NCBI RefSeq assembly: GCF_000485795.1
Contig: NZ_AXZL01000056.1
Location: 1-64,000 of the forward strand
Origin: Shewanella decolorationis S12
Lineage (GTDB): Bacteria; Pseudomonadota; Gammaproteobacteria; Enterobacterales; Shewanellaceae
Direction of reading: 5' to 3'
DNA: 64,000 bases
The notes beneath the pieces were generated by a model. That model saw nothing but the letters and a program-made list of their open reading frames with translations, did not search any database and was not told the origin of the DNA. Below are positions 1-64,000 of the stretch, piece by piece. The translations under genes were made by a program, and so were the position numbers. The first letter of the stretch is position 1, and every line of letters begins with the position of its first letter.

Positions 1-1752
1 GTCGTTGGTGATAAAGTCACTGCTGGAGCTGCCGGTGTCTTCGGTGATGGCGGTGATGGCCACGGTGTTGCCGTCACCGTCTTGGTCAATCTGGGTGTCT
101 ACGCTGCCGTTATCGCTGGCTTTTCCTGTATTACCCGCTGGATCGGTGACTGAAGCCTCTGCAGTGTAGCCACCTTCAGCGATGGGGTTGGTCACATCAA
201 CTACATAAGTTCCATCTGGGTTAACCGTCGTTGTAAGAGTTTGTTGTGCTCCCGTACTGTCGGTAACAACGATAGTGATAGTACTACCTGGAGGAGCATC
301 GGTTGTACCCGTGATAGTGGGCGTTGTATCTTGCGTGTCATCGGGCGCACTCACAGTGATCACTGGACCTGTAGTGTCCAGAACTGCGGAATCACTGCCT
401 TCTGGCGAGGTGTTCCCTGCTGCATCTGTTATGGTTGCAACGACAGTGATTGTTTCACCTTCAGCAGGAGCTGGAAGCGTTAGATTAACAAATCCATTAT
501 CTATGTCCTCCTGCGTTAGGATGTAATCAACACCATTAACTGTGAGCGTATCTCCCGCATTCGCGCCAGTACCCTCCAAGCCAATAGTGACGTTTACTTC
601 GGTTGCTCCACCAAGTTCTTCATTACTGATGAAGCCGTCATTGTTAGTGTCTGTAATGATAGTGACACTAGGACCGCCATTTGCAACCGGAGTGATATTA
701 ATCGTTAATGTTGCGGTTGAACCAGTATTGGTGGTGTAAGTAATGACGGGTACTTGGCCATTCCAGAATTCGTTAGGTGTGAATGTGTAGGAACCGTCGG
801 CATTGATGACTAAGCTACCGCCTTCTAAAGTAACTGTGGTGCCAGCTGCAACCGTTTGACCGTTGACTGTAAAGCTGGTCACGGACAGTTCATTGTCCAC
901 ATCGCTATCGTTATCTAGCACGTTACCAGTTGCTACCGTATTTTCATCGACAGTATTTGTGTCGTTGGCAAGAACTGATGGGTCATCAACTGGAGTGATA
1001 TTAATGGTTAATGTCGCAGTTGAGCCAGTGTTGGTGGTGTAGGTAATAACAGGAACTTGACCGTTCCAGTTTTCATTTGGCGTGAAGGTGTAAGAGCCAT
1101 CGGCATTGATGACTAAGCTACCGCCTTCTAGAGTAACTGTTGAACCTGCCGCAAAACTTGTACCGTCAACACTAAAACTCACCACACTTAAAATTGTGTC
1201 AGCGTCAGTATCGTTATTGAGCACGTTACCTGTGGCTACTGTATCTTCATCAACGGTAATACTGTCGTTTGCTAATACTGAGGGAGAGTCTGTCGCAATA
1301 GATTGATCTGGCGTGTTACTAGCAATCGCTGCGAGTGTTTGTCCTGATGTGCTATAGCCGGATGTTGCAATCGCTTCGGCCCCATCGCGGGCAAGACTTA
1401 CGTAACCGGAATTACCATCACTGGCAGGGGCATTGCCTGCAGCGGTTTCAGGTAAGTTTTTCGTTGGGTCCTCACCTGAAGCAATAAGATCTTGTAATGC
1501 TTGGATTTCATCAGGTGTTGCTTCAGCGTTTGTTGGGGTAGCTGCTGTAATAGCTGGCGCTGCCTCGTTTGATAACTTAGTGCCATCATCAAAAGTGATT
1601 TCGTAAGTGGCATTTTCACCAATGTGGAGAACGGCACCCTTTGGGAGTTGTTCGCCATCCTTAGCGGGTTGTTTTGAACCATCAACTTCGATATTGATCT
1701 GCCCATTAACTAACTTGAGCAAACCTTTCTTTGATGTAATTACCGATCCCAT
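1..1752 (-). CDS. bpfA: BpfA/LapA-type giant biofilm adhesin, N-terminal 584 codons (continues past window edge)
   Basis: This is the start of a very large repetitive surface adhesin. The frame is open from the ATG at 1752 to the window edge. The start follows a GGGAG ribosome site seven bases away. Residues 1-150 form a LapA-like retention module and include TAAG at 103-106, the di-alanine site that LapG-type periplasmic proteases cut to release such adhesins when cyclic-di-GMP is low (known for Pseudomonas LapA and Shewanella BpfA). Two 101-residue VCBS/cadherin-like repeats follow (about 158-360), then Ig-like repeats rich in Asp and Thr. An EF-hand-like stretch (DTNNDGFISNEE) lies near residue 365. 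There is no classical signal peptide, as expected for type I secretion. The rest of the gene and its secretion genes would lie to the left. The family call is strong; the exact name bpfA is inferred from Shewanella context beside hemY. Confidence 0.88.
   Translation of the reverse strand, partial: MGSVITSKKGLLKLVNGQINIEVDGSKQPAKDGEQLPKGAVLHIGENATYEITFDDGTKLSNEAAPAITAATPTNAEATPDEIQALQDLIASGEDPTKNLPETAAGNAPASDGNSGYVSLARDGAEAIATSGYSTSGQTLAAIASNTPDQSIATDSPSVLANDSITVDEDTVATGNVLNNDTDADTILSVVSFSVDGTSFAAGSTVTLEGGSLVINADGSYTFTPNENWNGQVPVITYTTNTGSTATLTINITPVDDPSVLANDTNTVDENTVATGNVLDNDSDVDNELSVTSFTVNGQTVAAGTTVTLEGGSLVINADGSYTFTPNEFWNGQVPVITYTTNTGSTATLTINITPVANGGPSVTIITDTNNDGFISNEELGGATEVNVTIGLEGTGANAGDTLTVNGVDYILTQEDIDNGFVNLTLPAPAEGETITVVATITDAAGNTSPEGSDSAVLDTTGPVITVSAPDDTQDTTPTITGTTDAPPGSTITIVVTDSTGAQQTLTTTVNPDGTYVVDVTNPIAEGGYTAEASVTDPAGNTGKASDNGSVDTQIDQDGDGNTVAITAITEDTGSSSSDFITND
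676..1281 (-). repeat. two tandem 303-bp (101-residue) adhesin repeats
   Basis: Units 979-1281 and 676-978 each begin with the codons for SVLAND and run in phase at exactly 303 bp. Their second halves, ending in TLTINITPV, are nearly identical at protein level and very similar at DNA level. This is the typical expanding-repeat structure of RTX adhesins. Confidence 0.85.
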
Positions 1753-2179
1753 AATTAGCTCCCAACAGCCAAAGTGTGTTAATCCGAAGAAGCACAAATT
1801 CAACAAAAATGCAGAATTGTGATACAAGTGGTGAAATTTTAGCTGGGTAAGTAGCGCAAGTCAATTTTTTGACGCACCTAGATGGCTTGCTGTGACTGGG
1901 TTTTACTGGAGGAGAGACTGAATAATGTCGTTTATAAACCAAAAAACTAGATGTTGTATCTTAAATCACAAATGCAACTGTATCTAGTGTCATTGATTTC
2001 TATGTTTAAACATTTTTATAACAATTTGTGCTTGAAATAGATATTAAAGTTTTATGAATTGTTTGAGATGTGCAAGAGGTTGACCGCCAACTTCAGTTAT
2101 TAACCAATAAATTTGCTTAGGCAATACCTGCTCAACAAGCATTGTCGCAACCCGCTAATGGGGCTGCGACGGCAAAATA
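1753..2179. other. intergenic region between adhesin and hemY
   Basis: 427 bp with no convincing gene. It is AT-rich and holds the candidate adhesin promoter. Near 2144-2170, just past the hemY stop codon, it also holds an imperfect hairpin (GTCGCA paired with TGCGAC) without a U-tract. Short open frames here lack ribosome sites. Confidence 0.5.
1836..1864 (-). promoter_or_regulatory. candidate sigma-70 promoter of the bpfA-type adhesin
   Basis: On the minus strand, TTGACT (1864-1859) and TAAAAT (1841-1836) are separated by 17 bp, about 85 bp upstream of the adhesin ATG. The match to the consensus is good, but this is a prediction only. It implies a 5' leader of roughly 75 nt. Confidence 0.5.
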
Positions 2180-3346
2180 TTATAGGTTTACCGCTTGGCG
2201 ATAGCTTTGATTAGCATTGCCCTGTTCACCTAATTGCTCTTGAATGCGTGCTAGCGCAAGCCAAGAGTCTTTACTCGGGGCAAGGCGACACACATTCTGC
2301 CAGCAGGTTTTCGCTTCTTTCATGTCGCGGGTTTGTTGATACAGCAGTGCTAAGCATTTTTGGTAATCAGCATTATTCTCATGGGTGATTTCATGCTTGA
2401 GCAATTGCTTGCGGATCTCTTCGTCATGGGCGGTGACGATCTGTGGAATCACTTCTAACAGTGCTGACTCTGGCGAGCTACGTAGCTTTTTCGAGAGTAA
2501 TTTAAGCGCTTGGTCTTTACGATTAAAGCGGCATAAGCCCATGGCGTAAATCGCTAAAAACTCAGACTGGTTACGTTCATCGCGTGAAAGCCATTGCCAG
2601 CATTGCTCTAGGGCATCTTCCCCTTTAAGACTCGCCGCTTTTAATAGGGCGCAATGGGTTTCAACGCTGAGTGCAGTTAACTTTGCATCATCTAGAATTT
2701 GGCGTTTCTTCAATATTGGCAGCAATAGCTTAAGTGCTTCCCAGTCTTGTTGCGCGCGATATAACTCGAGGGCGAGTTTCAGCACTGGGGCTTTACTCTT
2801 ACTGGTTGGTGCTAACTTATCGAGTTCCGCTCTGGCTAAGGCTAATTCACCTTGTTTGAGTAAATAACGGGTACGAGTGGTTGCTACCGCATTGGCCGTC
2901 ATAGGTTGGGCTTCTGCGCGGGCAAGATATTGATCTCGCTCTGCAATTTTATTTTGGTGTTGCGCGGCGCGTGCTGCGGCTAACAAATTTAATGCTGGCA
3001 ATTCACCGTTGTCGGCCCCTTTAATCATGGCGCGCTCTGCCGCAGGCCAATCTTCTTCGGCAATGGCAAGTGCGCCGATGAGGGTGTGTTTTTTGGCGGA
3101 GCGGCGACGCCAATGCTGCGGGATAAAACGGCTACGTAGCAGCAGATTAATCACAGTGATCACTAGCCATTCCAGCACTTGGAATAGGGCATAGAACACG
3201 ATTAACATGATGATGCCAAAAACTAAACTGGTCTCAAGCTGATAATCGCCAGCGGCAATATACACATAGCCAGTATTGCCAACAATCCAAGGGCTAATAC
3301 ACAAACCTATTAATATGAACCCAAGAAATATCAATGCTTTAATCAT
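2180..3346 (-). CDS. hemY: HemY-like TPR membrane protein of the hem operon
   Basis: A 388-residue protein with two N-terminal membrane segments (about 1-22 and 38-65) followed by a soluble, helical, TPR-like domain. It matches the HemY_N family (E. coli HemY), which despite its name is not protoporphyrinogen oxidase. Its exact biochemical role is unclear; a scaffold role for heme-synthesis enzymes at the membrane has been proposed. It overlaps the end of hemX by 4 bp (ATGA), so the two are translationally coupled. It is the last gene of a hemC-hemD-hemX-hemY operon. Length and topology are normal for the family. Confidence 0.9.
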   Translation of the reverse strand: MIKALIFLGFILIGLCISPWIVGNTGYVYIAAGDYQLETSLVFGIIMLIVFYALFQVLEWLVITVINLLLRSRFIPQHWRRRSAKKHTLIGALAIAEEDWPAAERAMIKGADNGELPALNLLAAARAAQHQNKIAERDQYLARAEAQPMTANAVATTRTRYLLKQGELALARAELDKLAPTSKSKAPVLKLALELYRAQQDWEALKLLLPILKKRQILDDAKLTALSVETHCALLKAASLKGEDALEQCWQWLSRDERNQSEFLAIYAMGLCRFNRKDQALKLLSKKLRSSPESALLEVIPQIVTAHDEEIRKQLLKHEITHENNADYQKCLALLYQQTRDMKEAKTCWQNVCRLAPSKDSWLALARIQEQLGEQGNANQSYRQAVNL

Positions 3347-4572
3347 AGCTGTGGTTCCTCTGAAGAGGTGAGCTCACCATAGCTGGTTAACTGTAATAAC
3401 AGCGGCTTAGCGGCAAAGGATTTCAGGGTGATCGGGTCAAGCTCGAGTGTTGCCAACTTGTCGATTTCGGCAATCGCTTCACTAGTTTGATGGGCTTGAA
3501 CATCAAAATAGGTTTGGATCCACTGGCGCGCCATCATCAGTGATTGATGATAAGCGGCTCTATCATAGCGATAGAGTGCCAGTTGTGATTGCAGCAGTTT
3601 ATGGCGGATATTCTCAACCAGATACCATTGTTGCTCTGGCGCGAGCAGGGCTGGCGCATCGGCGGTGCGATGGCGAATGGTAATAAAATCTTGGGTCAAC
3701 GCCTTCCAAGTTTTACTTAGATTGCTTTGCCAATCATTCAGATCGCCAGAAATGGCCGTATCTTCCGGTGTACTTGAGGCGTTGTCGGCGCGGTTAAGTG
3801 GTAATTTGTCGAGTTGATCGATTAAGGCATTGAGTGCTAGTACACCACCTTCAATATCCACACTCTTAATATTGGTAGTCGCCGCAATATCCTTGGCCAG
3901 CGCCTTACGGATTGGCAGTAATGCGGGGTTGTTCATCGCGGCAATGGTTTCGTCGGCTGACTTTAATAAGTCGGTCGCTGTGCGCGGATCTTTTTCGAGC
4001 CAAAGTTTACGACCCGCCATGTTCACCAAATATTCGGCTTCCGAGGCCATCCAGTGGGTTGGGCTACGTTGGGCCAGCTTATTTAATCTGTCCTGCAACT
4101 GGCTTTGGTCTGTGGCGAGTTTCGACAATTCTTGGAAGGTTTTGGCATCGGACAGTTGTTGTTGCTCAAGCTGTGCAATGCGCTGATTCGGGACGAGTAA
4201 AGCCTGCTGTAACTGATCTTGCAGGGCTAGATTTTTTGTCTCTTGCAATTGAAGCTGTTGCTGCATTTGTTGATACAGCAAATAGCCGCCACCTATGGTG
4301 CAAACGGTTAAGCCTAAGGCCAGTAACACACCGAAACGAATCGCCCAGGAGCTGCGATTCACTTGCAACACTTGGCGAGCCGCTTGAGTCGATTCGGGTT
4401 TGCTGGCTTGCGGCTTAGTATCGGCAGGTTTAACGGCTTTATCTTCGAGTTGATTGGCCTGGGGTTCAGAAGCTTGGGTCTGTGGCGCAGCGTCATCGGT
4501 ATTGACCGACGGAGCGAGAACTGGGGTAGCCTGTGACTCTGGGCTTTGGGCGTCGTGCTTGTTGTTATCCAT
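3343..4572 (-). CDS. hemX: HemX, uroporphyrinogen-III C-methyltransferase-like membrane protein
   Basis: A 409-residue protein. It starts with a low-complexity Pro/Ala/Gln-rich cytoplasmic segment (about 1-75), then one membrane helix (about 80-105), a Gln-rich coiled coil (about 105-160) and a helical periplasmic domain. This is the usual HemX (DUF513) layout. The family is often annotated as a methyltransferase because of its operon position, but no SAM-binding motif is visible, so enzymatic function is doubtful. AAGGAC lies upstream of the ATG. It sits 60 bp after hemD and overlaps hemY. Confidence 0.9.
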   Translation of the reverse strand: MDNNKHDAQSPESQATPVLAPSVNTDDAAPQTQASEPQANQLEDKAVKPADTKPQASKPESTQAARQVLQVNRSSWAIRFGVLLALGLTVCTIGGGYLLYQQMQQQLQLQETKNLALQDQLQQALLVPNQRIAQLEQQQLSDAKTFQELSKLATDQSQLQDRLNKLAQRSPTHWMASEAEYLVNMAGRKLWLEKDPRTATDLLKSADETIAAMNNPALLPIRKALAKDIAATTNIKSVDIEGGVLALNALIDQLDKLPLNRADNASSTPEDTAISGDLNDWQSNLSKTWKALTQDFITIRHRTADAPALLAPEQQWYLVENIRHKLLQSQLALYRYDRAAYHQSLMMARQWIQTYFDVQAHQTSEAIAEIDKLATLELDPITLKSFAAKPLLLQLTSYGELTSSEEPQL

Positions 4573-4632
4573 TTAACAGTCCTTAAAATCATGCTACTGC
4601 CGAAATTCGAGTAAAATCGGGCTAAATAGCAC

Positions 4633-5373
4633 TTAGAGTTTAAGGGCGTTTAGCACGGCTTTGCTGTTGGCGGCATTGGCATTGGTGACTTGGGCTATAC
4701 CAAAGGCATGAGCTTGAGCTTCTACTCGGTTACTGGGGACTATGATATGACATGAGCGCAGCCATGCAAATAACTCTTTTGGCACTAGATTAATCAGATT
4801 ATCCAGTACTGCACCACTCGTTACGACGATAGTATCTATCCCTAAGTCACGCCAGTGTTGGCTAACCGCAGCGCCATCGAGTGGCGGGCAAGCGCGTTGA
4901 TAGACTTCCCAATAGCGTACCTTTGCACCTCTGGCGCTCAGTTGCTCGGCGAGGGCTTCACGACCACCGACACCACGAATGATAGTGATATGTTTGCCTT
5001 GGATATGTTGCAGTGCAGGCAATGTCAGCAAGCCTTCTGTTTGCTGGCAATCATCTGGTGCTTCGAGAGCCTCAATTCCCTTCTCTTGCAGCGCTTCCCA
5101 AGTTGCATGACCTACGGCGAAATAATGCACGTTTGGCCAGTCTTTAACTTGGGCTGTATCGACTTTAAACGCAGCATCAGCAAAGCTCACCGCATTGGCG
5201 CTGATGCAGATAACCATATCGACATTAGCGAGTGGATGCGAAGTGTCTGGGGGCAGAGGAGGCGTGGCCTCGACACAGAGGAGTGGGGTAACGCAGTGGT
5301 CGATACCTTTTTCAGTTAAGGCATCGACCATTGACTGATTGCGCCCCTCGGGGCGCGTCAGTAAGACTTTCAT
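4633..5373 (-). CDS. hemD: uroporphyrinogen-III synthase
   Basis: A 246-residue cytosolic enzyme that cyclises hydroxymethylbilane to uroporphyrinogen III, the step after HemC. It has the typical two-domain HemD fold: the start MKVLLTRPEGRN, a central linker with GVGGREALAEQL, and a VTSGAVLDNL stretch in the second half. HemD proteins diverge strongly, so the position 4 bp after hemC is good support. Length is normal. Confidence 0.93.
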   Translation of the reverse strand: MKVLLTRPEGRNQSMVDALTEKGIDHCVTPLLCVEATPPLPPDTSHPLANVDMVICISANAVSFADAAFKVDTAQVKDWPNVHYFAVGHATWEALQEKGIEALEAPDDCQQTEGLLTLPALQHIQGKHITIIRGVGGREALAEQLSARGAKVRYWEVYQRACPPLDGAAVSQHWRDLGIDTIVVTSGAVLDNLINLVPKELFAWLRSCHIIVPSNRVEAQAHAFGIAQVTNANAANSKAVLNALKL

Positions 5374-5377
5374 CGTC

Positions 5378-6310
5378 TTAGGCTTTTGCGTAAACAGCGT
5401 CGAGGATGCTTTTGGCGCCTTTACTCAGCAGTTCTTCTGCAAGGGCGACACCGAGTTGCGTGGCTTCGGTCTTTGGACCTGTGATCACGCCTTCGATGAT
5501 TTGGCTACCATCGGGATTACCCACGAGGCCGCGCAGTGTCATCTCATCGCCGTTTATTTCGGCAAAGGCACCAATAGGTACTTGGCAGCCACCCTCGAGG
5601 CGAGTATTCATGGCGCGCTCGGCGATCACGCGGTAGCGAGTCTCTAAGTGCTCTAAAGGTGCTAAAAGCGCTTTTACGCGTGCATCGTTAGTGCGGCACT
5701 CGATACCAACAGCGCCTTGACCGTTGGCGGGTAAAGATTCTTCCGCAGAGATAAAGCTGGCAATACGCTCTGATAACTTCAGGCGAATTAAACCTGCCGC
5801 AGCTAGGATAATCGCATCGTATTCGCCGTTATCGAGTTTCGCGAGGCGGGTGCCGACGTTGCCGCGCAGATCTTTGATAATCAGGTCTGGACGTGAGGCG
5901 CGTAGCTGGCACTGACGACGTAGGCTTGAGGTGCCGACTGTTGCACCAAGTGGCAGCTCACTGATTGACTTATACAGGTTAGACACAAAGGCATCACGCG
6001 GATCTTCGCGTTCACAAATCACTTCCAGCCCTAAGCCTTCGGGGAAATCCACTGGCACGTCTTTCATTGAGTGCACTGCGATATCGGCTTGATCTTCCAG
6101 CATGGCGACTTCGAGTTCTTTTACAAACAAGCCTTTACCACCAACCTTTGCTAAGGGAGTGTCTAAGATAACATCGCCCTTGGTGCTCATTGGCAATAGT
6201 TCCACCACGATACCTGGGTGAACGCGTTCTAATTCTGCTTTAACAAATTCAGCTTGCCACATGGCTAGCGGACTCTTGCGGGTAGCGATACGTATGCGGT
6301 TTTCAGACAT
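5378..6310 (-). CDS. hemC: porphobilinogen deaminase (hydroxymethylbilane synthase)
   Basis: A 310-residue enzyme that joins four porphobilinogen molecules into hydroxymethylbilane. Visible marks are the N-terminal [15 protein letters not shown] motif, AVHSMKDVP, the GTSSLRRQ region, and [12 protein letters not shown], where the cysteine (about residue 242) carries the dipyrromethane cofactor. It is the first gene of the hemCDXY operon and is divergent from cyaA across a 187-bp shared promoter region, the same arrangement as in E. coli. Confidence 0.97.
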
Positions 6311-6420
6311 GCCTAGTTTCCATCCGAGATCTTAGTTGCGCCAATGCTAACATTGGCTATTCGCGAATGTAAGGAAGCCGTATCGATTCTTTGAAGTCGG
6401 CGGTGTTCTAAATAACATAA

Positions 6421-6442
6421 AAATGTGATGGATATCTCATTT
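6421..6442. promoter_or_regulatory. predicted CRP-cAMP site overlapping the cyaA promoter
   Basis: These 22 bases match the symmetrical CRP consensus at 18 positions (AAATGTGA left half, TCTCATTT right half). The site ends on the candidate cyaA -35 (TTAGTT, 6441-6446), with a 17-bp spacer to a -10-like TGTTAA (6464-6469). A CRP site over the promoter of adenylate cyclase fits the known feedback repression of E. coli cyaA; here it is inferred from sequence only. Confidence 0.6.
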
Positions 6443-6497
6443 AGTTGCTCCGCTTTGCAAAAGTGTTAACATGAGCACACTTCTCAATTGTGCTTAA

Positions 6498-8927
6498 GTG
6501 TCGTGTTCTAGGATGGATCAGCAAGGTCAATTTCCTGATATCGCAGAAAGACTTAATCAAGTTCGTATTGCACGAGCTTTGGCTTTGCTTTCGCCGCTGC
6601 AAAAGCATTTGTTCCGTTTAATCCCCTTTCTTATTCAGCAGAATAGCGTTCAGTATCCTGGCTTTGTCGATGTCAATACGCCGTGTGGGATCCAAGGTTA
6701 TTGTCCTGACTCAGTTGAGGCACAGGCCTGTGATGTATTTAAGCTCCCCTTTATTGCCAGCGAGGTTGAAAATCCAGCCTTTGAAGGCGTTTATGCCATG
6801 GGCAGCACTGCAAGCTTTGGTCAAAATGCTAAGAGCGATGTGGATGTGTGGTTAGTGCACAACGCGCAGTTATGTGATGACGACTTAGCCTTAATCAAAT
6901 TAAAAACTGAGCGTTTAACTGCCTGGTTTGCCGAGTATCAATTTGAGGTGAATTTTTATTTAGTTCACCCACTGCAATTTTGTGGGGATATGGCGCAGCG
7001 TTCGGGCTGCCAATCGTCGATGGCCCATGAGCACAGTGGTAGTACTCAGCACTGGTTATTGCTTGAGGAGTTTTACCGTAGCCAAATTCGATTGGCGGGC
7101 AAAACCGTTGCATGGTGGCCGGATGCCAAGCTCAATCCTGAGCTGTTATACCTGGGCAATGTGCATGAGTTACCAGCAAGTGAGTACTTTGGAGCTTCGC
7201 TTTGGCAGCTCTATAAAGGCCTTAATAAGCCCCATAAGGCGTTGATAAAAATACTGCTACTTGAGGCCTATGCGAGTGAATATCCCCATTCGCAACTCTT
7301 GTGCGACAGGTTATGGCAAAAGACCTTAGGGGGAGATTTCTCAGCCTCTAACGATGCCTACTACGCGATTTATGAGGTTATTGAGGCTTACCTATTAAAG
7401 CAAAATGATAGTCGCCGACTCGAGATTGTACGTCGCTGTTTTTATCTCAAATGCGGTGTGTTTTTGAGTGTGGAGGCTCAGGGTAAAGATTGGCGTTATG
7501 CCAAAATGCAAAAGCTGGTGCAGGAGTGGCAGTGGCCCGACAGTTTGATCACTACCTTAGATGATTGCGAGCATTGGCATAGTGGCCAGCTCAATTGGTT
7601 TAATGAGCAACTCAATGAATTACTGCTGGCGAGTTACCAAACCTTACTGCGTTTCGCCTCGACCCATGAGTTAAACGAGGGACTCAGGATTGAAGAGTTG
7701 GGGATGCTTACTCGCAAACTGCACACTTACTTCAGCCAAGATGAAGACCAAATCGCTAAGTTGAATTTACTCTGGAGCCGCTCGGTTGCCGAATCTGAAG
7801 TGACCATGGTGTCTAGTGCCAAGGAAAATCTGTATTACCTCTATCGTCAGGGACCAATTCCCCGCAATCTTTTAGGTGAATCAGCTATTTGTAAAGGGAA
7901 AAGTCCTTCGTCGTTAATGATCTGGGCCTGTTTAAATGGGGTCTCGACCTTGGAAACCAAATGGTATGAATTTGGTCAGGGCAAAGCCAAATCTAGCCGT
8001 TTGACAGAAGCCTCAAGGCGACTGCTTAATTTTATTGACCATGATTGGCGAGTGTCGAAACTCGATTTATGTCAGCCCTGGCATTTTAGAAAGCTTATTT
8101 TTGTCCTTAATCTCGACTGTGATCCTACCGTCAATTGGCATGGGCAAGAGATGATGGTCGATGTGATGAATGCCAACGTGTTTTCATTGGGCCGTAAGCA
8201 GGAAAATATGCTCGGCGCCCTCGATGCTATCTGCCTCAATAGTTGGGCAGAGTGGCAATGCCACCGTTTTGAGGGCGAAACTGCGGTGTTGCAGGCGCTA
8301 TCGTTTGTCACGCCGGGATTAAGACGAGCAACCCATCCCGTTGATATGGATGTGATTAGCTGCTCGCAAAAACTTAGGCCACAACTTAAGTTAGCGGTGA
8401 AAAACCTGCTGAAACAAACCGTGCGCCTCTGTCAACAAGTGCAGCAATCGAGCACCTTAGTGCAGCCGCTGCAAATCAGTCATACCCGTTATGGGATTTT
8501 CTTTAATCCATTAGGCATGGCGTATCAGGACTTGAGCGATGCCAAATCTTTCTATCAGCAGCTGTCACGCAGTCATTTGGTGCAATTACCTCGGCCTGAG
8601 TTGGGCGACGATCCCTTTTCGAGTATGCCGAAAATTATTCAGAACTTTGCGGCTAAGGGCGCGATTCAATATTTTCTGCGCCAACGCGCTGACAGCCTAG
8701 ATGTGTTTATTCTCGATGAGGAAAATCAGTTAAGCCATTATGTGCAGTCTGGTTCGGATATGAGCGAACTGGTTAACAAGGTGAGTCATCACTATGTGTT
8801 TGATGAATTTTATGCATCAAAAGCACGCTTTAATATTCCGCAGTTTTTCCAGCTGGTGCGGGTGGCCGGCGAGTTGACCGTGATGCCTTTTGGGGTGGAT
8901 ATCAATAATGCCAATGTGGAGTTTTAA
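6498..8927 (+). CDS. cyaA: class I adenylate cyclase
   Basis: An enterobacterial-type (class I) adenylate cyclase of about 805 residues that makes cAMP for CRP. The N-terminal catalytic half has the nucleotidyltransferase signature GSTASFGQNAKSDVDVW near residues 100-116, with the metal-binding Asp pair in SDVDVW. The C-terminal half is the glucose-responsive regulatory region. The frame opens with GTG at 6498, but an ATG five codons later (6513, MDQQGQF) is equally likely; neither has a strong ribosome site. Divergent from hemC. The predicted CRP site just upstream suggests autoregulation. Confidence 0.95.
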   Translation: MSCSRMDQQGQFPDIAERLNQVRIARALALLSPLQKHLFRLIPFLIQQNSVQYPGFVDVNTPCGIQGYCPDSVEAQACDVFKLPFIASEVENPAFEGVYAMGSTASFGQNAKSDVDVWLVHNAQLCDDDLALIKLKTERLTAWFAEYQFEVNFYLVHPLQFCGDMAQRSGCQSSMAHEHSGSTQHWLLLEEFYRSQIRLAGKTVAWWPDAKLNPELLYLGNVHELPASEYFGASLWQLYKGLNKPHKALIKILLLEAYASEYPHSQLLCDRLWQKTLGGDFSASNDAYYAIYEVIEAYLLKQNDSRRLEIVRRCFYLKCGVFLSVEAQGKDWRYAKMQKLVQEWQWPDSLITTLDDCEHWHSGQLNWFNEQLNELLLASYQTLLRFASTHELNEGLRIEELGMLTRKLHTYFSQDEDQIAKLNLLWSRSVAESEVTMVSSAKENLYYLYRQGPIPRNLLGESAICKGKSPSSLMIWACLNGVSTLETKWYEFGQGKAKSSRLTEASRRLLNFIDHDWRVSKLDLCQPWHFRKLIFVLNLDCDPTVNWHGQEMMVDVMNANVFSLGRKQENMLGALDAICLNSWAEWQCHRFEGETAVLQALSFVTPGLRRATHPVDMDVISCSQKLRPQLKLAVKNLLKQTVRLCQQVQQSSTLVQPLQISHTRYGIFFNPLGMAYQDLSDAKSFYQQLSRSHLVQLPRPELGDDPFSSMPKIIQNFAAKGAIQYFLRQRADSLDVFILDEENQLSHYVQSGSDMSELVNKVSHHYVFDEFYASKARFNIPQFFQLVRVAGELTVMPFGVDINNANVEF

Positions 8928-8967
8928 GCGGGAATCATTTCCCGCTTAGCAATGTCATATCCGCCTA

Positions 8968-9297
8968 TTATAGGCTCAATGCGATACCGCTCTGGCGAAG
9001 GATGGAGTCCTGCACAAAGGGCATAAACTCGCCACCATTACGACCATCAATCCATTTACCATCAACAAAACCAAAGTGATAGCCACCGAAACGGGTCGCA
9101 ACCCAGATTTCATGTAAAGGCTCTTGTTTGTTGATGACGATTTTCGAACCATCGACAAATTCCAGCTGTAACACGTTACCGCTGGCATCGATATCCACAT
9201 CGGCGTCTTGTTGATCAATTGCGGTTTCGATAGCGGTCTCTATCGCTTGGAACATGTCATCGGCGAGCTGGTGAAATTCTGTATCTGTCATGGCCAT
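8968..9297 (-). CDS. cyaY: frataxin-like iron-binding protein CyaY
   Basis: A 109-residue frataxin. The acidic first helix ([14 protein letters not shown]) and the beta-sheet core with [13 protein letters not shown] and GGYHFGF are clear. Frataxins bind iron and modulate the IscS/IscU iron-sulfur assembly machine in the cytosol. It faces cyaA tail to tail and is divergent from lptM. A second Met lies two codons in and could be the start. Confidence 0.95.
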
Positions 9298-9364
9298 GCA
9301 TTTCTGTCCTTTGCTTTCGTCAAGATGGGTGCGATTATAAGGCTATTAGTCACCAGATGCACAG

Positions 9365-9559
9365 ATGTTGAGAAAAATGAGACTGTTTTTATTGTTATTG
9401 CTTGGTAGCCTATTCATTACAGCATGCGGTCAAAAAGGCCCCCTGTATAAATCCTCTCCCGCAGAGGTGACTCAGTCTAAAAAAGTCAAGGCGCCTGAGA
9501 GAGAAGCAACCCCTGCTAATCCGGCGGAGCCTCAAGCTGAAACTGAAATAACACAATAA
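9365..9559 (+). CDS. lptM: small lipoprotein LptM (YifL family)
   Basis: A 64-residue lipoprotein. A short hydrophobic signal peptide ends in the lipobox LFITAC, and the mature protein begins CGQKGPLY, the hallmark of this family. LptM helps mature the LptDE lipopolysaccharide translocon in E. coli. The tail is rich in Pro, Ala and Glu. It lies 42 bp upstream of lysA, as in many gammaproteobacteria. An internal ATG at codon 5 is an alternative start. Confidence 0.9.
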   Translation: MLRKMRLFLLLLLGSLFITACGQKGPLYKSSPAEVTQSKKVKAPEREATPANPAEPQAETEITQ

Positions 9560-9601
9560 TAATCAGCATAATTACAACAAAGCGCAGTAAGGAATCGGAC
9601 A

Positions 9602-10846
9602 TTGGATCACTTTCTCTACCAAGACAATACCCTGTACGCCGAAGGCTGTCGGGTCAATGATTTAGCCCAGCAGTATGGCACGCCACTGTATATCTATTCC
9701 CGTGCGACCCTCGAGCGCCATTGGCATGCGTTTAACAATGCGGTGGCCGACCATCCACATTTAGTGTGTTACGCAGTAAAAGCCAACTCGAACTTAGCGG
9801 TACTTAACGTATTGGCTCGCTTAGGCAGTGGTTTTGATATTGTCTCCGGTGGCGAGTTAGCGCGGGTGATGGAGGCCGGTGGCGATCCGGCTAAAGTGGT
9901 GTTTTCTGGCGTGGGTAAAACCGTTGCCGAAATGGAACAAGCGCTTAACCTTGGTATTTATTGCTTTAACGTCGAATCAAGCGCCGAGCTTGACCAACTT
10001 AACGACGTTGCTGGTCGCTTAGGTAAAGTTGCCCCTGTGTCGCTGCGGGTGAATCCCGATGTCGATGCCGGAACGCATCCCTATATTTCTACTGGCCTTA
10101 AAGAGAACAAATTTGGTATCGCCATGGATGAGGCCGAAGTTGTATTCGCCCGTGCCCATGCGCTGCCACATTTACAGGTAAAAGGGGTCGATTGCCATAT
10201 CGGTTCACAGCTGACCGAGATCCAGCCTTTCCTCGATGCGATGGACAGAATGTTAGCCCTTATCGACCGTCTGGCCGAGCAAGGCATTGTGATTGAACAC
10301 TTCGATGTGGGTGGTGGTTTAGGGGTAACCTATGATGATGAAACCCCGCCGCATCCCGATGTTTACGCCGCTGCACTGCTCGCGCGTTTAGGCGATCGCA
10401 AACTCAAGTTAATTTTCGAACCGGGTCGTGCCATTGCCGCTAACGCGGGGATTTTCGTGACTCAGGTGCTGTACCTTAAAGAAAACAGCGATAAGCGTTT
10501 TGCGATTGTCGACGGCGCGATGAACGACTTAATTCGCCCAGCACTCTATAGTGCTTGGCAAAATATCATTCCGGTAAATCCAAGGGATGAACAGGCACAA
10601 GTATTTGATATCGTAGGGCCAGTGTGCGAAACCGGTGACTTTTTAGGTAAAGACAGAGCACTCGCGATTGCGGCGGGGGATTTGCTGGTCGTGCGCTCAA
10701 GCGGTGCCTACGGTTTTGCCATGGCCTCAAACTATAACACTCGTCCGCGTGCGGCCGAGGTGATGGTTGATGGTGATAAGGCTTATCTAGTGCGTGAGCG
10801 AGAAAAATTAGCGCAGCTCTGGCAAGGTGAGCAACTCCTGCCGTAA
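9602..10846 (+). CDS. lysA: diaminopimelate decarboxylase
   Basis: A 414-residue PLP enzyme for the last step of lysine synthesis. Visible are the PLP lysine in CYAVKANSN (about residue 60), the phosphate-binding GGGLG near 240, EPGRAI, and the C-terminal CETGDFLG with the active-site cysteine donated across the dimer. It starts with TTG after AAGGA. It lies in the lptM-lysA-dapF-DUF484-xerC-yigB run. Confidence 0.97.
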   Translation: MDHFLYQDNTLYAEGCRVNDLAQQYGTPLYIYSRATLERHWHAFNNAVADHPHLVCYAVKANSNLAVLNVLARLGSGFDIVSGGELARVMEAGGDPAKVVFSGVGKTVAEMEQALNLGIYCFNVESSAELDQLNDVAGRLGKVAPVSLRVNPDVDAGTHPYISTGLKENKFGIAMDEAEVVFARAHALPHLQVKGVDCHIGSQLTEIQPFLDAMDRMLALIDRLAEQGIVIEHFDVGGGLGVTYDDETPPHPDVYAAALLARLGDRKLKLIFEPGRAIAANAGIFVTQVLYLKENSDKRFAIVDGAMNDLIRPALYSAWQNIIPVNPRDEQAQVFDIVGPVCETGDFLGKDRALAIAAGDLLVVRSSGAYGFAMASNYNTRPRAAEVMVDGDKAYLVREREKLAQLWQGEQLLP

Positions 10847-10916
10847 ACTAGAAAATTATATTGATTCAGGCGCTTGGCTAGTTAATGGCGGCGCCTAGGC
10901 TTAAAGGATAAGTATC

Positions 10917-11744
10917 TTGATCCAATTCACTAAGATGCACGGACTAGGCAACGATTTTATGGTGGTCGATGGTGTCACGCAGAACGTGTTCTTTTCGCCT
11001 GAGCAGATCCGCCGTTTAGCCGACCGTAACTTTGGCATAGGTTTCGACCAACTTTTACTGGTTGAGCCGCCCTATGATCCCGATTTGGATTTTCACTATC
11101 GTATCTTTAATGCCGACGGTGGTGAGGTCGAAAACTGCGGTAATGGCGCCCGTTGTTTTGCGCGCTTTGTTCGCAATAAAGGACTGACGAATAAGAATAA
11201 AATTCGTGTAAGCACCTCTGCGGGTAAGATGACTCTGCGCCTCGAACGTGACGGCACCGTTACTGTGAACATGGGCGTGCCCGTGCTCGACCCAAGCCAA
11301 ATTCCTTTCAAAGCCAAAAAGGCCGAAAAAACCTATCTGCTGCAAACGCCGCAACAAACCTTTTTATGTGGCGCGGCCTCTATGGGCAACCCCCATTGCG
11401 TGCTCGATGTCGAAGATGTTGCTAACGCCAATGTCGCCGAAATTGGCGCGCTGCTCACTAGGCATGAGCGTTTTCCGCGCGGGGTAAACGTGGGCTTTAT
11501 GCAGGTGGTGAACTCGGGCCATATCAAGCTTAGAGTTTATGAACGTGGTGCGGCCGAGACTTTAGCCTGTGGCACAGGCGCTTGTGCCGCCGTGGTGGTA
11601 GGGCAGATCCAAGGCAAACTTGACCAACAGGTGCGTGTCGATTTGCCGGGTGGCACCTTAACCATCAATTGGGAAGGTGAAGGCAAACCGCTATGGATGA
11701 CGGGACCTGCGCAGCACGTTTACGATGGACAAATTCAGTTATGA
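10917..11744 (+). CDS. dapF: diaminopimelate epimerase
   Basis: A 275-residue enzyme that converts LL- to meso-diaminopimelate for peptidoglycan and lysine. The two catalytic cysteines are in ENCGNGARC (about 73) and ACGTGACA (about 217). It starts with TTG (10917) after AAAGGA, followed directly by the conserved [13 protein letters not shown]. Its stop overlaps the ATG of the DUF484 gene (ATGA). Confidence 0.97.
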
Positions 11745-12376
11745 CCGAGCCTTTGATGCCGCAGACCAATCTTCCCTTCGATGAGTTGATTATTCGCGAG
11801 TACCTACTCGATAACCCAGACTTTTTTAATCGATATCCCGAGCTGTTATTGGCGATGCGTTTGCCCCATTCGGAGCGCGGCGCGATTTCTTTAGTCGAGC
11901 GACGCCAAGAGTTACTGCGCCAACGGGTTGGGCAACTCGAAGAAGAAATCACCAGTCTGCTGGCGATGGCGGCACGCAATGAAAAGATATTTCGGTTTAA
12001 CACTGAGTTGTCTTTTAAGTTACTCAATTGCGTTAATTTAGAAGCGCTTAAAGAAGTGCTGGCCGATAATTTAAAGACGCAGTTTAATTTTACCCATGTG
12101 CGTCTTATCAGTGTGTTAGACGCTGATGTTGAGATGCAAGCGATTTGGGCGCAGCGCCTACGTAAGGATTACTACTTTGGCCGCTTAACCCAGCAGGAAG
12201 CGAAACGCCTGTTTGGTAGCGAAGTGGGCTCAGTCGCGTTAGTGAAGTTAGCCGATAATATTCCAGTAATTTTTGCCATCGCTAGTCATGATGCTACTCA
12301 TTTCCATCCGGATATGGACAATATGTTGCTCGAACAATTACGTCGGTTACTCGCACATATGCTGGCCAAACTTTAA
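11741..12376 (+). CDS. DUF484 family protein
   Basis: A 211-residue conserved cytosolic protein found between dapF and xerC in many gammaproteobacteria (YigA/DUF484). It has a helical N-terminus ([17 protein letters not shown]) and a GAF-like C-terminal part. Function is unknown; partnership with XerC is suggested only by position. I chose the ATG at 11741 because it overlaps the dapF stop; the frame is also open upstream to 11693 inside dapF. Confidence 0.88.
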
Positions 12377-12391
12377 GGTACATGGTCCGCC

Positions 12392-13324
12392 TTGCCTCAA
12401 TTCCCTAATGATGAGGAGCTGGAGATGCCCCCGCAGTGTCAGTCCTATTTGCAGCAATTTGAAACCTATATGCAGTCGGAGCGACAGTTATCGGCGCATA
12501 CGGTTCGCAATTATATGTACGAGTTGCAGCGGGGAAGCGAGTTACTGCCCGAGGGCGTTGATTTGCTCAATGTGGGCCGTGAGCATTGGCAACAGGTGCT
12601 TGCTAAGCTGCACCGCAAGGGCTTAAGCCCCCGCTCGCTATCATTGTGGTTGTCGGCCATCAAACAGTGGGGAGAGTTTTTATTGCGCTCAGGCGTGATT
12701 GAACTCAATCCTGCTAAGGGACTGAGTGCGCCCAAACAAGCCAAACCGTTACCTAAGAATATCGACGTCGATTCTATCTCGCATCTGCTCGCGATTGAGG
12801 GCAATGACCCACTGACCCTGCGTGATAAAGCCATTATGGAGCTATTCTACTCCAGTGGATTGCGTTTGGCTGAGTTGGCGGCGCTGGACTTATCCAGTGT
12901 GCAATACGATCAGCATGAAGTGCGCGTCTTAGGCAAAGGCAACAAAGAGCGTATAGTCCCCGTTGGGCGTTACGCTATAGAGGCCATCAGTGCTTGGCTT
13001 AAGTGCCGCAAACAAATTCCCTGTGAAGATAGCGCATTGTTTGTCACCGAGAAGGGCAAGCGTTTATCCCATCGCAGCATTCAGGCGCGGATGAGCAAAT
13101 GGGGTCAGGAGCAGGCGCTTTCTATGCGGGTGCATCCCCATAAGTTACGCCATTCCTTTGCTACGCATATGCTGGAATCCAGTGCCGATTTACGGGCGGT
13201 GCAGGAATTATTAGGCCACGAAAACCTATCTACCACGCAAATTTATACCAGTTTAGATTTCCAACACTTAGCTAAGGTGTATGATAACGCCCATCCTAGA
13301 GCGAAAAAACAACAGGATAAATAA
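12392..13324 (+). CDS. xerC: tyrosine recombinase XerC
   Basis: A 310-residue site-specific recombinase that, with XerD, resolves chromosome dimers at dif. Catalytic residues are visible: Arg in [10 protein letters not shown], Lys in GKGNKERIV, the [10 protein letters not shown] box, the His in [10 protein letters not shown], and the nucleophile Tyr in TQIYTSL. The start is TTG at 12392; an ATG at 12425 right after GGAG is an alternative. Its stop overlaps the start of yigB by one base. Confidence 0.95.
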
Positions 13325-14046
13325 TGCGTTGTTATCTTAGACCCCAGAAGATTCGTGCAATTAGCTTCGATCTCGATGATACCTTATACGATAACGAGCC
13401 CCACATTCTTAACGCCGAAGCCGAGCTCACGCAGTTTTTGCATCAGGCTTATCCGCTGACTCAAGCTTGGCAACCGCAGCAATGGCGACTGCTCAAGTTG
13501 CAACTGATACAGCAAAATCCGGCCCTTGCCCATGACACCTCTGCGGCGCGAATTGCGACCCTGCACAAAGGCCTTTTACTGCTCGGTTATAGTGAACTTG
13601 AGGCAAAACGTGGCGCGCAGGAAGGTTTGGATTGTTTTTATTTTCATCGCAGCCATTTTCAGGTTTCAGACGACGTCTTGGCACTACTCACGCGCTTATC
13701 GGCCCACTTTCGCTTGATTGGTATCACCAATGGCAATGTGGACGCACAGCGTATCGGCTTAAGTAATGTGTTCGAATTTGTGCTGCATCCTGGCAGTGGT
13801 GTGCGGATGAAGCCAGCTAAAGATATGTTTTCACAGGCCTGTGAAAGACTAGATATCGGCTTAGATGAACTGCTGCACGTTGGCGATAGTATGAATGCCG
13901 ATGTTCGTGGTGCGCGTTTAGCGGGGTGTCAGTCGGTTTGGCTCAACCCAAGTTTTGGCCGCGTGGCGTCGCTGCCTATTGCAGCACTCTTGCCCCATAT
14001 GGAAATTGCTTCACTCGATTCATTACAAGAAATGTTATTGCCTTAA
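13324..14046 (+). CDS. yigB: HAD-family hydrolase, YigB-like (FMN phosphatase)
   Basis: A 240-residue haloacid-dehalogenase phosphatase. Motif I is SFDLDDTLYDN (about 16), motif II is the Thr of GITNGN, and motif IV is GDSMNADVRGAR. E. coli YigB dephosphorylates FMN in riboflavin metabolism and lies beside xerC, as here, which supports the assignment; the substrate is inferred from homology. Overlaps the xerC stop (TAATG). Confidence 0.88.
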   Translation: MRCYLRPQKIRAISFDLDDTLYDNEPHILNAEAELTQFLHQAYPLTQAWQPQQWRLLKLQLIQQNPALAHDTSAARIATLHKGLLLLGYSELEAKRGAQEGLDCFYFHRSHFQVSDDVLALLTRLSAHFRLIGITNGNVDAQRIGLSNVFEFVLHPGSGVRMKPAKDMFSQACERLDIGLDELLHVGDSMNADVRGARLAGCQSVWLNPSFGRVASLPIAALLPHMEIASLDSLQEMLLP

Positions 14047-14160
14047 AAGAATAGCAGCCTATTTAAAGTGATAGGGATCAAGGATTGGCATATCGTTTTG
14101 CCGTAGAGTATTAGCATTTGTTTAACTCAGTTGTTACGCTTTCACTAACAAGGAACTGCT

Positions 14161-14739
14161 ATGGTGCGTTTAAGTCTGTTGCTCCTCTTGAGTCTATCGT
14201 TTATTGCCCCTGCGTCGGCGCACGAAATCCACTCCGGTGGTGGTTTTATGGCGGGCTTTAATCATCCTGTTTTAGGCTTTGACCATCTCCTTGCTATGTT
14301 AAGTGTGGGCATGCTCAGTACTCAATTGGGCGGCCGCGCTATTTGGACTGTGCCCTTAGCCTTTGTGTGTTTCATGTTGGTGGGTGGTATTTTAGGGTTA
14401 TACGCGATTCCGGTGCCTTTTGTCGAAATTGGCATTGCGCTATCTGTCTTATTGCTTGGGCTGGCGATTGCCTTTGACCGCCAATTACCGCTGTTGTTTG
14501 CGATGGCATTTGTCGGCGTGTTTGCGATTTTCCACGGCCATGCCCATGGCATGGAAATGCCAGAGCTCGCCAGTCCCGTGCTCTATGCTTTTGGTTTCTT
14601 ATTCGGTACTGCGGTTATCCATTTAGGTGGCGTTATGCTAGGGCTTGGCATGCAGCGGGTCACCGGACAGCGCAGCTTAATGCGGGTATCGGGCGTGGCG
14701 ATTGCTGCTATGGGTGGCTATTTACTCGCGGGTTTTTAG
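14161..14739 (+). CDS. HupE/UreJ family membrane protein
   Basis: A 192-residue membrane protein with a cleavable signal (ending ASAHEIH), about six membrane helices, and conserved metal-ligand-like motifs: HEIHSGGGFMAGFNHPVLGFDH and FHGHAHGMEMP. HupE/UreJ proteins are nickel or cobalt permeases. No hydrogenase or urease gene is nearby, so the substrate is open. It stands alone with AAGGA before the ATG. Confidence 0.88.
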   Translation: MVRLSLLLLLSLSFIAPASAHEIHSGGGFMAGFNHPVLGFDHLLAMLSVGMLSTQLGGRAIWTVPLAFVCFMLVGGILGLYAIPVPFVEIGIALSVLLLGLAIAFDRQLPLLFAMAFVGVFAIFHGHAHGMEMPELASPVLYAFGFLFGTAVIHLGGVMLGLGMQRVTGQRSLMRVSGVAIAAMGGYLLAGF

Positions 14740-14744
14740 AAATA

Positions 14745-15248
14745 CTACCGCGCCTTAAGTTGCTTATTGCAGTGATGGGCGCGGCGCAGCATTTGTGTAA
14801 CCTGTCTTCGGCTGGCGTGCATGTCGGCATCTCCCACACGAAAATAAGTCCCCGTATAAGGATCTGTACCGATAAATACAGGCTTTAGGTGCTCTGGCGC
14901 GATCGGTACGCGAATTCTTATCAGTTTTTTATTCATAATTTCAATCAGCTGCACATCGGAAATCGCCAAAATATTATGGCTGGTGCGGCTTGGGTCATCG
15001 AGGATTTCCCAAAATTCCTGTAATACGGGTAGTGGATTAGGAATGCCTTCAATGGTGAAGTGACCATGTTCTTCACGCACCCCGAGGATAATCTCGCCAC
15101 CTAAGGTATTGGCGAAGGAACTATAGGTTGCCCAAATATCTTCGGGGAGTTGGCCTTGGCCATTACGCCCATGTGCCAGTTTAAACTCCACTTGGGCAGA
15201 TTCATGCAGTGAACCAATATCGTCGAGTGCGAATGTGGGGTATGTCAT
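14745..15248 (-). CDS. AlbA_2 (Schlafen-like) domain protein
   Basis: A 167-residue protein with the AlbA_2 domain: ESAQVEFKLA at the N-terminus and ATYSSFANTLGGEIILGVRE, a typical core (E.xEFK ... AFANT.GG.L.iGV). The family occurs in putative nucleic-acid-binding regulators and in Schlafen-like proteins. It is only the domain, without the usual C-terminal winged-helix part. The function here is unknown. It ends close to the hupE-like gene, tail to tail. Confidence 0.75.
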   Translation of the reverse strand: MTYPTFALDDIGSLHESAQVEFKLAHGRNGQGQLPEDIWATYSSFANTLGGEIILGVREEHGHFTIEGIPNPLPVLQEFWEILDDPSRTSHNILAISDVQLIEIMNKKLIRIRVPIAPEHLKPVFIGTDPYTGTYFRVGDADMHASRRQVTQMLRRAHHCNKQLKAR

Positions 15249-15346
15249 GGCGGCTTATCCTAGCAAGGCACACCACTTTTTGTAACACGCCAAAATCACA
15301 AAGGCCAGCAGTTGTGCTGACCTTGGTGGTTAATCAATCTTGTTTA

Positions 15347-16087
15347 TTAGGCGAGTTGCAGCGCCTTAGGGAAGAGGATGTTATTCTCTAAATGGATGTG
15401 TCGGTGCAAGTCCGCCTCAAATTCGACGAGAGTCGCATAACATACGCGCCATGTGGTGCAGGCGTATTCCGGCGGCGTAAAGTCATTGGTTAACTCGTGT
15501 AGCTTTTGCAAAATTTGTCCGGCTTCTTCGTGCTCGTATCGCATCGCATTGATGGGGTTGCCGATATGACCAAAACAACCTTGCACTTGTTCGCCTTGAC
15601 TCATGGCGCGGATCGCGGGGAAGAGGATATTTTCTTCCTTCATCAAATGCGGCATTAAATCTCCAATTAAGGCGCGTACCCAACCAGCGAAGGGAATAAT
15701 CTCTGCATAATGCTCGCCATGGGCGCGTACCATTTTCTCTGAATATTCGAGCAATAATGGCGCCTTAGCACGAACGTATTGGTGGTGGGTTTGCTCGATA
15801 TAATCGATCAACTGGTCGAGGGGTAGCTGATTGAGCTCATTTTCTTTAGCGCCAGAGTCCGAGACTGCCTCCAATGCCGCAACAACCTGCTCAGGATTGG
15901 CTTCTGCTCGCTCACAGGCCTTGATCAGTGCTCTACCACCACCGCAGCAGAAATCGATACCAAATTGGCTAAACACATGGGCGCGACGAAAATCCTCAGC
16001 AACTAACTCACCCACTTTACGATCAAGCCATGGTGAGATTGAGGGTTCTTCTATTTGAGGACCAGACGAGAGATTAGCTGACAGCAT
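15347..16087 (-). CDS. ytfE: iron-sulfur cluster repair di-iron protein (YtfE/ScdA/RIC)
   Basis: A 246-residue protein with an N-terminal ScdA_N domain (FSQFGIDFCCGGGRAL, about 40-55) and a C-terminal hemerythrin-like di-iron domain with spaced His/Glu ligands (HHQYVR, HLMKEENILFP, YEHEEA, HIHLENNILFP). RIC proteins help restore iron-sulfur clusters after nitric oxide or oxidative damage. The Crp/Fnr-type gene lies on the same strand upstream, and an imperfect palindrome sits just before the start, which suggests stress-controlled expression. Confidence 0.93.
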   Translation of the reverse strand: MLSANLSSGPQIEEPSISPWLDRKVGELVAEDFRRAHVFSQFGIDFCCGGGRALIKACERAEANPEQVVAALEAVSDSGAKENELNQLPLDQLIDYIEQTHHQYVRAKAPLLLEYSEKMVRAHGEHYAEIIPFAGWVRALIGDLMPHLMKEENILFPAIRAMSQGEQVQGCFGHIGNPINAMRYEHEEAGQILQKLHELTNDFTPPEYACTTWRVCYATLVEFEADLHRHIHLENNILFPKALQLA

Positions 16088-16104
16088 AACAACACTCCAA
16101 AGCG

Positions 16105-16130
16105 CAAATAATTTACATGCATAATATTTG
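16105..16130. promoter_or_regulatory. candidate operator upstream of the RIC gene
   Basis: A 26-bp imperfect palindrome (CAAATA at the left end, TATTTG at the right) lies 18 bp upstream of the ytfE ATG. Position and symmetry suggest a repressor or activator site, perhaps NsrR or the nearby Crp/Fnr protein. The regulator is a guess. The rest of 16131-16361 shows no gene. Confidence 0.35.
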
Positions 16131-16361
16131 CAGCTTTAAAGTGGTGCAATAAATCCCGACTAAAATACTCAAGATTTGCCGCAGCTGTCACATAAATAGC
16201 GTCTGTTAAAAAGTCATATGGGGATTATCAAGCTGGAATTGGATGAGTCCTTTTGAGATTTGATTCATCTTAAGAGGAAATCGCTAAAAAGCGCCGCATA
16301 CTAAGATGATTTGATGGGGTGTAGCGCCTATTGAAACAGCAAAACTCCCCTGAAAGTTAAA

Positions 16362-17036
16362 CTACTCAGCAATAAAAGCAGTGAGCGCCTTTGGATCGAT
16401 AATATGCAGCTGCTGATCGCGTTTTTCGACAAGGCTGAGTTCAATCAGGGAGTTGAGTGCGCGGCGGTAGACGCGACTGCTGGTGCCGAAGCGTTCGGCT
16501 TCTTGCTCGACCTTGTTAAAGGCTCCGAGGGCGAGATTGTTTTGGCTGCGTTGTAGCAAATCGAGGGCGATATTGACGGCGATGGGATGCAATAAGCGGT
16601 TGGTGTAGATTGCCATTGAGTCCTGGTAATCCCATGCTAGCGCGGAGGCAAAAAACAGTGCTAATTGCGGTTGCGTGATGATGCATTGTTGCAGTTTGGC
16701 CGCACAAATTACCTCGACTTCTATTTGCTCTTCAGCCACCACAGTCCACTGACAGGGCAGTTGGGTAAAAAACTCAATTTCGCCAAAAATATGCTGGTCA
16801 CAATTTAGCTCGCCAAGTTGAAAGCGCCGACCATTATTGGCGCTGGTATACATGGCGACTTTCCCTACAGATACCACGTAGAGCTCACGCACATTTTGCC
16901 CTTGTTGCAACATGATATCTCCGAGGGCAAAGTGGCGGGTGGCCGTTTGGCACTGAAATAAAGCTTGCTTAAAGAGTTCGCGCTGCTCGTTTAAGGTGTC
17001 GCCAAAGCGGCTAGAGAGTTCAGGATGTAACTGCAT
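16362..17036 (-). CDS. Crp/Fnr family transcriptional regulator
   Basis: A 224-residue regulator with an N-terminal cyclic-nucleotide-binding-like beta barrel (about 20-140; LGDIMLQQGQNVRELYVVSVGKV) and a C-terminal helix-turn-helix (ERFGTSSRVYRRALNSLIE, about 177-195). It lacks the four-Cys cluster arrangement of Fnr and the typical cAMP-contact signature of Crp, so the ligand is unknown. Its place upstream of ytfE suggests a role in nitrosative or redox stress; that is inference from neighbourhood only. Confidence 0.85.
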   Translation of the reverse strand: MQLHPELSSRFGDTLNEQRELFKQALFQCQTATRHFALGDIMLQQGQNVRELYVVSVGKVAMYTSANNGRRFQLGELNCDQHIFGEIEFFTQLPCQWTVVAEEQIEVEVICAAKLQQCIITQPQLALFFASALAWDYQDSMAIYTNRLLHPIAVNIALDLLQRSQNNLALGAFNKVEQEAERFGTSSRVYRRALNSLIELSLVEKRDQQLHIIDPKALTAFIAE

Positions 17037-17335
17037 GTTGATGATAGTTGCGGATTACTAATGCGATTAAGGTACGCATTTCGCCGCAGGATTGATACTT
17101 ATTCGATCATAAAATCAGTTAATCGGTGCATACAGGTATTTTGGTAGCGGTGGATGATAGCGCACAATGCGCGTCGCCGCTGTTGTGGCGCTGCAAACTC
17201 TGTTGTGGGCTTGGTGTAATGGAAGTGTGGGTGAATGGGATAATGGCGCATTGGCTGCGCCATTAAGAGCATGACTTTGTGGTTATCTGATGCTGCGTTT
17301 AGCGGCAATGCGGGCCGCTTTAGGCTCAACAGGCT
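17037..17335. other. intergenic region, no gene seen
   Basis: 299 bp between the Crp/Fnr gene and the phosphorylase. A 76-codon frame on the minus strand has no ribosome site and low-complexity His/Pro content; I take it as chance. A short hairpin (AGCGGC with GCCGCT) around 17300-17322 may end the phosphorylase transcript but has no U-run. Confidence 0.4.
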
Positions 17336-18061
17336 TCAATCACACAGTGCGTTGAGCGCGGCTAAAATGGCATGTTGCTCACCTTGGGCGCTTGCCTTGG
17401 ACGATGCTACATAGTCATTAACGCCTGCTTTAACATCCTGATTAAACAGCACTACGTTGGCGAGTATGGCCGCCACTTCAATTTGGCGCAGTCGGCCGAC
17501 GGTGAATAAGGCTGCGGTTTCCATATCGGCCCCGAGCACGCCTTGGCGATGCCAATAGTGGCAGAGGTCCTGTTCTTGATCGGTATAAAAACTGTCGTGG
17601 GAGCGCACTATGCCGCTATGGGCAATAATATAATGCTGCGCGCAGTATGCTTGCAGTTTGCCGACCAAGCGATGATTGGCACAGGCCGGAAAACCGGGCT
17701 TTACATAGCTGGCAGAGCCGCCATCATCACGAACGGCGGCCTCGGCAATAATCACATCACCTATGGCTATCTGCGGTTGTAGCGCACCAGCAGAGCCGAT
17801 GCGGATAAGTTGCTTTACACCGCATTGATACAGTTCCTCAAGGGCAATGATCGCCGAGGGCGCGCCAATGCCAGTGCTGCAGACGGTGACTGTAGTGTCG
17901 CCATAACGGCCACGCATCAGTCGAAACTCACGGTTATCCGCCAAGGGTTCGACATCCGTTAGATGCGCCGCGATGCGGTTGACTCGATTGGGTTCGCCGC
18001 AGACGACGGCTTTTTCACTGACTTGATGGGGCGCGACGAGAATATGGGGTTGAATACTCAT
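17336..18061 (-). CDS. udp: uridine phosphorylase family nucleoside phosphorylase
   Basis: A 241-residue PNP/UDP-family enzyme that splits nucleosides with phosphate. Marks include the phosphate-binding region (VCSTGIGAPSAIIALEEL), RIGSAGALQPQIAIGDV, and the late MET motif as ADMETAALFTV. It resembles E. coli Udp more than DeoD, but the substrate is not certain. It is downstream of the nucleoside transporter gene, separated by 70 bp with a strong hairpin, which fits a nucleoside uptake and salvage unit. Confidence 0.82.
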   Translation of the reverse strand: MSIQPHILVAPHQVSEKAVVCGEPNRVNRIAAHLTDVEPLADNREFRLMRGRYGDTTVTVCSTGIGAPSAIIALEELYQCGVKQLIRIGSAGALQPQIAIGDVIIAEAAVRDDGGSASYVKPGFPACANHRLVGKLQAYCAQHYIIAHSGIVRSHDSFYTDQEQDLCHYWHRQGVLGADMETAALFTVGRLRQIEVAAILANVVLFNQDVKAGVNDYVASSKASAQGEQHAILAALNALCD

Positions 18062-18089
18062 TGTTGACCTTTATCAATTACTTAGCTTG

Positions 18090-18120
18090 GCGGTAGCCCT
18101 AAGTTTTATCGGGCTACCGC
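18090..18120. repeat. perfect 10-bp hairpin between nupC and udp
   Basis: GCGGTAGCCC (18090-18099) and GGGCTACCGC (18111-18120) form a perfect stem with an 11-nt loop and no U-run on either strand. It is more likely an mRNA-stabilising or partial attenuator structure than a simple terminator; function is inferred. Confidence 0.6.
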
Positions 18121-18131
18121 GAAGGGAATAC

Positions 18132-19337
18132 TTAGATAAACAAACTGACAATTGCAGCATTCATTAAGTTTGCTAACGTTGCCGCTAGCAGGACTTTCAT
18201 CCCGAGCTGGCCAATCAGCCCTGCACGTTGTGGGATCATTTTACTCAGGGCGCCACACACCATGGCCACTGAGCCGATATTGGCAAAACCGCAAAGGGCA
18301 ATGGTCATAATGGCATTACTACGTGCAGACAGTTCCACATTGCCCATATTGGCGAAGGCAACAAATTCATTCATGGCGATTTTTTGCCCAAGGAAAGCGC
18401 CGGCTGTGCTTGCTTCAGCCCATGGAATACCAATCAACCATGCTACTGGCGCAAACAAGGTGCCGAGGATCATATCCACGGTTAAGGTTGACATGCCAAA
18501 CAGTTCACCAATTGCCCCCAATCCGCCGTTCAACAAAGCCATGAGGCCAATGCAGGCAATAATGACTGCGCCGACGATGGCAGCGATTCCCATACCAGCA
18601 ATAGCACCTTTGGCTATGGCATCAATAAAGCTGCTGGGCTTTTCATCATCGGGTAATTCGGGCACTTCGTTAACGGTTGGCTCGGTTTCAGGGATAAGCA
18701 ACTTAGCGAACATCAACCCCGCAGGGGCAGACATAAAGCAGGCCATAATCAGATAATTAAGTGCAACGCCCATCCCCGCAAGGCCCGCTAAAATGGAGCC
18801 TGCAATCGAAGACAATCCACCGACCATGACCGCAAAAATTTGCGCGCGGGTGAGAACGCGGTGATAGGGCTTGATCAGTAACGGTGCCTCGGTTTGGCCG
18901 AGAATAATATTGCCCGCCGCATTCATTGACTCCGCCCGTGACGTGCCGAGCACTTTTTGTAAACTGCCGCCAATGATCAACACAAACCACTGCATAATGC
19001 CTAAGTAGTACAACAAAGAGGTGAGCGCGGCAGTAAAGATGATTTGTGGTAAAACCTGTAACGCCCAGACAAAACCAATGCCTTCAACACTGAAATTGAC
19101 TAAGCTGCCAAAGGCAAATTTAATCCCTTCAGTACCATAACCAAAGACTTTACCTACGGTATTCGATACGGCCAGCAGCACATCGGCACCAATTTCGGTT
19201 GCTAGCACAAAAAATGCGAGCGCGATAATAATGCCAAATGCACCGATAACAGCGCGCCAGCTGATCAAACGGCGGTTATCAGAACACAACAAACCAACGC
19301 CTAAGAGCACTAAAATGCCAAGGATGGACTGGATCAT
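18132..19337 (-). CDS. nupC: NupC-type concentrative nucleoside transporter
   Basis: A 401-residue inner-membrane symporter of the CNT family, with a string of hydrophobic helices and the family motif NAAGNIILGQTEAPLLIKPY (about 141-160). It imports nucleosides with H+ or Na+. The ATG overlaps the stop of the upstream oxidoreductase gene by 4 bp, and udp follows, so the three genes are probably co-transcribed on the minus strand. Confidence 0.93.
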   Translation of the reverse strand: MIQSILGILVLLGVGLLCSDNRRLISWRAVIGAFGIIIALAFFVLATEIGADVLLAVSNTVGKVFGYGTEGIKFAFGSLVNFSVEGIGFVWALQVLPQIIFTAALTSLLYYLGIMQWFVLIIGGSLQKVLGTSRAESMNAAGNIILGQTEAPLLIKPYHRVLTRAQIFAVMVGGLSSIAGSILAGLAGMGVALNYLIMACFMSAPAGLMFAKLLIPETEPTVNEVPELPDDEKPSSFIDAIAKGAIAGMGIAAIVGAVIIACIGLMALLNGGLGAIGELFGMSTLTVDMILGTLFAPVAWLIGIPWAEASTAGAFLGQKIAMNEFVAFANMGNVELSARSNAIMTIALCGFANIGSVAMVCGALSKMIPQRAGLIGQLGMKVLLAATLANLMNAAIVSLFI

Positions 19338-19885
19338 ACAGAGTGGTCCTTATATGAATTAACGGCTGCAATTACACGATCTGCGTGGGCCTTTGCAAGG
19401 GAAAGAGTGTTGGATTTATTGCCACCTTCAGCGGCAGTGGAGTTCATCTCAAAGCTAATAATGGTATCGATAATATCGACAGCGGCTGCGCGAAATGGGT
19501 GTTCGTAAGCTTGCTGGTATGCGTTAAAGGGTAAAAAGTTAAAGCCCGTCTCGCTGTAAGATTCCTCAGTCGCCCCCGCAGTGATAGAAAATAAGACAGG
19601 TTTACCTTGGAGCTGGCTACCATTGGGGCCAAAGGCAAAACCATAGGTAAATACCTCATCAATCCAATGTTTGAGCACGGCGGGATAGGTGCTCCAATAG
19701 AGCGGGAATTGCACCACTATTACATCGGCATCAAGCAACTGTTGCTGCTCCGAGGCGATATCGCCATCAAACTGAGCCACTGAATTGATATGCCAGCCCA
19801 GTTGCTCAGCCTCAATGGCAAGTATGCTGGCATTGGCAACAGACTGGGTTAAGTTGGGGTGCCCGTTTAGCACTAGTATGTTCAT
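19334..19885 (-). CDS. flavodoxin-fold NAD(P)H oxidoreductase
   Basis: A 183-residue protein of the KefF/MdaB-like quinone reductase family. It has the FMN-binding start MNILVLNGHPN, the conserved DVIVVQFPLYWSTYPAVLKHWIDEV block (about 53-77) and a GAT loop near 108. It likely reduces quinones or related electrophiles in the cytosol. It overlaps the start of nupC. No kef-type antiporter gene is nearby. Confidence 0.85.
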   Translation of the reverse strand: MNILVLNGHPNLTQSVANASILAIEAEQLGWHINSVAQFDGDIASEQQQLLDADVIVVQFPLYWSTYPAVLKHWIDEVFTYGFAFGPNGSQLQGKPVLFSITAGATEESYSETGFNFLPFNAYQQAYEHPFRAAAVDIIDTIISFEMNSTAAEGGNKSNTLSLAKAHADRVIAAVNSYKDHSV

Positions 19886-20150
19886 TTGCTAGCTCCTGAG
19901 AGAAAACGGTGCCACTTTGCAGCCAAAACCAGAGGCTCAAGCACCGTGTTACGAAGTCATAGCGTGGATTATAGGGAGGGAAGAACGAATGCCAGAGGAC
20001 ATTTGTCTCCTAGCACCTGATTCAGTTCATACTATTGTGATAATTTGATTAACACATCGATGTAAAGATGAATGAAGTGATAAATGCCGTACTTTTCCAA
20101 TGAAATTAAAACAATTTATTTAATTCACTATTAATGCATAAGAAGTCATC

Positions 20151-21272
20151 GTGAGCGAATATCAATACTATAAATTCGAGCGTCTAGATGGGTATTTAGA
20201 CGCTAAAGCACGCGAAGCACTCCGAGCCATTTCAAGCCGTGCCGAGATCAGTGCTACATCCTTTCAGGTGTATTACACCTACAGTGATCTAAAGGCAGAG
20301 CCTTTTAAGCTGATGTTAAAATACTTTGATATCGGTTTTTACTATGCCGATTGGGGCTCAATCGATGCCTACATCAAGCTACCAGCAGGAACGATCCCTG
20401 AAGCGTTGCTTGGCTTTTCAAGTGACGGGCTTCATGTTCACGAAAACGATGAGTGGCAGTTACTGATTTTTTCCCTTGAGGAGTATGACGAGTATTTTGA
20501 CGATGAGCATGCTGACGACTTTTTCCAGCATTTAGCCGCTTTACGCAGCGGGTTAATGCAAGGGGATTGGCGCCTTGTGTACTTTATGTGGCTCAAAGCG
20601 TTTGATTTTAATGATGACATTGAGCGAGTGCCGTTAATTCAATTCGATTTTGAGCACCTCAGTGAAGAGGAGCAGGCGTTTGCGGCGCTGTATGATATTC
20701 CCTTAGCATTGGTTAAGGCACTCGCCATGGCGCTGAACGCACAACCCAGCCATCAAGCCAAACAAACTCAGCTTACGTTTGATGCGTGGCTCCATAATCT
20801 CTCTGAAGCAGAGAAAGACACGCTATTACGCACCTTGTTTGAGCAAGGCCAGCTAACCCGTCACCAAGCCTTAGCGCTGACGCGAAAAGAATCTGTCAAC
20901 ACAGACGAGATCTATCAATACTGGTTAACCCCCGAGGTAATTTCCCCTTTTATCGAGCAAGCGCAAAGCCAATTACAGCAAGAGCAAGCCGCAGCTCTCG
21001 CAAAAAAATTAGCCATCGAAAAAGCGGAAAAAGAAAAAGCGTTGACGGATATCTACAATCAGCGCGAGTACTACTGGCAGCAATCACAAGAGCAAGCGGA
21101 TCGAACTTGCGCCAGTGGTTATGATGCGGCATCACGCTATTTGCATCAGCTGTTTGAGGCCTATCAGTTCAAAGCGAATGAAGCGGCGTTTGAACAACGT
21201 TTTAAGCGCTTTGTTGTGGCGAATAATAGCCGGAAAGCACTGTTAAATCGTCTCAAAAGTCTACTTTTATAG
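20151..21272 (+). CDS. conserved protein of unknown function
   Basis: A 373-residue soluble protein that I do not recognise functionally. The N-terminal 150 residues (YYKFERLDG..., SRAEISATSFQVYYTYSDL, LMLKYFDIGFYYADWGS) resemble a family of uncharacterised bacterial proteins. Residues about 290-325 form a charged coiled coil (LAKKLAIEKAEKEKALTD). No signal peptide or membrane segment. The start is GTG at 20151. The stop lies 9 bp from the tail of the convergent MerR gene. It has core-like codon use and no obvious partner. Confidence 0.75.
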   Translation: MSEYQYYKFERLDGYLDAKAREALRAISSRAEISATSFQVYYTYSDLKAEPFKLMLKYFDIGFYYADWGSIDAYIKLPAGTIPEALLGFSSDGLHVHENDEWQLLIFSLEEYDEYFDDEHADDFFQHLAALRSGLMQGDWRLVYFMWLKAFDFNDDIERVPLIQFDFEHLSEEEQAFAALYDIPLALVKALAMALNAQPSHQAKQTQLTFDAWLHNLSEAEKDTLLRTLFEQGQLTRHQALALTRKESVNTDEIYQYWLTPEVISPFIEQAQSQLQQEQAAALAKKLAIEKAEKEKALTDIYNQREYYWQQSQEQADRTCASGYDAASRYLHQLFEAYQFKANEAAFEQRFKRFVVANNSRKALLNRLKSLLL

Positions 21273-21281
21273 GGCGTTCCG

Positions 21282-22454
21282 TTACGCCCCTTTGCGTAGC
21301 ACAAACATGCGGTACCCAAACTCGCCTAAGTAGCGCTCATAAATCGCAATTTCTCGCTCGATATCTGCGATGGCGTTTGATTTTGGCATGCTTGCTTTCA
21401 CTTCTGCCACTCGCGCTTTGAGTGGTTGATAGTAATCGTGCCATGCTTGTTCCCTTAAGGTGAAATGATCAATCACTTCAAAGCCTGCTTGGCGCATTTG
21501 GCTTAAGCGTTTTTCGATGGTTTGCATATCTGGGTATTCACCTTCCCAGAATGCGACTGCCTCTTGACTTGGGTTATCGGTTAACCAGATCAAATCACTG
21601 ACGACCATATAGCCACGATTAGTCAGTAGTTTACGCCACTGGGTTAATGCTTGTTCAATACCCATTATGTAAGCTGAGCCTTCTGACCAGATACAATCAA
21701 AACTTTCAGGTGTAAAAGGCAGATCCGTCATGCTGGCGCAGCTTAAGGTAACGCGGGTATCTAACCCCTGCTCAGTGAGGCGTTCACCGAGTTCATCCAG
21801 CGCACTTTGCTCGTTATCCACTGCCACAATCTCGGCTAGGGTGTGCTTTGCCAATAACCGGGTTGAAAAGCCTTTGCCGCAGCCAATATCAATGATCTTG
21901 GAGGGTATTGTTGGCAGCGTTAATAGCGCCTTTAGCGAATCGGCATCACAGCCCGGCCCCCATCGTTCTAGAGTTTGGAATACCGTCATAAAATCGGCCA
22001 TGTATTGATCGTGTTCGTTCATATCTTTTGATAACCATTTCAAATGCAGGGCTTGTTGTTCATTAAAACCTTGCTGTTTTAACCAATCCAGATAGGCTTC
22101 TGGCGCTAATTTATCGGTCTGTTGATGCCAAATACGAAGCGAACCCTGACCCAGCAGGGCGACGAGTAACTCGCGAGCTTGCTGCTTTTGAGCGATATCT
22201 TCGTCCAACTGCTGCAAGCGCTTTTCAAGTACCGCGCGCTGCACCTTGCTGTCTAAAAAGGATTTGCATTCTTTAAGTGTTAAGCCGCCCGATTGTAGTT
22301 GTTGCAACAAGTGCAACTGCTGAACATCTTTATCGGAATAAAGTCGATAGCCGTTGGTTTGGCGAGAGCCACGTAATAAGCCTTGCTTCTCGTAGTAGAG
22401 CAAGGTTGAACGTGATAGCCCGACTTTGTCAGCTAACTCAGAAATGCGATACAC
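21282..22454 (-). CDS. MerR-type regulator fused to a SAM methyltransferase
   Basis: A 390-residue two-domain protein. Residues 1-70 are a MerR winged helix (ISELADKVGLSRSTLLYYEKQGLL; then a wing with NGYRLYSDKD). Residues 70-110 form the usual dimer coiled coil. Residues about 180-300 are a class I methyltransferase with motif I IIDIGCGKGFSTRLLA and a VAVDNE acidic loop. The fusion suggests either a regulator sensing a methyl-acceptor or a methyltransferase that controls its own gene. The target is unknown. No metal-binding cysteine pattern of classical MerR is seen. Confidence 0.85.
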   Translation of the reverse strand: MYRISELADKVGLSRSTLLYYEKQGLLRGSRQTNGYRLYSDKDVQQLHLLQQLQSGGLTLKECKSFLDSKVQRAVLEKRLQQLDEDIAQKQQARELLVALLGQGSLRIWHQQTDKLAPEAYLDWLKQQGFNEQQALHLKWLSKDMNEHDQYMADFMTVFQTLERWGPGCDADSLKALLTLPTIPSKIIDIGCGKGFSTRLLAKHTLAEIVAVDNEQSALDELGERLTEQGLDTRVTLSCASMTDLPFTPESFDCIWSEGSAYIMGIEQALTQWRKLLTNRGYMVVSDLIWLTDNPSQEAVAFWEGEYPDMQTIEKRLSQMRQAGFEVIDHFTLREQAWHDYYQPLKARVAEVKASMPKSNAIADIEREIAIYERYLGEFGYRMFVLRKGA

Positions 22455-22843
22455 AGATAAAACGTCCTTTCCGTTCTTTTTTAATAATGGCGCGGCTGGC
22501 TCAAACAGACCTGAACGCTATTGACGATAAACTATGAAGTTATAGACAGGTCAATCATTGTTGGCAAAAAATATTGTTCAGCGGTGATTGGATGATTGGG
22601 TGATTGGGTGATTGGGTGGAAGGTTGTATGCCACCTTTAGGTCTTCAGATTGTTACCTTTAAAGTAACTTAGCGTAGACCACTGACCGCTGCATTTCCCC
22701 GTTCATTAAAACGCGTGTACGAGGCTGTTCATAATTCTGTGTCAGGCTAATTTCACACCTCTATGCGCATGAAAGTATTGTGGTGTTCTAGTCGAGTATA
22801 AAACAACCCCTCAATAGCTTTCTTCTTTGCGAATGCCAGCTCG
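22455..22843. other. intergenic region upstream of the MerR fusion
   Basis: About 390 bp with the octamer repeat and the MerR-gene promoter region but no supported gene. It is chromosomal sequence outside the island. Confidence 0.4.
22585..22616. repeat. tandem 8-bp repeat, four copies
   Basis: TGATTGGA once and TGATTGGG three times in a row. It lies in the intergenic region upstream of the MerR fusion gene. Such short tandem arrays change length easily; no function is apparent. Confidence 0.8.
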
Positions 22844-22984
22844 TTAAACAAGGCGTTGCCATTGTGCAATGGCTTTTGACACTTCCCCCTTGGGCATTTT
22901 TGGTGGCATGGGGACGCCTTGAGTCAACACACCTAGCGACTCATCAACCCTGCCACCATTTAAACAACAACTGATAACAGACAT
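22844..22984 (-). CDS. possible 46-residue ORF or gene remnant
   Basis: A small frame starting at ATG 22984 encodes 46 residues with two adjacent Cys and a Pro-rich VPMPPKMPKGEV segment. It resembles the C-terminal tail of a larger protein (PMPP-type stretches occur near the end of c-type cytochromes), but no heme motif is seen. There is no clear ribosome site. It lies just beyond the ancestral yicC terminator. It may be a remnant of a deleted gene; confidence is low. Confidence 0.25.
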   Translation of the reverse strand: MSVISCCLNGGRVDESLGVLTQGVPMPPKMPKGEVSKAIAQWQRLV

Positions 22985-23010
22985 CTGCAAACCGATTTGG
23001 ATGGGGAAAA

Positions 23011-23050
23011 TAAAAAAGCCCTGTATTTACAAGAAAATAATAGGGCTTTT
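23011..23050 (-). terminator. ancestral yicC terminator, displaced by the island
   Basis: On the minus strand, AAAAGCCCT and AGGGCTTTT flank a 19-nt loop, followed by a T-rich run (TTTTTTATTTT). It lies right after the duplicated yicC tail at 23079-23097, so it was the yicC terminator before the island entered. Confidence 0.75.
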
Positions 23051-23078
23051 AAGACATTCTTGGACGGGTGGGAAAACT

Positions 23079-23097
23079 ATTCGACGTTCTGGATCTG
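23079..23097. other. attachment site, distal end (duplicated yicC tail)
   Basis: Read on the minus strand this copy encodes QIQNVE and a stop (TAG), the same residues as the end of the intact yicC, with two synonymous base differences. The common uninterrupted core is TTCTGGATCTG (23087-23097). Confidence 0.88.
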
Positions 23098-23168
23098 AAT
23101 GTCGGATATTTTAATAAAATCAATAAATAACAGATAATTAAGTTTCGTTTTTGTGAGGTTTTCAGGTT

Positions 23169-23189
23169 TTAGTAACCGATTTAGTAACC
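23169..23189. other. candidate integrase arm-type sites, distal end
   Basis: Two copies of TTAGTAACC (23169-23177, 23181-23189), 12 bp apart and followed by ACTT. The identical arrangement occurs near the other island end (47016-47036), which suggests integrase or directionality-factor binding. Confidence 0.7.
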
Positions 23190-23233
23190 ACTTTGTCAAT
23201 GCCTAGTGATTGTTTTTTCCTTTGACGGTGGGG

Positions 23234-24517
23234 CTATTCAATTATCAAGAATGGATGATCAAGATAGTTCGCTAGATACATTATGTAGTTGCTCGTCGTT
23301 GAGGGGAAAAAGTTATTTGCTTGGACTCCAGTTAAGTTTTTTACATATCTGAAGGGTTTTAACAAATTAGATAACAAGATGTTACTGGCTTCTTGCGGCC
23401 TTTCGCGAAGCATCACCAAAAGGTCTTCATGTTGTTTTTTGGAGTTCTTACTCCATCCAGGAGTATCTATATTATTGATAATTAGTTCGTTGCCCCCAAA
23501 CCAGGCATAAAGTCTGATAAGGCCTATATGGTCAGCAAGTTTGATCTCAACTGTCACATTATAGGAAGAGTCTGCTTCGAGATTCCAATTTGCCTCAAAT
23601 GTCACAATGCAAGAATATCCTAATATAGCTATAGGATTGTGCCATGCTATTGATTTTTCGAAATAAGTTATTCTGCTCTTCACTACTCTTGCCCAACCAA
23701 TCTTGCCTGTTTTCTTGAGTAAGCACAAATAGCGGTATGTCCGTGCTAAGGTAATTTTTTTATTTTCAACATTCCAAGTAACAAAGCTATTTCTGGTATC
23801 GTTAGCAACAAAGCTATTTGTCGCGTTCAAGAAGTCTGTGGGTAGATATTTAACTCTTCCAGAGATAGAACGCTGTGACTTATTTATGTTTTTGATTGAG
23901 CTAGCTAGTTTGCTTAATCTTTTATAATACCTCTTTTGGGCAGCAAGCTGTTCAGCTATTGCCAGTTCACGAGCCCGCTCTTTTTTAATGACTTCTTCAT
24001 CTATTCTGTTAGCTTCAGTTTTAATCTGCTGATACTGTTGCAAGTGTGGCTTAACCTGCTTTTGCATATCTTTGAGCACGTCTAGTGATAGTGGTTTTCG
24101 ATGTTCTTTCCATTTTGATACTTCGACGCAAACTCTATTGACTGCAGTTTGGTTAGTGAATACCGCAGTAGCCTCAAGGTTTTTTGTTCCTTTTCGTGTC
24201 AAATTTTGACTACCTATACTCGCAAACTCATTCGGAACGATTACACACTTTGCATGTAGTGAAGGTAGCGCATAGAGCTCAAACCCACGTTTTTTAAGCG
24301 TAATAAGGGTTTGTATGGAAGAACTGAGATTGATGAATAACTCGGCTGAAAATAACGTGTAAATATCGCATTGACCGCTACTCAAAGATGAAGTGACGGT
24401 CTCAGCAGTGCTCGAGGTTATATAAGGGGAGTAAATTTCTACAGAGGTTGCTTTTTTTAGCTCATTTTGCCATCTTCTTGTAACATTTCGGAAGAATAGC
24501 TCGTAATCCTTTTCCAT
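23234..24517 (-). CDS. phospholipase-D-fold protein, candidate defence nuclease
   Basis: A 427-residue protein. The N-terminal 150 residues have the PLD fold with one HKD-type motif: LHAKCVIVPNEFASIGSQNLT (His and Lys near residues 89-91, then GSxN). One motif per chain implies a dimer, as in bacterial PLD nucleases. A basic coiled coil follows (about 150-215), then about 210 residues I do not recognise. Stand-alone PLD proteins of this kind occur in defence islands. It is the outermost gene, 137 bp from the attachment site, and may have its own promoter downstream of a terminator at 24543-24584. Confidence 0.75.
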   Translation of the reverse strand: MEKDYELFFRNVTRRWQNELKKATSVEIYSPYITSSTAETVTSSLSSGQCDIYTLFSAELFINLSSSIQTLITLKKRGFELYALPSLHAKCVIVPNEFASIGSQNLTRKGTKNLEATAVFTNQTAVNRVCVEVSKWKEHRKPLSLDVLKDMQKQVKPHLQQYQQIKTEANRIDEEVIKKERARELAIAEQLAAQKRYYKRLSKLASSIKNINKSQRSISGRVKYLPTDFLNATNSFVANDTRNSFVTWNVENKKITLARTYRYLCLLKKTGKIGWARVVKSRITYFEKSIAWHNPIAILGYSCIVTFEANWNLEADSSYNVTVEIKLADHIGLIRLYAWFGGNELIINNIDTPGWSKNSKKQHEDLLVMLRERPQEASNILLSNLLKPFRYVKNLTGVQANNFFPSTTSNYIMYLANYLDHPFLIIE

Positions 24518-24542
24518 ACTTCAGACTATCCTTAGTGCTAAT

Positions 24543-24584
24543 GAAAAAACCGGGCGATAGTTCACTAAGAAACATGGCCCGGTT
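24543..24584 (-). terminator. rho-independent terminator of the HTH operon
   Basis: On the minus strand, AACCGGGC and GCCCGGTT form an 8-bp stem followed by TTTTTTC. It lies 205 bp after the HTH gene stop, so the intervening sequence is probably transcribed. Confidence 0.75.
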
Positions 24585-24788
24585 GTACCCACCCCTAACC
24601 CATATTGCTGAAAGCGGATTCAGTTACTTGGCGCACCTTTCTCCTAGCCAATGGCAAGCTATTCAGCACCGGAAATGTTTAAACACAACTTTCAGCCGAT
24701 AGAAGCTCAAAGTGGTGCGGTTAAAACCAAAACATTGTAATGGTGTTGTACATCCAACACTTAAGAGACGATAAGCTCGTCTTGGGCT
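24585..24788 (-). other. transcribed-looking non-coding segment with inverted repeats
   Basis: Between the HTH stop and the terminator. It contains a small hairpin (AGACGA with TCGTCT, 24766-24782) and a longer pairing between TTCAGCA- and TGCTGAA-type arms around 24608-24667. No ORF with a ribosome site was seen. It could be a long 3' UTR or a small RNA. Confidence 0.35.
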
Positions 24789-25493
24789 TTATTGGGTTAG
24801 GTCATTGTTGCTATTTGGCATAGAGAGGTCAAGCAAATTAATATCTTCAGTAGGAAGCCCTAATTTGAGCAATGCTTGCCTAATTTTGAACGCAAGTATA
24901 ATACGGTCATTATCATTGTTTTGCTTTTCTGATTGATGTTTAAAGCTAGGAAGTAAACAATAAATTTTTTCAACCATTTCTTGTGGGTTGTTAAATGTAG
25001 CGTAGTTTGGTGAGACCCAGTGCGCATCCTCGTTATCTGAAAACCCCATATTTTTAATATCAAGGTGATCTTTTAGGCCTAGTCGTTTCTGGAAGAGCAC
25101 TACAAATTGGTCACTACTTCTAATAACAATGACACGGCGAATACTTATAGACTTATTACTATCTAGAATTTTGGTTACATGCTTAAGTAGAATCTCGCCT
25201 TCAATACGGAAAAAGTAGATTTTATCCTCTGAATCGAATGAGTAAAAAAGGTGCTCCAACTTGCGTTTCAGTAAATGGCCAAACTCTTTAATAAGTCCAT
25301 TCATTTGTCTTTCTGTTGCTAAAGCCTCACCGTTTCTCCAGCGGGAAACCTGTGCAATCGATTTACCACTTAGACCTGCCTTTACAGCAATATCTGCATT
25401 TGTATAACCGTTATCGAGGGCAATGCGGATAATCTGTTTTGTAAACCGGTACTTTTTCTTATCCTGTGTTCCTTCCGAACGCTCCTTGATCAT
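24789..25493 (-). CDS. helix-turn-helix protein of the NPNN operon
   Basis: A 234-residue protein with an N-terminal Xre/Cro-like helix-turn-helix (about 15-50; ALDNGYTNADIAVKAGLSGKSIAQVSRWRNG) and a conserved ATERQMNGLIKEFGHLLKRKLEHLFY stretch. The C-terminal 150 residues are unrecognised. The start at 25493 follows a near-perfect AAAGGAG; the frame is also open 18 codons further upstream through the inverted repeat. It follows two tiny NPNN genes on the same strand. It likely regulates this operon or acts with the small proteins; both ideas are inference. Confidence 0.75.
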   Translation of the reverse strand: MIKERSEGTQDKKKYRFTKQIIRIALDNGYTNADIAVKAGLSGKSIAQVSRWRNGEALATERQMNGLIKEFGHLLKRKLEHLFYSFDSEDKIYFFRIEGEILLKHVTKILDSNKSISIRRVIVIRSSDQFVVLFQKRLGLKDHLDIKNMGFSDNEDAHWVSPNYATFNNPQEMVEKIYCLLPSFKHQSEKQNNDNDRIILAFKIRQALLKLGLPTEDINLLDLSMPNSNNDLTQ

Positions 25494-25510
25494 TGATATC
25501 TCCTTTAAAT

Positions 25511-25540
25511 CATGCTGGTGGTTATCATGCCACCAGCATG
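25511..25540. promoter_or_regulatory. perfect 11-bp inverted repeat before the HTH gene
   Basis: CATGCTGGTGG (25511-25521) and CCACCAGCATG (25530-25540) with an 8-bp spacer. It lies between the second small gene and the HTH ribosome site. It could be an operator for the HTH protein or an RNA hairpin controlling read-through. There is no U-run. Confidence 0.65.
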
Positions 25541-25546
25541 GTTTCA

Positions 25547-25684
25547 CTAATCATCACCTAAGTATGCATCATTGTTTGGATTGTGGGCATCTGCCCAATC
25601 GTCCATATTTGCATCATTGTTTGGATTGTTGATATCAGACCAAAGGTCCAATTCATCTGGAGACATATTACTAGTATTTGGCAT
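25547..25684 (-). CDS. 45-residue acidic NPNN repeat protein
   Basis: Starts at ATG 25684 after TAGGTAAC. The protein is acidic and Asn/Asp-rich, with a duplicated segment: NNPNNDANMDDW and HNPNNDAYLGDD (residues 19-30 and 34-45). No membrane segment or signal. It lies 8 bp after the first NPNN gene and shares its NPNN motif, so the two are related or partner proteins. Function is unknown. Although very short, the ribosome site, tight spacing and repeat make it likely to be real. Confidence 0.65.
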   Translation of the reverse strand: MPNTSNMSPDELDLWSDINNPNNDANMDDWADAHNPNNDAYLGDD

Positions 25685-25692
25685 AGTGTTAC

Positions 25693-25836
25693 CTACTTTT
25701 TATTGTCACTTTTATATTGAGAATTATTCGGATTTAACTGGTTTGAACGGTTTTTTTGAACGCTCTGATAGGCTTGGTTTGTACCAGATGTACCTTTGTT
25801 ACTATTGCTTTGGTTGGCCTTGTGGTTGTTATTCAT
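25693..25836 (-). CDS. 47-residue Asn-rich NPNN protein
   Basis: Starts at ATG 25836 after AGAAGGG. It is a hydrophilic protein rich in Asn, Gln, Ser and Lys, with the motif NRSNQLNPNN at residues 29-38. I have seen this motif in small uncharacterised proteins of marine gammaproteobacteria, but know no function for it. It is the first gene of a three-gene minus-strand operon with the second NPNN gene and the HTH gene, divergent from hsdR. Confidence 0.65.
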   Translation of the reverse strand: MNNNHKANQSNSNKGTSGTNQAYQSVQKNRSNQLNPNNSQYKSDNKK

Positions 25837-26169
25837 AGCTTGAACCCTTCTAAGTTATTTGACGTTAATGTCGATGTTAATTGTATGGAATACTGAGGGT
25901 TAGCTTGAAGTGATGGGCTTGTGATTGTTTGATGATACTCGGTGATAATGAGTGATATATTCATTAACCTATTCTTCACAACTTGTTTGGGATAGCTCTG
26001 GATAGTTAGTTAAACGATTCTACTCAAAAAGCTTTAACCTTAAATTATGTTAGTAGGTCGTGTTTTCAATCATAACCCTCTAACACAATTAGATTTTATG
26101 GCCTACTGCAGCAAACCTTGATATCTTCAGCATATGAATGGCAAAAGCAAGTTTTAGAAGGCACTATTG
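25837..26169. other. divergent promoter region between the NPNN/HTH operon and hsdR
   Basis: 333 bp, AT-rich, without a gene. It holds a direct repeat GTTAAT close to the NPNN side (near 25864-25882) and an AGAAGG ribosome site before hsdR. A likely control point for both cargo operons, possibly by the HTH protein. No operator copy of the 25511-25540 repeat was seen here. Confidence 0.45.
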
Positions 26170-29100
26170 ATGGGAAGCAATATTAGTAACTTCGATTTCC
26201 TTAAGCATCACGATGAACTGTTATTGCGTCTTGCACAAACAGCTGAATGGTGTTTTATACCGGACCCTAACACCACGCTTTTAAAGATGCGCCAATTGGG
26301 TGAGGAGCTAGCAAAAAACATTGCAGCTCGCGTTGGTGTGGCTTGTGGTCAGGGAATAAACCAAGTCGATTTACTTCGTAGCCTTGATTACTCTCTTAAG
26401 CTCGAACAGCGTATCAAAGATGCCTTTCATACGATACGAAAACTCGGCAATGCAGCTAATCACGATATCACCTCAAATAGTCACCGTGATGCCTTACAGT
26501 CGTTGCAAATAGGTCACGCTTTAAGTATTTGGTATCACCAGCTTTATGGTGGCGATGCGGCGAAAGGCTTTAAGCCTACCCCATTTGTAAAACCTAAAGA
26601 CCCTTCAGATGACGTTCGGATTCTCGAAGAAAAAATGCTCGAGCTAGAACGTCAACAGCAACGCACTTCCGAACGTCTTGCGGTTGCAGAATCGCTCAAG
26701 CGACTCGAACAAGAAAAGATGCAAGCCGAGCTTAAACGTGCAGAGCAAATGCAAGCCGAAAGTAAAATCTGGGAGCAAATTGCCACAGAGCAAGAAGCGA
26801 AACTCAATGAATACAAAGCCCAGATGGCTGCCACCAATCTTGAGCTGTATACCGCCTTCCAAGCTAAAGATCACCAAGCACAACAACAAGAAATTAAGCG
26901 TGTCGAAAAACTACCTTTTTATTTAGATGAAGCCGAAACCCGCATCATTATAGATAAACAGTTAAATGAAGCTGGTTGGAAAGCTGACACCACAAACTTA
27001 AAGTTCTCTAAAGGTGCACGGCCTGTCGAGAATGAAAACAGAGCAATTGCGGAATGGCCCACCAGCTCTGGTCCGGCAGATTATGTCTTGTTTATGGGAT
27101 TGACTCCCGTTGCAGTCGTTGAAGCTAAAAAAACAGCTAAGAATGTTTATAGCTCAATTGACCAAGCCAAACGTTATGCAAAAGGACTCGAAACAAAGAA
27201 TGCGTTCACAATAGAAACCTGCTGGAGAGACTTCAAAGTACCACTAACGTTTGCTACGAATGGTCGTCCATACCTTAAGCAGCTAGAACAAGAGAGTGGT
27301 ATCTGGTTTTTAGATGTTCGCGATAATAGCAACCGACGTAAAGCACTCAAAGGTTGGTATTCACCAACCGAAATCAAATTGCTTTTAAAACAAACGCCAG
27401 AGCAAGCAGAGCAAAAGCTTGATGCGATGGCCTTTGATTACGACTTAAAGCTGCGAGACTATCAAGTAAACGCTATTAAAGCGGTCGAGCAAAGTATTAA
27501 AGACGGCAAAGATCGTGCGCTGGTTGCAATGGCAACCGGTACAGGTAAAACCAAAACCTGTATAGCGTTGGTTTATCGACTGCTCAAATCTGAGCGGTTT
27601 AGGCGGATCTTGTTTTTGGTTGATCGCTCAGCACTTGGTGAACAAGCTACCAATGATTTCAAAGAAGTGCGATTAGAGCATCTGCAAACTTTTGCCGATA
27701 CTTTTGATTTGATGGGACTAAAAGACATCAAGCCCGAAGACAGTACCAAAGTTCATATCGCCACAGTACAAGGTTTGGTCCAGCGCATTTTATATCCCTC
27801 AGATAACGATACAAAACCTGGTGTTGGCCAATACGATTGTATTGTGGTCGATGAATGCCACCGAGGTTATTTACTCGACCGAGAGCTTAGTGATACCGAA
27901 ATAGTGTTCCGTGACCAAAAAGACTACCAATCAAAATACCGCTCGGTAATTGATTATTTCGACGCTTTTAAAATTGGTCTAACGGCAACTCCTGCGTTAC
28001 ATACGGTTGATATTTTTGGTGAACCAGTATTCAGCTATAGCTATACCGATGCAGTACTTGATGGACATTTAAATGATCATCTGCCGCCTGTACGCATCCA
28101 TACTAAGCTCGCCGAACAGGGGATTCACTATGAAGTGAATGAAGAAGTGAAGGTATACGATGCCGTAAATAACGATATCAAAATTTATAACACCCCAGAT
28201 GAGCTAGATTTTGATGTTTCGGAATTTAACCGTAAGGTTATGGCACCAAACTTCACCAAAGTCGTGACGAAATGGCTAATTGAAAGTGATGCGATTAATC
28301 CTTACTCAGATGCCAAAACATTGGTTTTTTGTGTCACCGATAAACATGCCGATGAAGTCGTTGAAGCCTTTAAGCAAGCCTGTGAAGACTACCACGGTGA
28401 AGTGGAAGACGACGCCATTCAAAAAATTACCGGCGCATCCGACAAACCGCTGGAAAAAATCCGTTTATTTAAAAATGACCGTCTACCCAATATAGCAGTG
28501 ACGGTTGATCTACTTACCACCGGCATTGACGTGCCCAAAATATGTAATCTGGTATTTTTACGTCGGGTAAACAGCAGGATCCTCTTCGAGCAGATGCTAG
28601 GTAGGGCCACGCGCCTATGTCCAGAAATTAGTAAAGGTCCATTTCGGATTTACGATGCCGTCGATATTTATAAACAACTCGAAAACGTCAATACCATGAA
28701 GCCTGTAGTGACTAATGTCGACATTAGTTTTACTGATCTAACGGGTGAAATGGCCAACAGCAATAACGAAGAGTTACAGACACTAGCCAAAAACCAATTT
28801 ATCGCCAAGTTACAAGTAAAAAGACGGTATTTAAGTCCTGAGCAGCAAGAAAAATTTGAAACCATTGCAGGGCAACCACCTGCGCAATTTATCAAAGAGC
28901 TTAAAACCATGTCAGCAGAGCAATTAGCAGAATGGTTTATTCATCATCCAGGCTTAGGTGAGTTGCTGGATGAAAAAGTCAAAGGTGGCTCAGGAAGCGA
29001 TCCACTGTATATCTCTGAGCATGATGACCAAGTCACCCATATCACCACAGGTTACGGTGACGGCCAAAAACCTGAGGACTATTTACGTTCTTTTAATGAC

Positions 29101-29586
29101 TTTGTGAATGCGAACAGTAACCGCTTGCTCGCAATTCAAACAGTCATTCAAGCTCCTTGGGAATTAACCCGACAAAGCTTAAAAGAACTGGCATTAGTGC
29201 TTGAACAAAATAAGTTTAGAGAACAAGATCTGCAGGTCGCATGGCATGAGGTTAAAAAAGAAGATATTGCCGCTCGTATCATTGGTTTTATCCGTCAAGC
29301 CGCTATTGGTGAAGCATTGATCCCATTTGAGCAGCGAGTTGATAACGCCTTAAATCGCATCCTTGCAAGTCAACAATGGAAAACACCGCAAATTCAATGG
29401 TTAAACACTATTGCAAAGCAAATGAAAGCAACAACCATTGTCGATGAAGCCGCATTAGAACAAGGTATTTTTCAACATCAAGGCGGGGTAAAACGGGCCA
29501 ATAAGCTCTTTGAGCAACCCATAGCGAATGTACTACTGATGTTCAATAAAGCCTTATGGCAAAACGATATCAGTAGGTCTGCATAA
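26170..29586 (+). CDS. hsdR: type I restriction enzyme, R subunit (HsdR)
   Basis: A 1138-residue endonuclease/translocase subunit of an EcoEI-type system. In order: a DUF4145-like domain (about 20-130, with IRKLGNAANHD), a coiled coil (about 145-250), the HSDR_N nuclease domain (PADYVLFMG then VVEAKK, about 300-320), an SF2 helicase motor with MATGTGKTKT (about 455) and DECHRGY (about 561), and the EcoEI_R C-terminal domain. I start at ATG 26170 rather than the TTG one codon earlier because of AGAAGG spacing. It cuts unmodified DNA after translocation and needs HsdM and HsdS. Confidence 0.95.
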   Translation: MGSNISNFDFLKHHDELLLRLAQTAEWCFIPDPNTTLLKMRQLGEELAKNIAARVGVACGQGINQVDLLRSLDYSLKLEQRIKDAFHTIRKLGNAANHDITSNSHRDALQSLQIGHALSIWYHQLYGGDAAKGFKPTPFVKPKDPSDDVRILEEKMLELERQQQRTSERLAVAESLKRLEQEKMQAELKRAEQMQAESKIWEQIATEQEAKLNEYKAQMAATNLELYTAFQAKDHQAQQQEIKRVEKLPFYLDEAETRIIIDKQLNEAGWKADTTNLKFSKGARPVENENRAIAEWPTSSGPADYVLFMGLTPVAVVEAKKTAKNVYSSIDQAKRYAKGLETKNAFTIETCWRDFKVPLTFATNGRPYLKQLEQESGIWFLDVRDNSNRRKALKGWYSPTEIKLLLKQTPEQAEQKLDAMAFDYDLKLRDYQVNAIKAVEQSIKDGKDRALVAMATGTGKTKTCIALVYRLLKSERFRRILFLVDRSALGEQATNDFKEVRLEHLQTFADTFDLMGLKDIKPEDSTKVHIATVQGLVQRILYPSDNDTKPGVGQYDCIVVDECHRGYLLDRELSDTEIVFRDQKDYQSKYRSVIDYFDAFKIGLTATPALHTVDIFGEPVFSYSYTDAVLDGHLNDHLPPVRIHTKLAEQGIHYEVNEEVKVYDAVNNDIKIYNTPDELDFDVSEFNRKVMAPNFTKVVTKWLIESDAINPYSDAKTLVFCVTDKHADEVVEAFKQACEDYHGEVEDDAIQKITGASDKPLEKIRLFKNDRLPNIAVTVDLLTTGIDVPKICNLVFLRRVNSRILFEQMLGRATRLCPEISKGPFRIYDAVDIYKQLENVNTMKPVVTNVDISFTDLTGEMANSNNEELQTLAKNQFIAKLQVKRRYLSPEQQEKFETIAGQPPAQFIKELKTMSAEQLAEWFIHHPGLGELLDEKVKGGSGSDPLYISEHDDQVTHITTGYGDGQKPEDYLRSFNDFVNANSNRLLAIQTVIQAPWELTRQSLKELALVLEQNKFREQDLQVAWHEVKKEDIAARIIGFIRQAAIGEALIPFEQRVDNALNRILASQQWKTPQIQWLNTIAKQMKATTIVDEAALEQGIFQHQGGVKRANKLFEQPIANVLLMFNKALWQNDISRSA

Positions 29587-29633
29587 TATTTTCATTGTAG
29601 TTCATTAAAAATGAGCGAAATTTAGGTAATAAC

Positions 29634-31139
29634 ATGAGCACTCAAGATCTGGTCGCCAAACTATGGAACCTGTGTAACTTACTCCGTGATGATGGCGTCA
29701 CCTACCATGAATACATCAATGAGCTGACCTATTTGGTCTTTCTTAAAATGGTAGAAGAGACAGGTAGAGAAGAAAAAAATATTCCTACTGGTTACCGTTG
29801 GGCCGACTTGGAGCGTTATGACGCCGCCACTCGCCTAGAAGAGTATAAAAAGTTACTCATTCATTTAGGCTCACATGGCTCTCAAATCACCAATGCTATT
29901 TATGCCAACGCCAGCACAGTCATTCGTAAACCGGCCACTTTAAGTAAATTAGTCAGTGAAATTGATAAGCTAGATTGGTACAGCGCCAAAACCGAAGGTT
30001 TAGGTGATATGTACGAAGGCTTATTAGAAATCAACGCCGGTGAGAAAAAATCAGGTGCAGGACAGTACTTCACTCCACGAGTATTGATCAATGTTATGGT
30101 CGAATTGATGAAGCCAAGTTTGGACGATGTGATTGTGGATCCAACGGCGGGCACTGGCGGCTTTTTAATTGCAGCTCACCACTACATAGCAGAACATAAT
30201 GACATTCCGTCACTGGATCCAACCGCCTACGACAAATATCAGCATGAAACCTTTTTTGGCATGGAGTTAGTACCAGATACTCGCCGCCTAGCCATGATGA
30301 ACCTTATGCTGCACGACCTCGCAGTTGATGATGAAAACTCAGGTATTTTATTTGGTGATACGCTTTCTAATGAAGGTAAAGCCTTACCACCAGCAAGTTT
30401 AATTTTGGCCAACCCACCGTTTGGTACCAAACAAGGTGGCGGAATCCCCACCCGTGATGACTTAATCACTTACACCAGCAATAAACAATTAGCATTTTTG
30501 CACTTAATGTATTTGCGTATGTTAAAGCCTGGTGGCCGTGCCGCCGTGGTATTGCCCGACAATGTGTTGTTCGAAGGCTCTACCGGCCAAACCATTCGTA
30601 AAGATTTAATGGAAAAATGCAACCTGCACACCATTTTGCGTCTACCGACCGGTATTTTTTATGCGGCAGGCGTTAAAACCAACGTATTGTTTTTCTCCAA
30701 ACCCACAGACCCGAAACAAGACAAAGGCCAGACTAAAAATGTCTGGGTCTATGACCTACGCTCGAATATGCCGCAGTTTGGTAAACGCACGGTTTTTACC
30801 AAAGCGCATTTTGATGAGTTTTATCAAGCTGTTGACAGCGACTTAACTACTGTGGATGAAGCCGCTCGCCATGCTTTTATCGAACAATACACAAACAATG
30901 GCGGTGACCCTACAACCTGCCGCCTACGTTGCTTTAGCCGAGAAGACATCGCCAGAAAAGACGACTCGCTTGATTTAGCTTGGATCCGCGACGATAGCGC
31001 AGAAGATAGTGCCAACTTGCCAGACCCTGATGTGCTAATTAACCAAGCTTTGGAGGAAATGGCCGGTGCCATGCTGGAGCTTAAGGCTATTTTGGTAGAG
31101 CTGGGGTCAGAGGAAGAAGCGGGCGAGGTGGTGCTGTGA
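29634..31139 (+). CDS. hsdM: type I DNA adenine methyltransferase, M subunit (HsdM)
   Basis: A 501-residue N6-adenine methyltransferase. It has the HsdM N-terminal helical domain (about 1-125), SAM motif I DPTAGTGGF (about 168-176) and the catalytic NPPFG (about 260). It modifies host target sites and is the core of the restriction complex. It lies 47 bp after hsdR with TAGGTAA before the ATG, and overlaps hsdS by 4 bp. Confidence 0.95.
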   Translation: MSTQDLVAKLWNLCNLLRDDGVTYHEYINELTYLVFLKMVEETGREEKNIPTGYRWADLERYDAATRLEEYKKLLIHLGSHGSQITNAIYANASTVIRKPATLSKLVSEIDKLDWYSAKTEGLGDMYEGLLEINAGEKKSGAGQYFTPRVLINVMVELMKPSLDDVIVDPTAGTGGFLIAAHHYIAEHNDIPSLDPTAYDKYQHETFFGMELVPDTRRLAMMNLMLHDLAVDDENSGILFGDTLSNEGKALPPASLILANPPFGTKQGGGIPTRDDLITYTSNKQLAFLHLMYLRMLKPGGRAAVVLPDNVLFEGSTGQTIRKDLMEKCNLHTILRLPTGIFYAAGVKTNVLFFSKPTDPKQDKGQTKNVWVYDLRSNMPQFGKRTVFTKAHFDEFYQAVDSDLTTVDEAARHAFIEQYTNNGGDPTTCRLRCFSREDIARKDDSLDLAWIRDDSAEDSANLPDPDVLINQALEEMAGAMLELKAILVELGSEEEAGEVVL

Positions 31140-32704
31140 GCGAGTTGCCGAATGGGTGGGCGAAATGCAAACTCAGTGAGTTCAGTGTGATCGAGATGGG
31201 GCAATCCCCCAAAGGCGAATTTGTTGGTGACACTCCAATAGGACTGCCATTCTATCAAGGTAAGGCTGAATTCGGTAAATGGTACCCAACCCCCCGAAAG
31301 TACTGTAGTCAGCCAACTAAAATAGCTGAAAAAAATGACATTCTTCTGTCAATAAGGGCCCCTGTTGGCCCCACAAATCTATGTCCCGAGAAAAGTTGTA
31401 TTGGTAGAGGGCTAGCTTCAATAAGAGCATTTGAAGAAAAATCTCAAAAATACCTTATCCATTATTTTAGGTATTTAGAGCCTTGGTTAAGTGAACAAGG
31501 GACAGGTTCAACGTTCAAAGCCATAAGTGGTGGATTTATAAGAGACATTGATGTTTTAGTTGCCCCACTAAACGAACAAATTCGCATAGCAGACAAACTG
31601 GATTCAATTCTGGCCAAAGTCGACCGCGCCCAAGCGCGCCTAGACAAAATTCCCGGCATCATAAAACGTTTCCGCCAATCCGTCCTCGCCGCCGCCACAT
31701 CTGGTGAGTTAACTAGAGAATGGCGTGGAAATAAAGATGCAAACTGGGAAACCACAGTTTTTGGCGATTTAATAAAAAACGGGCCTCAGAATGGAATTTA
31801 TAAGCCTTCGTCTTCATACGGAAGTGGTACAAAGATAATACGTATTGATGGGTTTTATGATGGAAATTTGTCACCTTGGTCAACGATAAAGCGCGTTCAG
31901 TTGGATGAGTCGGAGCTTTCTAAATGGAAATTAAATGTTGACGACATTTTGATCAATCGAGTTAATAGCATAGAGTACCTGGGTAAGTGTGGTCATGTCG
32001 ATGCTCTACCAGAGGATGCAGTATTTGAGAGTAATATAATGAGGGTTGAGCTTGATAAAGCTCGCGCAATCCCTCGATTCATTAAGTATTTTCTTTCCAG
32101 CACCACTGGGCTAAGCCAGTTGAGGGCAAATGCAAAACATGCTGTAAATCAAGCAAGTATTAATCAAACAGACGTGAAGTCAGTAGAGATCCAATTACCA
32201 AGCATTGAAGAGCAAACAATCATAGTTAATAAGGTTGAGGCGCTCTTTCTTAAAGCTGATTATTTCGAAAAACAATATTCTGACGCTAAAAAACTCATCA
32301 ATAAATTAGGCCAATCTTCTTTAACTAAGGCTTTCCGAGGGGAATTAGTAGAGCAAAACGATACTGAAGAGCCTGCCAGCCAATTGCTAGCGCGAATTAA
32401 ACAGCAACAACTTGAAGCTCCAAAGGCAACCAGACAAACTAGAAAATTAGCAGCAAAACTAAGTCCTTCAGTTGATGTGGTTGAAACTGATGTTGAGTTG
32501 GCACCGCAAGAAAGTGAAATTCTTGCTCTCTTGAAAAATGCAACTGGCGAGTTATCCGCACAGCAGATTATGGATAAGCTGACCGAGAAAACCTTTGAGC
32601 AAGTCGATGCGCTTTTTACCGAGCTTAGACGCTTACTTGATAATAATTCGATTGTAAAAGTTGGATCTGGTGAAGCCTGTACTTTTAAGGCTATTAAAAG
32701 ATGA
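31136..32704 (+). CDS. hsdS: type I specificity subunit (HsdS) with C-terminal winged-helix-like extension
   Basis: A 522-residue DNA-recognition subunit. Two target-recognition domains (about 1-150 and 205-370) are each followed by a conserved helical spacer (NEQIRIADKLDSILAKVDRA and SIEEQTIIVNKVEALFLKAD). Residues about 450-522 form an extra domain (ESEILALLKNATGELSAQQIMDKLTEKT and on), which looks like a small winged helix and is absent from classical HsdS. The start is GTG overlapping hsdM; the stop overlaps the next gene (ATGA). The two recognition domains differ, so a bipartite asymmetric target is expected. Confidence 0.92.
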   Translation: MSELPNGWAKCKLSEFSVIEMGQSPKGEFVGDTPIGLPFYQGKAEFGKWYPTPRKYCSQPTKIAEKNDILLSIRAPVGPTNLCPEKSCIGRGLASIRAFEEKSQKYLIHYFRYLEPWLSEQGTGSTFKAISGGFIRDIDVLVAPLNEQIRIADKLDSILAKVDRAQARLDKIPGIIKRFRQSVLAAATSGELTREWRGNKDANWETTVFGDLIKNGPQNGIYKPSSSYGSGTKIIRIDGFYDGNLSPWSTIKRVQLDESELSKWKLNVDDILINRVNSIEYLGKCGHVDALPEDAVFESNIMRVELDKARAIPRFIKYFLSSTTGLSQLRANAKHAVNQASINQTDVKSVEIQLPSIEEQTIIVNKVEALFLKADYFEKQYSDAKKLINKLGQSSLTKAFRGELVEQNDTEEPASQLLARIKQQQLEAPKATRQTRKLAAKLSPSVDVVETDVELAPQESEILALLKNATGELSAQQIMDKLTEKTFEQVDALFTELRRLLDNNSIVKVGSGEACTFKAIKR

Positions 32705-34293
32705 AGTTAGATTACCTGATCATTCGCTCCGGCTTTAAAAACATCAGCAATTTGAAAATTGAGTTTGATGAAGGCCAATTGCTAACCGTCTTGGTGGGCC
32801 GAAATGGTTCGGGTAAATCCAATATCATCGAAGCGCTGGTCAGAATTTTCCGTGCATTAGATTTGGGCGAGCTTGCACCTTTTAGCTATGAGTTAGTTTA
32901 CTCGCTTGGTGCGGAAAACCGCATTTGGGTAAAAGTTGATGCCGACCCAGCCTACGGCAACACACCGATATCGCAGCATCAAATCGAAGTCGCGGAAAAG
33001 CTTGGCCAACATGACATGCCGATTTGGAACAAAGTATCTCTGGCCAAAGTGCAGCGTGATAAAGCAGGTCAATCCGCATATTTACCGAAACATCTTTTTG
33101 CTTATTACTCTGGCCCAAGTGACCGGCTTGAAAGCTTGTTTGTAAAACATCGCACGGATTTTTATTACCAATTGCTTAAAGACAAAGTAAAAATCGAAGA
33201 TGAAGTCAGACCACTATTTTATGCGAAACCTTATCATAGTCAGTTTGTGTTATTAGCTTTCTTTCTCAGTGGACAAAGTGATGAGGGGAGGAAGTTTCTC
33301 GCAGCACAACTCGGTATCAAGCAGTTTCACTCGGCACATTTTGTCTTTAGGAAACCATCATGGGAACGAAGTAAAACCGATGCTTTTTGGGGAGCTTATG
33401 GTGTTGTTCGGGAGTTTCTGAATCGCTTACTACCACATACTTTTGGTATGGTTAGAGCAACTAGAGAAGAAACAACCTCTTTAACCGGGAAAGGCAAAAA
33501 TAATGATTTTGTTCATGTGTATTTACCTGACTTAACTGCGTTAAATTCAACCGCTAAAGGTCTCGGTCCAAAAAACTTCTTTAAGATGCTGGAAAGCACT
33601 CTGCTTTCAGAGTTGATTTCCAGTGTACATATTAAAGTTGTACTTAATAATAATGAGATTGTGAGCTTCAGTGAGTTAAGCGAAGGGGAGCAGCAGTTGC
33701 TTACTGTGTTTGGCTTAATGCAATTTACCGCTGAATCTGATTCATTATTTTTACTTGATGAACCGGATACCCATCTAAACCCGGCATGGGCGGCAAAATA
33801 CCACGCTTTCTTAAACCGGTTTATTCCCAATAAAAACCACTGCCATATCGTTATGGTCACCCATCATCCGCTAGCTATTGCTGAACTGAATAAAGAACAA
33901 ATCCAAGTGTTGCATCGCGACTCAATTGGATTGTCATATGCCGAACAACCAGCTGAAAGCCCGATTGGTATGGGCGTCAACGGCATCTTAACCAGCGACA
34001 TGTTTGGTATGGCGACAACGCTGGATCAACACACTAGTAAAGTGATTGAAGACCGGCGGAAAATTTTAGAAAAAGATGAGCTGAATGAAGATGATAAGGC
34101 AAAACTTCGAAAGCTGAATTCATCGTTGGAACGTTTAGGATATGGATACACTCACCCCGATGAGGATTATAGGCAGTTTCTTATTGAGCGGAAAAAAGCC
34201 ATGCATGCCATGGAATTGAAATCGATCGACACCACGGAAATACGCATGCAGATTGTTCAGCAAATACTTAAAGAGCGGGGGTATTCTGTTTGA
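32701..34293 (+). CDS. AAA ATPase, Septu PtuA-like, coupled to hsdS
   Basis: A 530-residue ABC/SMC-type ATPase of the defence AAA_15/AAA_21 kind. Walker A is GRNGSGKSN (about 33-41), the signature is LSEGEQQLLTV, Walker B is LFLLDEPDTHLNP (about 350-362), and the H-loop is VTHHPL (about 385). A conserved FAYYSGPSDRLESLF segment lies near 138. The C-terminal 100 residues are charged helices. Its ATG overlaps the hsdS stop, and the HNH-like gene overlaps its own end. The pair matches the ATPase plus HNH layout of Septu (PtuA/PtuB); exact subtype not assigned. Confidence 0.8.
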   Translation: MKLDYLIIRSGFKNISNLKIEFDEGQLLTVLVGRNGSGKSNIIEALVRIFRALDLGELAPFSYELVYSLGAENRIWVKVDADPAYGNTPISQHQIEVAEKLGQHDMPIWNKVSLAKVQRDKAGQSAYLPKHLFAYYSGPSDRLESLFVKHRTDFYYQLLKDKVKIEDEVRPLFYAKPYHSQFVLLAFFLSGQSDEGRKFLAAQLGIKQFHSAHFVFRKPSWERSKTDAFWGAYGVVREFLNRLLPHTFGMVRATREETTSLTGKGKNNDFVHVYLPDLTALNSTAKGLGPKNFFKMLESTLLSELISSVHIKVVLNNNEIVSFSELSEGEQQLLTVFGLMQFTAESDSLFLLDEPDTHLNPAWAAKYHAFLNRFIPNKNHCHIVMVTHHPLAIAELNKEQIQVLHRDSIGLSYAEQPAESPIGMGVNGILTSDMFGMATTLDQHTSKVIEDRRKILEKDELNEDDKAKLRKLNSSLERLGYGYTHPDEDYRQFLIERKKAMHAMELKSIDTTEIRMQIVQQILKERGYSV

Positions 34294-35162
34294 GATTTAT
34301 TGATCCCGCATTAATTCCTGCGTGCAAACCTCACGATTGGGATGTCAAAAGTGTGCAGTGGTTAGCCAGAGTTGCTGCTGCTCAAGACAAATCCGACGAA
34401 ATCAAGAAGCTTAAAAATCCCTGGAAAAAGTTCAAGGTGAACTTCGCAAATACCTTTGGTGATAAGTGTTGGTATACAGAAGCTGCTCGCATCGGAACAA
34501 CCAATGATGTTGATCATTTTCGTCCGAAAAATGCAGTTAAAGACCAATTTGGACGACATGTTGCCCGTACAAATGCTGCAGGTGTTGTCGAGTACGCAAA
34601 TTATTGGTGGTTGGCTTATGAACCACTGAATTATCGCTATTCATGCATATTTAGCAATAGGGCCAATGGAGATGGAGGAAAACAAGAGTTTTTCCCATTA
34701 GAAGATGAGACAACTCGAGCGTGGACCCCTTCTTGTCCTTACATTAGGGAAGATGTCTCATTCCTAGATCCATGTAACAGTAATGATGTTCAGTTAATTG
34801 CTTTCGATGTAACAGTGGGCATGGCTGAGCCACGATTTAGCGAACAGCAAGATCCAAAAGCGTTTAGGCGTTTTCAACTAAGCAAGAAATACTACAACCT
34901 CAATGAAAAGACAATTGTCGACGCGCGAATGGAAGTGCTCAGCGAGCTAGCCAAAGATCTCAATCTTTTAGAGTTAACTTGGAGTTTTGATCCAGTTATT
35001 AAAGCGTCAATGCAGCCTGCATTAGATGCTGCGAAACAGGGAATTGTTAATAAATGCTCGCGCAAAGCTAAATTCTCGGCGGCTGCCGTTGCCCTGGTTA
35101 AAACTAAACAAGCAGAGCCTTGGCTTGCCGATGTTTTACCTTTACTAGATCTTTCCCCTTAA
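34290..35162 (+). CDS. HNH-like nuclease, Septu PtuB-like partner
   Basis: A 290-residue protein. The key stretch is KCWYTEA (about 59-65) followed by DVDHFRPK (about 73-80), the beta-beta-alpha metal core seen in HNH proteins of Septu and of some retron effectors, here with CWYTEA in place of the more usual CAYCE. The TTG start overlaps the ATPase stop (TTGA), so it should be made in fixed ratio with the ATPase. It would act as the toxic nuclease released or activated by the ATPase; this is inferred from the family. A change of the usual zinc Cys to Thr is notable. Confidence 0.75.
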   Translation: MRFIDPALIPACKPHDWDVKSVQWLARVAAAQDKSDEIKKLKNPWKKFKVNFANTFGDKCWYTEAARIGTTNDVDHFRPKNAVKDQFGRHVARTNAAGVVEYANYWWLAYEPLNYRYSCIFSNRANGDGGKQEFFPLEDETTRAWTPSCPYIREDVSFLDPCNSNDVQLIAFDVTVGMAEPRFSEQQDPKAFRRFQLSKKYYNLNEKTIVDARMEVLSELAKDLNLLELTWSFDPVIKASMQPALDAAKQGIVNKCSRKAKFSAAAVALVKTKQAEPWLADVLPLLDLSP

Positions 35163-35264
35163 GGTCGTTCTGGCTAGGTGTTTGGGAAATGATTGTTTTC
35201 CTTTTTGGGGAGGTTAGCGACCACTTTATGGAAATGAATCATTAAATAGGGATGTGAAAATACC

Positions 35265-36134
35265 ATGAAAAATCAGACGCTGAAAATAGCAGACCTCGCT
35301 GGCATTGAATATTACGGGACCGCAGGGATAACAACTCGGTGCTTAACTGCACTCACTATGGTTATTCAAGCTGGTGGTGAGATCATCACAAGAGCCTTCT
35401 TGCTTTCCGACGTGGATAGTAGTTCCAATTGCGGCACGCATTGCTTGTTATTGTGGCCAGAATCAAGTGACCCCATAGTCATTAAATCAGGTTTTGCTTC
35501 TGGTTATCTTGGTGAAGGCCCAAGAGGGCTATCCAGCGCGCTGCAGCTTCTGATTCGCCACAATATCGAAATTAAAGAATACGCAGTCGATGCAAATTTT
35601 ATCCAAAGAGCCAATAGTTCATGTTTGACACTAGCCGATTTAGCTATGTTCGAAACACTGCAGCCAATAAGACCTGCACGCTATTACGACTACATCCTGC
35701 TTAGAGAAGAACAGCGCTTTTACAATGACAATCTAGTCAAAGTGCTCTTTGTTAAAAACATTCCTTTTTCACTCATTGATAACCGCATTATGGATTTAGC
35801 CATTGATTTCAGTAATAACCCAGATGCCAATCTAATGACTTGCTATCGCCGTTTAGAAGACATTATCCGAAGAAGAACGGGTTTGGAAGGGGAAAGCGGC
35901 TCTAAGTTATTTTCGCAGGCATTCCTTGGCAACAATGCTCCGCTGTACTGGCCTGAGTTACCGGAAGCAGAGGCAAGAGGCCGAGCAGGCCTTTTTACCA
36001 GTATTTACATGGCTTATCGCAATAGTCGTGCACACAAAGAAAACGTAACAACGTTAGATGATGCAATAAGAGAGGTTTTACTGATAAACCAATTGTTTAT
36101 TCTTGAAAATGAAGCCAAAAGCCAAGAGAACTAA
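35265..36134 (+). CDS. two-part protein with C-terminal Ymh (TIGR02391-like) domain
   Basis: A 289-residue protein. Residues about 175-285 match the Ymh/TIGR02391 fold found in mobile elements and defence loci (RRLEDIIRRRTGLEG, then GRAGLFTSIYMAYRNSRAHKE). Residues 1-110 form a separate beta-rich part with SNCGTHCLLLWP and SGFASGYLGEGPRGLSSALQLL; I do not recognise its function. It has its own ATG with GGGATG upstream, 102 bp after the HNH-like gene and 92 bp before mcrB. It may be a stand-alone defence gene or a regulator or accessory of either neighbour. Confidence 0.65.
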   Translation: MKNQTLKIADLAGIEYYGTAGITTRCLTALTMVIQAGGEIITRAFLLSDVDSSSNCGTHCLLLWPESSDPIVIKSGFASGYLGEGPRGLSSALQLLIRHNIEIKEYAVDANFIQRANSSCLTLADLAMFETLQPIRPARYYDYILLREEQRFYNDNLVKVLFVKNIPFSLIDNRIMDLAIDFSNNPDANLMTCYRRLEDIIRRRTGLEGESGSKLFSQAFLGNNAPLYWPELPEAEARGRAGLFTSIYMAYRNSRAHKENVTTLDDAIREVLLINQLFILENEAKSQEN

Positions 36135-36226
36135 CATCTAATTGAGTACTGAAGGTTAAATCTGCTCTCACTTAAAGCTTGTGTGGTTAAACGCTTTAGG
36201 TTTGAAATAGGGTTACAGAGGAACTA

Positions 36227-38974
36227 ATGGCAAGATATTGCGGTAATCAAAATTCTGCTCCGTTGATAAAAGTTGCACAAGATTTTCAAGCCCAATCTTT
36301 AATTGCTGGCAACTCATTGCTGACGAATAAGCCAATCTGGGGGCTGAAAACCATTGATGAACTAGTAAAATATTTCGTTGATAACTTAGATGAAGGTGAA
36401 GGCGATTTTTTTTCTAAACTAGAAACTCAGCTAAAACCTGCCTCGGCAGACGCCAAGATATTATTAGCAGAGATGCTTTGGTTTATGTCCCTATGCCCTA
36501 GCAATGTTGGACCTTCCTCTAAACGCGATACAGTAGAACGTGTTTTTGCCTTTTCTGGCAAAAACCTAGCTGATACTGTTCCTGTAGATGTTCAAAAAGA
36601 ATACCTTTCTGATGAGGTGCTAACCGGAATAGGTAAAACGGGGGCGGCATATAACACTGGCCGTTGGCGTGAGTTAGTTTATTTTATTCGCTTATTAACT
36701 GAATTGTTTAAATTAAGTGCCAGTGAGCGCTCAACCTTACTTGCCAATCACGAGGCATTTTCAACGTGGTTAGAGCTTATCCCTGAAAACAGCCAACGAC
36801 AGTTTCGCCACATGCTCTTGTATCTGTTTTATCCTGATTCGCAAGAGCGTATTTTTGGTGGTAGCCATCGCCAGTCACTACTCACTAAATTTGCCAACAT
36901 CAGCGCTTCACAATTTAAGAAAATGCCTGCTCATGATGTGGACAATCAATTATTAGATATTCGCAGAAAATTTGAGCAAGAATATGGCACTCAAGAACTT
37001 GATTACTATGTTGAGCCGCTTAAATCTCGTTGGGATAGAGAGAATGTTTCAACCACTATTGCTGAGCAAAATGCTGAATATGAGAGTAAGGATAAAACTA
37101 TGGCGTCCAACAATAACAACACTAGTTTAAATCAAATCCTTTATGGTCCTCCTGGTACAGGCAAAACCTACAATACGATTAATCGTGCATTACAAATCGT
37201 AGCTCCGGAGTTCTACCGTTCGAATAAAGATAACAGAGTTGAGCTCAAGACACATTTCGATGATCTAGTTGCTAAGAACCGTATTGGTTTTGTCACCTTC
37301 CACCAGAGCTTTAGTTATGAAGATTTCGTCGAAGGGCTTAGAGCCAATAGTGATGAAGCAGGTCAGGTTAGTTATGATCTTGAGGATGGTATTTTCAAAC
37401 GTATGTGTGCAGCTGCAAATGCTAAACCTATAATGGCTAAATCTCAACGTCGAGTTGATGTTTCTGGACGCAAGGTTTGGAAGATGTCGCTAGGCGATAC
37501 TCTCGGTGATGATGCATATATTTATCAACAATGTATTGAAAATAATTATGTGCTGTTGGGTTACGGTTATAACGTTGATTTTAGTACTTCAAAAGACAGG
37601 AAAGGCGTGATTGATGCCTATAAATTCAACGGTATTGAGATAGAAAAAGAGAGTAACGACTACAGAGTAACATCGGTTCAAAACTTTAAAAATGTAATGT
37701 CTATCGGCGACTTAATCGTTATTTCTGATGGTAATCGAAAATTTAGAGCGATTGCCGAAGTGACTGGTGATTATCAATATGATCCTACGGCCATTGAGGA
37801 TGATAGTTACTCGCAGATGCGTAAAGTTATTTGGCACCGCATATACGAACCTTCTTTACCTGTAGATGAGTTGTTTAATAAGAACTTATCGCAGATGACG
37901 TTGTATCGTTTACGAGAGCCCGTATTAGATGTAGTAAAGCTTCAAGATATGCTTCTTGGTGAACAGACTAAAGATGGAACTTTACCGAGTGTCGCTGTAG
38001 GCACTCAAATTTCATCATATATGGTTGAGTCCATATCTGATGAAATTATCGGTTTGAGAAAGCCAAATGGCGCTTTATTACCTATGCCGAGGATTATTAT
38101 CGATCAACTAGTTTCTTTAGTGAAACTCAATCTAATATCAGTTGATGATATACGTTCAAAGAGAGTGTTTGAGCGTATTATTGATTCGGACATGGAGAAG
38201 TTCATTATAAATGGTTATCCCAATGTCTTGGCTCCCTTAGTCGAATCGATTCATCATTATGGTCTAGATACAAAGGCACTAACCTCTTCCGATAATCGGG
38301 TCTTGATTATCGACGAAATTAATCGCGGCAATATATCAAATATTTTTGGAGAGTTGATAACACTTATCGAGCCAAGTAAGCGTACCGGTGGTTCAGAGTC
38401 ATTGTCGGTTAAATTGCCGTATTCTAAAGAGTCATTCTCCGTCCCTTCTAACCTTTACATTATTGGAACAATGAACACCGCTGATAAGTCCTTAGCTCAA
38501 GTAGATATTGCACTTCGTCGTCGTTTTGAATTTGTTGAGATGATGCCTAAGCATGAGTTGCTTGAAGGAATTGATATTGAAGGGATCAACATCGCTAAGT
38601 TACTCGAAGTCATAAATCAACGTATTGAACTAATTTATGACCGAGAGCATACCATCGGCCACAGTTTCTTTTTACCCTTGAAGTCAGAACCAACCATTGA
38701 ACGCTTAGCACGTATATTTGAGCTAGAAATATTGCCTTTACTTGAGGAATATTTCTTTGAAGATTGGGAGCGGGTGGGGCAAGTGCTTGGTGATCAGTTT
38801 AAGAGCACCAATCCAGAGTTAAAGTTTATAGAAGAAAAGTATACAGATGCTTCAGTATTGAAGCTGATGGGCAGTGACTGGTCACAAGATAGTATTCGGC
38901 CATATAAACGCAATATGGCAGCATTAACTAACCCAGAAGCATACATAGGTATTTATGAATCGCCTCAAGGTTAA
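36227..38974 (+). CDS. mcrB: McrB-type AAA+ GTPase with inserted EVE-like domain
   Basis: A 915-residue motor of a type IV (modified-DNA) restriction system. Residues 1-270 are an unrecognised N-terminal domain, probably the modified-base reader. The AAA+ core starts with LYGPPGTGKTYN (about 305-316). A separate beta-rich domain of about 150 residues (405-560; YVLLGYGYNVDFS, VMSIGDLIVISDGN, FRAIAEVTGDY) interrupts the core and resembles an EVE/PUA-like base-reading domain. Walker B is VLIIDEINRGNI (about 692) and the McrB GTPase signature appears as MNTADKS (about 750). AGAGGA precedes the ATG. It overlaps mcrC by 20 bp. Confidence 0.88.
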   Translation: MARYCGNQNSAPLIKVAQDFQAQSLIAGNSLLTNKPIWGLKTIDELVKYFVDNLDEGEGDFFSKLETQLKPASADAKILLAEMLWFMSLCPSNVGPSSKRDTVERVFAFSGKNLADTVPVDVQKEYLSDEVLTGIGKTGAAYNTGRWRELVYFIRLLTELFKLSASERSTLLANHEAFSTWLELIPENSQRQFRHMLLYLFYPDSQERIFGGSHRQSLLTKFANISASQFKKMPAHDVDNQLLDIRRKFEQEYGTQELDYYVEPLKSRWDRENVSTTIAEQNAEYESKDKTMASNNNNTSLNQILYGPPGTGKTYNTINRALQIVAPEFYRSNKDNRVELKTHFDDLVAKNRIGFVTFHQSFSYEDFVEGLRANSDEAGQVSYDLEDGIFKRMCAAANAKPIMAKSQRRVDVSGRKVWKMSLGDTLGDDAYIYQQCIENNYVLLGYGYNVDFSTSKDRKGVIDAYKFNGIEIEKESNDYRVTSVQNFKNVMSIGDLIVISDGNRKFRAIAEVTGDYQYDPTAIEDDSYSQMRKVIWHRIYEPSLPVDELFNKNLSQMTLYRLREPVLDVVKLQDMLLGEQTKDGTLPSVAVGTQISSYMVESISDEIIGLRKPNGALLPMPRIIIDQLVSLVKLNLISVDDIRSKRVFERIIDSDMEKFIINGYPNVLAPLVESIHHYGLDTKALTSSDNRVLIIDEINRGNISNIFGELITLIEPSKRTGGSESLSVKLPYSKESFSVPSNLYIIGTMNTADKSLAQVDIALRRRFEFVEMMPKHELLEGIDIEGINIAKLLEVINQRIELIYDREHTIGHSFFLPLKSEPTIERLARIFELEILPLLEEYFFEDWERVGQVLGDQFKSTNPELKFIEEKYTDASVLKLMGSDWSQDSIRPYKRNMAALTNPEAYIGIYESPQG

Positions 38975-40241
38975 CGATGTCATCGTTAGGGAGTTTGCTC
39001 TTTTAACTAATGAAGGCAACAACCGAAGCATAGATTGTCACTCAATACCCAAGTCTGCGTTTGAGTGGCTGCTTGCTAATGGGGTGAGTAGTGGTGAAAA
39101 GCAGCGGGAGCTAGTTAAGGTTAAACGCTACGGGAAATCAATCGCATTGCAGGTGGTGAACTTTGTTGGTGTGCTTGAGACGCCATGTAGAACCCGTATT
39201 GAGATTTTACCTAAAACGACTACAAATGAGTGTGAGCCCGAAATGGCTCGCAAAATTTTGCTTAAAATGCTGGCTAGCGTAGATAAACTTAAGTTAGAGG
39301 AGTTTCAACAGTCACATTTACAGTTACTAAAGCAACCTCTCTATGAGGTGTTGATTGCATACTTTCTCAAGTCTGTCGCTAAGCTGGTAAAGCAAGGTAT
39401 AAGAAGTGAGTACCAGCGCGTAGAAAGCGAGTCCTCATTTCTAAAAGGCCAGTTACTGGTAGCTAAACAACTAAGACAGCGACCTGGTCGTCAGCATTAC
39501 TTTCAAGTTTCTCACGATGTGTATCACGCTAATCGGGCAGAAAACCGCTTATTGCATTCATCATTAAAGCAAGTGTTTAAGTGGGCTAGAACGAGTGCTA
39601 ACCAGCGTCTAGCAAGGGAATTATTATTCATATTTAGTGACACTGAAGAGTCTGCAGATTTTGCTCATGACTTTAGGCTTTGGACAGATAACAGAAGCCT
39701 TGCTCATTATCGACCGCTTAAACCATGGTGCGAGCTTATTTTGAGCTATCAATCACCAGTTGCGATGGTTGGAAATCATGGTGGGTTATCTTTCTTATTT
39801 CCGATGGAAAAACTATTTGAGCGCTATGTAGCTAAGCAACTATCTGCGCAACTGCCACCAGCATTAAAATTGAAGGAACAGGTCTCGAGTAAAAGTCTAA
39901 CCCATCACAATGGCCAGGACTGGTTTAGGCTAAAACCGGATATAGTGGTTTATGATAAATCGCGTGTGGTCACAGTGATGGATATCAAGTGGAAGTTGCT
40001 TGATGCTTCACTTGACACCACAAAGGATAAATACAACTTGAGTCAGTCAGATTTGTACCAGTTGTTTACTTATGGTGAGAAATACCTAGAAGGTCATGGT
40101 GAGTTATATCTGATTTACCCTAAGCATGCTAGTTTTACTGAGCCTTTAGGGCACTTTGAGTTCAAACCAGGTTTGATACTACATGTTGTGCCTTATGATC
40201 TTGAATCTGATGAAGGCCTTACTAATCTAGAGGTTTCGTAA
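38955..40241 (+). CDS. mcrC: McrC-type nuclease subunit
   Basis: A 428-residue partner of McrB with an N-terminal beta domain that contacts the McrB hexamer and a C-terminal PD-(D/E)xK nuclease: LKPDIVVYD, then VMDIKWK (about 326-346). McrBC cuts DNA with modified cytosine using GTP. It starts inside the end of mcrB, so it is translationally coupled. Last gene of the defence run. Confidence 0.92.
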   Translation: MNRLKVNDVIVREFALLTNEGNNRSIDCHSIPKSAFEWLLANGVSSGEKQRELVKVKRYGKSIALQVVNFVGVLETPCRTRIEILPKTTTNECEPEMARKILLKMLASVDKLKLEEFQQSHLQLLKQPLYEVLIAYFLKSVAKLVKQGIRSEYQRVESESSFLKGQLLVAKQLRQRPGRQHYFQVSHDVYHANRAENRLLHSSLKQVFKWARTSANQRLARELLFIFSDTEESADFAHDFRLWTDNRSLAHYRPLKPWCELILSYQSPVAMVGNHGGLSFLFPMEKLFERYVAKQLSAQLPPALKLKEQVSSKSLTHHNGQDWFRLKPDIVVYDKSRVVTVMDIKWKLLDASLDTTKDKYNLSQSDLYQLFTYGEKYLEGHGELYLIYPKHASFTEPLGHFEFKPGLILHVVPYDLESDEGLTNLEVS

Positions 40242-40355
40242 TAGCTAAAGTTAAGACGGTATTAGTTAAGTTTGCGTATTACTTAATCGCTTTAATTGTC
40301 ATTTTTAATCAGTTTGCTATCTCTATACTATCTAATATTGCACAATTCCAGTTAG

Positions 40356-40381
40356 AAGGCTTAGGTTTATATCTAAGCCTT
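40356..40381. terminator. candidate terminator after mcrC
   Basis: AAGGCTTAG and CTAAGCCTT form a perfect 9-bp stem with an 8-nt loop, followed by TTAGTACTTTTATT on the plus strand. It is placed to end the defence operon; the U-tract is imperfect. Confidence 0.5.
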
Positions 40382-40398
40382 TTAGTACTTTTATTCTA

Positions 40399-40848
40399 TT
40401 ACATGCTGTTATAACGTTCGGATAACTGAAAAATGTTTTCAGATAGAGAAAAAGAAATTAATTGGTGTTTTATAACCTCAACAGAAAAGCTGCCATCTCC
40501 TCTTAAGTGAGAGATTGTATTGTCTAAAATATCAGCAGCCATTCCATTTTTGACTTCAAGTTCGTTGGCTAGTTCTGTTAATTCATCTATTAATTGTTCA
40601 AACAACTCTTCATCGATGTACAAAGATGGCTTTTGAGAATCAGGTAAACTGCAGGAAAGTAATTTCTGTCTAATCGTTTTCGAAGACAATTGACGGGATT
40701 TATTTATATAACTGATGATATCAAATAGAAATGAAGCTGCTTGAGGATGCTCTGATCTCAGCTCAACGGCAACATCAAATAGTTCGATGCTGTTAACTTC
40801 AAGCAACTTACACATTTCTTGGTTATTTATTGCGATGCTACATTCCAT
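40399..40848 (-). CDS. unknown island protein (149 residues)
   Basis: An acidic, helical, soluble protein that I do not recognise. I chose the ATG at 40848 (MECSIAINNQEM; AGAGAAAA upstream) over a TTG 18 codons earlier. It lies between mcrC (convergent) and the terminase-like operon on the same strand, 175 bp downstream of the terminase-like gene. It may belong to the mobile-element module. Confidence 0.6.
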   Translation of the reverse strand: MECSIAINNQEMCKLLEVNSIELFDVAVELRSEHPQAASFLFDIISYINKSRQLSSKTIRQKLLSCSLPDSQKPSLYIDEELFEQLIDELTELANELEVKNGMAADILDNTISHLRGDGSFSVEVIKHQLISFSLSENIFQLSERYNSM

Positions 40849-40982
40849 AATGTTTTCTCTTGTTAAATTGGTAGATTGATTTCTGGGAGCGAATTGTTCC
40901 AATACTCAGTTCAATAATTGTTACTTGTTTATCAGACCTAGTAAAAACCTCTTAAACTTGTTTAATTTATTTTTTTTTGCCA

Positions 40983-40992
40983 CGCGCGCGCG
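40983..40992. repeat. (CG)5 alternating tract next to the terminase-like gene
   Basis: Ten bases of strict CG alternation within CACGCGCGCGCGGTG, next to a small hairpin (GGTG TTT CACC), in AT-rich DNA 32 bp after the terminase-like stop. It may be a Z-DNA-prone or packaging-related element; function unknown. Confidence 0.6.
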
Positions 40993-41023
40993 GTGTTTCA
41001 CCACGTTCAGTTTTTAAAATACG

Positions 41024-42511
41024 CTAACATATCCACTGGCTAAATGCTTTCTCTCGCTCGGTCTCTGCTTCTGCCACTTTTGAAGTAGCTGGTTCCGGAT
41101 TGGCCAAAAACATGAAGCAGTATGTATCTGACCTATCAGGGGATTTAATATTGTGCTTTTCTCGCATTTCCTTTTTGGCGCATACAACCCATTGCCCTAG
41201 CTCGTTGAGGTGAACAGGTAAGCGGGATATCTGGCTTTTAGTTAGCTCAGAGCTATCAATCTTCATACGGCCGGTCTTTATCGCATCGCGCATCATGATG
41301 TGACTATAAGCTCGCTGATTGACGAAACGGCTTTTTGCTTCATTGTTAAAAACAGGCTTCCCCCAGCGGATTTCTTGAACGTTTAAACCGAGCTCTACGG
41401 CAATTTTAACAGTTGAGAAGCCAACTCCGTCACCATCAATTAATACACTGACATTTTGGCTCTCATAGGGCTCTAAGTGCCTTTTTATTTCGTAGGCAAA
41501 GTCTATAGGATCTATGTCAGCACGCATTTCAATAATACTATGCGAGACCACCTGCCGAGTATTTGGTGAGTCTAGAGACACTTTGCATATGTTGATAACA
41601 GATTTGTCCCTGCCGTTACCTACGTCACATGCAGCCACCCATCCCCAATTACCATCGACAAGTAAAGGGTGGTTTCTTGAGGAACGTTCACAATCAGTCC
41701 TGCTAAGTAGGTAGCCGTCCATATTATCTGGAAACTGACCTAGTACTTTAACTTGATATTCAGGTGAGTCTTCGCCTCCATAAGAAATCAGTTTCTCACC
41801 GATAAACTCGGGTGTTACAAGAGGTGATTCCTCAGAATTTAAAGTAATAGCTGTCCAGATACCGCTAGGGTTGTCGATTGTTTTAGCTAACCTATGGTGG
41901 GTATCGTAAAAAAATCCTGCTGTACGTGTAGGTTGGCTTAATAAGCACATATTGTTATTTGCTTCTGTTAATGCGGAGCTTAACACGTTGAGAGCTTTGT
42001 CCGATAAACCACTCGCCTCATCGACGACCACTAGATAAGTATGACAATGCTCACCAGCTAAAGCCTCTTCATTACCTTGACGAGCTGATTTAGCAATACA
42101 ACTCCATATTCCCTTGTAACCAATGGCGTAAAACTCTCGTTCATTCAGTTCAAAGTAGTTTTCTATCCATGGCAAGTTTCGACAGAGTGTTTTGAAGTTG
42201 ATTTTAAGGTACTTCCATATGACATTACGCACTTGAGCTGCGTTGTTGGCAACCACTACAACTCTGCTTTCAGGATTAAGGATTATAAATGCTAGGATAA
42301 TAATGCTCGTCATATCACTCTTGCCAGTACCATGCCCGCTTGATACAGATACCCTTGCACCTTGTACTTGAATGGCCGAGATAATTTGTCTTTGTTGCCA
42401 AGTTGGGCTTTTTCCTGCTAATACAGAAGCAAAGCCTACCCAGTCGTCTTGGAACATGGCTAAGAGCTCTATGTAGTGAGCATCGGACAATATAGTTTTT
42501 GGCTTTTTCAA
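41024..42511 (-). CDS. terminase large-subunit-like ATPase/nuclease
   Basis: A 495-residue protein with the TerL layout. The ATPase has Walker A VSSGHGTGKSD (about 56-66), Walker B YLVVVDEAS (about 159-167), and a coupling motif near LLSQPT (190). The C-terminal RNase-H-like nuclease has Asp in ACDVGNG (296), LIDGDGVG (359-361) and SPDRSDTY (near 467). Phage terminases pump DNA into capsids, but no portal or capsid gene is in this island. The TTG start overlaps the upstream gene (TTGA). Alternatives: a packaging protein of a satellite, or a TerL domain reused for defence. Confidence 0.78.
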   Translation of the reverse strand: MKKPKTILSDAHYIELLAMFQDDWVGFASVLAGKSPTWQQRQIISAIQVQGARVSVSSGHGTGKSDMTSIIILAFIILNPESRVVVVANNAAQVRNVIWKYLKINFKTLCRNLPWIENYFELNEREFYAIGYKGIWSCIAKSARQGNEEALAGEHCHTYLVVVDEASGLSDKALNVLSSALTEANNNMCLLSQPTRTAGFFYDTHHRLAKTIDNPSGIWTAITLNSEESPLVTPEFIGEKLISYGGEDSPEYQVKVLGQFPDNMDGYLLSRTDCERSSRNHPLLVDGNWGWVAACDVGNGRDKSVINICKVSLDSPNTRQVVSHSIIEMRADIDPIDFAYEIKRHLEPYESQNVSVLIDGDGVGFSTVKIAVELGLNVQEIRWGKPVFNNEAKSRFVNQRAYSHIMMRDAIKTGRMKIDSSELTKSQISRLPVHLNELGQWVVCAKKEMREKHNIKSPDRSDTYCFMFLANPEPATSKVAEAETEREKAFSQWIC

Positions 42512-43209
42512 TTGTTATTCTCGACATGTTCAGAGTTAGCAAAAAGCTGCTGATTGATTCTTTGTTTCTCTATCGATACCGATTGCTCGCGTTGCTTTAT
42601 CTGCTCTTTTTCTATGGCAATAGAGGCTTTGTAGTCTTCGAGTTTTGCAAGTATGTCCTCACGACTTAGGTTGTCATGTTCGGCATTAATTTGTTGCATG
42701 GCTAGCTCTTTGGAAAGCATCTGCTGAACGTAATCAGGCAATTGACCTAGCTGGTGGATCTCAAATTGAAATGCCACATCGCTTGGAGAGCAATTACCTA
42801 TGTAAAGCTGTTTGAGCCAACGTGTTCGAGATCTATTAGTCTTTTCATGATCTGGTAAAGGCTTTGTTAATTTTGATTCCAGCAGCTTTTGAATTTGTGG
42901 AATGATTTTTACGCTTCTATCGACGCAAGATAGCCCGACGTTAAGAGCAGTAGTCTCTTCCCCTTCTGCAATTAAGCTATTGATAACTCTCTTGCCTATT
43001 GTGGTGATATTGCAGAGTTGGCCTTTTAAAATACCTAACTCAAACCCAAGATCATTATCAAGAAGTGCATCAACAATCGAGGGTGGAATTTCAACTGAAT
43101 ATCCACCATGGATCATTGCTGCTTTATTGTTCTCGATGAACTTAGATCGTCTTGTTGCAGGATCTAGAATGTAATTTTTATCATGAGCTGCGGTTCGGAT
43201 TTTTTTCAT
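42508..43209 (-). CDS. unknown coiled-coil protein, possible small-terminase role
   Basis: A 233-residue protein with a helical N-terminal half and a long coiled coil at the end (about 180-225; LAKLEDYKASIAIEKEQIKQ). It is placed directly before the TerL-like gene and overlaps both neighbours by 4 bp, the usual position of a small terminase subunit. No clear homology is visible to me. A very strong GGAGGAGG site precedes the ATG. Confidence 0.65.
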   Translation of the reverse strand: MKKIRTAAHDKNYILDPATRRSKFIENNKAAMIHGGYSVEIPPSIVDALLDNDLGFELGILKGQLCNITTIGKRVINSLIAEGEETTALNVGLSCVDRSVKIIPQIQKLLESKLTKPLPDHEKTNRSRTRWLKQLYIGNCSPSDVAFQFEIHQLGQLPDYVQQMLSKELAMQQINAEHDNLSREDILAKLEDYKASIAIEKEQIKQREQSVSIEKQRINQQLFANSEHVENNN

Positions 43210-44102
43210 ACCTCCTCCGAAAAGTTAATAATGTCAGTCATAAAACCCGATTCAAGATCAAGCAGATGATTTAAGCCGCTTGTTCTGGAAAAAATACACT
43301 CTTTGAGTTGCTGGGTTAGAGTTGAAGTAAGAAACCAGCCATATTTTGAAGACTTTTTTGCTATAGAATTGGGATTAGTTTTTCGGGCCATCTTAAATAC
43401 CTGTTTACGCCTGTTCTTCTCGAAGGTAATGCTTGGGTCCACCAGCATTAAATCTGTTTCAGGTTCAAAGTTTTTGATGGGTGTTAACTTGTTCTTTAAA
43501 AAGCCCTGGGCTCTGCCGTTGAGCTCTTTTGTGTGCTCTTTTGCTAAATAACTCGAACGATATATCGCCTCTTTTAGTGATGACTTATCCCCTCTTAATA
43601 CAATGCAGAAAGGGTTATCAACGAATGAGACCGTTCCCTTCGAATGCTGTTCCCACATAGATTTAGCTAGCGATAGTAACTTTTCAGAGTGATTAATCTT
43701 ATGACCACTCAACATAAGTTCTACATGATAGTGTTCAACCTCAGAGGTGTTCTGCTCTCTGGCACAGTGGTACAAGACCTTGCAGTCGTAATGCTTAGTT
43801 AGCAAGTGTGTTAGCTTTTTTAGATATTGATTAATAAGTTGGTTATCAGCTGAGCATTGACCAGGATGCAGATCTATACGACACACTAGAACTCGACTGT
43901 AAAAGCTAAGCATTACTTCGTAATCAGAAATGATGGCATTGACGATACTTTTCTTGAATCCTTTAAGTTTGGGTTTATAAACATGATATGCATGATTTTT
44001 GTATGCAAATAAAAGTGAGTTATGTTCATTGATACAAAAAGCTTGTTTAAGCCGCTTTACTTTAGGTTTTTTGGATAAACGTTGATAGATTTTATTGGTC
44101 AT
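43206..44102 (-). CDS. YagK/YfjJ (inovirus Gp2-like) family protein
   Basis: About 298 residues from ATG 44102 (a GTG 22 codons upstream at 44168 is an alternative). The central part matches the YagK/YfjJ family of satellites and islands: LVCRIDLHPGQ, then HYDCKVLYHCAREQ and EVEHYHVELMLSGH, a His-rich pattern like that of HUH-type rolling-circle initiators. It probably starts replication of the excised element. It leads a tightly overlapping three-gene operon with the unknown and TerL-like genes. Confidence 0.75.
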   Translation of the reverse strand: MTNKIYQRLSKKPKVKRLKQAFCINEHNSLLFAYKNHAYHVYKPKLKGFKKSIVNAIISDYEVMLSFYSRVLVCRIDLHPGQCSADNQLINQYLKKLTHLLTKHYDCKVLYHCAREQNTSEVEHYHVELMLSGHKINHSEKLLSLAKSMWEQHSKGTVSFVDNPFCIVLRGDKSSLKEAIYRSSYLAKEHTKELNGRAQGFLKNKLTPIKNFEPETDLMLVDPSITFEKNRRKQVFKMARKTNPNSIAKKSSKYGWFLTSTLTQQLKECIFSRTSGLNHLLDLESGFMTDIINFSEEV

Positions 44103-44275
44103 TGTAACGGTCTTTTGTTTGACTTTTAGTTCGTAAGGCGGCGATATATTCTTTAATATCCGCCTCACTTAGCTACTTTTCCTGGCACTAGTTACACTGT
44201 TCGTCTGAGGTTGAAGGCTTTTCAGGGTGTTATTCTCTGTATTGTTATTGCTTCAAAGTGTGTCAGCCGCATTGA

Positions 44276-44299
44276 TAAAAAAGCAGGTCCAAACCTGCT
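44276..44299 (-). terminator. terminator of the AlpA pair
   Basis: On the minus strand, AGCAGGT TTGG ACCTGCT (44299-44282) is followed by six T. It is 8 bp past the second AlpA stop and separates this pair from the YagK operon. Confidence 0.85.
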
Positions 44300-44306
44300 A
44301 TTTCAT

Positions 44307-44516
44307 TCATCTGTGTGATAGCCATTCATGAAGATCTTTAAAGCACCAGCATGAACGTCCATTTTGGATTAAGGTAGGTTGTGGGAATTGCCCGGACTTA
44401 ATTCTTCGTCCTAAAGTTGACCGACTGATGCCGAGCAACCGCTGGATTTCAGGTTTTTTGACTATTCGATACTCATCAATGAATAGCGCTAAGTGATCGT
44501 CGTTTGGGTTTTGCAT
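44307..44516 (-). CDS. AlpA-family regulator, second of two
   Basis: A 69-residue MerR-like small DNA-binding protein: KPEIQRLLGISRSTLGRRIKSGQFPQP and a WCFKDLHEWL wing typical of AlpA/Prophage CP4-57 regulators. The ATG at 44516 overlaps the stop of the first AlpA gene (TGATG) and has GGAAAG upstream. AlpA proteins activate integrase or act as excision factors in P4-like elements. Confidence 0.85.
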   Translation of the reverse strand: MQNPNDDHLALFIDEYRIVKKPEIQRLLGISRSTLGRRIKSGQFPQPTLIQNGRSCWCFKDLHEWLSHR

Positions 44517-44740
44517 CAACACTTTCCTCCGCCATTGACCGTTTGACGAGAGGCGACCCACTCAGTTAGCTCTGATAAGAGCCAGCCTACAGAAGTACTC
44601 TGTGGATAGAGCTGCCTGCGTTTGGGGAAAAGACCTCTGCGCTCAAGTGACCATGCAGTGGTACGTGAAATTGAGGTGATTGATTTACGTTCCGCTTCAC
44701 GAACGATACGGTCTGTAGATGGTTTATTTAATGAGTTCAT
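44516..44740 (-). CDS. AlpA-family regulator, first of two
   Basis: A 74-residue AlpA-like protein (AERKSITSISRTTAWSLERRGLFPKRRQL and WLLSELTEWVASR). The ATG at 44740 has GGGAG upstream; a GTG two codons before is possible. It is divergent in sequence from the second AlpA, so not a recent duplicate. Likely one controls excision and the other gene expression; this is inference. Confidence 0.82.
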   Translation of the reverse strand: MNSLNKPSTDRIVREAERKSITSISRTTAWSLERRGLFPKRRQLYPQSTSVGWLLSELTEWVASRQTVNGGGKC

Positions 44741-44849
44741 GCTCACTCCCGTTCAATGTTGTTCGGGAGTGATTATGGCTAATGATGTATTCTTAAAAAG
44801 TGCTTCTACATAGTTGAGGGGGGTATTTCTTTTTGTAAGATATTGATAT

Positions 44850-45677
44850 TCAGCAAATATATTTTTTTATTGTTGATGTGGTAAACTTAGTTTGGATTAA
44901 CTCTTTTAATCTTTCTGTACTAACTTTACTCATGCCCTTTGATTTGGAAAAATCATAACCTTTAAGGTACTTATTGATAAATTTGGATGAAGGGAAGCGC
45001 TCTGGAAATACTATTAGTGCAGGAAGGTCTAGATTATTACCTTTTTTTGAAAAATCTTTGATTGTATTGAAAATACTATCAACAAGTGCGGACTTGGTGA
45101 CCTTTCCGTCAATATCACCCATCATTACAAAGTCTGCCATAGCGGTAATCAAATTTTGAACTGGAATGGTTCTGGTTGCAGTTTTCTTACCACCGGCTTG
45201 AGGGATTAACACTTTTTGAATAAATCCTGAATTTGCGTGCCGTTCAGTGGGGGTTTTCATGTCATGAGCACCAGCAAAATACCCAGTCAATATTGCCGTT
45301 TCTATGATGTTATAGAATAGATTCCATTTGAAATCCTTCCCTTCATTGGGATTGAGGGATAACTGCAATTCCTTTAGTTGTCTTCCTATGGTATTCAAAT
45401 GGTCTTTCAGGATAGAAATCTCAGTCTGATAAGAAACATCATTTATAACAACAGATTCTGGGCTGCCATTTCTAAGGCATTTTGGTATTCGACCTTCTAA
45501 AACCCTCAATAATTCAAGTCCTTTATAATTAGCAACATGTAATCGGTAAAGTGCATTACTTTCGCCAACAGGCATTGGTATACCTAACGCATGCAATTTA
45601 TAAGGGAGCATTTCTGGTAGTAGCATTCTTTTTATGTCATCAATTTGTGACAATATCTCGCTTTTAGGAAGATTCAT
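44850..45677 (-). CDS. unknown island protein next to the integrase
   Basis: A 275-residue soluble protein that I do not recognise. It has basic patches (SGFIQKVLIPQAGGKKTATR) and a basic C-terminus (KGMSKVSTERLKELIQTKFTTSTIKKYI). The region near the integrase often carries replication or mobilisation genes. It is AT-rich with codon use like the rest of the island. Confidence 0.65.
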   Translation of the reverse strand: MNLPKSEILSQIDDIKRMLLPEMLPYKLHALGIPMPVGESNALYRLHVANYKGLELLRVLEGRIPKCLRNGSPESVVINDVSYQTEISILKDHLNTIGRQLKELQLSLNPNEGKDFKWNLFYNIIETAILTGYFAGAHDMKTPTERHANSGFIQKVLIPQAGGKKTATRTIPVQNLITAMADFVMMGDIDGKVTKSALVDSIFNTIKDFSKKGNNLDLPALIVFPERFPSSKFINKYLKGYDFSKSKGMSKVSTERLKELIQTKFTTSTIKKYIC

Positions 45678-45747
45678 ATTTATTGAAACCTGAATTGTTG
45701 ATTTTGCTCTTATAGGAAGTACTAGACTAAATATGCGTTTATTATTT

Positions 45748-46962
45748 CTAACAGTTAACTATCGGGGCTATGAGATTTGCTACTGAGTTGAGAGCATCTA
45801 GACGTTCATCAAAGTAATCGTAACGGTCATAAATGCCTTCAACGCCCTTGATTTTGTGGTTAAGGCAACGCTCGGCAATATGAGATGGGACTCCTTGCTT
45901 AGCGAGTAGACTTCTGCAAGTACGTCGGAAATCATGAATAGTGAAGTAAGGTATTTCTCCCATACGATTAATGGGTTGTCTGGTTTTGCTTGAGTCATGT
46001 CCAAAGAGTGAGGCTACAGCCCGATTCAGGGTATCACCTGAGACATGTGGCTTTTTGCTTGCTTTTCGATTAGGAAATACATAGTCCGAACCACAAGCTC
46101 TGATCTGTAACTCTTCAAACCATTCAACGACAGAATCAGGAAGTGGGATTGATATTGCTTTGGAGCTTTTTGTCCTTGGTTGTGGTAGTTTCCATAACTT
46201 CAAATTCAGATCTATTTCTTGCCAAGTTAATTTCAAGAGTTCGCCTTTTCTCACCCCTAAGCAAACTAACAAAGCTGAGGCTAGGTAGTTGTCCCGACCA
46301 AAACTGCTTATGTTGTCTTTTGCGACACTAAAAAACTGTTTCAGTTCTTCAACTGACAATGCTCTTTCTCTGCTTTTCTCCACGCCACCAGCATCTGCTG
46401 GTTTAAAGTGGCTCGCGGGGTTACCATCTTTTAAGCCAAGCTTGCAAGCATGAGTAAATAGCTTTTTGCAATGAAGCAGCGTGTCATTAGCTGTAGTGGG
46501 GCGATTACTATGGGCGACCTTTTGGATGATGTTTCTAATATCAAGGGGTGTTACATCCTTAATTTGCAAGCGGCCAATATAAGGTTGGACTTCTTTTGTA
46601 TAGATTCTTAGTGGGATTTCACTGTGCTTAAGTCGTTTTTTTGCATCGACAAACCAATCATTGAAGAGGTCATCTACGGTTTGAATTTTCTCTTGGCCAA
46701 TTTTCGCTCTTTCAGCTAGAGGATCGCCTCCCTTACTAATTGATTGCTTTAATATGGCAGCAGCAGCTCTAGCATCTGCTAGAGACATGTGTGGATACTG
46801 ACCACCTTCTAGGGTCATGAATCGACGCTTGCCGTTTGAGGTATACCTTAACTCCCAGCTCGCTTTGCCTTCTGTCTGCACCCGAATATAAAGCCCATCG
46901 TCTACTAATTTACGAGTAGTTGTCTTGCTGCGGATAAATGCTTTGATCTGCTTATCATTCAT
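45748..46962 (-). CDS. P4-type tyrosine integrase
   Basis: A 404-residue phage-type integrase with an N-terminal arm-binding DUF4102 domain (1-85), a SAM-like core-binding domain (about 95-185) and the catalytic domain: R238 (GVRKGELLKL), H343 and R346 (HDFRRTCRS), H369 (LNHK) and nucleophile Y378 (GIYDRYDY). It lies 182 bp from the yicC 3' end, with candidate arm sites between it and the attachment site. It should catalyse insertion and excision at yicC. All catalytic residues are present, so the element may still be mobile. Confidence 0.95.
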   Translation of the reverse strand: MNDKQIKAFIRSKTTTRKLVDDGLYIRVQTEGKASWELRYTSNGKRRFMTLEGGQYPHMSLADARAAAAILKQSISKGGDPLAERAKIGQEKIQTVDDLFNDWFVDAKKRLKHSEIPLRIYTKEVQPYIGRLQIKDVTPLDIRNIIQKVAHSNRPTTANDTLLHCKKLFTHACKLGLKDGNPASHFKPADAGGVEKSRERALSVEELKQFFSVAKDNISSFGRDNYLASALLVCLGVRKGELLKLTWQEIDLNLKLWKLPQPRTKSSKAISIPLPDSVVEWFEELQIRACGSDYVFPNRKASKKPHVSGDTLNRAVASLFGHDSSKTRQPINRMGEIPYFTIHDFRRTCRSLLAKQGVPSHIAERCLNHKIKGVEGIYDRYDYFDERLDALNSVANLIAPIVNC

Positions 46963-47015
46963 GCTGTTGGACTCAAGTGGTTACTAAACCTATATAAAGT
47001 GGTTACTTGAATGAT

Positions 47016-47036
47016 TTAGTAACCATTTTAGTAACC
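47016..47036. other. candidate integrase arm-type sites, integrase end
   Basis: TTAGTAACC at 47016-47024 and 47028-47036, again 12 bp apart and followed by ACTT, as at 23169-23189. An inverted copy GGTTACTAA lies at 46979-46987 and a degenerate one at 47001. Position beside the integrase start suggests binding and autoregulation. Confidence 0.7.
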
Positions 47037-47083
47037 ACTTCATAGCTTACAATAGCAAACAAACTCGAACCTGTAAAAACATT

Positions 47084-47105
47084 AAACCCAGCAAGTGCTG
47101 GGTTT
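47084..47105 (-). terminator. terminator now serving yicC
   Basis: On the minus strand, AAACCCAGC ACTT GCTGGGTTT followed by AATGTTTTTAC. It is brought by the island and replaces the displaced yicC terminator at 23011-23050. Confidence 0.75.
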
Positions 47106-47143
47106 AATTGGTTATTTTAAAAAATGGCAATCAGGCTAAAACA

Positions 47144-48007
47144 TCATTCCACATTCTGGATCTGTTCGCGCATTTGCTCTATTAAAACTTTAAGTTCTAC
47201 TGCTGCAGCGGTGATTTCGGTGCTGATGGATTTTGAGGCGAGGGTGTTAGATTCGCGGTTAAATTCCTGCATCATAAAATCTAAGCGACGGCCTTCGCTG
47301 CCGCCTTTTTTGAGGATGCGGCGCGCTTCGGTGACATGGGCTTCGAGTCTGTCCATCTCTTCGGCCACATCTTGCTTTTGCGCTAACAGGATCATCTCCT
47401 GCTCTATGCGGGCTGGGTCGAGTTCACCTTTGATTTCCGCGAGGCGATTGGTGAGTTTATCGCGCTGATATTCCATCACTTTAGGCATGTGCTCGCGCAC
47501 GATAGCAATTTGCTCTTCGACGCCTTCTAAACGGCTTAACAGCATTTCTTTAATCGCGGCGCCTTCGCGGCCACGGGCTTCGATAAACTGGTCTATTGCT
47601 AAATCGAAAGCCGTTAATAACTCGGCGCCAATCGCATCCATATCTTGCTCTGAGCTTGAGAGCACACCTGGCCAGCGTAGAATGTCAGTCAGGCTCACTT
47701 CGCCTTGGCCGGCTTCTTGTTTTAACCAGCTGGCGGCGTCGAGCAACTGCTTGGCTAGACCTTGGTTTAATTTGAGTTCGTTATTGCTGTTGTCGGCTAA
47801 CTCGTAGCGTAAATTGACCTCGACTTTACCGCGGCTTAAACGTTTACGCAGGCGGTCGCGCAGCACTGGCTCGAAACTGCGAAATTGTTCGGGTAAGCGC
47901 AGATAAGTTTCGAGATAACGTTGGTTAACTGAGCGAATTTCCCAAGAGGCGGTGCCCCATTGTGCTTTGTGCTCGATGCGAGCGTAGGCTGTCATGCTTT
48001 GGATCAT
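47144..48007 (-). CDS. yicC: YicC family endoribonuclease-like protein, host gene of the island
   Basis: A 287-residue YicC (YicC_N plus DUF1732) protein; start MIQSMTAYAR, C-terminal EFNRESNTLASKS motif. Recent work places this family among RNA-processing proteins in E. coli. The island sits in its last six codons, but the island end supplies an equivalent tail (QIQNVE, stop TGA), so the gene product is intact. Divergent from rph. Confidence 0.93.
   Translation of the reverse strand: MIQSMTAYARIEHKAQWGTASWEIRSVNQRYLETYLRLPEQFRSFEPVLRDRLRKRLSRGKVEVNLRYELADNSNNELKLNQGLAKQLLDAASWLKQEAGQGEVSLTDILRWPGVLSSSEQDMDAIGAELLTAFDLAIDQFIEARGREGAAIKEMLLSRLEGVEEQIAIVREHMPKVMEYQRDKLTNRLAEIKGELDPARIEQEMILLAQKQDVAEEMDRLEAHVTEARRILKKGGSEGRRLDFMMQEFNRESNTLASKSISTEITAAAVELKVLIEQMREQIQNVE
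47146..47164. other. attachment site, integrase end (in yicC)
   Basis: The counterpart of 23079-23097; 17 of 19 bases agree, with the core TTCTGGATCTG at 47154-47164. Read on the minus strand it is the yicC 3' end. Confidence 0.88.
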
Positions 48008-48220
48008 GGGATTGTCCTGATGGTTGAATCGTCATATTGATAGGCGATTATAGAGTCAATGGCTTTAGGATTAAAGGCATACAGTATACTGCGAAGGGAA
48101 AGCTGGTGTTGTAAATGGCGGAGTTTGCCAGAGAATGGCCCTAGGCATGGCATCCTCAGGCACAAATCCCTATAATATGCAGCCAAAATCGGTCAATGAC
48201 TCAGAATACAGGAATCTCGC

Positions 48221-48934
48221 ATGCGTCCAAGTAACAGTACGCCAGCACAAACACGTCCCATCACTATCACTCGCCAGTTTACGGCCCATGCCGAAGGTTC
48301 TGTGTTAGTGGAGTTTGGCGAAACCAAAGTACTTTGTACCGCCAGTTTTACTGAGGGTGTGCCACGTTTCCTAAAAGGTCAGGGACAAGGCTGGGTGACG
48401 GCAGAATACGGTATGTTGCCACGTTCAACCCACAGTCGTATGGACCGTGAAGCGGCTCGCGGTAAGCAATCTGGTCGTACTCAAGAGATCCAGCGTCTGA
48501 TTGGCCGTGCACTGCGTGCTTGCGTCGATATGAAAGCCCTTGGTGAAAACACTATCGTTATTGATTGTGATGTGATCCAAGCCGATGGCGGTACTCGCAC
48601 CGCATCTATCACAGGTGCCTGTGTGGCTCTTGTGGATGCACTGAACTGGGCCCGTGGTAAGGGCATTATCAAGTCTAACCCACTGAAGTTTTTGATTGCT
48701 GCGGTCAGCGTAGGTATCTACAACGGTGAAGCGATCAGCGATCTTGAATATGTGGAAGACAGCGCGGCCGAAACCGATATGAACGTAGTTATGACGGAAA
48801 CCGGTAAGATTATTGAAATTCAAGGTACGGCCGAAGGTGAGCCGTTTAGCCATGAAGAATTGATTGAGCTACTCGGATTGGCGAAGAACAGTATTCGTGA
48901 AATCGTCGATGTGCAGAAAGCCGCATTGAATTAA
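48221..48934 (+). CDS. rph: ribonuclease PH
   Basis: A 237-residue phosphorolytic exoribonuclease that trims tRNA 3' ends. Typical blocks: [48 protein letters not shown] and [16 protein letters not shown], with the catalytic Asp region near 180 ([16 protein letters not shown]). Upstream of pyrE, as in E. coli. Not frameshifted, unlike rph in E. coli K-12. Confidence 0.97.
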
Positions 48935-48948
48935 TTGTTGTTGATAAG

Positions 48949-48970
48949 AAGCCCCGTTATGGGGCTTTTT
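48949..48970 (+). terminator. rph terminator
   Basis: AAGCCCC GTTAT GGGGCTT followed by a T-run, 14 bp after the rph stop. Confidence 0.88.
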
Positions 48971-49030
48971 ATTAAATCAATATTGCTATAACCCAATAAA
49001 AATAGAACGTTAAAGTCGTAAGGAGAGATT

Positions 49031-49678
49031 GTGAAAGCCTATCAACGTGAGTTTATTGAATTTGCCCTAGAGCGTCAGGTACTGCGATTCGGTGAGTTTA
49101 CCCTTAAATCGGGCCGTATCAGTCCTTATTTCTTTAATGCGGGTTTATTCAATACTGGACGAGACCTTGCGCGTTTAGGACGTTTTTATGCGGCGGCGTT
49201 AGTGGATTCAGGCATAGAGTATGATCTGTTGTTTGGTCCTGCCTACAAAGGTATTCCGATTGCGACCACGACAGCGGTAGCCTTGTGCGAACACCACGAT
49301 ATCGATATTCCCTACTGCTTTAACCGTAAAGAGAAAAAAGATCACGGCGAAGGCGGCAGCTTAGTCGGTAGCGAGCTTAAAGGTCGTGTGATGTTGGTGG
49401 ACGATGTGATCACCGCGGGTACGGCAATTCGTGAGTCGATGGAAATCATCGAGGCCCATCAAGCGCAGCTGGCAGGCGTATTAATCGCGCTGGATAGACA
49501 AGAGAAGGGCAAGGGTGAACTGTCGGCCATCCAAGAGGTTGAGCGTGATTTTGGCTGCGGTATTGTGGCGATTATCAAACTGGTTGATCTGATCAGCTAC
49601 CTGTCAGAAAAACCGGGTATGGAAGCGCAACTAGCAGCGGTAAGCCAGTACCGTGAGCAGTATGGCATCGAGGCCTAA
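49031..49678 (+). CDS. pyrE: orotate phosphoribosyltransferase
   Basis: A 215-residue enzyme making OMP from orotate and PRPP in pyrimidine synthesis. The PRPP-binding loop is [13 protein letters not shown] (about 120-132), and the flexible catalytic loop contains [12 protein letters not shown]. The start is GTG at 49031 after AAGGAGAG. Confidence 0.97.
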
Positions 49679-49711
49679 TGAGGCTTAAGCCTGTGATAAA
49701 CCGCTAAAACA

Positions 49712-49749
49712 AAAACGCTGCGATTCATCAAGAATGGCAGCGTTTTTTT
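49712..49749. terminator. bidirectional terminator between pyrE and folE
   Basis: AAAACGCTGC (49712-49721) and GCAGCGTTTT (49737-49746) with T-runs on the plus strand and A-run (T on minus) on the other side. It serves both converging genes. Confidence 0.85.
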
Positions 49750-49772
49750 ATGCACTGATTAAATCTAACAGC

Positions 49773-50423
49773 TTATTTGGATTGATTTAAAAACTCGGCA
49801 CGGGTGGCGGGGTTAGATTTAAAAATCCCCCCTAAGGCGGTGGTCGTGGTGGAGCTGGTGGAGTCCATCACGCCGCGTGATTTGACGCAGTAATGCACCG
49901 CATCCATTTTAACCGCAACATCTTTAGTTTCGAGCAAGGTCTGCAGCGCGACTAACACTTGCTGAGTCAAACGCTCTTGTACCTGAGGGCGCTGGGCAAA
50001 GAAGCGTACAATACGGTTAATTTTTGATAAACCGATAATTTTTTTACGTGGAAGATATGCAATGGTTGCCGTGCCATCAATAGTGACAAGGTGATGCTCA
50101 CAGGTACTGGTCAGGCTAATATCCTGCACGCGCACCATTTCATCAAAGCCCATTTTGTTATCAATCACAGTGATCTTTGGAAAGTTCTCATAATCTAGAC
50201 CGGAGAATATTTCGTCGACATACATTTTGGCGATGCGGCGTGGGGTATCGGCAAGACTGTCGTCGGAAAGATCCAGCGACATAAGCGTCAGGATTTCCTT
50301 CATATGGTGTTCAATCTTGTCCTTACGCTCTTCAGGAGTAAACACACTGGGGAGCATGGGGGTTTCAAGTCCGCGCTCTTGCAGGGCGGCCTGTACTTTT
50401 ACTGCTGCTTCACTTAATGCCAT
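49773..50423 (-). CDS. folE: GTP cyclohydrolase I
   Basis: A 216-residue enzyme that makes dihydroneopterin triphosphate from GTP for folate. It has the zinc/catalytic stretch [15 protein letters not shown] (about 107-121), [23 protein letters not shown] and HYCVKSRGV. Complete. The ATG is preceded by GGAGG. Confidence 0.96.
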
Positions 50424-50607
50424 TTTTATCCTCCACTACTTTTGTAGCGGCTATCACTGAAAACCTAGCACTGGTCGCTGAGTATCAGCAATCAGGCGCA
50501 CTAGGGTACAAATCGATTCGTTGTCACTTGGACAAGAATAAGGTGGGGCAGAATAGCGCGAATTGCGGATAATTCATACCAAAAAACGCTCACGCTGAAG
50601 ATGAAAA

Positions 50608-50635
50608 AGCCGATAGTCCTTATCGATTATCGGCT
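50608..50635 (-). terminator. minus-strand hairpin terminator in the folE-rnpB gap
   Basis: On the minus strand, AGCCGATA and TATCGGCT flank a short loop, followed by TTTTTC. What it terminates is unclear; there is no minus-strand gene between it and rnpB except the repeat element. Confidence 0.55.
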
Positions 50636-50674
50636 CCTCGGGGCGTTAAAACATCATTATCTTGATGAAGATAA

Positions 50675-50957
50675 TAGGGTGTGTTGACGTTTCAGGGTTA
50701 TTTTTGCAGCAATGTGGCTGGCTTTTATGCAAGGCAAAGTCCGTGCTGTGTAGTTATTCTACATAAACGGACGATAACGCGGCAGAAAAGCCAGCCAAAT
50801 GCTGCCCGAAGGGTTCGTCTGGCAAGCCCTTGCGCTTACTTTCAGTCATAAGAGCCGCTCTTCATTGGAGTAGAATAACGACACATCATTCCTCGTTTCG
50901 CGAGCACGAACTTGACAGTACGAACAAAATTTAATCTCGAAACGTCAACACGCCCTA
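50675..50957. mobile_element. 283-bp MITE-like repeat element with 19-bp terminal inverted repeats
   Basis: The ends TAGGGTGTGTTGACGTTTC (50675-50693) and GAAACGTCAACACGCCCTA (50939-50957) are inverted copies with one mismatch. Inside is a large hairpin with perfect 12-bp arms TGGCTGGCTTTT (50715-50726) and AAAAGCCAGCCA (50786-50797), and a centre of TGTAG TTATT CTACA. No transposase frame is present, so it would be a non-autonomous element. No target-site duplication was established. Confidence 0.6.
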
Positions 50958-50960
50958 AAT

Positions 50961-50997
50961 AAAAAGCCCGCTTACCTAAAAGATAAACGGGCTTTTT
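50961..50997. terminator. rnpB terminator
   Basis: AAAAAGCCCG and CGGGCTTTTT arms with a 17-nt loop, T-runs on both strands, immediately past the rnpB 3' end on the minus strand. Confidence 0.85.
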
Positions 50998-51004
50998 ACT
51001 GAAT

Positions 51005-51358
<354 letters not shown>

Positions 51359-51365
51359 GCGCGGA

Positions 51366-51371
51366 TTATAG
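51366..51371 (-). promoter_or_regulatory. rnpB -10 box
   Basis: Minus-strand TATAAT seven bases before the RNA start. No strong -35 is seen at the expected spacing. Confidence 0.6.
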
Positions 51372-51433
51372 CCTAAGCAATCTGCGCGTACCACTGTTAA
51401 TCCCGTCAGTGTGTGCCTATCTCAAAGATCCGC

Positions 51434-52279
51434 TTATAAATCCGACTCTAAACCGAACTTATACAGGGCATTCTTTTTAAGACCGTGAATTTGCGCAGCA
51501 ATGGCGGCGGCCTTTTTGAGGGGTAATTCTTCACAGAGTAATTTCAGGGTGTTGATGGCGACTGTCGGAATGGCGTCATCATCCTCCGCGGCGCGGTGAC
51601 CATGTACCATCAGCACTATCTCGCCTTTTTGCTGGTTAGGATCGCTGCTGACCGTAGCCAACACCTCAGCCACAGGGCCTGAGAGGAAGGTCTCGAAGGT
51701 TTTAGTCACTTCCCGAGCCATCACCACTTGGCGCTCGCCGCCTAACACTTCGACCATGGTCGTCAGACTATGCTCGATGCGGTGCGGTGATTCATAAAAA
51801 ATCAGCGTGCGAGGGTCTTCCTTGAGCTCGAGCAGCTTATCGGCACGCGCCTTCTCTTTAGAAGGTAAGAAACCTTCGAAGGAGAAACGATCCGACGGTA
51901 AACCCGATGCACTTAATGCGGTAATCGCTGCGCAAGGGCCGGGCAATGGGATCACGCTAAAACCCGACTGGCGCACATGAGAAACTAAGTGATAGCCGGG
52001 GTCTGAAATCAGTGGTGTGCCCGCATCAGAAATCAGCGCTATCGATTGTCCTGCGGCCAACTGTTCCACAATCCATTGGGCGCGGGCGCGCTCGTTATGG
52101 TCGTGCAGTGCGATCGTTTTAGTGGAAATACCAAAATGACTCAATAACTTGCCACTGTGGCGCGTATCTTCACAGGCAATCAATGCGACCTGAGTGAGCA
52201 CTTCGATAGCACGTGGGCTCATGTCCCCCAAGTTACCAATGGGAGTGGGAACAATGTAGAGTGCGACGCTTTGGTCCAT
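51434..52279 (-). CDS. rsmI: 16S rRNA 2'-O-ribose methyltransferase RsmI
   Basis: A 281-residue SAM-dependent enzyme that modifies C1402 of 16S rRNA. The tetrapyrrole-methylase fold is marked by [17 protein letters not shown] at the start, [15 protein letters not shown] and FEGFLPSK. Divergent from lpoA, as in E. coli. Confidence 0.96.
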
Positions 52280-52367
52280 ATATACCTCGGTAATGACAGT
52301 GCCAAGACTTTCGTCAAGCGCAAGAGAAGGTTAAACTAGAGGCAGCATCTTACCAGAGTGAAGCCCA

Positions 52368-54251
52368 GTGTTAAAAAGCCTGAATACAACTAAGTTCGTT
52401 TCCGTGGCCATTTTATCCGCAGTGTTGGCGGGTTGCGGCAGCCAAGCGCCCAGCTCAACCGGTACTGCCCCCACAGTGGCCACCTCTTTAGCCTCTGCAC
52501 CATTGGCGCCCAATGTGTATTTAGCACAGGCCGCAAATAGCAAAGATCCGCAGCAGCGCGACACTAACCTGCTGCTGGCGGCGCATGCCTATATCAATGC
52601 CAATGACTATGCGGCGGCGCAGAAACTGCTGAAGTCGATGCAGCCAAGTCTGAGCCAGACTCCCACTCTGGTGGCCGAGCATAAATACCTGACGGCGCGT
52701 GTATTAGAGCATACATCGACCTATGTCGAGGCGCTCAAAACCCTGAGCTATCCAAGCACTTGGGTGTTACCCGGCTGGCAAATGGCCGCATATCATCAAT
52801 TTAGAGCGCATTTATTCCAGTTGAATAAGCAACCTATCGAGCAAGTGCGCGAGCTGAGTTTATTGACCACCTATTTACCGCCCGCCGAGGCGAGTGAAGT
52901 GAATAACCAAATCTGGCAGGTGTTGCAACCGATGCACGAGCAAACCTTGCTCTCATTTACTAAAGATGCCAAAAGCCCTGTATTTGCAGGTTGGTTGCAG
53001 CTCGCCTATATCGCCAAACATTATGCGGTCGACCCTAATCAACTGGTTCGTTACTTAGGCGACTGGCAAAAGCAGAATCCTTATCATCCCGCGGCGGCGA
53101 AATTACCCGCAGATCTAGATAGAGCGCTTAATGCCAAGCCATTTATGCCGAAGAATATCGCCGTCTTGTTGCCGCTCACAGGTCAACGCGCCAGCGCGGC
53201 CAACGCGATTCGCCAAGGGATTTTAGCCAGCTATTTAGCCAAACCCAATGAGCAGGTTGCGGTTAATTTTTACGATACGGCCAATGATGCCGTCGCCGCA
53301 TATCAGCAAGCGGTAAACGCAGGTGCCGAGTTTATTATTGGCCCCTTGCTGCCAAATGAAATCGATCAATTACTCTCGCTGAATAACACAAGCCCTTCAA
53401 CGAGCACGTCAACAGGAACAGCACCCGCTGCGCCTATCGCTCCCACCGCAGCTATCCCGCAGCTGTTTTTAAATCAAACCGATAAGTTTGTGCCCGATAT
53501 CAATAAGTTTTTCTTTGCGCTGTCACCAGCCCAAGAAGCTGCCGATGCCGCAACGCGCATGTATCAAGATGGCGTGACTATGCCATTACTGCTCGCCAGC
53601 AACGACGCCATTGGTAAACGCATGGCAGAAAGCTTTATCCAAGCTTGGAAAAAGAAAAGCGACACACCTATCGAAGTCTATTACTACGATGGTGGCGATA
53701 AGATGAAAACCACAGTGCAGGATGCGCTCGGTGTCCGTGATAGCCAAGAACGTATCGCTCGGATCAAGGAGTTGCTCGGCAATTCGGTACAGGCCGATTT
53801 TCGTTCGCGCCAAGATATCGATGCGATTTATATGATCTCGACACCGCAGGATTTAACCTTGCTCAAGGCCTTTATTGATGTGAACTTCAGCGTCTTTACT
53901 CAGCCGGTGCCGCTTTACACCTCAAGCCGTAGTCGAGTCGATAACGAATCGAGCCAAACAGCGCAGGATTTAAATAACCTGACCATGAGCGATGCACCTT
54001 GGCTGATGCAAAATGGTGAAGAAAACCTGATGGTTAACACACTTTGGTCGGGCTGGAACAACAGCCAGAAACGCTTGTTTGTGATGGGCTATGATGCCAT
54101 GGATTTGATCAGCAAACTGGCACAAATGCGCTCATTCACAGGTTACCAGTTCAATGGACGTAGCGGCGTGTTATCCGTCAATCCAGACGGCGTGATAAAC
54201 CGCCAATTAAGCTGGGGACGCTATCAAAGAGGCAGTTTCCGTCAACTATGA
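52368..54251 (+). CDS. lpoA: LpoA, outer-membrane lipoprotein activator of PBP1A
   Basis: A 627-residue lipoprotein. A GTG start gives a signal peptide ending in the lipobox VLAGC (Cys about residue 23). The N-terminal domain is TPR-like (about 40-250) and the C-terminal half is a periplasmic-binding-protein fold ([22 protein letters not shown] at about 264). A Ser/Thr/Ala/Pro-rich insert lies near 344-365. LpoA reaches through the cell wall to stimulate peptidoglycan synthesis. Followed directly by yraN. Confidence 0.94.
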
Positions 54252-54574
54252 CACTCGGACAGCAGGCAGAGTCGCTCGCTCAAGGTTACCTCGAACAGCA
54301 GGGTTTAACCTTTGTCGAGCGCAATGTCCGCTATCCCTTTGGTGAAATAGACCTCGTCATGCGCCATAAACACCACTGGGTATTTGTTGAAGTAAAATAT
54401 CGCTCAGCAAATCAATTTGGCGGCGCAATACAAGCACTTAGCAAAGCACAAATCGGCAGGATCCGCATGGCGGCCAGCCACTATTTACAGACGCATAAAC
54501 TGGATGTGCCGTGCCGATTCGACGTTGTCGCCATCGAGGATGCGCAAATCCACTGGCTAGTCGATGCCTTTTAA
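54248..54574 (+). CDS. yraN: YraN family (UPF0102) nuclease-fold protein
   Basis: A 108-residue restriction-endonuclease-fold protein with GEIDLVMRH and [13 protein letters not shown], the PD-(D/E)xK-type core. Cellular role unknown. Overlaps lpoA by 4 bp (ATGA), as in E. coli yraM-yraN. Confidence 0.93.
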
Positions 54575-54668
54575 ACGAGACCTTCGACTCAGCTAATCGA
54601 ATAATTTTTAACGCTTATGCCTCAACTCCACCGTGGAAATATGGCATCATAGCCACACTTTATCCTGA

Positions 54669-55837
<1,169 letters not shown>

Positions 55838-55844
55838 CCGATTG

Positions 55845-55869
55845 AGCCTAAGCCCTTAGGGTTTAGGCT
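55845..55869. terminator. hairpin between dolP and the EamA gene
   Basis: AGCCTAAGCCC and GGGTTTAGGCT arms across the convergent gene ends; it overlaps the EamA stop codon. No clean T-run, so it is weakly supported. Confidence 0.4.
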
Positions 55870-56776
55870 CGCCTTCTACCGCTTCCAGTCCTAACGCTTT
55901 TACTTGGATGTTATCCATCACCTTGGGTGACTTGGCCATCCACATGCCAATCCAAGGTAAAAACAGTGACGGCAACACAATCAATGCGGCGCCCAGCCAA
56001 CTTAGGCTATCTAACCATTCATCGAATAACAGCCAGCCCAAAAAGACGATAAATAACAGGCCGGTATATTCGGCAATCGCAATATCGCTCGCCTGCGCGC
56101 GGCGATAGGCCAGCACGCAGAACCAGTGATAAATCAGTAAGAAGGCATTACTGAGTAGCGCTACGGCTAGCAATCCCCAGCTCAGCCCCTCAAGTCCTTG
56201 AAAGGCCGCGATGATTAAGGTCGCAGGAATACCCAGCAGGTTATACAGCATCAAGGTTAATACTGGATGCTCAGTGTTAGGGACTTTTTTCAGGGTCAAC
56301 TGATTGACGGCAAAGGTAAATGCCGAAAATAACACAGCCAATCCAAACCAGTTCATTTCACTAGGTCTGAGGATAATTAAGATCCCGACAAACCCAAGCA
56401 ATGTGCATACCACTTGCCCTGTGGTGATCCGCTCCTTTAAAAACCAATAGCCCATCAAAATAATCATCAACGGCGCCGAGTAAAATAGGGAGCTAACCGT
56501 CGCTAAAGGCAAAGCCATTAGGCCAATAATTAAAAAAAGCGCGCCAACCGAGCCTATGTTGGCACGCCAAAGGTGGACCGAAATATGTTCCGTCTTGGGT
56601 CGCTGCGAGTACAACCAAATGGGGAGTAACATCAATACTGAGGTGATTTGTCTCACGAGTAGAAAAGTGGCCGCATTCGCATCTTCTGGCAACCATTTGA
56701 TCGATACATCGTAAAAAGCACTAAATAGATTACCCACTATCAATAAAATCAAACCGATAACTACAGGGCGCTGCAT
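55856..56776 (-). CDS. EamA/DMT family transporter
   Basis: A 306-residue inner-membrane protein with ten predicted helices in two EamA repeats (about 8-138 and 150-285). DMT proteins export metabolites such as amino acids or drugs. It is divergent from a LysR regulator with a palindrome between, a common regulator/exporter pair. Substrate unknown. Confidence 0.88.
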   Translation of the reverse strand: MQRPVVIGLILLIVGNLFSAFYDVSIKWLPEDANAATFLLVRQITSVLMLLPIWLYSQRPKTEHISVHLWRANIGSVGALFLIIGLMALPLATVSSLFYSAPLMIILMGYWFLKERITTGQVVCTLLGFVGILIILRPSEMNWFGLAVLFSAFTFAVNQLTLKKVPNTEHPVLTLMLYNLLGIPATLIIAAFQGLEGLSWGLLAVALLSNAFLLIYHWFCVLAYRRAQASDIAIAEYTGLLFIVFLGWLLFDEWLDSLSWLGAALIVLPSLFLPWIGMWMAKSPKVMDNIQVKALGLEAVEGEPKP

Positions 56777-56855
56777 TTTTTACCATCCACAAATCTCAAT
56801 GCAGGCATGATAATCCCCACAAAACTTAAGCTGAAATGATGCTTTCTCATACTAG

Positions 56856-56870
56856 ATGAATTAAATTCAT
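56856..56870. promoter_or_regulatory. palindrome between the EamA and LysR genes
   Basis: ATGAATT A AATTCAT, a perfect 15-bp palindrome of the size and place expected for a LysR-type operator, 27 bp upstream of the LysR start. Confidence 0.5.
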
Positions 56871-56896
56871 ACTAAATCTTTTAGGCATTGAAAATC

Positions 56897-57769
56897 ATGA
56901 GAAAGCTTCCTCCATTACGCGCACTACAAGTCTTTGAGACCGCCGCTAGACAACAGCATTTTTCCAAGGCTGCCGCCGAACTTTGCATTACCCAAAGCGC
57001 GGTTTCACACCAAGTGCGTGTATTAGAGGAATATTTTGGCGAGCAGCTTTTCGACCGTCAGGGACGAAAATTACAACTCACGCCTAAGGGACAGAGCTTA
57101 TTTATTGAGTTAGAAAGGATTTTTAATGAGTTAAGTGATCTTAATCTCAAGATCCGCGACACCCCAAACCAACAACTCTGTTTGGCGGTGTACAGCTCTT
57201 TTGCAGTGAAATGGTTGATCCCGAGATTAGCGGATTTTAGGCGCCAGTATCCCAGCGTTAAAATTCGCCTCGAGATGATCACTCAAGACCCCGATCTCAG
57301 CACCAGCACGGCCGATATCTTTATCGCGGGTAAACTCAATCAACGGGGCTATTGGCAGCAGCTACTGCATAAAGAACGGCTCATCCCAGTATGTAGCCCG
57401 AGTTTTTACCCCAAGTGGCGTGATATTAACTTAAGCAATTTCCAGCAACAGGCACTACTGATTGTGGACGAGGGTCAGCTAGGACTCGATTGGCATAAAT
57501 GGTCATCGGCCCATCAGATCCCGCTGAATAACGAGCAGCAACATATTTTTAGCCATATCGTAATGGCGATTGAGGCGGCAATTGCAGGCCAAGGCCTTGC
57601 CCTCGCCCCCGATTTTATGGTGGCAGGTGATATCAGCACTGGCAGACTGGTTGCGGTTAATCTGCCCGATGTCCATACAGGCTTTGAGTTTAGTTTTATC
57701 TGTAAGCAGCGCCGTCTAGCTGAACCCGCGATTGCCGCCTTTTCCTCCTGGCTAAAATCACAGGCCTAA
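56897..57769 (+). CDS. LysR-type transcriptional regulator (GcvA-like)
   Basis: A 290-residue LysR protein with winged helix-turn-helix at 1-60 (LRALQVFETAARQQHFSKAA, LCITQSAVSHQVRVLEEYFG) and a substrate-binding domain after about 88. The sequence is of the GcvA/AmpR subgroup. ATG 56897 chosen over a TTG three codons earlier. Likely controls the divergent EamA transporter. Confidence 0.9.
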   Translation: MRKLPPLRALQVFETAARQQHFSKAAAELCITQSAVSHQVRVLEEYFGEQLFDRQGRKLQLTPKGQSLFIELERIFNELSDLNLKIRDTPNQQLCLAVYSSFAVKWLIPRLADFRRQYPSVKIRLEMITQDPDLSTSTADIFIAGKLNQRGYWQQLLHKERLIPVCSPSFYPKWRDINLSNFQQQALLIVDEGQLGLDWHKWSSAHQIPLNNEQQHIFSHIVMAIEAAIAGQGLALAPDFMVAGDISTGRLVAVNLPDVHTGFEFSFICKQRRLAEPAIAAFSSWLKSQA

Positions 57770-57804
57770 ACGCTTAAACAGCCCAATGAATAACAGACAT
57801 AAAA

Positions 57805-57830
57805 AAGCCGACCTAAGAATGGGTCGGCTT
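57805..57830 (-). terminator. trpS terminator
   Basis: On the minus strand, AAGCCGACC and GGTCGGCTT arms followed by a T-run (TTTT and on), 36 bp past the trpS stop. Confidence 0.85.
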
Positions 57831-57865
57831 AATCGAGAGTTATGTAATGCGCTTTTTAGGTCAAA

Positions 57866-58864
57866 TTACACTAACAAACCAATCTTCTCGTACACCTTTT
57901 TCAGCGTCACTTCGGCGCGAGCCTGGGCATTTTCGGCGCCCTCTCTCATCACTTGGTCGAGGTAAGCACGGTCGGCACGCAGGGCACGGTAACGCTCTTG
58001 CAGCGGCTCTAACATGCCCACGACCGCCTCACCCGCGGCACCTTTTAAGTGACCATACATCTTGCCTTCAAACTCGGCTTCGAGGCTGGCAATGCTCTGG
58101 CCTGTGATACCCGACATTAAGCTCAACAGGTTAGATACACCAGGCTTGTTTTCCATATCGAAACGCACGACTGGCGGCTCATCACTGTCGGTCATAGCCT
58201 TTTTCAGCTTTTTCATGACTGCTTTTGGATCTTCAAGCAGGCCAATCACGTTGTTACGGTTGTCGTCCGACTTAGACATCTTCTTCAGCGGATCCTGAAG
58301 CGACATCACCTTAGCGCCATGCTCAGGGATAAAAGGCTCAGGAATGGTAAACGTCTCGCCGTAAGCGTTGTTAAAGCGAGTCGCGATATCACGTGTTAAT
58401 TCAAGATGTTGCTTCTGATCTTGGCCAACCGGGATTTCATTCGCTTGATACAGCAGAATATCCGCCGCCATCAACACCGGATAACCAAACAAACCGACGT
58501 TAATATTGTTGGCATGCTTTTGTGACTTATCCTTAAACTGAGTCATACGGCTCAATTCACCCATTTGGGTGTAGCAATTTAACGCCCAACCCAACTGAGT
58601 GTGCTGTGGCACTTGAGATTGGATAAACACTGTGCTCTTCTTTGGATCGACACCGCAGGCTAAATACAGTGCAAGCGTATCTAAACAGGCTTCACGCAAT
58701 GCTTGAGGGTCTTGGCGCACAGTAATGGCATGCAAGTCCACCACGCAATATAGGCAGTCGTGGCTATCTTGCATGGCAACCCACTGACGCAATGCACCCA
58801 TGTAGTTACCTATGGTTAATTCGCCGGACGGCTGTGCACCGCTGAGTACTATGGGTTTGGTCAT
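57866..58864 (-). CDS. trpS: tryptophanyl-tRNA synthetase
   Basis: A 332-residue class I synthetase with the HIGH-like [12 protein letters not shown] and KMSKS (about residue 193, [10 protein letters not shown]). Complete. Last gene of the rpe-gph-trpS run, as in E. coli. Confidence 0.97.
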
Positions 58865-58900
58865 TACGTCATTGCTCCAAAAAAAGATAAAAAGATTCGA

Positions 58901-59584
58901 TTAAACTGGCTGAGCGAGATTTAGCCAGCGCAGGATCTCGACAAACTGCTCGCATACAGCGTCAGGGCCAGTGAGCCCAATATCTTCACCGTAGTTGTAG
59001 CCATAGGTCAAGCCGATTGATGCAACACCCGCCGCTTTCGCCGCTAAAATGTCATTTTTAGAATCGCCCACCATCAACAACTCACTTTTATCGAGTTGCC
59101 ATTCGGCTAATAGATGCTGTAGCGGTAATGGGTCTGGTTTCATCTTCGCCAGCGAATCGCCGCCAAGCACTAAGCTAAAGAAGTCATTAATCTTAAAGGC
59201 TTCAAGCAAGGGCAAGGTAAAGCGATAAGGCTTATTGGTCACCACAGCCAGCTTAAATCCTGCATCAAACAGGATTTGCAGCACTTGGTGCACATCGGCA
59301 TAGAGTGCACTGTGCTTCTCAAGATTTTCTTGATAGTGATGCATAAAGATGGGCATAGCCGCATCCAATGCCGTTTGCTCAACATCTGTGCCTAAAGCGT
59401 GGCTCATTGCGCGGCGCATCAGCATTTCAGCGCCATTGCCCACCCAAGTTCTTACCTGTGCCTCGGTACACCTTGCTAAACCTAATTCGGCGAGTGCCGC
59501 CTGAGTCGCGACCGCAAGATCGGGCACACTGTCAATCAATGTGCCGTCGAGATCAAAGGCAATCGCTTTAATCTGTTCCCGCAT
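58901..59584 (-). CDS. gph: phosphoglycolate phosphatase
   Basis: A 227-residue HAD phosphatase: FDLDGTLIDSVPDLA at the start, VTNKPYRFTLPLL, and GDSKNDILAAKAAG. It removes 2-phosphoglycolate formed in DNA repair. The ATG overlaps the rpe stop by one base (TAATG). Confidence 0.95.
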   Translation of the reverse strand: MREQIKAIAFDLDGTLIDSVPDLAVATQAALAELGLARCTEAQVRTWVGNGAEMLMRRAMSHALGTDVEQTALDAAMPIFMHHYQENLEKHSALYADVHQVLQILFDAGFKLAVVTNKPYRFTLPLLEAFKINDFFSLVLGGDSLAKMKPDPLPLQHLLAEWQLDKSELLMVGDSKNDILAAKAAGVASIGLTYGYNYGEDIGLTGPDAVCEQFVEILRWLNLAQPV

Positions 59585-60261
59585 TATTTGGCCTCAACTT
59601 TCGCTAACTCGGCACGCATCTCGTCGACGACGGCTTTATAGTCTGGTTTACCGAAAATGGCAGAGCCGGCGACAAACATATCGGCGCCTGCGGCGGCGAT
59701 TTCAGCAATGTTATCCACTTTAACGCCACCATCGACTTCTAAACGAATATCGAAACCGCTGGCATCGATACGCTCACGCACTTGGCGTAATTTATCTAAA
59801 GTCGAAGGAATAAAGGATTGGCCGCCAAAACCTGGGTTGACCGACATCAGCAGAATCACATCTAACTTATCCATCACATGGTCAAGATAGTGCAGCGGTG
59901 TTGCTGGGTTAAACACTAAACCCGCTTTACAACCCGATTCTTTAATCAGCTGCAGAGTGCGATCGATATGCTCAGAGGCTTCGGGATGGAAAGTAATAAT
60001 AGACGCACCCGCTTTGGCAAAATCAGGCACGATACGGTCAACAGGCTTAACCATTAAATGCACATCGATATCGGCCGTGATGCCATAGTCGCGTAACGCT
60101 TTGCACACCATAGGGCCAATGGTTAAGTTGGGCACATAGTGGTTATCCATCACATCAAAATGTACTACGTCAGCCCCTGCATCTAACACGGCTTTAACGT
60201 CATCCCCTAAACGGGCGAAATCGGCGGATAAAATCGATGGAGCAATTAAAAATGGGCGCAT
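59584..60261 (-). CDS. rpe: ribulose-phosphate 3-epimerase
   Basis: A 225-residue TIM-barrel enzyme of the pentose phosphate pathway: [30 protein letters not shown], and [13 protein letters not shown]. Start at ATG 60261 (MRPFLIAPS); a TTG eight codons earlier is less likely. Confidence 0.96.
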
Positions 60262-60523
60262 AGGACACTCGCTGCTATTGAACAAAAAGTGCCTTATTTT
60301 ACCCTTAGCTAGGCCATGCCTCTATAGCAAATGCCACATTTATCGCGATTGAAACCCAATAGAAATGCAATTGGAGTACTCATAACGTACGGTAAACGCA
60401 AGGAGATGCTGAAGCGTTAGAAAGTTTTTAGTGAAGATTGATAAATTATTGTTCATAAACTAAGCGAGTTTGTTATACTCGGGTCGCTAACGTGGATCAT
60501 TTAGTGGTTTCAAAGGAAGTATC

Positions 60524-60889
60524 ATGAAGGGGCGGTTAACACAGTTTTCACACATTTTAGGCTCGGTGACATTTAAGTCATCGATGATGTTGGCATTTAC
60601 CGCAGTGGTAGTCGCCTCCTTAGCCTTTGGCGTGGAAAAACTCACCGCAAGTAACGATACCTCTGCCTGCGCTTGCAGCAGCGATACTCGCTACAACAAC
60701 AGCTTACCTAGCAGCCATCCAAATAACCGCTGTGCCGAACAGGCGCAAACCTTAAGTTGGAAGACTTGGCTCACTGGCAAAAATCGCTCTAGCCAGTTCC
60801 ATTTTGTCGACTTGCTTGAATTACTCCATGGTCATCAAGATAAACCTATCGATGACTTGAAGCCTGCTAATTCACAACAGTCCTATTGA
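60524..60889 (+). CDS. conserved small membrane-anchored protein, unknown function
   Basis: A 121-residue protein with one hydrophobic segment (about 20-40) and a Cys-rich patch (SACACSS). AAGGAAG precedes the ATG. It overlaps the DUF2970 gene, so the two form a small operon on the strand opposite to dam and rpe. I do not recognise it. Confidence 0.65.
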   Translation: MKGRLTQFSHILGSVTFKSSMMLAFTAVVVASLAFGVEKLTASNDTSACACSSDTRYNNSLPSSHPNNRCAEQAQTLSWKTWLTGKNRSSQFHFVDLLELLHGHQDKPIDDLKPANSQQSY

Positions 60890-61074
60890 TGCTAAGCCGG
60901 ATCTGGCAAGTCTTTCACAGTACGATAGCCGCCTTCTTTGGGGTGCAGTCAGATAGAAATCGTCAAAAAGACTTCCAGACCAACTCGCCATTACCGTACA
61001 TCTTGATGGGGATAGTGCTAGCGATAGCCTTAGTCGCCAGCCTGATTCTGCTTGTTAGCCAAGTCGTTGGTTAA
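60889..61074 (+). CDS. DUF2970 family small membrane protein
   Basis: A 61-residue protein with a C-terminal membrane helix (YILMGIVLAIALVASLILLV) and the basic, conserved N-terminal segment IWQVFHSTIAAFFGVQS of DUF2970. The ATG at 60889 overlaps the upstream stop (TGATG). Function unknown. Confidence 0.8.
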   Translation: MLSRIWQVFHSTIAAFFGVQSDRNRQKDFQTNSPLPYILMGIVLAIALVASLILLVSQVVG

Positions 61075-61098
61075 GTCACTCGATACTACAACCTAGTA

Positions 61099-61938
61099 TC
61101 AATCATCCTGTGGGTCATAATTCTCGTCGTACAACGCAATCAGCTCGTCGACTTTATTGCGACCACTGCCATTTTGGCTAATGTTGCGCTGCACTTGGAT
61201 CTTGGCAAGGTGGGCACCGCGATACAACTCACGTGTCAGCGGAATATCATGGTTACTGATCACAACAGGAATGCGCTGCTCTAAGGCCATATGCCGTGAA
61301 TAACGCGCCAGCAGCGCCTGATCATCCAAGCTGAAACCCGCACCAACATAAGTGGTGAAACTCGCGGTGGTCGATAGCGGCGCATAGGGCGGATCGCAAT
61401 AGATTACATCGCCAGTACGGATTTGCTCGAAAGCTTGTTCATAGCCGATGCACTTAAACTCGGCACGCTGCGCTTTCTTTGAAAAGGCTAAGATTTCCTT
61501 CTCAGGGAAATACGGTTTCTTGTAGGAGCCAAAGGGCACATTAAAACCCCCTTTGCGGTTATAACGGCACAGGCCATTAAAACCATGGCGATTCAAGTAC
61601 AGAAAATAAACCGAGCGCAAAAAAGGATCGCGGGATTTATTAAAGTCTGTACGCACGCGGTAGTAGGCATCCTTTTGATTCATCTCATCGACGAATAGTT
61701 TCTTGGCCGCCTCAATGTATTCGGCAGGCCTTTCTTTCACTATGTTGTAGAGGTTGATCAGATCTTGATTGATGTCGCAGAGTAAATAGCTGGGGTAGTC
61801 AGTATTTAAAAAGACTGAACCTGCGCCGACAAAGGGCTCAACTAAACGCTCACCAGTTGGTAAGTAGTTCGCGAGCTCATCCACCAATTTAAATTTTCCG
61901 CCAGCCCATTTCAGGAAGGCTCTATGTTTTTTGATCAT
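61099..61938 (-). CDS. dam: DNA adenine methyltransferase Dam
   Basis: A 279-residue GATC methyltransferase. FLKWAGGKFKLVDEL (SAM motif I region), the target-binding domain, and the catalytic DPPY in DVIYCDPPYAPLS (about 180). It marks strand age for mismatch repair and replication timing. Gene order aroB-damX-dam-rpe-gph-trpS is the usual one, with the two small plus-strand genes inserted before rpe. Confidence 0.96.
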   Translation of the reverse strand: MIKKHRAFLKWAGGKFKLVDELANYLPTGERLVEPFVGAGSVFLNTDYPSYLLCDINQDLINLYNIVKERPAEYIEAAKKLFVDEMNQKDAYYRVRTDFNKSRDPFLRSVYFLYLNRHGFNGLCRYNRKGGFNVPFGSYKKPYFPEKEILAFSKKAQRAEFKCIGYEQAFEQIRTGDVIYCDPPYAPLSTTASFTTYVGAGFSLDDQALLARYSRHMALEQRIPVVISNHDIPLTRELYRGAHLAKIQVQRNISQNGSGRNKVDELIALYDENYDPQDD

Positions 61939-61986
61939 TTAACTTGATGAATGCCGACAAAAATAAAGGCCATGATTGTACTCTGT

Positions 61987-63399
61987 TTATTCTGAAATTT
62001 CATCGCTTGGTAACTTATCTTGTAACTGATAGTCCTTCAATTCTCGCCACTTTCTCACCCAAGGTGAATCAATCCGATATTGTTTAACTAACATGGCCGC
62101 CGTCTCATGGGCCAGCTTACTACTATCAAAATGCCCCACTAACACAACCCAACGCCGCTTGTGTTTAGCAACCGAGATATCTTGCGCTCCTTCAACTTGA
62201 GCGAGGGCAGCACGCAATGAATCGAGTCGCTCCACACTCGCAATCTGTATGGTATAGCCTTGCGTTGGCTTAACCGATTTCACTTCATCTTTGGGTTTCG
62301 GAGCTAATTCAGCCTTTGAATCGACGGGCTTTTGCGGAAGAACTGCAGGTGAGTCTTCTGGGATAACCTCGGATGAAGGCTCCTGCTCCGCTGCGGATTT
62401 TAACGTCGTTTCGTTTACAAACGATGTTTCATTTATCCCTTCGTTTGTAGGCTCTTCACCGTGAAACCGAGCCAATGGGTCGGCTTGATTAGCGACTTCA
62501 TCTAATAGAGCCTGTGCTAAGGACGCATCACGTTGCTGAAAATAGGGTGCCAATATCTGTTGACCACGAGCAAGAAACTCTGCGGAGTCTATAGCGGGAT
62601 AAATAACGACTTCAGCTATTGGCTCATTGGAAAAAGGTTTCGCAAGACCGAGCCAAATAACAAGTGTGATCAATACACTGGCTAGCCCAATCAATGCGAC
62701 TTTATATTGAATCCAGAGTGACTTTTGCTCGTTTTTGCCGTGCAAAGCGAGCTCCAATAAAGTGACAACCTCTTTAGGAGTCCCCATCTGCTTCTCCAGT
62801 TGAGCTCGCACTATATCCCTTGGCGTAAATGGATTTTGCTCACTATAGCGCAGCAAGGTTTGATAGAGCGCTTCACGTTCTGGCAGACTTAAGGGTTCCA
62901 CACTGACAGGCAAAATCTGCCGTCTTGAGGATTCTGGTAATTGTGGTAATAAGTCGGCTAAAAACTCTGGAGGTACAGCTAAGGTCACTGCAATACGATG
63001 GCCTGCACATTGCACTTGATTGAGTATGATGCACTCGGCCCACAATTCTTTAGAGAGTAAATGCGCATCATCGATAATGATGTGCAGCGGCTTACTTTGT
63101 TTTGGCGCGACACGGAGTATGGTTTCAGCGAGGGAGATTTCGTCATCAAAAATTGGGGATGAGACCAACTGTACTAGGATCTTGCGACGAATTTCAGCAT
63201 TGTCGGCGTGCATAGGACAGATGACTAACGCAGCATTCGACTCATCAAAATCTGTGGCTAACGCGGTCAGCAATGTTGTCTTACCCGAGCCGTGCGCACC
63301 CACAAGCACCAGTAGCTGGTCGCTATAGCTGGCCACATGATGCAATCTTTCTACGAGGGCTTCCTGTGAGGGAAGCAAGACTTGGCCCTGAAACGTCAC
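61987..63399 (-). CDS. damX: DamX, SPOR-domain division protein
   Basis: A 470-residue inner-membrane protein. An AAA-type N-terminal domain has Walker A GAHGSGKTTLL (about 34-44). One membrane helix lies near 232-252, then a Pro/Glu-rich linker, and a C-terminal SPOR domain (YTIQIASVERLDSLRAAL, about 380-450) that binds denuded septal peptidoglycan. The ATP-binding part is typical of the longer DamX forms. Confidence 0.93.
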   Translation of the reverse strand: MTFQGQVLLPSQEALVERLHHVASYSDQLLVLVGAHGSGKTTLLTALATDFDESNAALVICPMHADNAEIRRKILVQLVSSPIFDDEISLAETILRVAPKQSKPLHIIIDDAHLLSKELWAECIILNQVQCAGHRIAVTLAVPPEFLADLLPQLPESSRRQILPVSVEPLSLPEREALYQTLLRYSEQNPFTPRDIVRAQLEKQMGTPKEVVTLLELALHGKNEQKSLWIQYKVALIGLASVLITLVIWLGLAKPFSNEPIAEVVIYPAIDSAEFLARGQQILAPYFQQRDASLAQALLDEVANQADPLARFHGEEPTNEGINETSFVNETTLKSAAEQEPSSEVIPEDSPAVLPQKPVDSKAELAPKPKDEVKSVKPTQGYTIQIASVERLDSLRAALAQVEGAQDISVAKHKRRWVVLVGHFDSSKLAHETAAMLVKQYRIDSPWVRKWRELKDYQLQDKLPSDEISE

Positions 63400-63417
63400 T
63401 TATCCACCACACAAGGT

Positions 63418-64000
63418 TTATGCGCAGCAGATAACCTGTTCTAGGGTAGATTCCGGAACTTGGCTAAAGACATCAGCTCGACCAATGGCCGTCGGGAGCA
63501 CCAGCCGGATCTGACCACCTAACACTTTCTTATCGCGACGCATATGTTGAATAAAACTGTCGAAATCCATTGATTCCGGCGCTGTTACAGGCAGATCGAA
63601 AGCACGCAGCAATTGCACAATACGTCGAACAATTGACTCATCAATCAATCCCATAGACTTAGCTGTTTGTGCAGCAAGGACTGTGCCAGCCGCAACCGCT
63701 TCACCATGTAGCCAATTGCCATATCCCATCTCTGCTTCGATCGCATGGCCAAAGGTGTGCCCAAGGTTTAATAACGCGCGCACGCCTTGCTCGGTCTCAT
63801 CCTGGCTCACGACATCGGCTTTAATCTCACAGCAGCGAGAGATCGCATAGACCAAAGATTGGGTATCTAAACTTTTCAACGCTTCGACATTGTTCTCAAG
63901 CCATTGAAAAAATTCAGCATCCCACATAATGCCATACTTAATGACTTCCGCCATTCCCGCCGCAAATTCACGCGCGGGCAGCGTCTGTAAACACTCGGTA
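63418..64000 (-). CDS. aroB: 3-dehydroquinate synthase, C-terminal part (start beyond window)
   Basis: The frame is open to the window edge, so only about 194 residues of the C-terminal half are present. [19 protein letters not shown] and [28 protein letters not shown] carry the zinc- and substrate-binding His and Glu residues of AroB, second enzyme of the shikimate pathway. Lies 18 bp upstream of damX. Confidence 0.94.

Follow-up and report, generated by a model that had tools for sequence, protein, structure and literature searches.

The window, the whole 64,000-nucleotide stretch of Shewanella decolorationis S12 DNA that we analysed, carries a cassette of three genes, P0001, P0002 and P0003, which lies divergent from hsdR (Table 1). 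All three frames are where the preliminary description had placed them, and of the NPNN motif it had seen in both small proteins P0001 has one copy and P0002 two. The internal duplication reported for P0002 is present in degenerate form, and the protein is acidic as described (pI 4.05, charge -11.4). P0001 had been called polar and Lys-rich; it is basic (pI 10.2, charge +5.6), but Asn, at 28%, marks its composition more than Lys does. The two small genes are 8 bp apart, and their ribosome sites, both described as good, are fair for P0001 (AGAAGGG) and modest for P0002 (AGTAGGT); the site of P0003, whose ATG lies behind TTTAAAGGAGATATCA, is excellent.

Table 1 Features of the cassette and its divergent neighbour.
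Feature	Coordinates	Strand	Remarks
P0001, basic NPNN microprotein, 47 aa (MNNNHKANQSNSNKGTSGTNQAYQSVQKNRSNQLNPNNSQYKSDNKK)	25693..25836	-	144 relatives, pN << pS
P0002, acidic NPNN microprotein, 45 aa, two NPNNDA units	25547..25684	-	conserved behind P0001, ten other loci
P0003, 234 aa, XRE-type HTH (~residues 16-79) + beta-rich C-terminal domain	24789..25493	-	
Stem-loop between P0002 and P0003	25507..25544	-	15-nt arms, 93% complementary
Iteron array, predicted P0003 operator, P0001/hsdR divergent region	25910..25956	-	five ATCAY, 10/10/11/11 bp
hsdR, divergent neighbour, promoter region shares array	26167..29586	+	PADLOC REase_I E 1e-252

The small frames are conserved in related loci of other genera, at the amino-acid level and in the same order. 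In pairwise comparisons with the window between genera, pN was 0.04-0.12 for P0002 and 0.12-0.28 for P0001, against a pS of 0.7-1.2, which at this distance is near saturation, and pN was below pS in 55 of 55 pairs for P0001 and likewise in 55 of 55 for P0002. Judged by this conservation P0001, P0002 and P0003 are real genes, the small frames not being chance ones because the gene order is kept in other genera and pN lies far under pS. Short frames ahead of P0003, as in the window, might suggest leader peptides (attenuators) or frames that arose by chance in the leader of P0003; this is extremely improbable, since their amino-acid sequences are conserved across genera and phyla and NPNN genes also occur convergent or antisense to their neighbours with no downstream HTH gene; the low pN and this independence of context led us to reject the idea. 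Rfam gave no match to a known RNA element. The stem-loop trails P0002 at its 3' end in 11 of 11 loci compared, with or without P0003, and for this reason positions 25511-25540, previously put forward as a binding site of P0003, are likelier an RNA stem than an operator.

A profile search of a species-genome collection with the P0001 family returned 144 relatives, and the best 80 were taken further. By their titles, these best 80 of 144 come from Pseudomonadota, Bacteroidota, Campylobacterota, Spirochaetota, Fibrobacterota, Desulfobacterota, Cyanobacteriota, Deferribacterota, Bacillota/Mycoplasmatota and one archaeal MAG, which places the family in about ten phyla, several of the records being MAG contigs in which contamination is possible. 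The consensus is roughly NHxANQxNxNKGTxGTNxxYxxxxxNRGxQLNPNx, and NP[NQT] is present in 78 of the 80. The core of the wider NPNN family, N(H/R)xNQxNPN in a highly polar protein of fewer than 100 aa, is found here. Neither P0001 nor P0002 matched Pfam, NCBIfam, PHROGs or PADLOC, and NPNN genes therefore escape both annotation and defence finders; in the open literature we found no paper on an 'NPNN motif', on the peptide NKGTSGTN or on Asn-rich small proteins in phage defence. A phage origin was considered and rejected, as 50,697 phage records held no P0001 or hsd-type NPNN relative (the hsd type is a second acidic subtype, see below); viral contigs held no P0001 relative, a few hsd-type loci and one P0002-type locus.

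P0002-type proteins (MSQDELDLWSDINNPNNDADMDDWADAHNPNNDDYLGDD) are encoded directly behind P0001-type genes in ten loci besides the window, in Shewanella, Vibrio, Pseudoalteromonas, Alteromonas and Amphritea, and basic and acidic NPNN genes of other subtypes adjoin in one Bacteroidota genome (L159). The second acidic subtype (MSKHDDDNHSNQLNPNNDAYWQSRGEDERPDDWQEQLDDE), whose genes sit antisense within type I RM operons, has a core in common with the P0001 C-terminus (NRSNQLNPNNxxY); its HMM gave mostly chance-level matches in 369 genomes of the class. Two unusual arrangements were also seen: a 105-aa P0001-type protein consisting of two tandem copies of itself, with a P0003 relative downstream (L205:1138-1455), and, in the same genome as the window (contig C72), a second NPNN gene directly after the gene of a 907-aa ankyrin-repeat protein (L005:1462-1602), a pair that is almost identical in genomes G038 and G050.

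The suggestion that P0001 and P0002 are partners stands as far as the shared motif, the opposite charge and the adjacency in ten more loci go, but an obligate partnership is not supported, because many basic and some acidic members stand alone: most of the 80 loci (best 80 of 144) have P0001 relatives without a P0002-like gene, and P0002-type genes occur without P0001 in L232, L233 and L236. The same observations bear on a reading of the cassette as a triad of basic toxin (P0001), acidic antitoxin (P0002) and transcriptional regulator (P0003). Three-gene arrangements of this kind exist, for example PaaR-PaaA-ParE, and two small genes of opposite charge, 8 bp apart and accompanied by an HTH gene, would fit one. 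We nevertheless consider it improbable, as P0001 and P0002 lack the type II trait of genes kept together, share one motif, and gave no fold or family of a known toxin.

The region 25837-26169, proposed earlier as a site of P0003, contains an array of five half-sites (starting at 25910, 25921, 25932, 25942 and 25952) which we predict to be its operator. Across P0003 loci the pattern is ATCAC-n5-ATCAC-n5-WTCAC-n6-ATCAC-n6-ATCAC. With three mismatches allowed, the window array is the single match in the 4.84-Mb genome, a reversed control pattern and shuffles giving zero matches, and the single site means that there are no distant regulon targets by this pattern. Calling as an array any chain of at least three half-sites at 10/11 bp, we found one in 11 of 19 P0003 loci versus 0 of 64 loci without P0003 (Fisher 4.7e-9, with the loci linked by kinship and the value uncorrected for it; shuffled-sequence mean 0.005), and in 14 of the 19 when either form of the half-site was allowed; three Neisseria loci and L106 have P0003 and no such array. 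As some of the counted loci had first drawn attention to the motif, a held-out test was made on three new P0003 loci from an independent P0002 search. All three have an array, with five ATCAY in L230, three in L234 and a TTCAC version spaced 10, 10, 11 and 11 in L238; the held-out locus L231, with a P0001-like gene and no P0003, has none. The array of P0003 loci, with its single site in the 4.84-Mb genome, is newly described here.

The array lies 58-74 bp from the start of P0001 across loci (74 bp in the window), whilst its distance to the divergent gene varies from about 80 to 400 bp, and autoregulation is therefore its first predicted role, the only one that the distances really indicate; no promoter consensus stood above chance in the array region. 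The preliminary description had the HTH protein controlling the defence genes. Control of the cassette's own NPNN genes by P0003 is well supported by the sequence, since arrays occur only with P0003; beyond that, P0003 may plausibly control neighbouring defence genes such as hsdR.

The search for NPNN-type small proteins beside HTH genes that had been recommended was productive: no gene accompanies P0001 relatives more often than P0003 relatives do, which adjoin 13 of 80 loci (best 80 of 144), lie directly downstream in 11, and include examples from Neisseria, Vibrio, Leucothrix, Psychromonas and a Methylococcales MAG. The AF2 model of P0003 (pLDDT 84) combines an XRE HTH with a beta-rich domain; its PDB matches, with many controller proteins and repressors among them, are confined to the HTH, and of those listed for the whole-protein comparison none matched the C-terminal domain. 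Downstream of P0003 the window encodes a PLD-domain protein, weakly DrmC-like (23234-24517), and L230 likewise has a PLD-like protein, read by eye, in this position.

NPNN genes have further partners. In all 13 loci examined the hsd-type acidic genes lie tail-to-tail with a neighbour, the gap ranging from -48 to 117 bp; in 12 of them the neighbour encodes a 350-480-aa protein with no Pfam match, and in L078 another gene lies between. The model of this convergent ~400-aa protein is helical and had no PDB match. Its Shewanella and Pseudomonas groups both have a C-terminal W-G-PS element that recalls an HTH, homology between them not being established (hhalign probability 0.8%). Pseudomonas-group proteins adjoin either acidic-subtype genes (L206, L207) or P0001-type genes (L141, L148, L168), which links the subtypes. 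A ~112-aa family (GWSQKRLGREIY), HTH-like by eye, lies divergent to the NPNN gene, with P0002-type genes in L232, L233 and L236, fused in L235, and with a P0001-type gene in L113. NPNN genes thus recur with unrelated, probably DNA-binding partners; as they also occur without P0003, they are independent of it and not simply its ligand.

NPNN genes also recur beside defence genes. The divergence of the cassette from hsdR holds as described, and the cassette here adjoins a type I RM system with Septu and McrBC. The dense defence island of the window (26167-40241) runs from hsdR-hsdM-hsdS directly into PtuA/PtuB (Septu), the ends overlapping (HsdS ends at 32704, PtuA starts at 32701), and further holds a Hypoth_Ymh protein (35265-36134) and McrB/McrC (36227-40241). 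Other P0003 cassettes lie by type I RM (L065), DndB with DndC/D-like genes (L066), a type III methyltransferase and an HKD/Snf2-type helicase (L090), McrBC (L094), an hsdM (L095), Drt1a and hsd genes (L096) or a PHP/Ppl-like gene (L098), and TnsA-like genes, read by eye, also adjoin L094 and L095. In three genomes (L069-L071, two of which recur as L091 and L092) P0001/P0002 without P0003 lie ~300 bp downstream of prokaryotic viperin genes. A pVip lies within 1 kb of 5 of 80 loci (best 80 of 144, including related genomes) and is carried by 2 of 299 genomes of the phylum, so that far fewer than one would be expected near the loci by chance. Of the 80 loci (best 80 of 144), 15 have type I RM genes within 5 kb, HsdS being present in 62 of 120 genomes at about one or two genes per several Mb; the locus sets include related genomes, and the neighbour counts are without phylogenetic correction. 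Elsewhere, in Psychrobacter, the gap between cas1 and cas4 of a type I-C CRISPR system holds a P0001-type gene in antisense orientation (L142:9900-10200), and L077-L084 have NPNN genes of 33-92 aa, likewise antisense, in type I RM operons between the hsdS and hsdR genes, where they lie tail-to-tail with a variable 400-480-aa gene. The contexts of P0001 in Brachyspira, Neisseria and Kaistella held no recognisable defence island. In L069-L073 and L231 a three-gene module without Pfam match, encoding a ~200-aa membrane protein, a ~130-aa secreted protein and a ~222-aa 'PEAIRxLF' protein, recurs ahead of NPNN genes together with viperin or PDC-M51 genes.

It may be that P0003 governs its own cassette only, and that the cassette is an independent small-protein module, with a stress or defence function of its own, which merely shares islands with immune genes. 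An array at a fixed distance from P0001 only, the lack of distant array sites in the genome, the stand-alone P0001-P0003 pairs in Neisseria and the P0001 relatives outside islands all agree with this. Passive sharing explains poorly, however, why NPNN genes lie directly beside the very rare pVip genes in three lineages, or on the opposite strand within type I RM operons and between cas1 and cas4, and we regard such a module as rather unlikely. Less probable by far is that the acidic NPNN protein mimics DNA and restrains a neighbouring nuclease, in the way that Ocr and ArdA act on type I RM: the strong negative charge (pI about 4) and the acidic NPNN genes beside or inside type I RM operons are suggestive, but at only 40-45 aa the protein falls far short of Ocr or ArdA in size, basic relatives have the same motif, and NPNN genes recur beside viperins, which do not cut DNA. 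We think this very improbable.

The explanation that we prefer, and to which we give an even chance, is a self-regulated defence-island cassette in which P0003 represses the NPNN genes and the NPNN proteins serve as accessory factors of neighbouring immunity. P0001, P0002 and P0003 would have spread between genomes and accompany defence systems. P0003 is predicted to bind the iteron array upstream of P0001 with one repeat per helical turn, probably cooperatively, and when bound would repress the P0001-P0002-P0003 transcript, repression being the putative sign of the regulation. Since the array lies in the divergent control region, P0003 would probably also damp the neighbouring defence operon, hsdR in this case. 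The NPNN proteins, short, very polar and probably unstructured, may act through their repeated N(H/R)xNQxNPNNxxY motif, which most likely binds another protein, and so would serve the immune system next to them. More tentatively, and at somewhat less than an even chance, NPNN proteins may form an undescribed class of defence-associated small proteins in about ten phyla, with a common protein-binding motif and several unrelated HTH-type partners, which plugs into immune systems as unrelated as type I and III RM, Dnd, viperin, DRT1 and CRISPR I-C.

To our knowledge, few regulator families of defence islands are known, and in the P0003 cassette we have a regulator whose operator can be predicted precisely, in a region that hsdR shares. 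The NPNN family offers strongly conserved proteins of under 50 aa that are found repeatedly beside immune genes, and may be an accessory that immune systems of unrelated kinds have in common.

RptR (PMC12255303) is a precedent for a type I RM island governed by a local repressor that acts on direct repeats. It is encoded by hsd genes' side, is conserved in Gammaproteobacteria and binds direct repeats ahead of its own gene; the cassette here likewise has direct repeats within 30-75 bp of its first gene (74 bp), beside type I RM. This likeness is one of arrangement, not homology: RptR is a small, single-domain, all-alpha (four-helix) protein which binds TAGCTA and, in the accessible part of that report, is described without NPNN proteins (PMC12255303), whereas P0003 has 234 aa and, in its model, two domains (HTH and beta-rich), and the window repeats are ATCAY at 10/11 bp, TAGCTA being absent from 24480-26200. 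BrxR/CapW is one family of WYL-domain regulators beside many defence systems (48% of BrxR homologues; PMC9122601). P0003 likewise accompanies many kinds of defence system, but has no WYL domain match (no Pfam match, E up to 1), and BrxR binds inverted repeats (PMC9122601). By these analogies, P0003 resembles RptR and BrxR in outline and lacks their defining features. Among solved structures, those nearest to the N-terminal domain of P0003 are controller (C) proteins of restriction-modification systems, such as C.Csp231I and C.Esp1396I (3lfp: Z 5.9, 2.7 A, 64 residues), residues 16-79 of the model scoring Z 5-6 against them, below the level that separates families. They too have a role near RM genes, and an XRE-type HTH of which P0003 has a putative counterpart, but are single HTH proteins of ~80-100 aa, in contrast to P0003 with its second, beta-rich domain and its recurrence beside non-RM systems. 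The NPNN proteins, for their part, are like other small proteins of defence loci in being encoded by sub-50-aa genes overlooked by annotation, and differ from them in their NPNN and NKGTSGTN motifs, for which the family libraries and open papers searched yielded no described family.

Follow-up and report, generated by a model that had tools for sequence, protein, structure and literature searches.

Septu-type PtuAB genes joined to a type I methyltransferase with a tailed specificity subunit: a possible hybrid bacterial immune system

Among the described systems closest to the locus analysed here, PrrC of the type I locus EcoprrI is a single protein, and MADS is an eight-gene system. Also close are Septu, for which mutants of the Walker and HNH residues have been published in other Septu systems, and the type I-A retrons, which carry a PtuAB effector. 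In the passages of the literature considered here, blockage of the EcoprrI enzyme by T4 Stp activates PrrC (PMC12707154), the toxicity of retron PtuAB is countered by msrmsd together with the reverse transcriptase (RT) (PMC11555353), tRNA-Tyr is cleaved by Septu EcB88 and depleted by retron-Eco7 PtuAB, dyads of an ABC ATPase and a nuclease are reported with RM-like systems (PMC12839542), and no explanation of the Septu trigger is given. Type I loci can also harbour DarTG2 (PMC12255303) or TgvAB (PMC11411939); on its own TgvAB gives protection, albeit less than the whole cluster. The operon described below may already have appeared in Krishnan 2020, which PMC12839542 cites.

The window, that is, the whole 64,000-nucleotide stretch of Shewanella decolorationis S12 analysed in this study, contains the following features:

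26167..29586, forward strand: hsdR, type I restriction subunit of the EcoKI-like family (NF008521, 1465.9 bits, cut-off 729)
29634..31139, forward strand: hsdM, type I DNA methyltransferase subunit with an intact motif IV (NPPF)
31136..32704, forward strand: hsdS, specificity subunit of 522 aa (PF01420 twice, 4.2e-26)
32477..32704, forward strand: predicted winged-helix tail at the C terminus of HsdS, residues 448-522, common to PtuAB-linked HsdS
32701..34293, forward strand: ptuA, OLD/SMC-like ABC ATPase (PDLC00293, 1.1e-191, residues 1-526)
34290..35162, forward strand: ptuB, HNH-family nuclease with a TTG start (PDLC00343, 2.3e-76)

The hsdR gene lies upstream and ends 47 bases before the start of hsdM, whose product is 78-83% identical to its closest relatives. 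According to the ORF coordinates, hsdM, hsdS, ptuA and ptuB are joined by three 4-base overlaps: GTGA is shared by the hsdM end and the hsdS start (a GTG codon), ATGA by the hsdS stop and the ptuA ATG at 32701, and TTGA by the ptuA stop (34293) and the ptuB TTG at 34290. An earlier, sequence-only reading had described one unbroken coupled chain, which these coordinates bear out. The ptuAB pair is flanked by hsdS and, after ptuB, by a gene for a Hypoth_Ymh protein, and the Pfam-scanned window proteins include no reverse transcriptase. The window holds HsdR, HsdM and HsdS with an intact methylase motif, by which type I restriction-modification is recognised, as well as the two genes of Septu, a PtuA-type ABC ATPase and a PtuB HNH protein directly downstream.

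The proposal of a Septu-like ATPase/HNH pair also stands, for both proteins by profile and for PtuB by fold. Of the PADLOC families, PtuA ranks first for the ATPase, and PrrC is not among the best 25 of 91 or the best 25 of 135 families. Walker A, signature and Walker B motifs are all intact in the window PtuA, with their residues invariant among relatives. TIGR04435 matches 38 of 38 scanned PtuA at 1e-10 or better, with the window PtuA scoring 133.6 bits, below the 300-bit cut-off for membership; the retron-type NF041760 matches 33 of the 38 and is below its cut-off for the window PtuA; MAD3 (NCBIfam) matched only two of the 38 at 1e-10, and MADS-family matches to the window proteins fall below cut-off. 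The AF2 model of PtuB (pLDDT 96) aligns with 8eea_G, the E. coli Septu PtuB, at a VIA Z of 16.7, compared with 5.7 for the best unrelated fold. Residues invariant among PtuB relatives include C60, E64, H76 and N114, and the start is backed by conservation, M1 falling within the set conserved in at least 90% of 43 aligned relatives. The HNH core is CWYTEA...DHFRPK, as read earlier; a distinct HNH subfamily, suggested on the strength of CWYT, is not borne out, as the second Cys position is C, S or T among 71 relatives (CWYCE in 26, CWYSE in 24, CWYTE in 16, others in five). PtuB had no match among phages, and no near-identical copies were found in E. coli with L077 as the query (L numbers denote loci). 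RefSeq labels ptuB a "hypothetical protein" in all three E. coli records, and the system is therefore easy to overlook.

The analysis covers 81 loci of this PtuB clade, of which 77 have readable upstream DNA after removal of those at contig edges (L047, L054, L103, L110). In 73 of the 77, from many phyla, hsdS adjoins ptuA or is fused to it, so homologues do not mostly occur without hsd genes, the pattern that the sequence-only reading had named as evidence against its proposal. The positions of hsdR and hsdM vary among the linked loci, for example R-M-S-A-B or R-S-A-B-M, and three complete E. coli records (KFu019, a river-water strain, ET490 and NCTC11121) show M-S-A-B with no hsdR in the fetched flank. 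The overlap with hsdS, for which conservation had been in question, recurs across genomes: in the window and 70 fetched linked loci (71 in all), 34 hsdS-ptuA junctions measure -4 or -1 and 64 fall within -14 to +26, the corresponding counts for ptuA-ptuB being 52 and 63, with outliers that are partly an artefact because each ORF start was taken as the first start codon. Of 248 related stretches, the analysis retained 80; three of nine matching E. coli genomes, three of 13 plasmids and 10 of a further 15 matching genomes were examined, and L022, with 8000 of 18001 bases masked, was removed from the order-level neighbourhoods. The surroundings differ for four clade members (L053, L055, L063, L069) and include LRR in L069, SIR2-WD40 in L063 and FHA-kinase in L055.

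Such linkage could arise if PtuAB were an independent Septu system sharing the operon, with the slot after hsdS merely convenient and the tail serving HsdS alone. DarTG2 and TgvAB provide precedents inside type I loci, and other pairs of an ABC ATPase and a partner lie downstream of tail-less hsdS (L117, L122, L136, also L113), making this site a general slot for insertions too. However, the linkage to hsdS holds across phyla despite the varying positions of hsdR and hsdM, and other Septu pairs, of the TIGR02646 class, adjoin hsdS in just one of 11 loci (20 of 32 listed places were fetched, 11 of which held a non-clade PtuA-type ATPase; L226, which belongs to the clade and lies close to the start of a contig, was left out). 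L215 of this set has an HsdR-like ORF nearby and no hsdS match. Independence is further countered by the tail, which in the sets searched is confined to PtuAB loci apart from a single case, by a fusion of HsdS and PtuA, and by the retention of hsdM-hsdS where HsdR is missing, and we consider it improbable.

The HsdS tail, near-exclusive to PtuAB-linked loci in the searched sets, is new here. With leave-one-out profiles, it is present in 66 of the 71 linked HsdS, on a linker of variable length, and in six of six complete records. In control type I loci picked by HsdM it is found in none of 67 HsdS ORFs (best E 0.75), 58 of which are at least 380 aa long, the nine shorter ones including fragments unable to show a tail. 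The controls, 60 HsdM places fetched from a much longer list and drawn from the window's own order, were rescanned with a PtuA profile free of the L080 fusion. C72, another PtuAB pair in the window's genome, lies in a type I locus with a tail-less HsdS and has a truncated PtuA. The profile fails in five linked loci, L038 and a divergent branch (L050, L057, L059, L070), whose tail looks winged-helix-like by eye only. HsdS length alone is ruled out as a separator, since for HsdS of at least 380 aa the medians are 541 (linked) and 472.5 (control) with overlapping ranges.

The AF2 model of the tail, of modest confidence (pLDDT 70), has a wHTH topology, and its nearest folds in Foldseek are winged-helix regulators, none below E 0.001. 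Among solved structures, the tail profile best matches PscE and IHF-alpha, and no HsdS is among the matches. In genomes it also picks up numerous ORFs about 100 aa long at model positions 26-58, which we read as probable IHF-like false positives. At E < 1e-8 there are four genome matches among those listed, including L203, a tail-bearing HsdS without PtuAB that is possibly a deletion scar and that rules out a strict "tail means PtuAB" rule. We propose that the modelled winged-helix tail may be a docking or regulatory domain for PtuA.

In 63 loci, tail divergence tracks PtuA more than the HsdS body or HsdM. Tail distances correlate with those of PtuA at r 0.79 (partial given HsdM 0.71), of their own HsdS body at 0.51 (partial given PtuA 0.21) and of HsdM at 0.50 (partial given PtuA 0.18), distances of all parts being correlated to some degree. 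In one genome, L080 is a natural single ORF encoding HsdS, tail and PtuA. Because the tail is contiguous with ptuA, transfer of tail, ptuA and ptuB as one block, and not contact, may explain why tail and PtuA diverge together. Taken further, the block could be mainly a mobile cassette recombining at the hsdS end, with the tail as a junction by-product: control HsdS do not extend past the point where the tail starts, and the two closest HsdM relatives (L112, 81%; L113, 83%) have a tail-less HsdS and lack PtuB. A by-product would, however, hardly be expected to persist across phyla as a conserved domain that shares a motif, and this explanation seems to us very improbable.

HsdR was found nearby in 33 of 70 linked loci compared with 55 of 56 control loci by profile search of the fetched flanks, and was absent from the flank in 37 and one, respectively; upstream flanks of linked loci extend only about 5 kb, and four of the 60 controls without an HsdS longer than 330 aa were left out. 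The profile was built from HsdR matches of both sets; as these controls come from the window's order and the linked loci span many phyla, its power to detect HsdR in distant groups is less assured. An older profile, on the same strand only, gave an equal union of matches (110); with it, 38 linked loci lacked HsdR, one more than the 37 above. In whole-genome searches, nine genomes had no match to either of two queries, the second being the window HsdR, which represents one family only; a sensitivity check was positive in 30 of 31 genomes. HSDR_N matched somewhere in 18 of 28 searched genomes, irrespective of location relative to the locus, and in L038 a remnant of HsdR lies some 5 kb upstream. 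Given these two observations and the short flanks, we do not claim a complete absence of HsdR for all 37 loci. The NPPF motif of HsdM is kept in 66 of 66 examined proteins, including 32 of 32 from loci without HsdR, and methylation therefore seems to matter even there.

The sequence-only reading had suggested that the pair guards or backs up HsdRMS. The general association with hsd genes holds, whereas a guard of complete HsdRMS cannot be the general role, given the many linked loci without HsdR. Anti-restriction proteins (Ocr, ArdA, Stp) can bind the M-S complex without R, and a guard model therefore works without HsdR too, with PtuAB possibly guarding the M-S complex instead of HsdR. In such a PrrC-like guard, HsdM-HsdS would keep PtuAB inactive until phage anti-restriction proteins, by binding or stripping the methyltransferase core, free it, and the freed PtuAB would cleave tRNA or DNA and abort infection. 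The activation of PrrC by Stp (PMC12707154), the restraint of retron PtuAB by its partner (PMC11555353) and the targeting of tRNA-Tyr by Septu EcB88 and retron-Eco7 PtuAB, all as given in the passages considered, are in line with it, as are the HsdS tail and the HsdS-tail-PtuA fusion. HsdM catalysis would not in itself be needed by a guard, yet NPPF is kept in all 32 examined HsdM from loci without HsdR, and we regard the guard as rather unlikely.

We instead give about an even chance to HsdM-HsdS(wH) acting as sensor and PtuAB as effector, beside HsdR as in the window or in its place. The type I methyltransferase HsdM2-HsdS would carry a built-on Septu effector, with the winged-helix domain holding PtuAB on the methyltransferase and relaying the signal to it. 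HsdM-HsdS would read target sequence and methylation state; PtuAB would stay silent on methylated own DNA, and unmethylated target DNA would switch on the PtuA ATPase and PtuB HNH nuclease, PtuB then attacking DNA or tRNA. What the sequences show are the gene order, the overlaps, the tail and its co-divergence, the natural fusion, the lack of HsdR nearby and the intact catalytic motifs; from these we infer a physical complex, a signal, a trigger and a nuclease substrate. HsdR is also present in the window, so that one reader would serve two effectors, and in many relatives without HsdR PtuAB would apparently be the sole effector. The broader reading, in which HsdM-HsdS(wH)-PtuA-PtuB forms a hybrid immune system of wide occurrence, the methyltransferase reads self and non-self, and a winged-helix adaptor on HsdS plugs in a Septu effector beside HsdR or in its place, is in our estimate slightly short of evenly balanced. 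If so, PtuAB would be a general plug-in effector aimed by HsdS or by a retron RT, with further readers perhaps in the LRR, SIR2-WD40 and FHA-kinase contexts. Septu would gain a defined sensor of known chemistry (sequence and methylation), making activation directly testable. Type I specificity subunits could then direct effectors other than HsdR, and some hsdR-less "orphan" type I methylases may therefore be full defence systems. What this suggests is that bacteria have combined an enzyme that reads DNA with a distinct nuclease module to make a single immune system.

Compared with E. coli Septu (8ee4/8ee7/8eea), the PtuA/PtuB families, the PtuB fold and the catalytic residues are alike, whereas the locus described here has the near-constant partners HsdM and tailed HsdS, a PtuB of 290 rather than about 240 aa, and often Ser or Thr at the second CxxC Cys. 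The type I-A retrons (retron-Eco7/Ec78, Ec83; PADLOC "Septu type II") have a partner-regulated PtuAB effector, as is proposed here, with PtuB fold Z of 12.0-16.5, but the partner here is a type I methyltransferase instead of a reverse transcriptase with msDNA. EcoprrI-PrrC shares an ATPase-coupled nuclease in a type I locus, and the present system differs from it in having two proteins, an extra HsdS domain and many loci without nearby HsdR. The name of TIGR04435, "restriction system-associated AAA family ATPase", already ties that family to restriction systems; it matches the ATPases of L117, L122 and L136 at 173-188 bits, below cut-off, and these loci have a different partner protein and a tail-less HsdS. 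MADS, with its MAD3 ATPase and MAD5 specificity subunit, resembles the present system in combining a specificity subunit with an ABC-type ATPase.

The locus comprises the following genes:

26167-29586, + strand, hsdR (ORF listing)
29634-31139, + strand, hsdM (ORF listing)
31136-32704, + strand, hsdS (ORF listing)
32701-34293, + strand, ptuA, ATPase (PADLOC PtuA profile, 1.1e-191, nearly full length)
34290-35162, + strand, ptuB, HNH-like protein (PADLOC PtuB profile, 2.3e-76, nearly full length)

The ORF listing and the sequence bear out the overlapping chain from hsdM through hsdS and the ATPase gene to the HNH gene proposed in the sequence-only reading, the junctions being the 4-base overlaps GTGA, ATGA and TTGA. 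The PADLOC matches likewise confirm its description of the last two genes as a Septu-like pair. In Pfam, PtuA matched generic AAA/ABC domains only and PtuB matched no domain, and the top NCBIfam model for PtuA, TIGR04435 ('restriction system-associated AAA family ATPase'), scored far under its cut-off. The AlphaFold2 model of PtuB (43 sequences; mean pLDDT 96) resembles PtuB of E. coli Septu (8eea_G; fold Z 16.7) and of I-A retrons (Z 12.0 to 16.5), the top unrelated solved fold reaching Z 5.7. The Walker A, signature and Walker B motifs of PtuA are all intact, and C60, E64, H76 and N114 are invariant in PtuB. The two proteins are a real Septu pair.

Upstream of hsdR, 23234-24517 (-) encodes a PLD-like domain protein with weak DrmC matches. 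Directly after ptuB, 35265-40241 encodes a Hypoth_Ymh-domain protein, an McrB-like AAA protein (weak EVE-domain match, under cut-off) and McrC; these are probably a second, modification-dependent restriction system of the same island. An ORF at 41024-42511 (-) looks by eye like the large terminase subunit of a phage, which may mean that the island borders on prophage DNA.

Within the order, 15 of 394 genomes had a PtuB match. Of ten neighbourhoods examined, L022 is masked upstream of ptuA, and type I genes lie beside ptuAB in each of the other nine. Seven of these clearly carry an extra C-terminal HsdS domain (the tail), L029 weakly (E 0.02) and L027 not. The last (C72:134105-135390) is a second PtuAB pair of the window's genome, with a truncated PtuA, in a different type I locus. 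A genome_contigs scan with the PtuB alignment covered one genome per species (84,980 species); 80 of 248 related stretches were taken, some sharing contigs with the order-level set, giving 81 loci with the window. In 71 of the 81, ptuA immediately follows hsdS in the same orientation; in L080, HsdS, tail and PtuA are fused as a single ORF, and in L111 an HsdS-HsdM ORF directly precedes ptuA. Four loci end at a contig edge, leaving 73 of 77 readable loci hsdS-linked, a result limited to this PtuB clade; the pattern that would have refuted the sequence-only reading, homologues mostly lacking hsd genes, was not found. Loci were selected by a PtuB motif, independently of hsd genes. Linked loci occur in Pseudomonadota, Bacteroidota, Bacillota, Actinomycetota, Chloroflexota, Cyanobacteriota and others, with a variable hsdR/hsdM order and a constant hsdS-ptuA-ptuB block. 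In another PtuB class, TIGR02646 (20 places examined out of 32 listed), 11 places hold a PtuA-type ATPase of other clades, adjoined by hsdS in one (L218), whose HsdS lacks the tail.

The other four readable clade members lie in other contexts. The PtuB of L053 lies outside an hsdS context and has no proper PtuA. An FHA-kinase is encoded upstream of PtuAB in L055 (7049-8413), and PtuA is fused to SIR2-like and WD40 domains in L063 (2209-5394) and to an LRR in L069 (7653-10004); with such partners, PtuAB may plug into various sensors. In L054, the ORF at 2278-3429, which encodes a Shedu SduA C-terminal domain, overlaps the ptuB end by 4 bases and reaches the contig end.

The tail comprises ~75 residues after a linker of variable length. 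It was detected (E < 1e-3) in 66 of 71 linked HsdS by profiles whose training sets excluded the locus under test and tails >40% identical, and was missed in L050, L057, L059, L070 and L038. Among 60 control neighbourhoods of HsdM relatives, drawn from a longer list independently of PtuAB, no PtuB was found and none of 67 HsdS-like ORFs (58 of at least 380 aa) had the tail (best E 0.75, same scale); these HsdS end at or before the position where the linked tail starts. In the loci of the nearest two HsdM relatives, at 81% and 83% identity, HsdS lacks the tail and PtuB is absent; one of these loci (L113) contains other ABC ATPases. Searching 398 genomes of the phylum for the tail yielded, among the matches listed, four strong ones, the window included. 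Two others are HsdS followed by PtuAB, one with a split ptuA and one in G440, probably the same genome as that of linked locus L048. The fourth, L203 (8677-10557), is a tail-bearing HsdS without PtuAB whose 3' end differs from relatives L100 and L107, a possible deletion scar. The modest tail model (pLDDT 70) has a winged-helix topology, and most proteins listed by Foldseek are winged-helix ones, with no match below E 0.001. Profile positions 26-58 show sequence likeness to IHF-alpha, which is among the top-scoring PDB matches.

Across 63 loci, tail distances correlated with those of PtuA at r 0.79, versus 0.51 for the HsdS remainder and 0.50 for HsdM (bootstrap difference between the PtuA and HsdM correlations, 0.16 to 0.41); the reference partnership HsdM-HsdR gave 0.94 (31 loci). 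Joint transfer explains part of the tail-PtuA correlation because the tail adjoins ptuA in the DNA; whether by joint transfer or not, the tail goes with PtuAB as one block. ABC-ATPase and partner pairs of other kinds directly follow tail-less hsdS in L117 (9069-11932), L122 (1827-4678) and L136 (8745-11571), whose 385-399 aa partners had no match in NCBIfam or Pfam under the limits applied, and L113 (112-4957) has a MAD3-like and TIGR04435-like set with tail-less HsdS. The position after hsdS is therefore a general slot, and, L203 excepted, the tail accompanies only PtuAB occupants among the loci examined. Excerpts of published work describe TgvAB (PMC11411939) and DarTG2 (PMC12255303) embedded in type I loci, the latter citing Septu within Hma systems.

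Searched on either strand with the same profiles, the control type I loci have HsdR in 55 of 56 cases and the linked loci in 33 of 70. Flanks of at least 4 kb on each side are available for 28 of the remaining 37 linked loci. In 10 of 28 such genomes an HSDR_N match was absent genome-wide; the same search gave a match in 30 of 31 genomes whose loci contain HsdR, several of these matches being near the cut-off and perhaps other than the locus's own HsdR. The window HsdR as query recovered an HsdR remnant ~5 kb upstream in L038, one of the ten, and neither query found HsdR in the nine genomes of L046, L048, L049, L052, L066, L068, L077, L085 and L090. The HsdM motif NPPF is kept in all 66 proteins examined, 32 of them from loci without HsdR. 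On a quick PtuA tree, with some long branches and parts uncertain, HsdR presence switches 12 times (contig-cut loci excluded), and the starred branches require at least nine changes for the HsdR group. Complete records of E. coli KFu019, ET490 and NCTC11121 have no hsdR within the fetched flank; RefSeq labels there read 'N-6 DNA methylase', 'restriction endonuclease subunit S', 'AAA family ATPase' and 'hypothetical protein'. A Pantoea plasmid has the order hsdS-ptuA-ptuB-hsdM and no HsdR match, a Pseudoalteromonas plasmid has hsdR, and another plasmid has none within the ~1.1 kb readable upstream of hsdM. The tail is present in all six complete records.

None of the literature excerpts searched describes Septu together with a tailed HsdS. 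In its available part, the PADLOC paper lists a retron form, Septu type II, and mentions Hma as an operon often accompanying Septu type I; the bare operon may already be in print. Subject to earlier print, the tail, its specificity, the HsdS-PtuA fusion and the HsdR count are claimed as new.

The recurrent pairing, the tail, the fusion and the retention of hsdM-hsdS where HsdR is absent suggest that PtuAB is an effector joined to the methyltransferase via HsdS. An attack by PtuAB that would be guided by methylation is favoured because methylase motifs persist without HsdR. In the alternative, PtuAB would be a guard, firing once anti-restriction proteins seize the methyltransferase. Published PtuAB systems exhibit each half of a device of this kind: the PtuAB of retron-Eco7, which is toxic, is restrained by its retron partner and leads to tRNA-Tyr loss (PMC11555353), and Septu EcB88 cleaves tRNA-Tyr, its Walker and HNH residues being required (PMC13096335).
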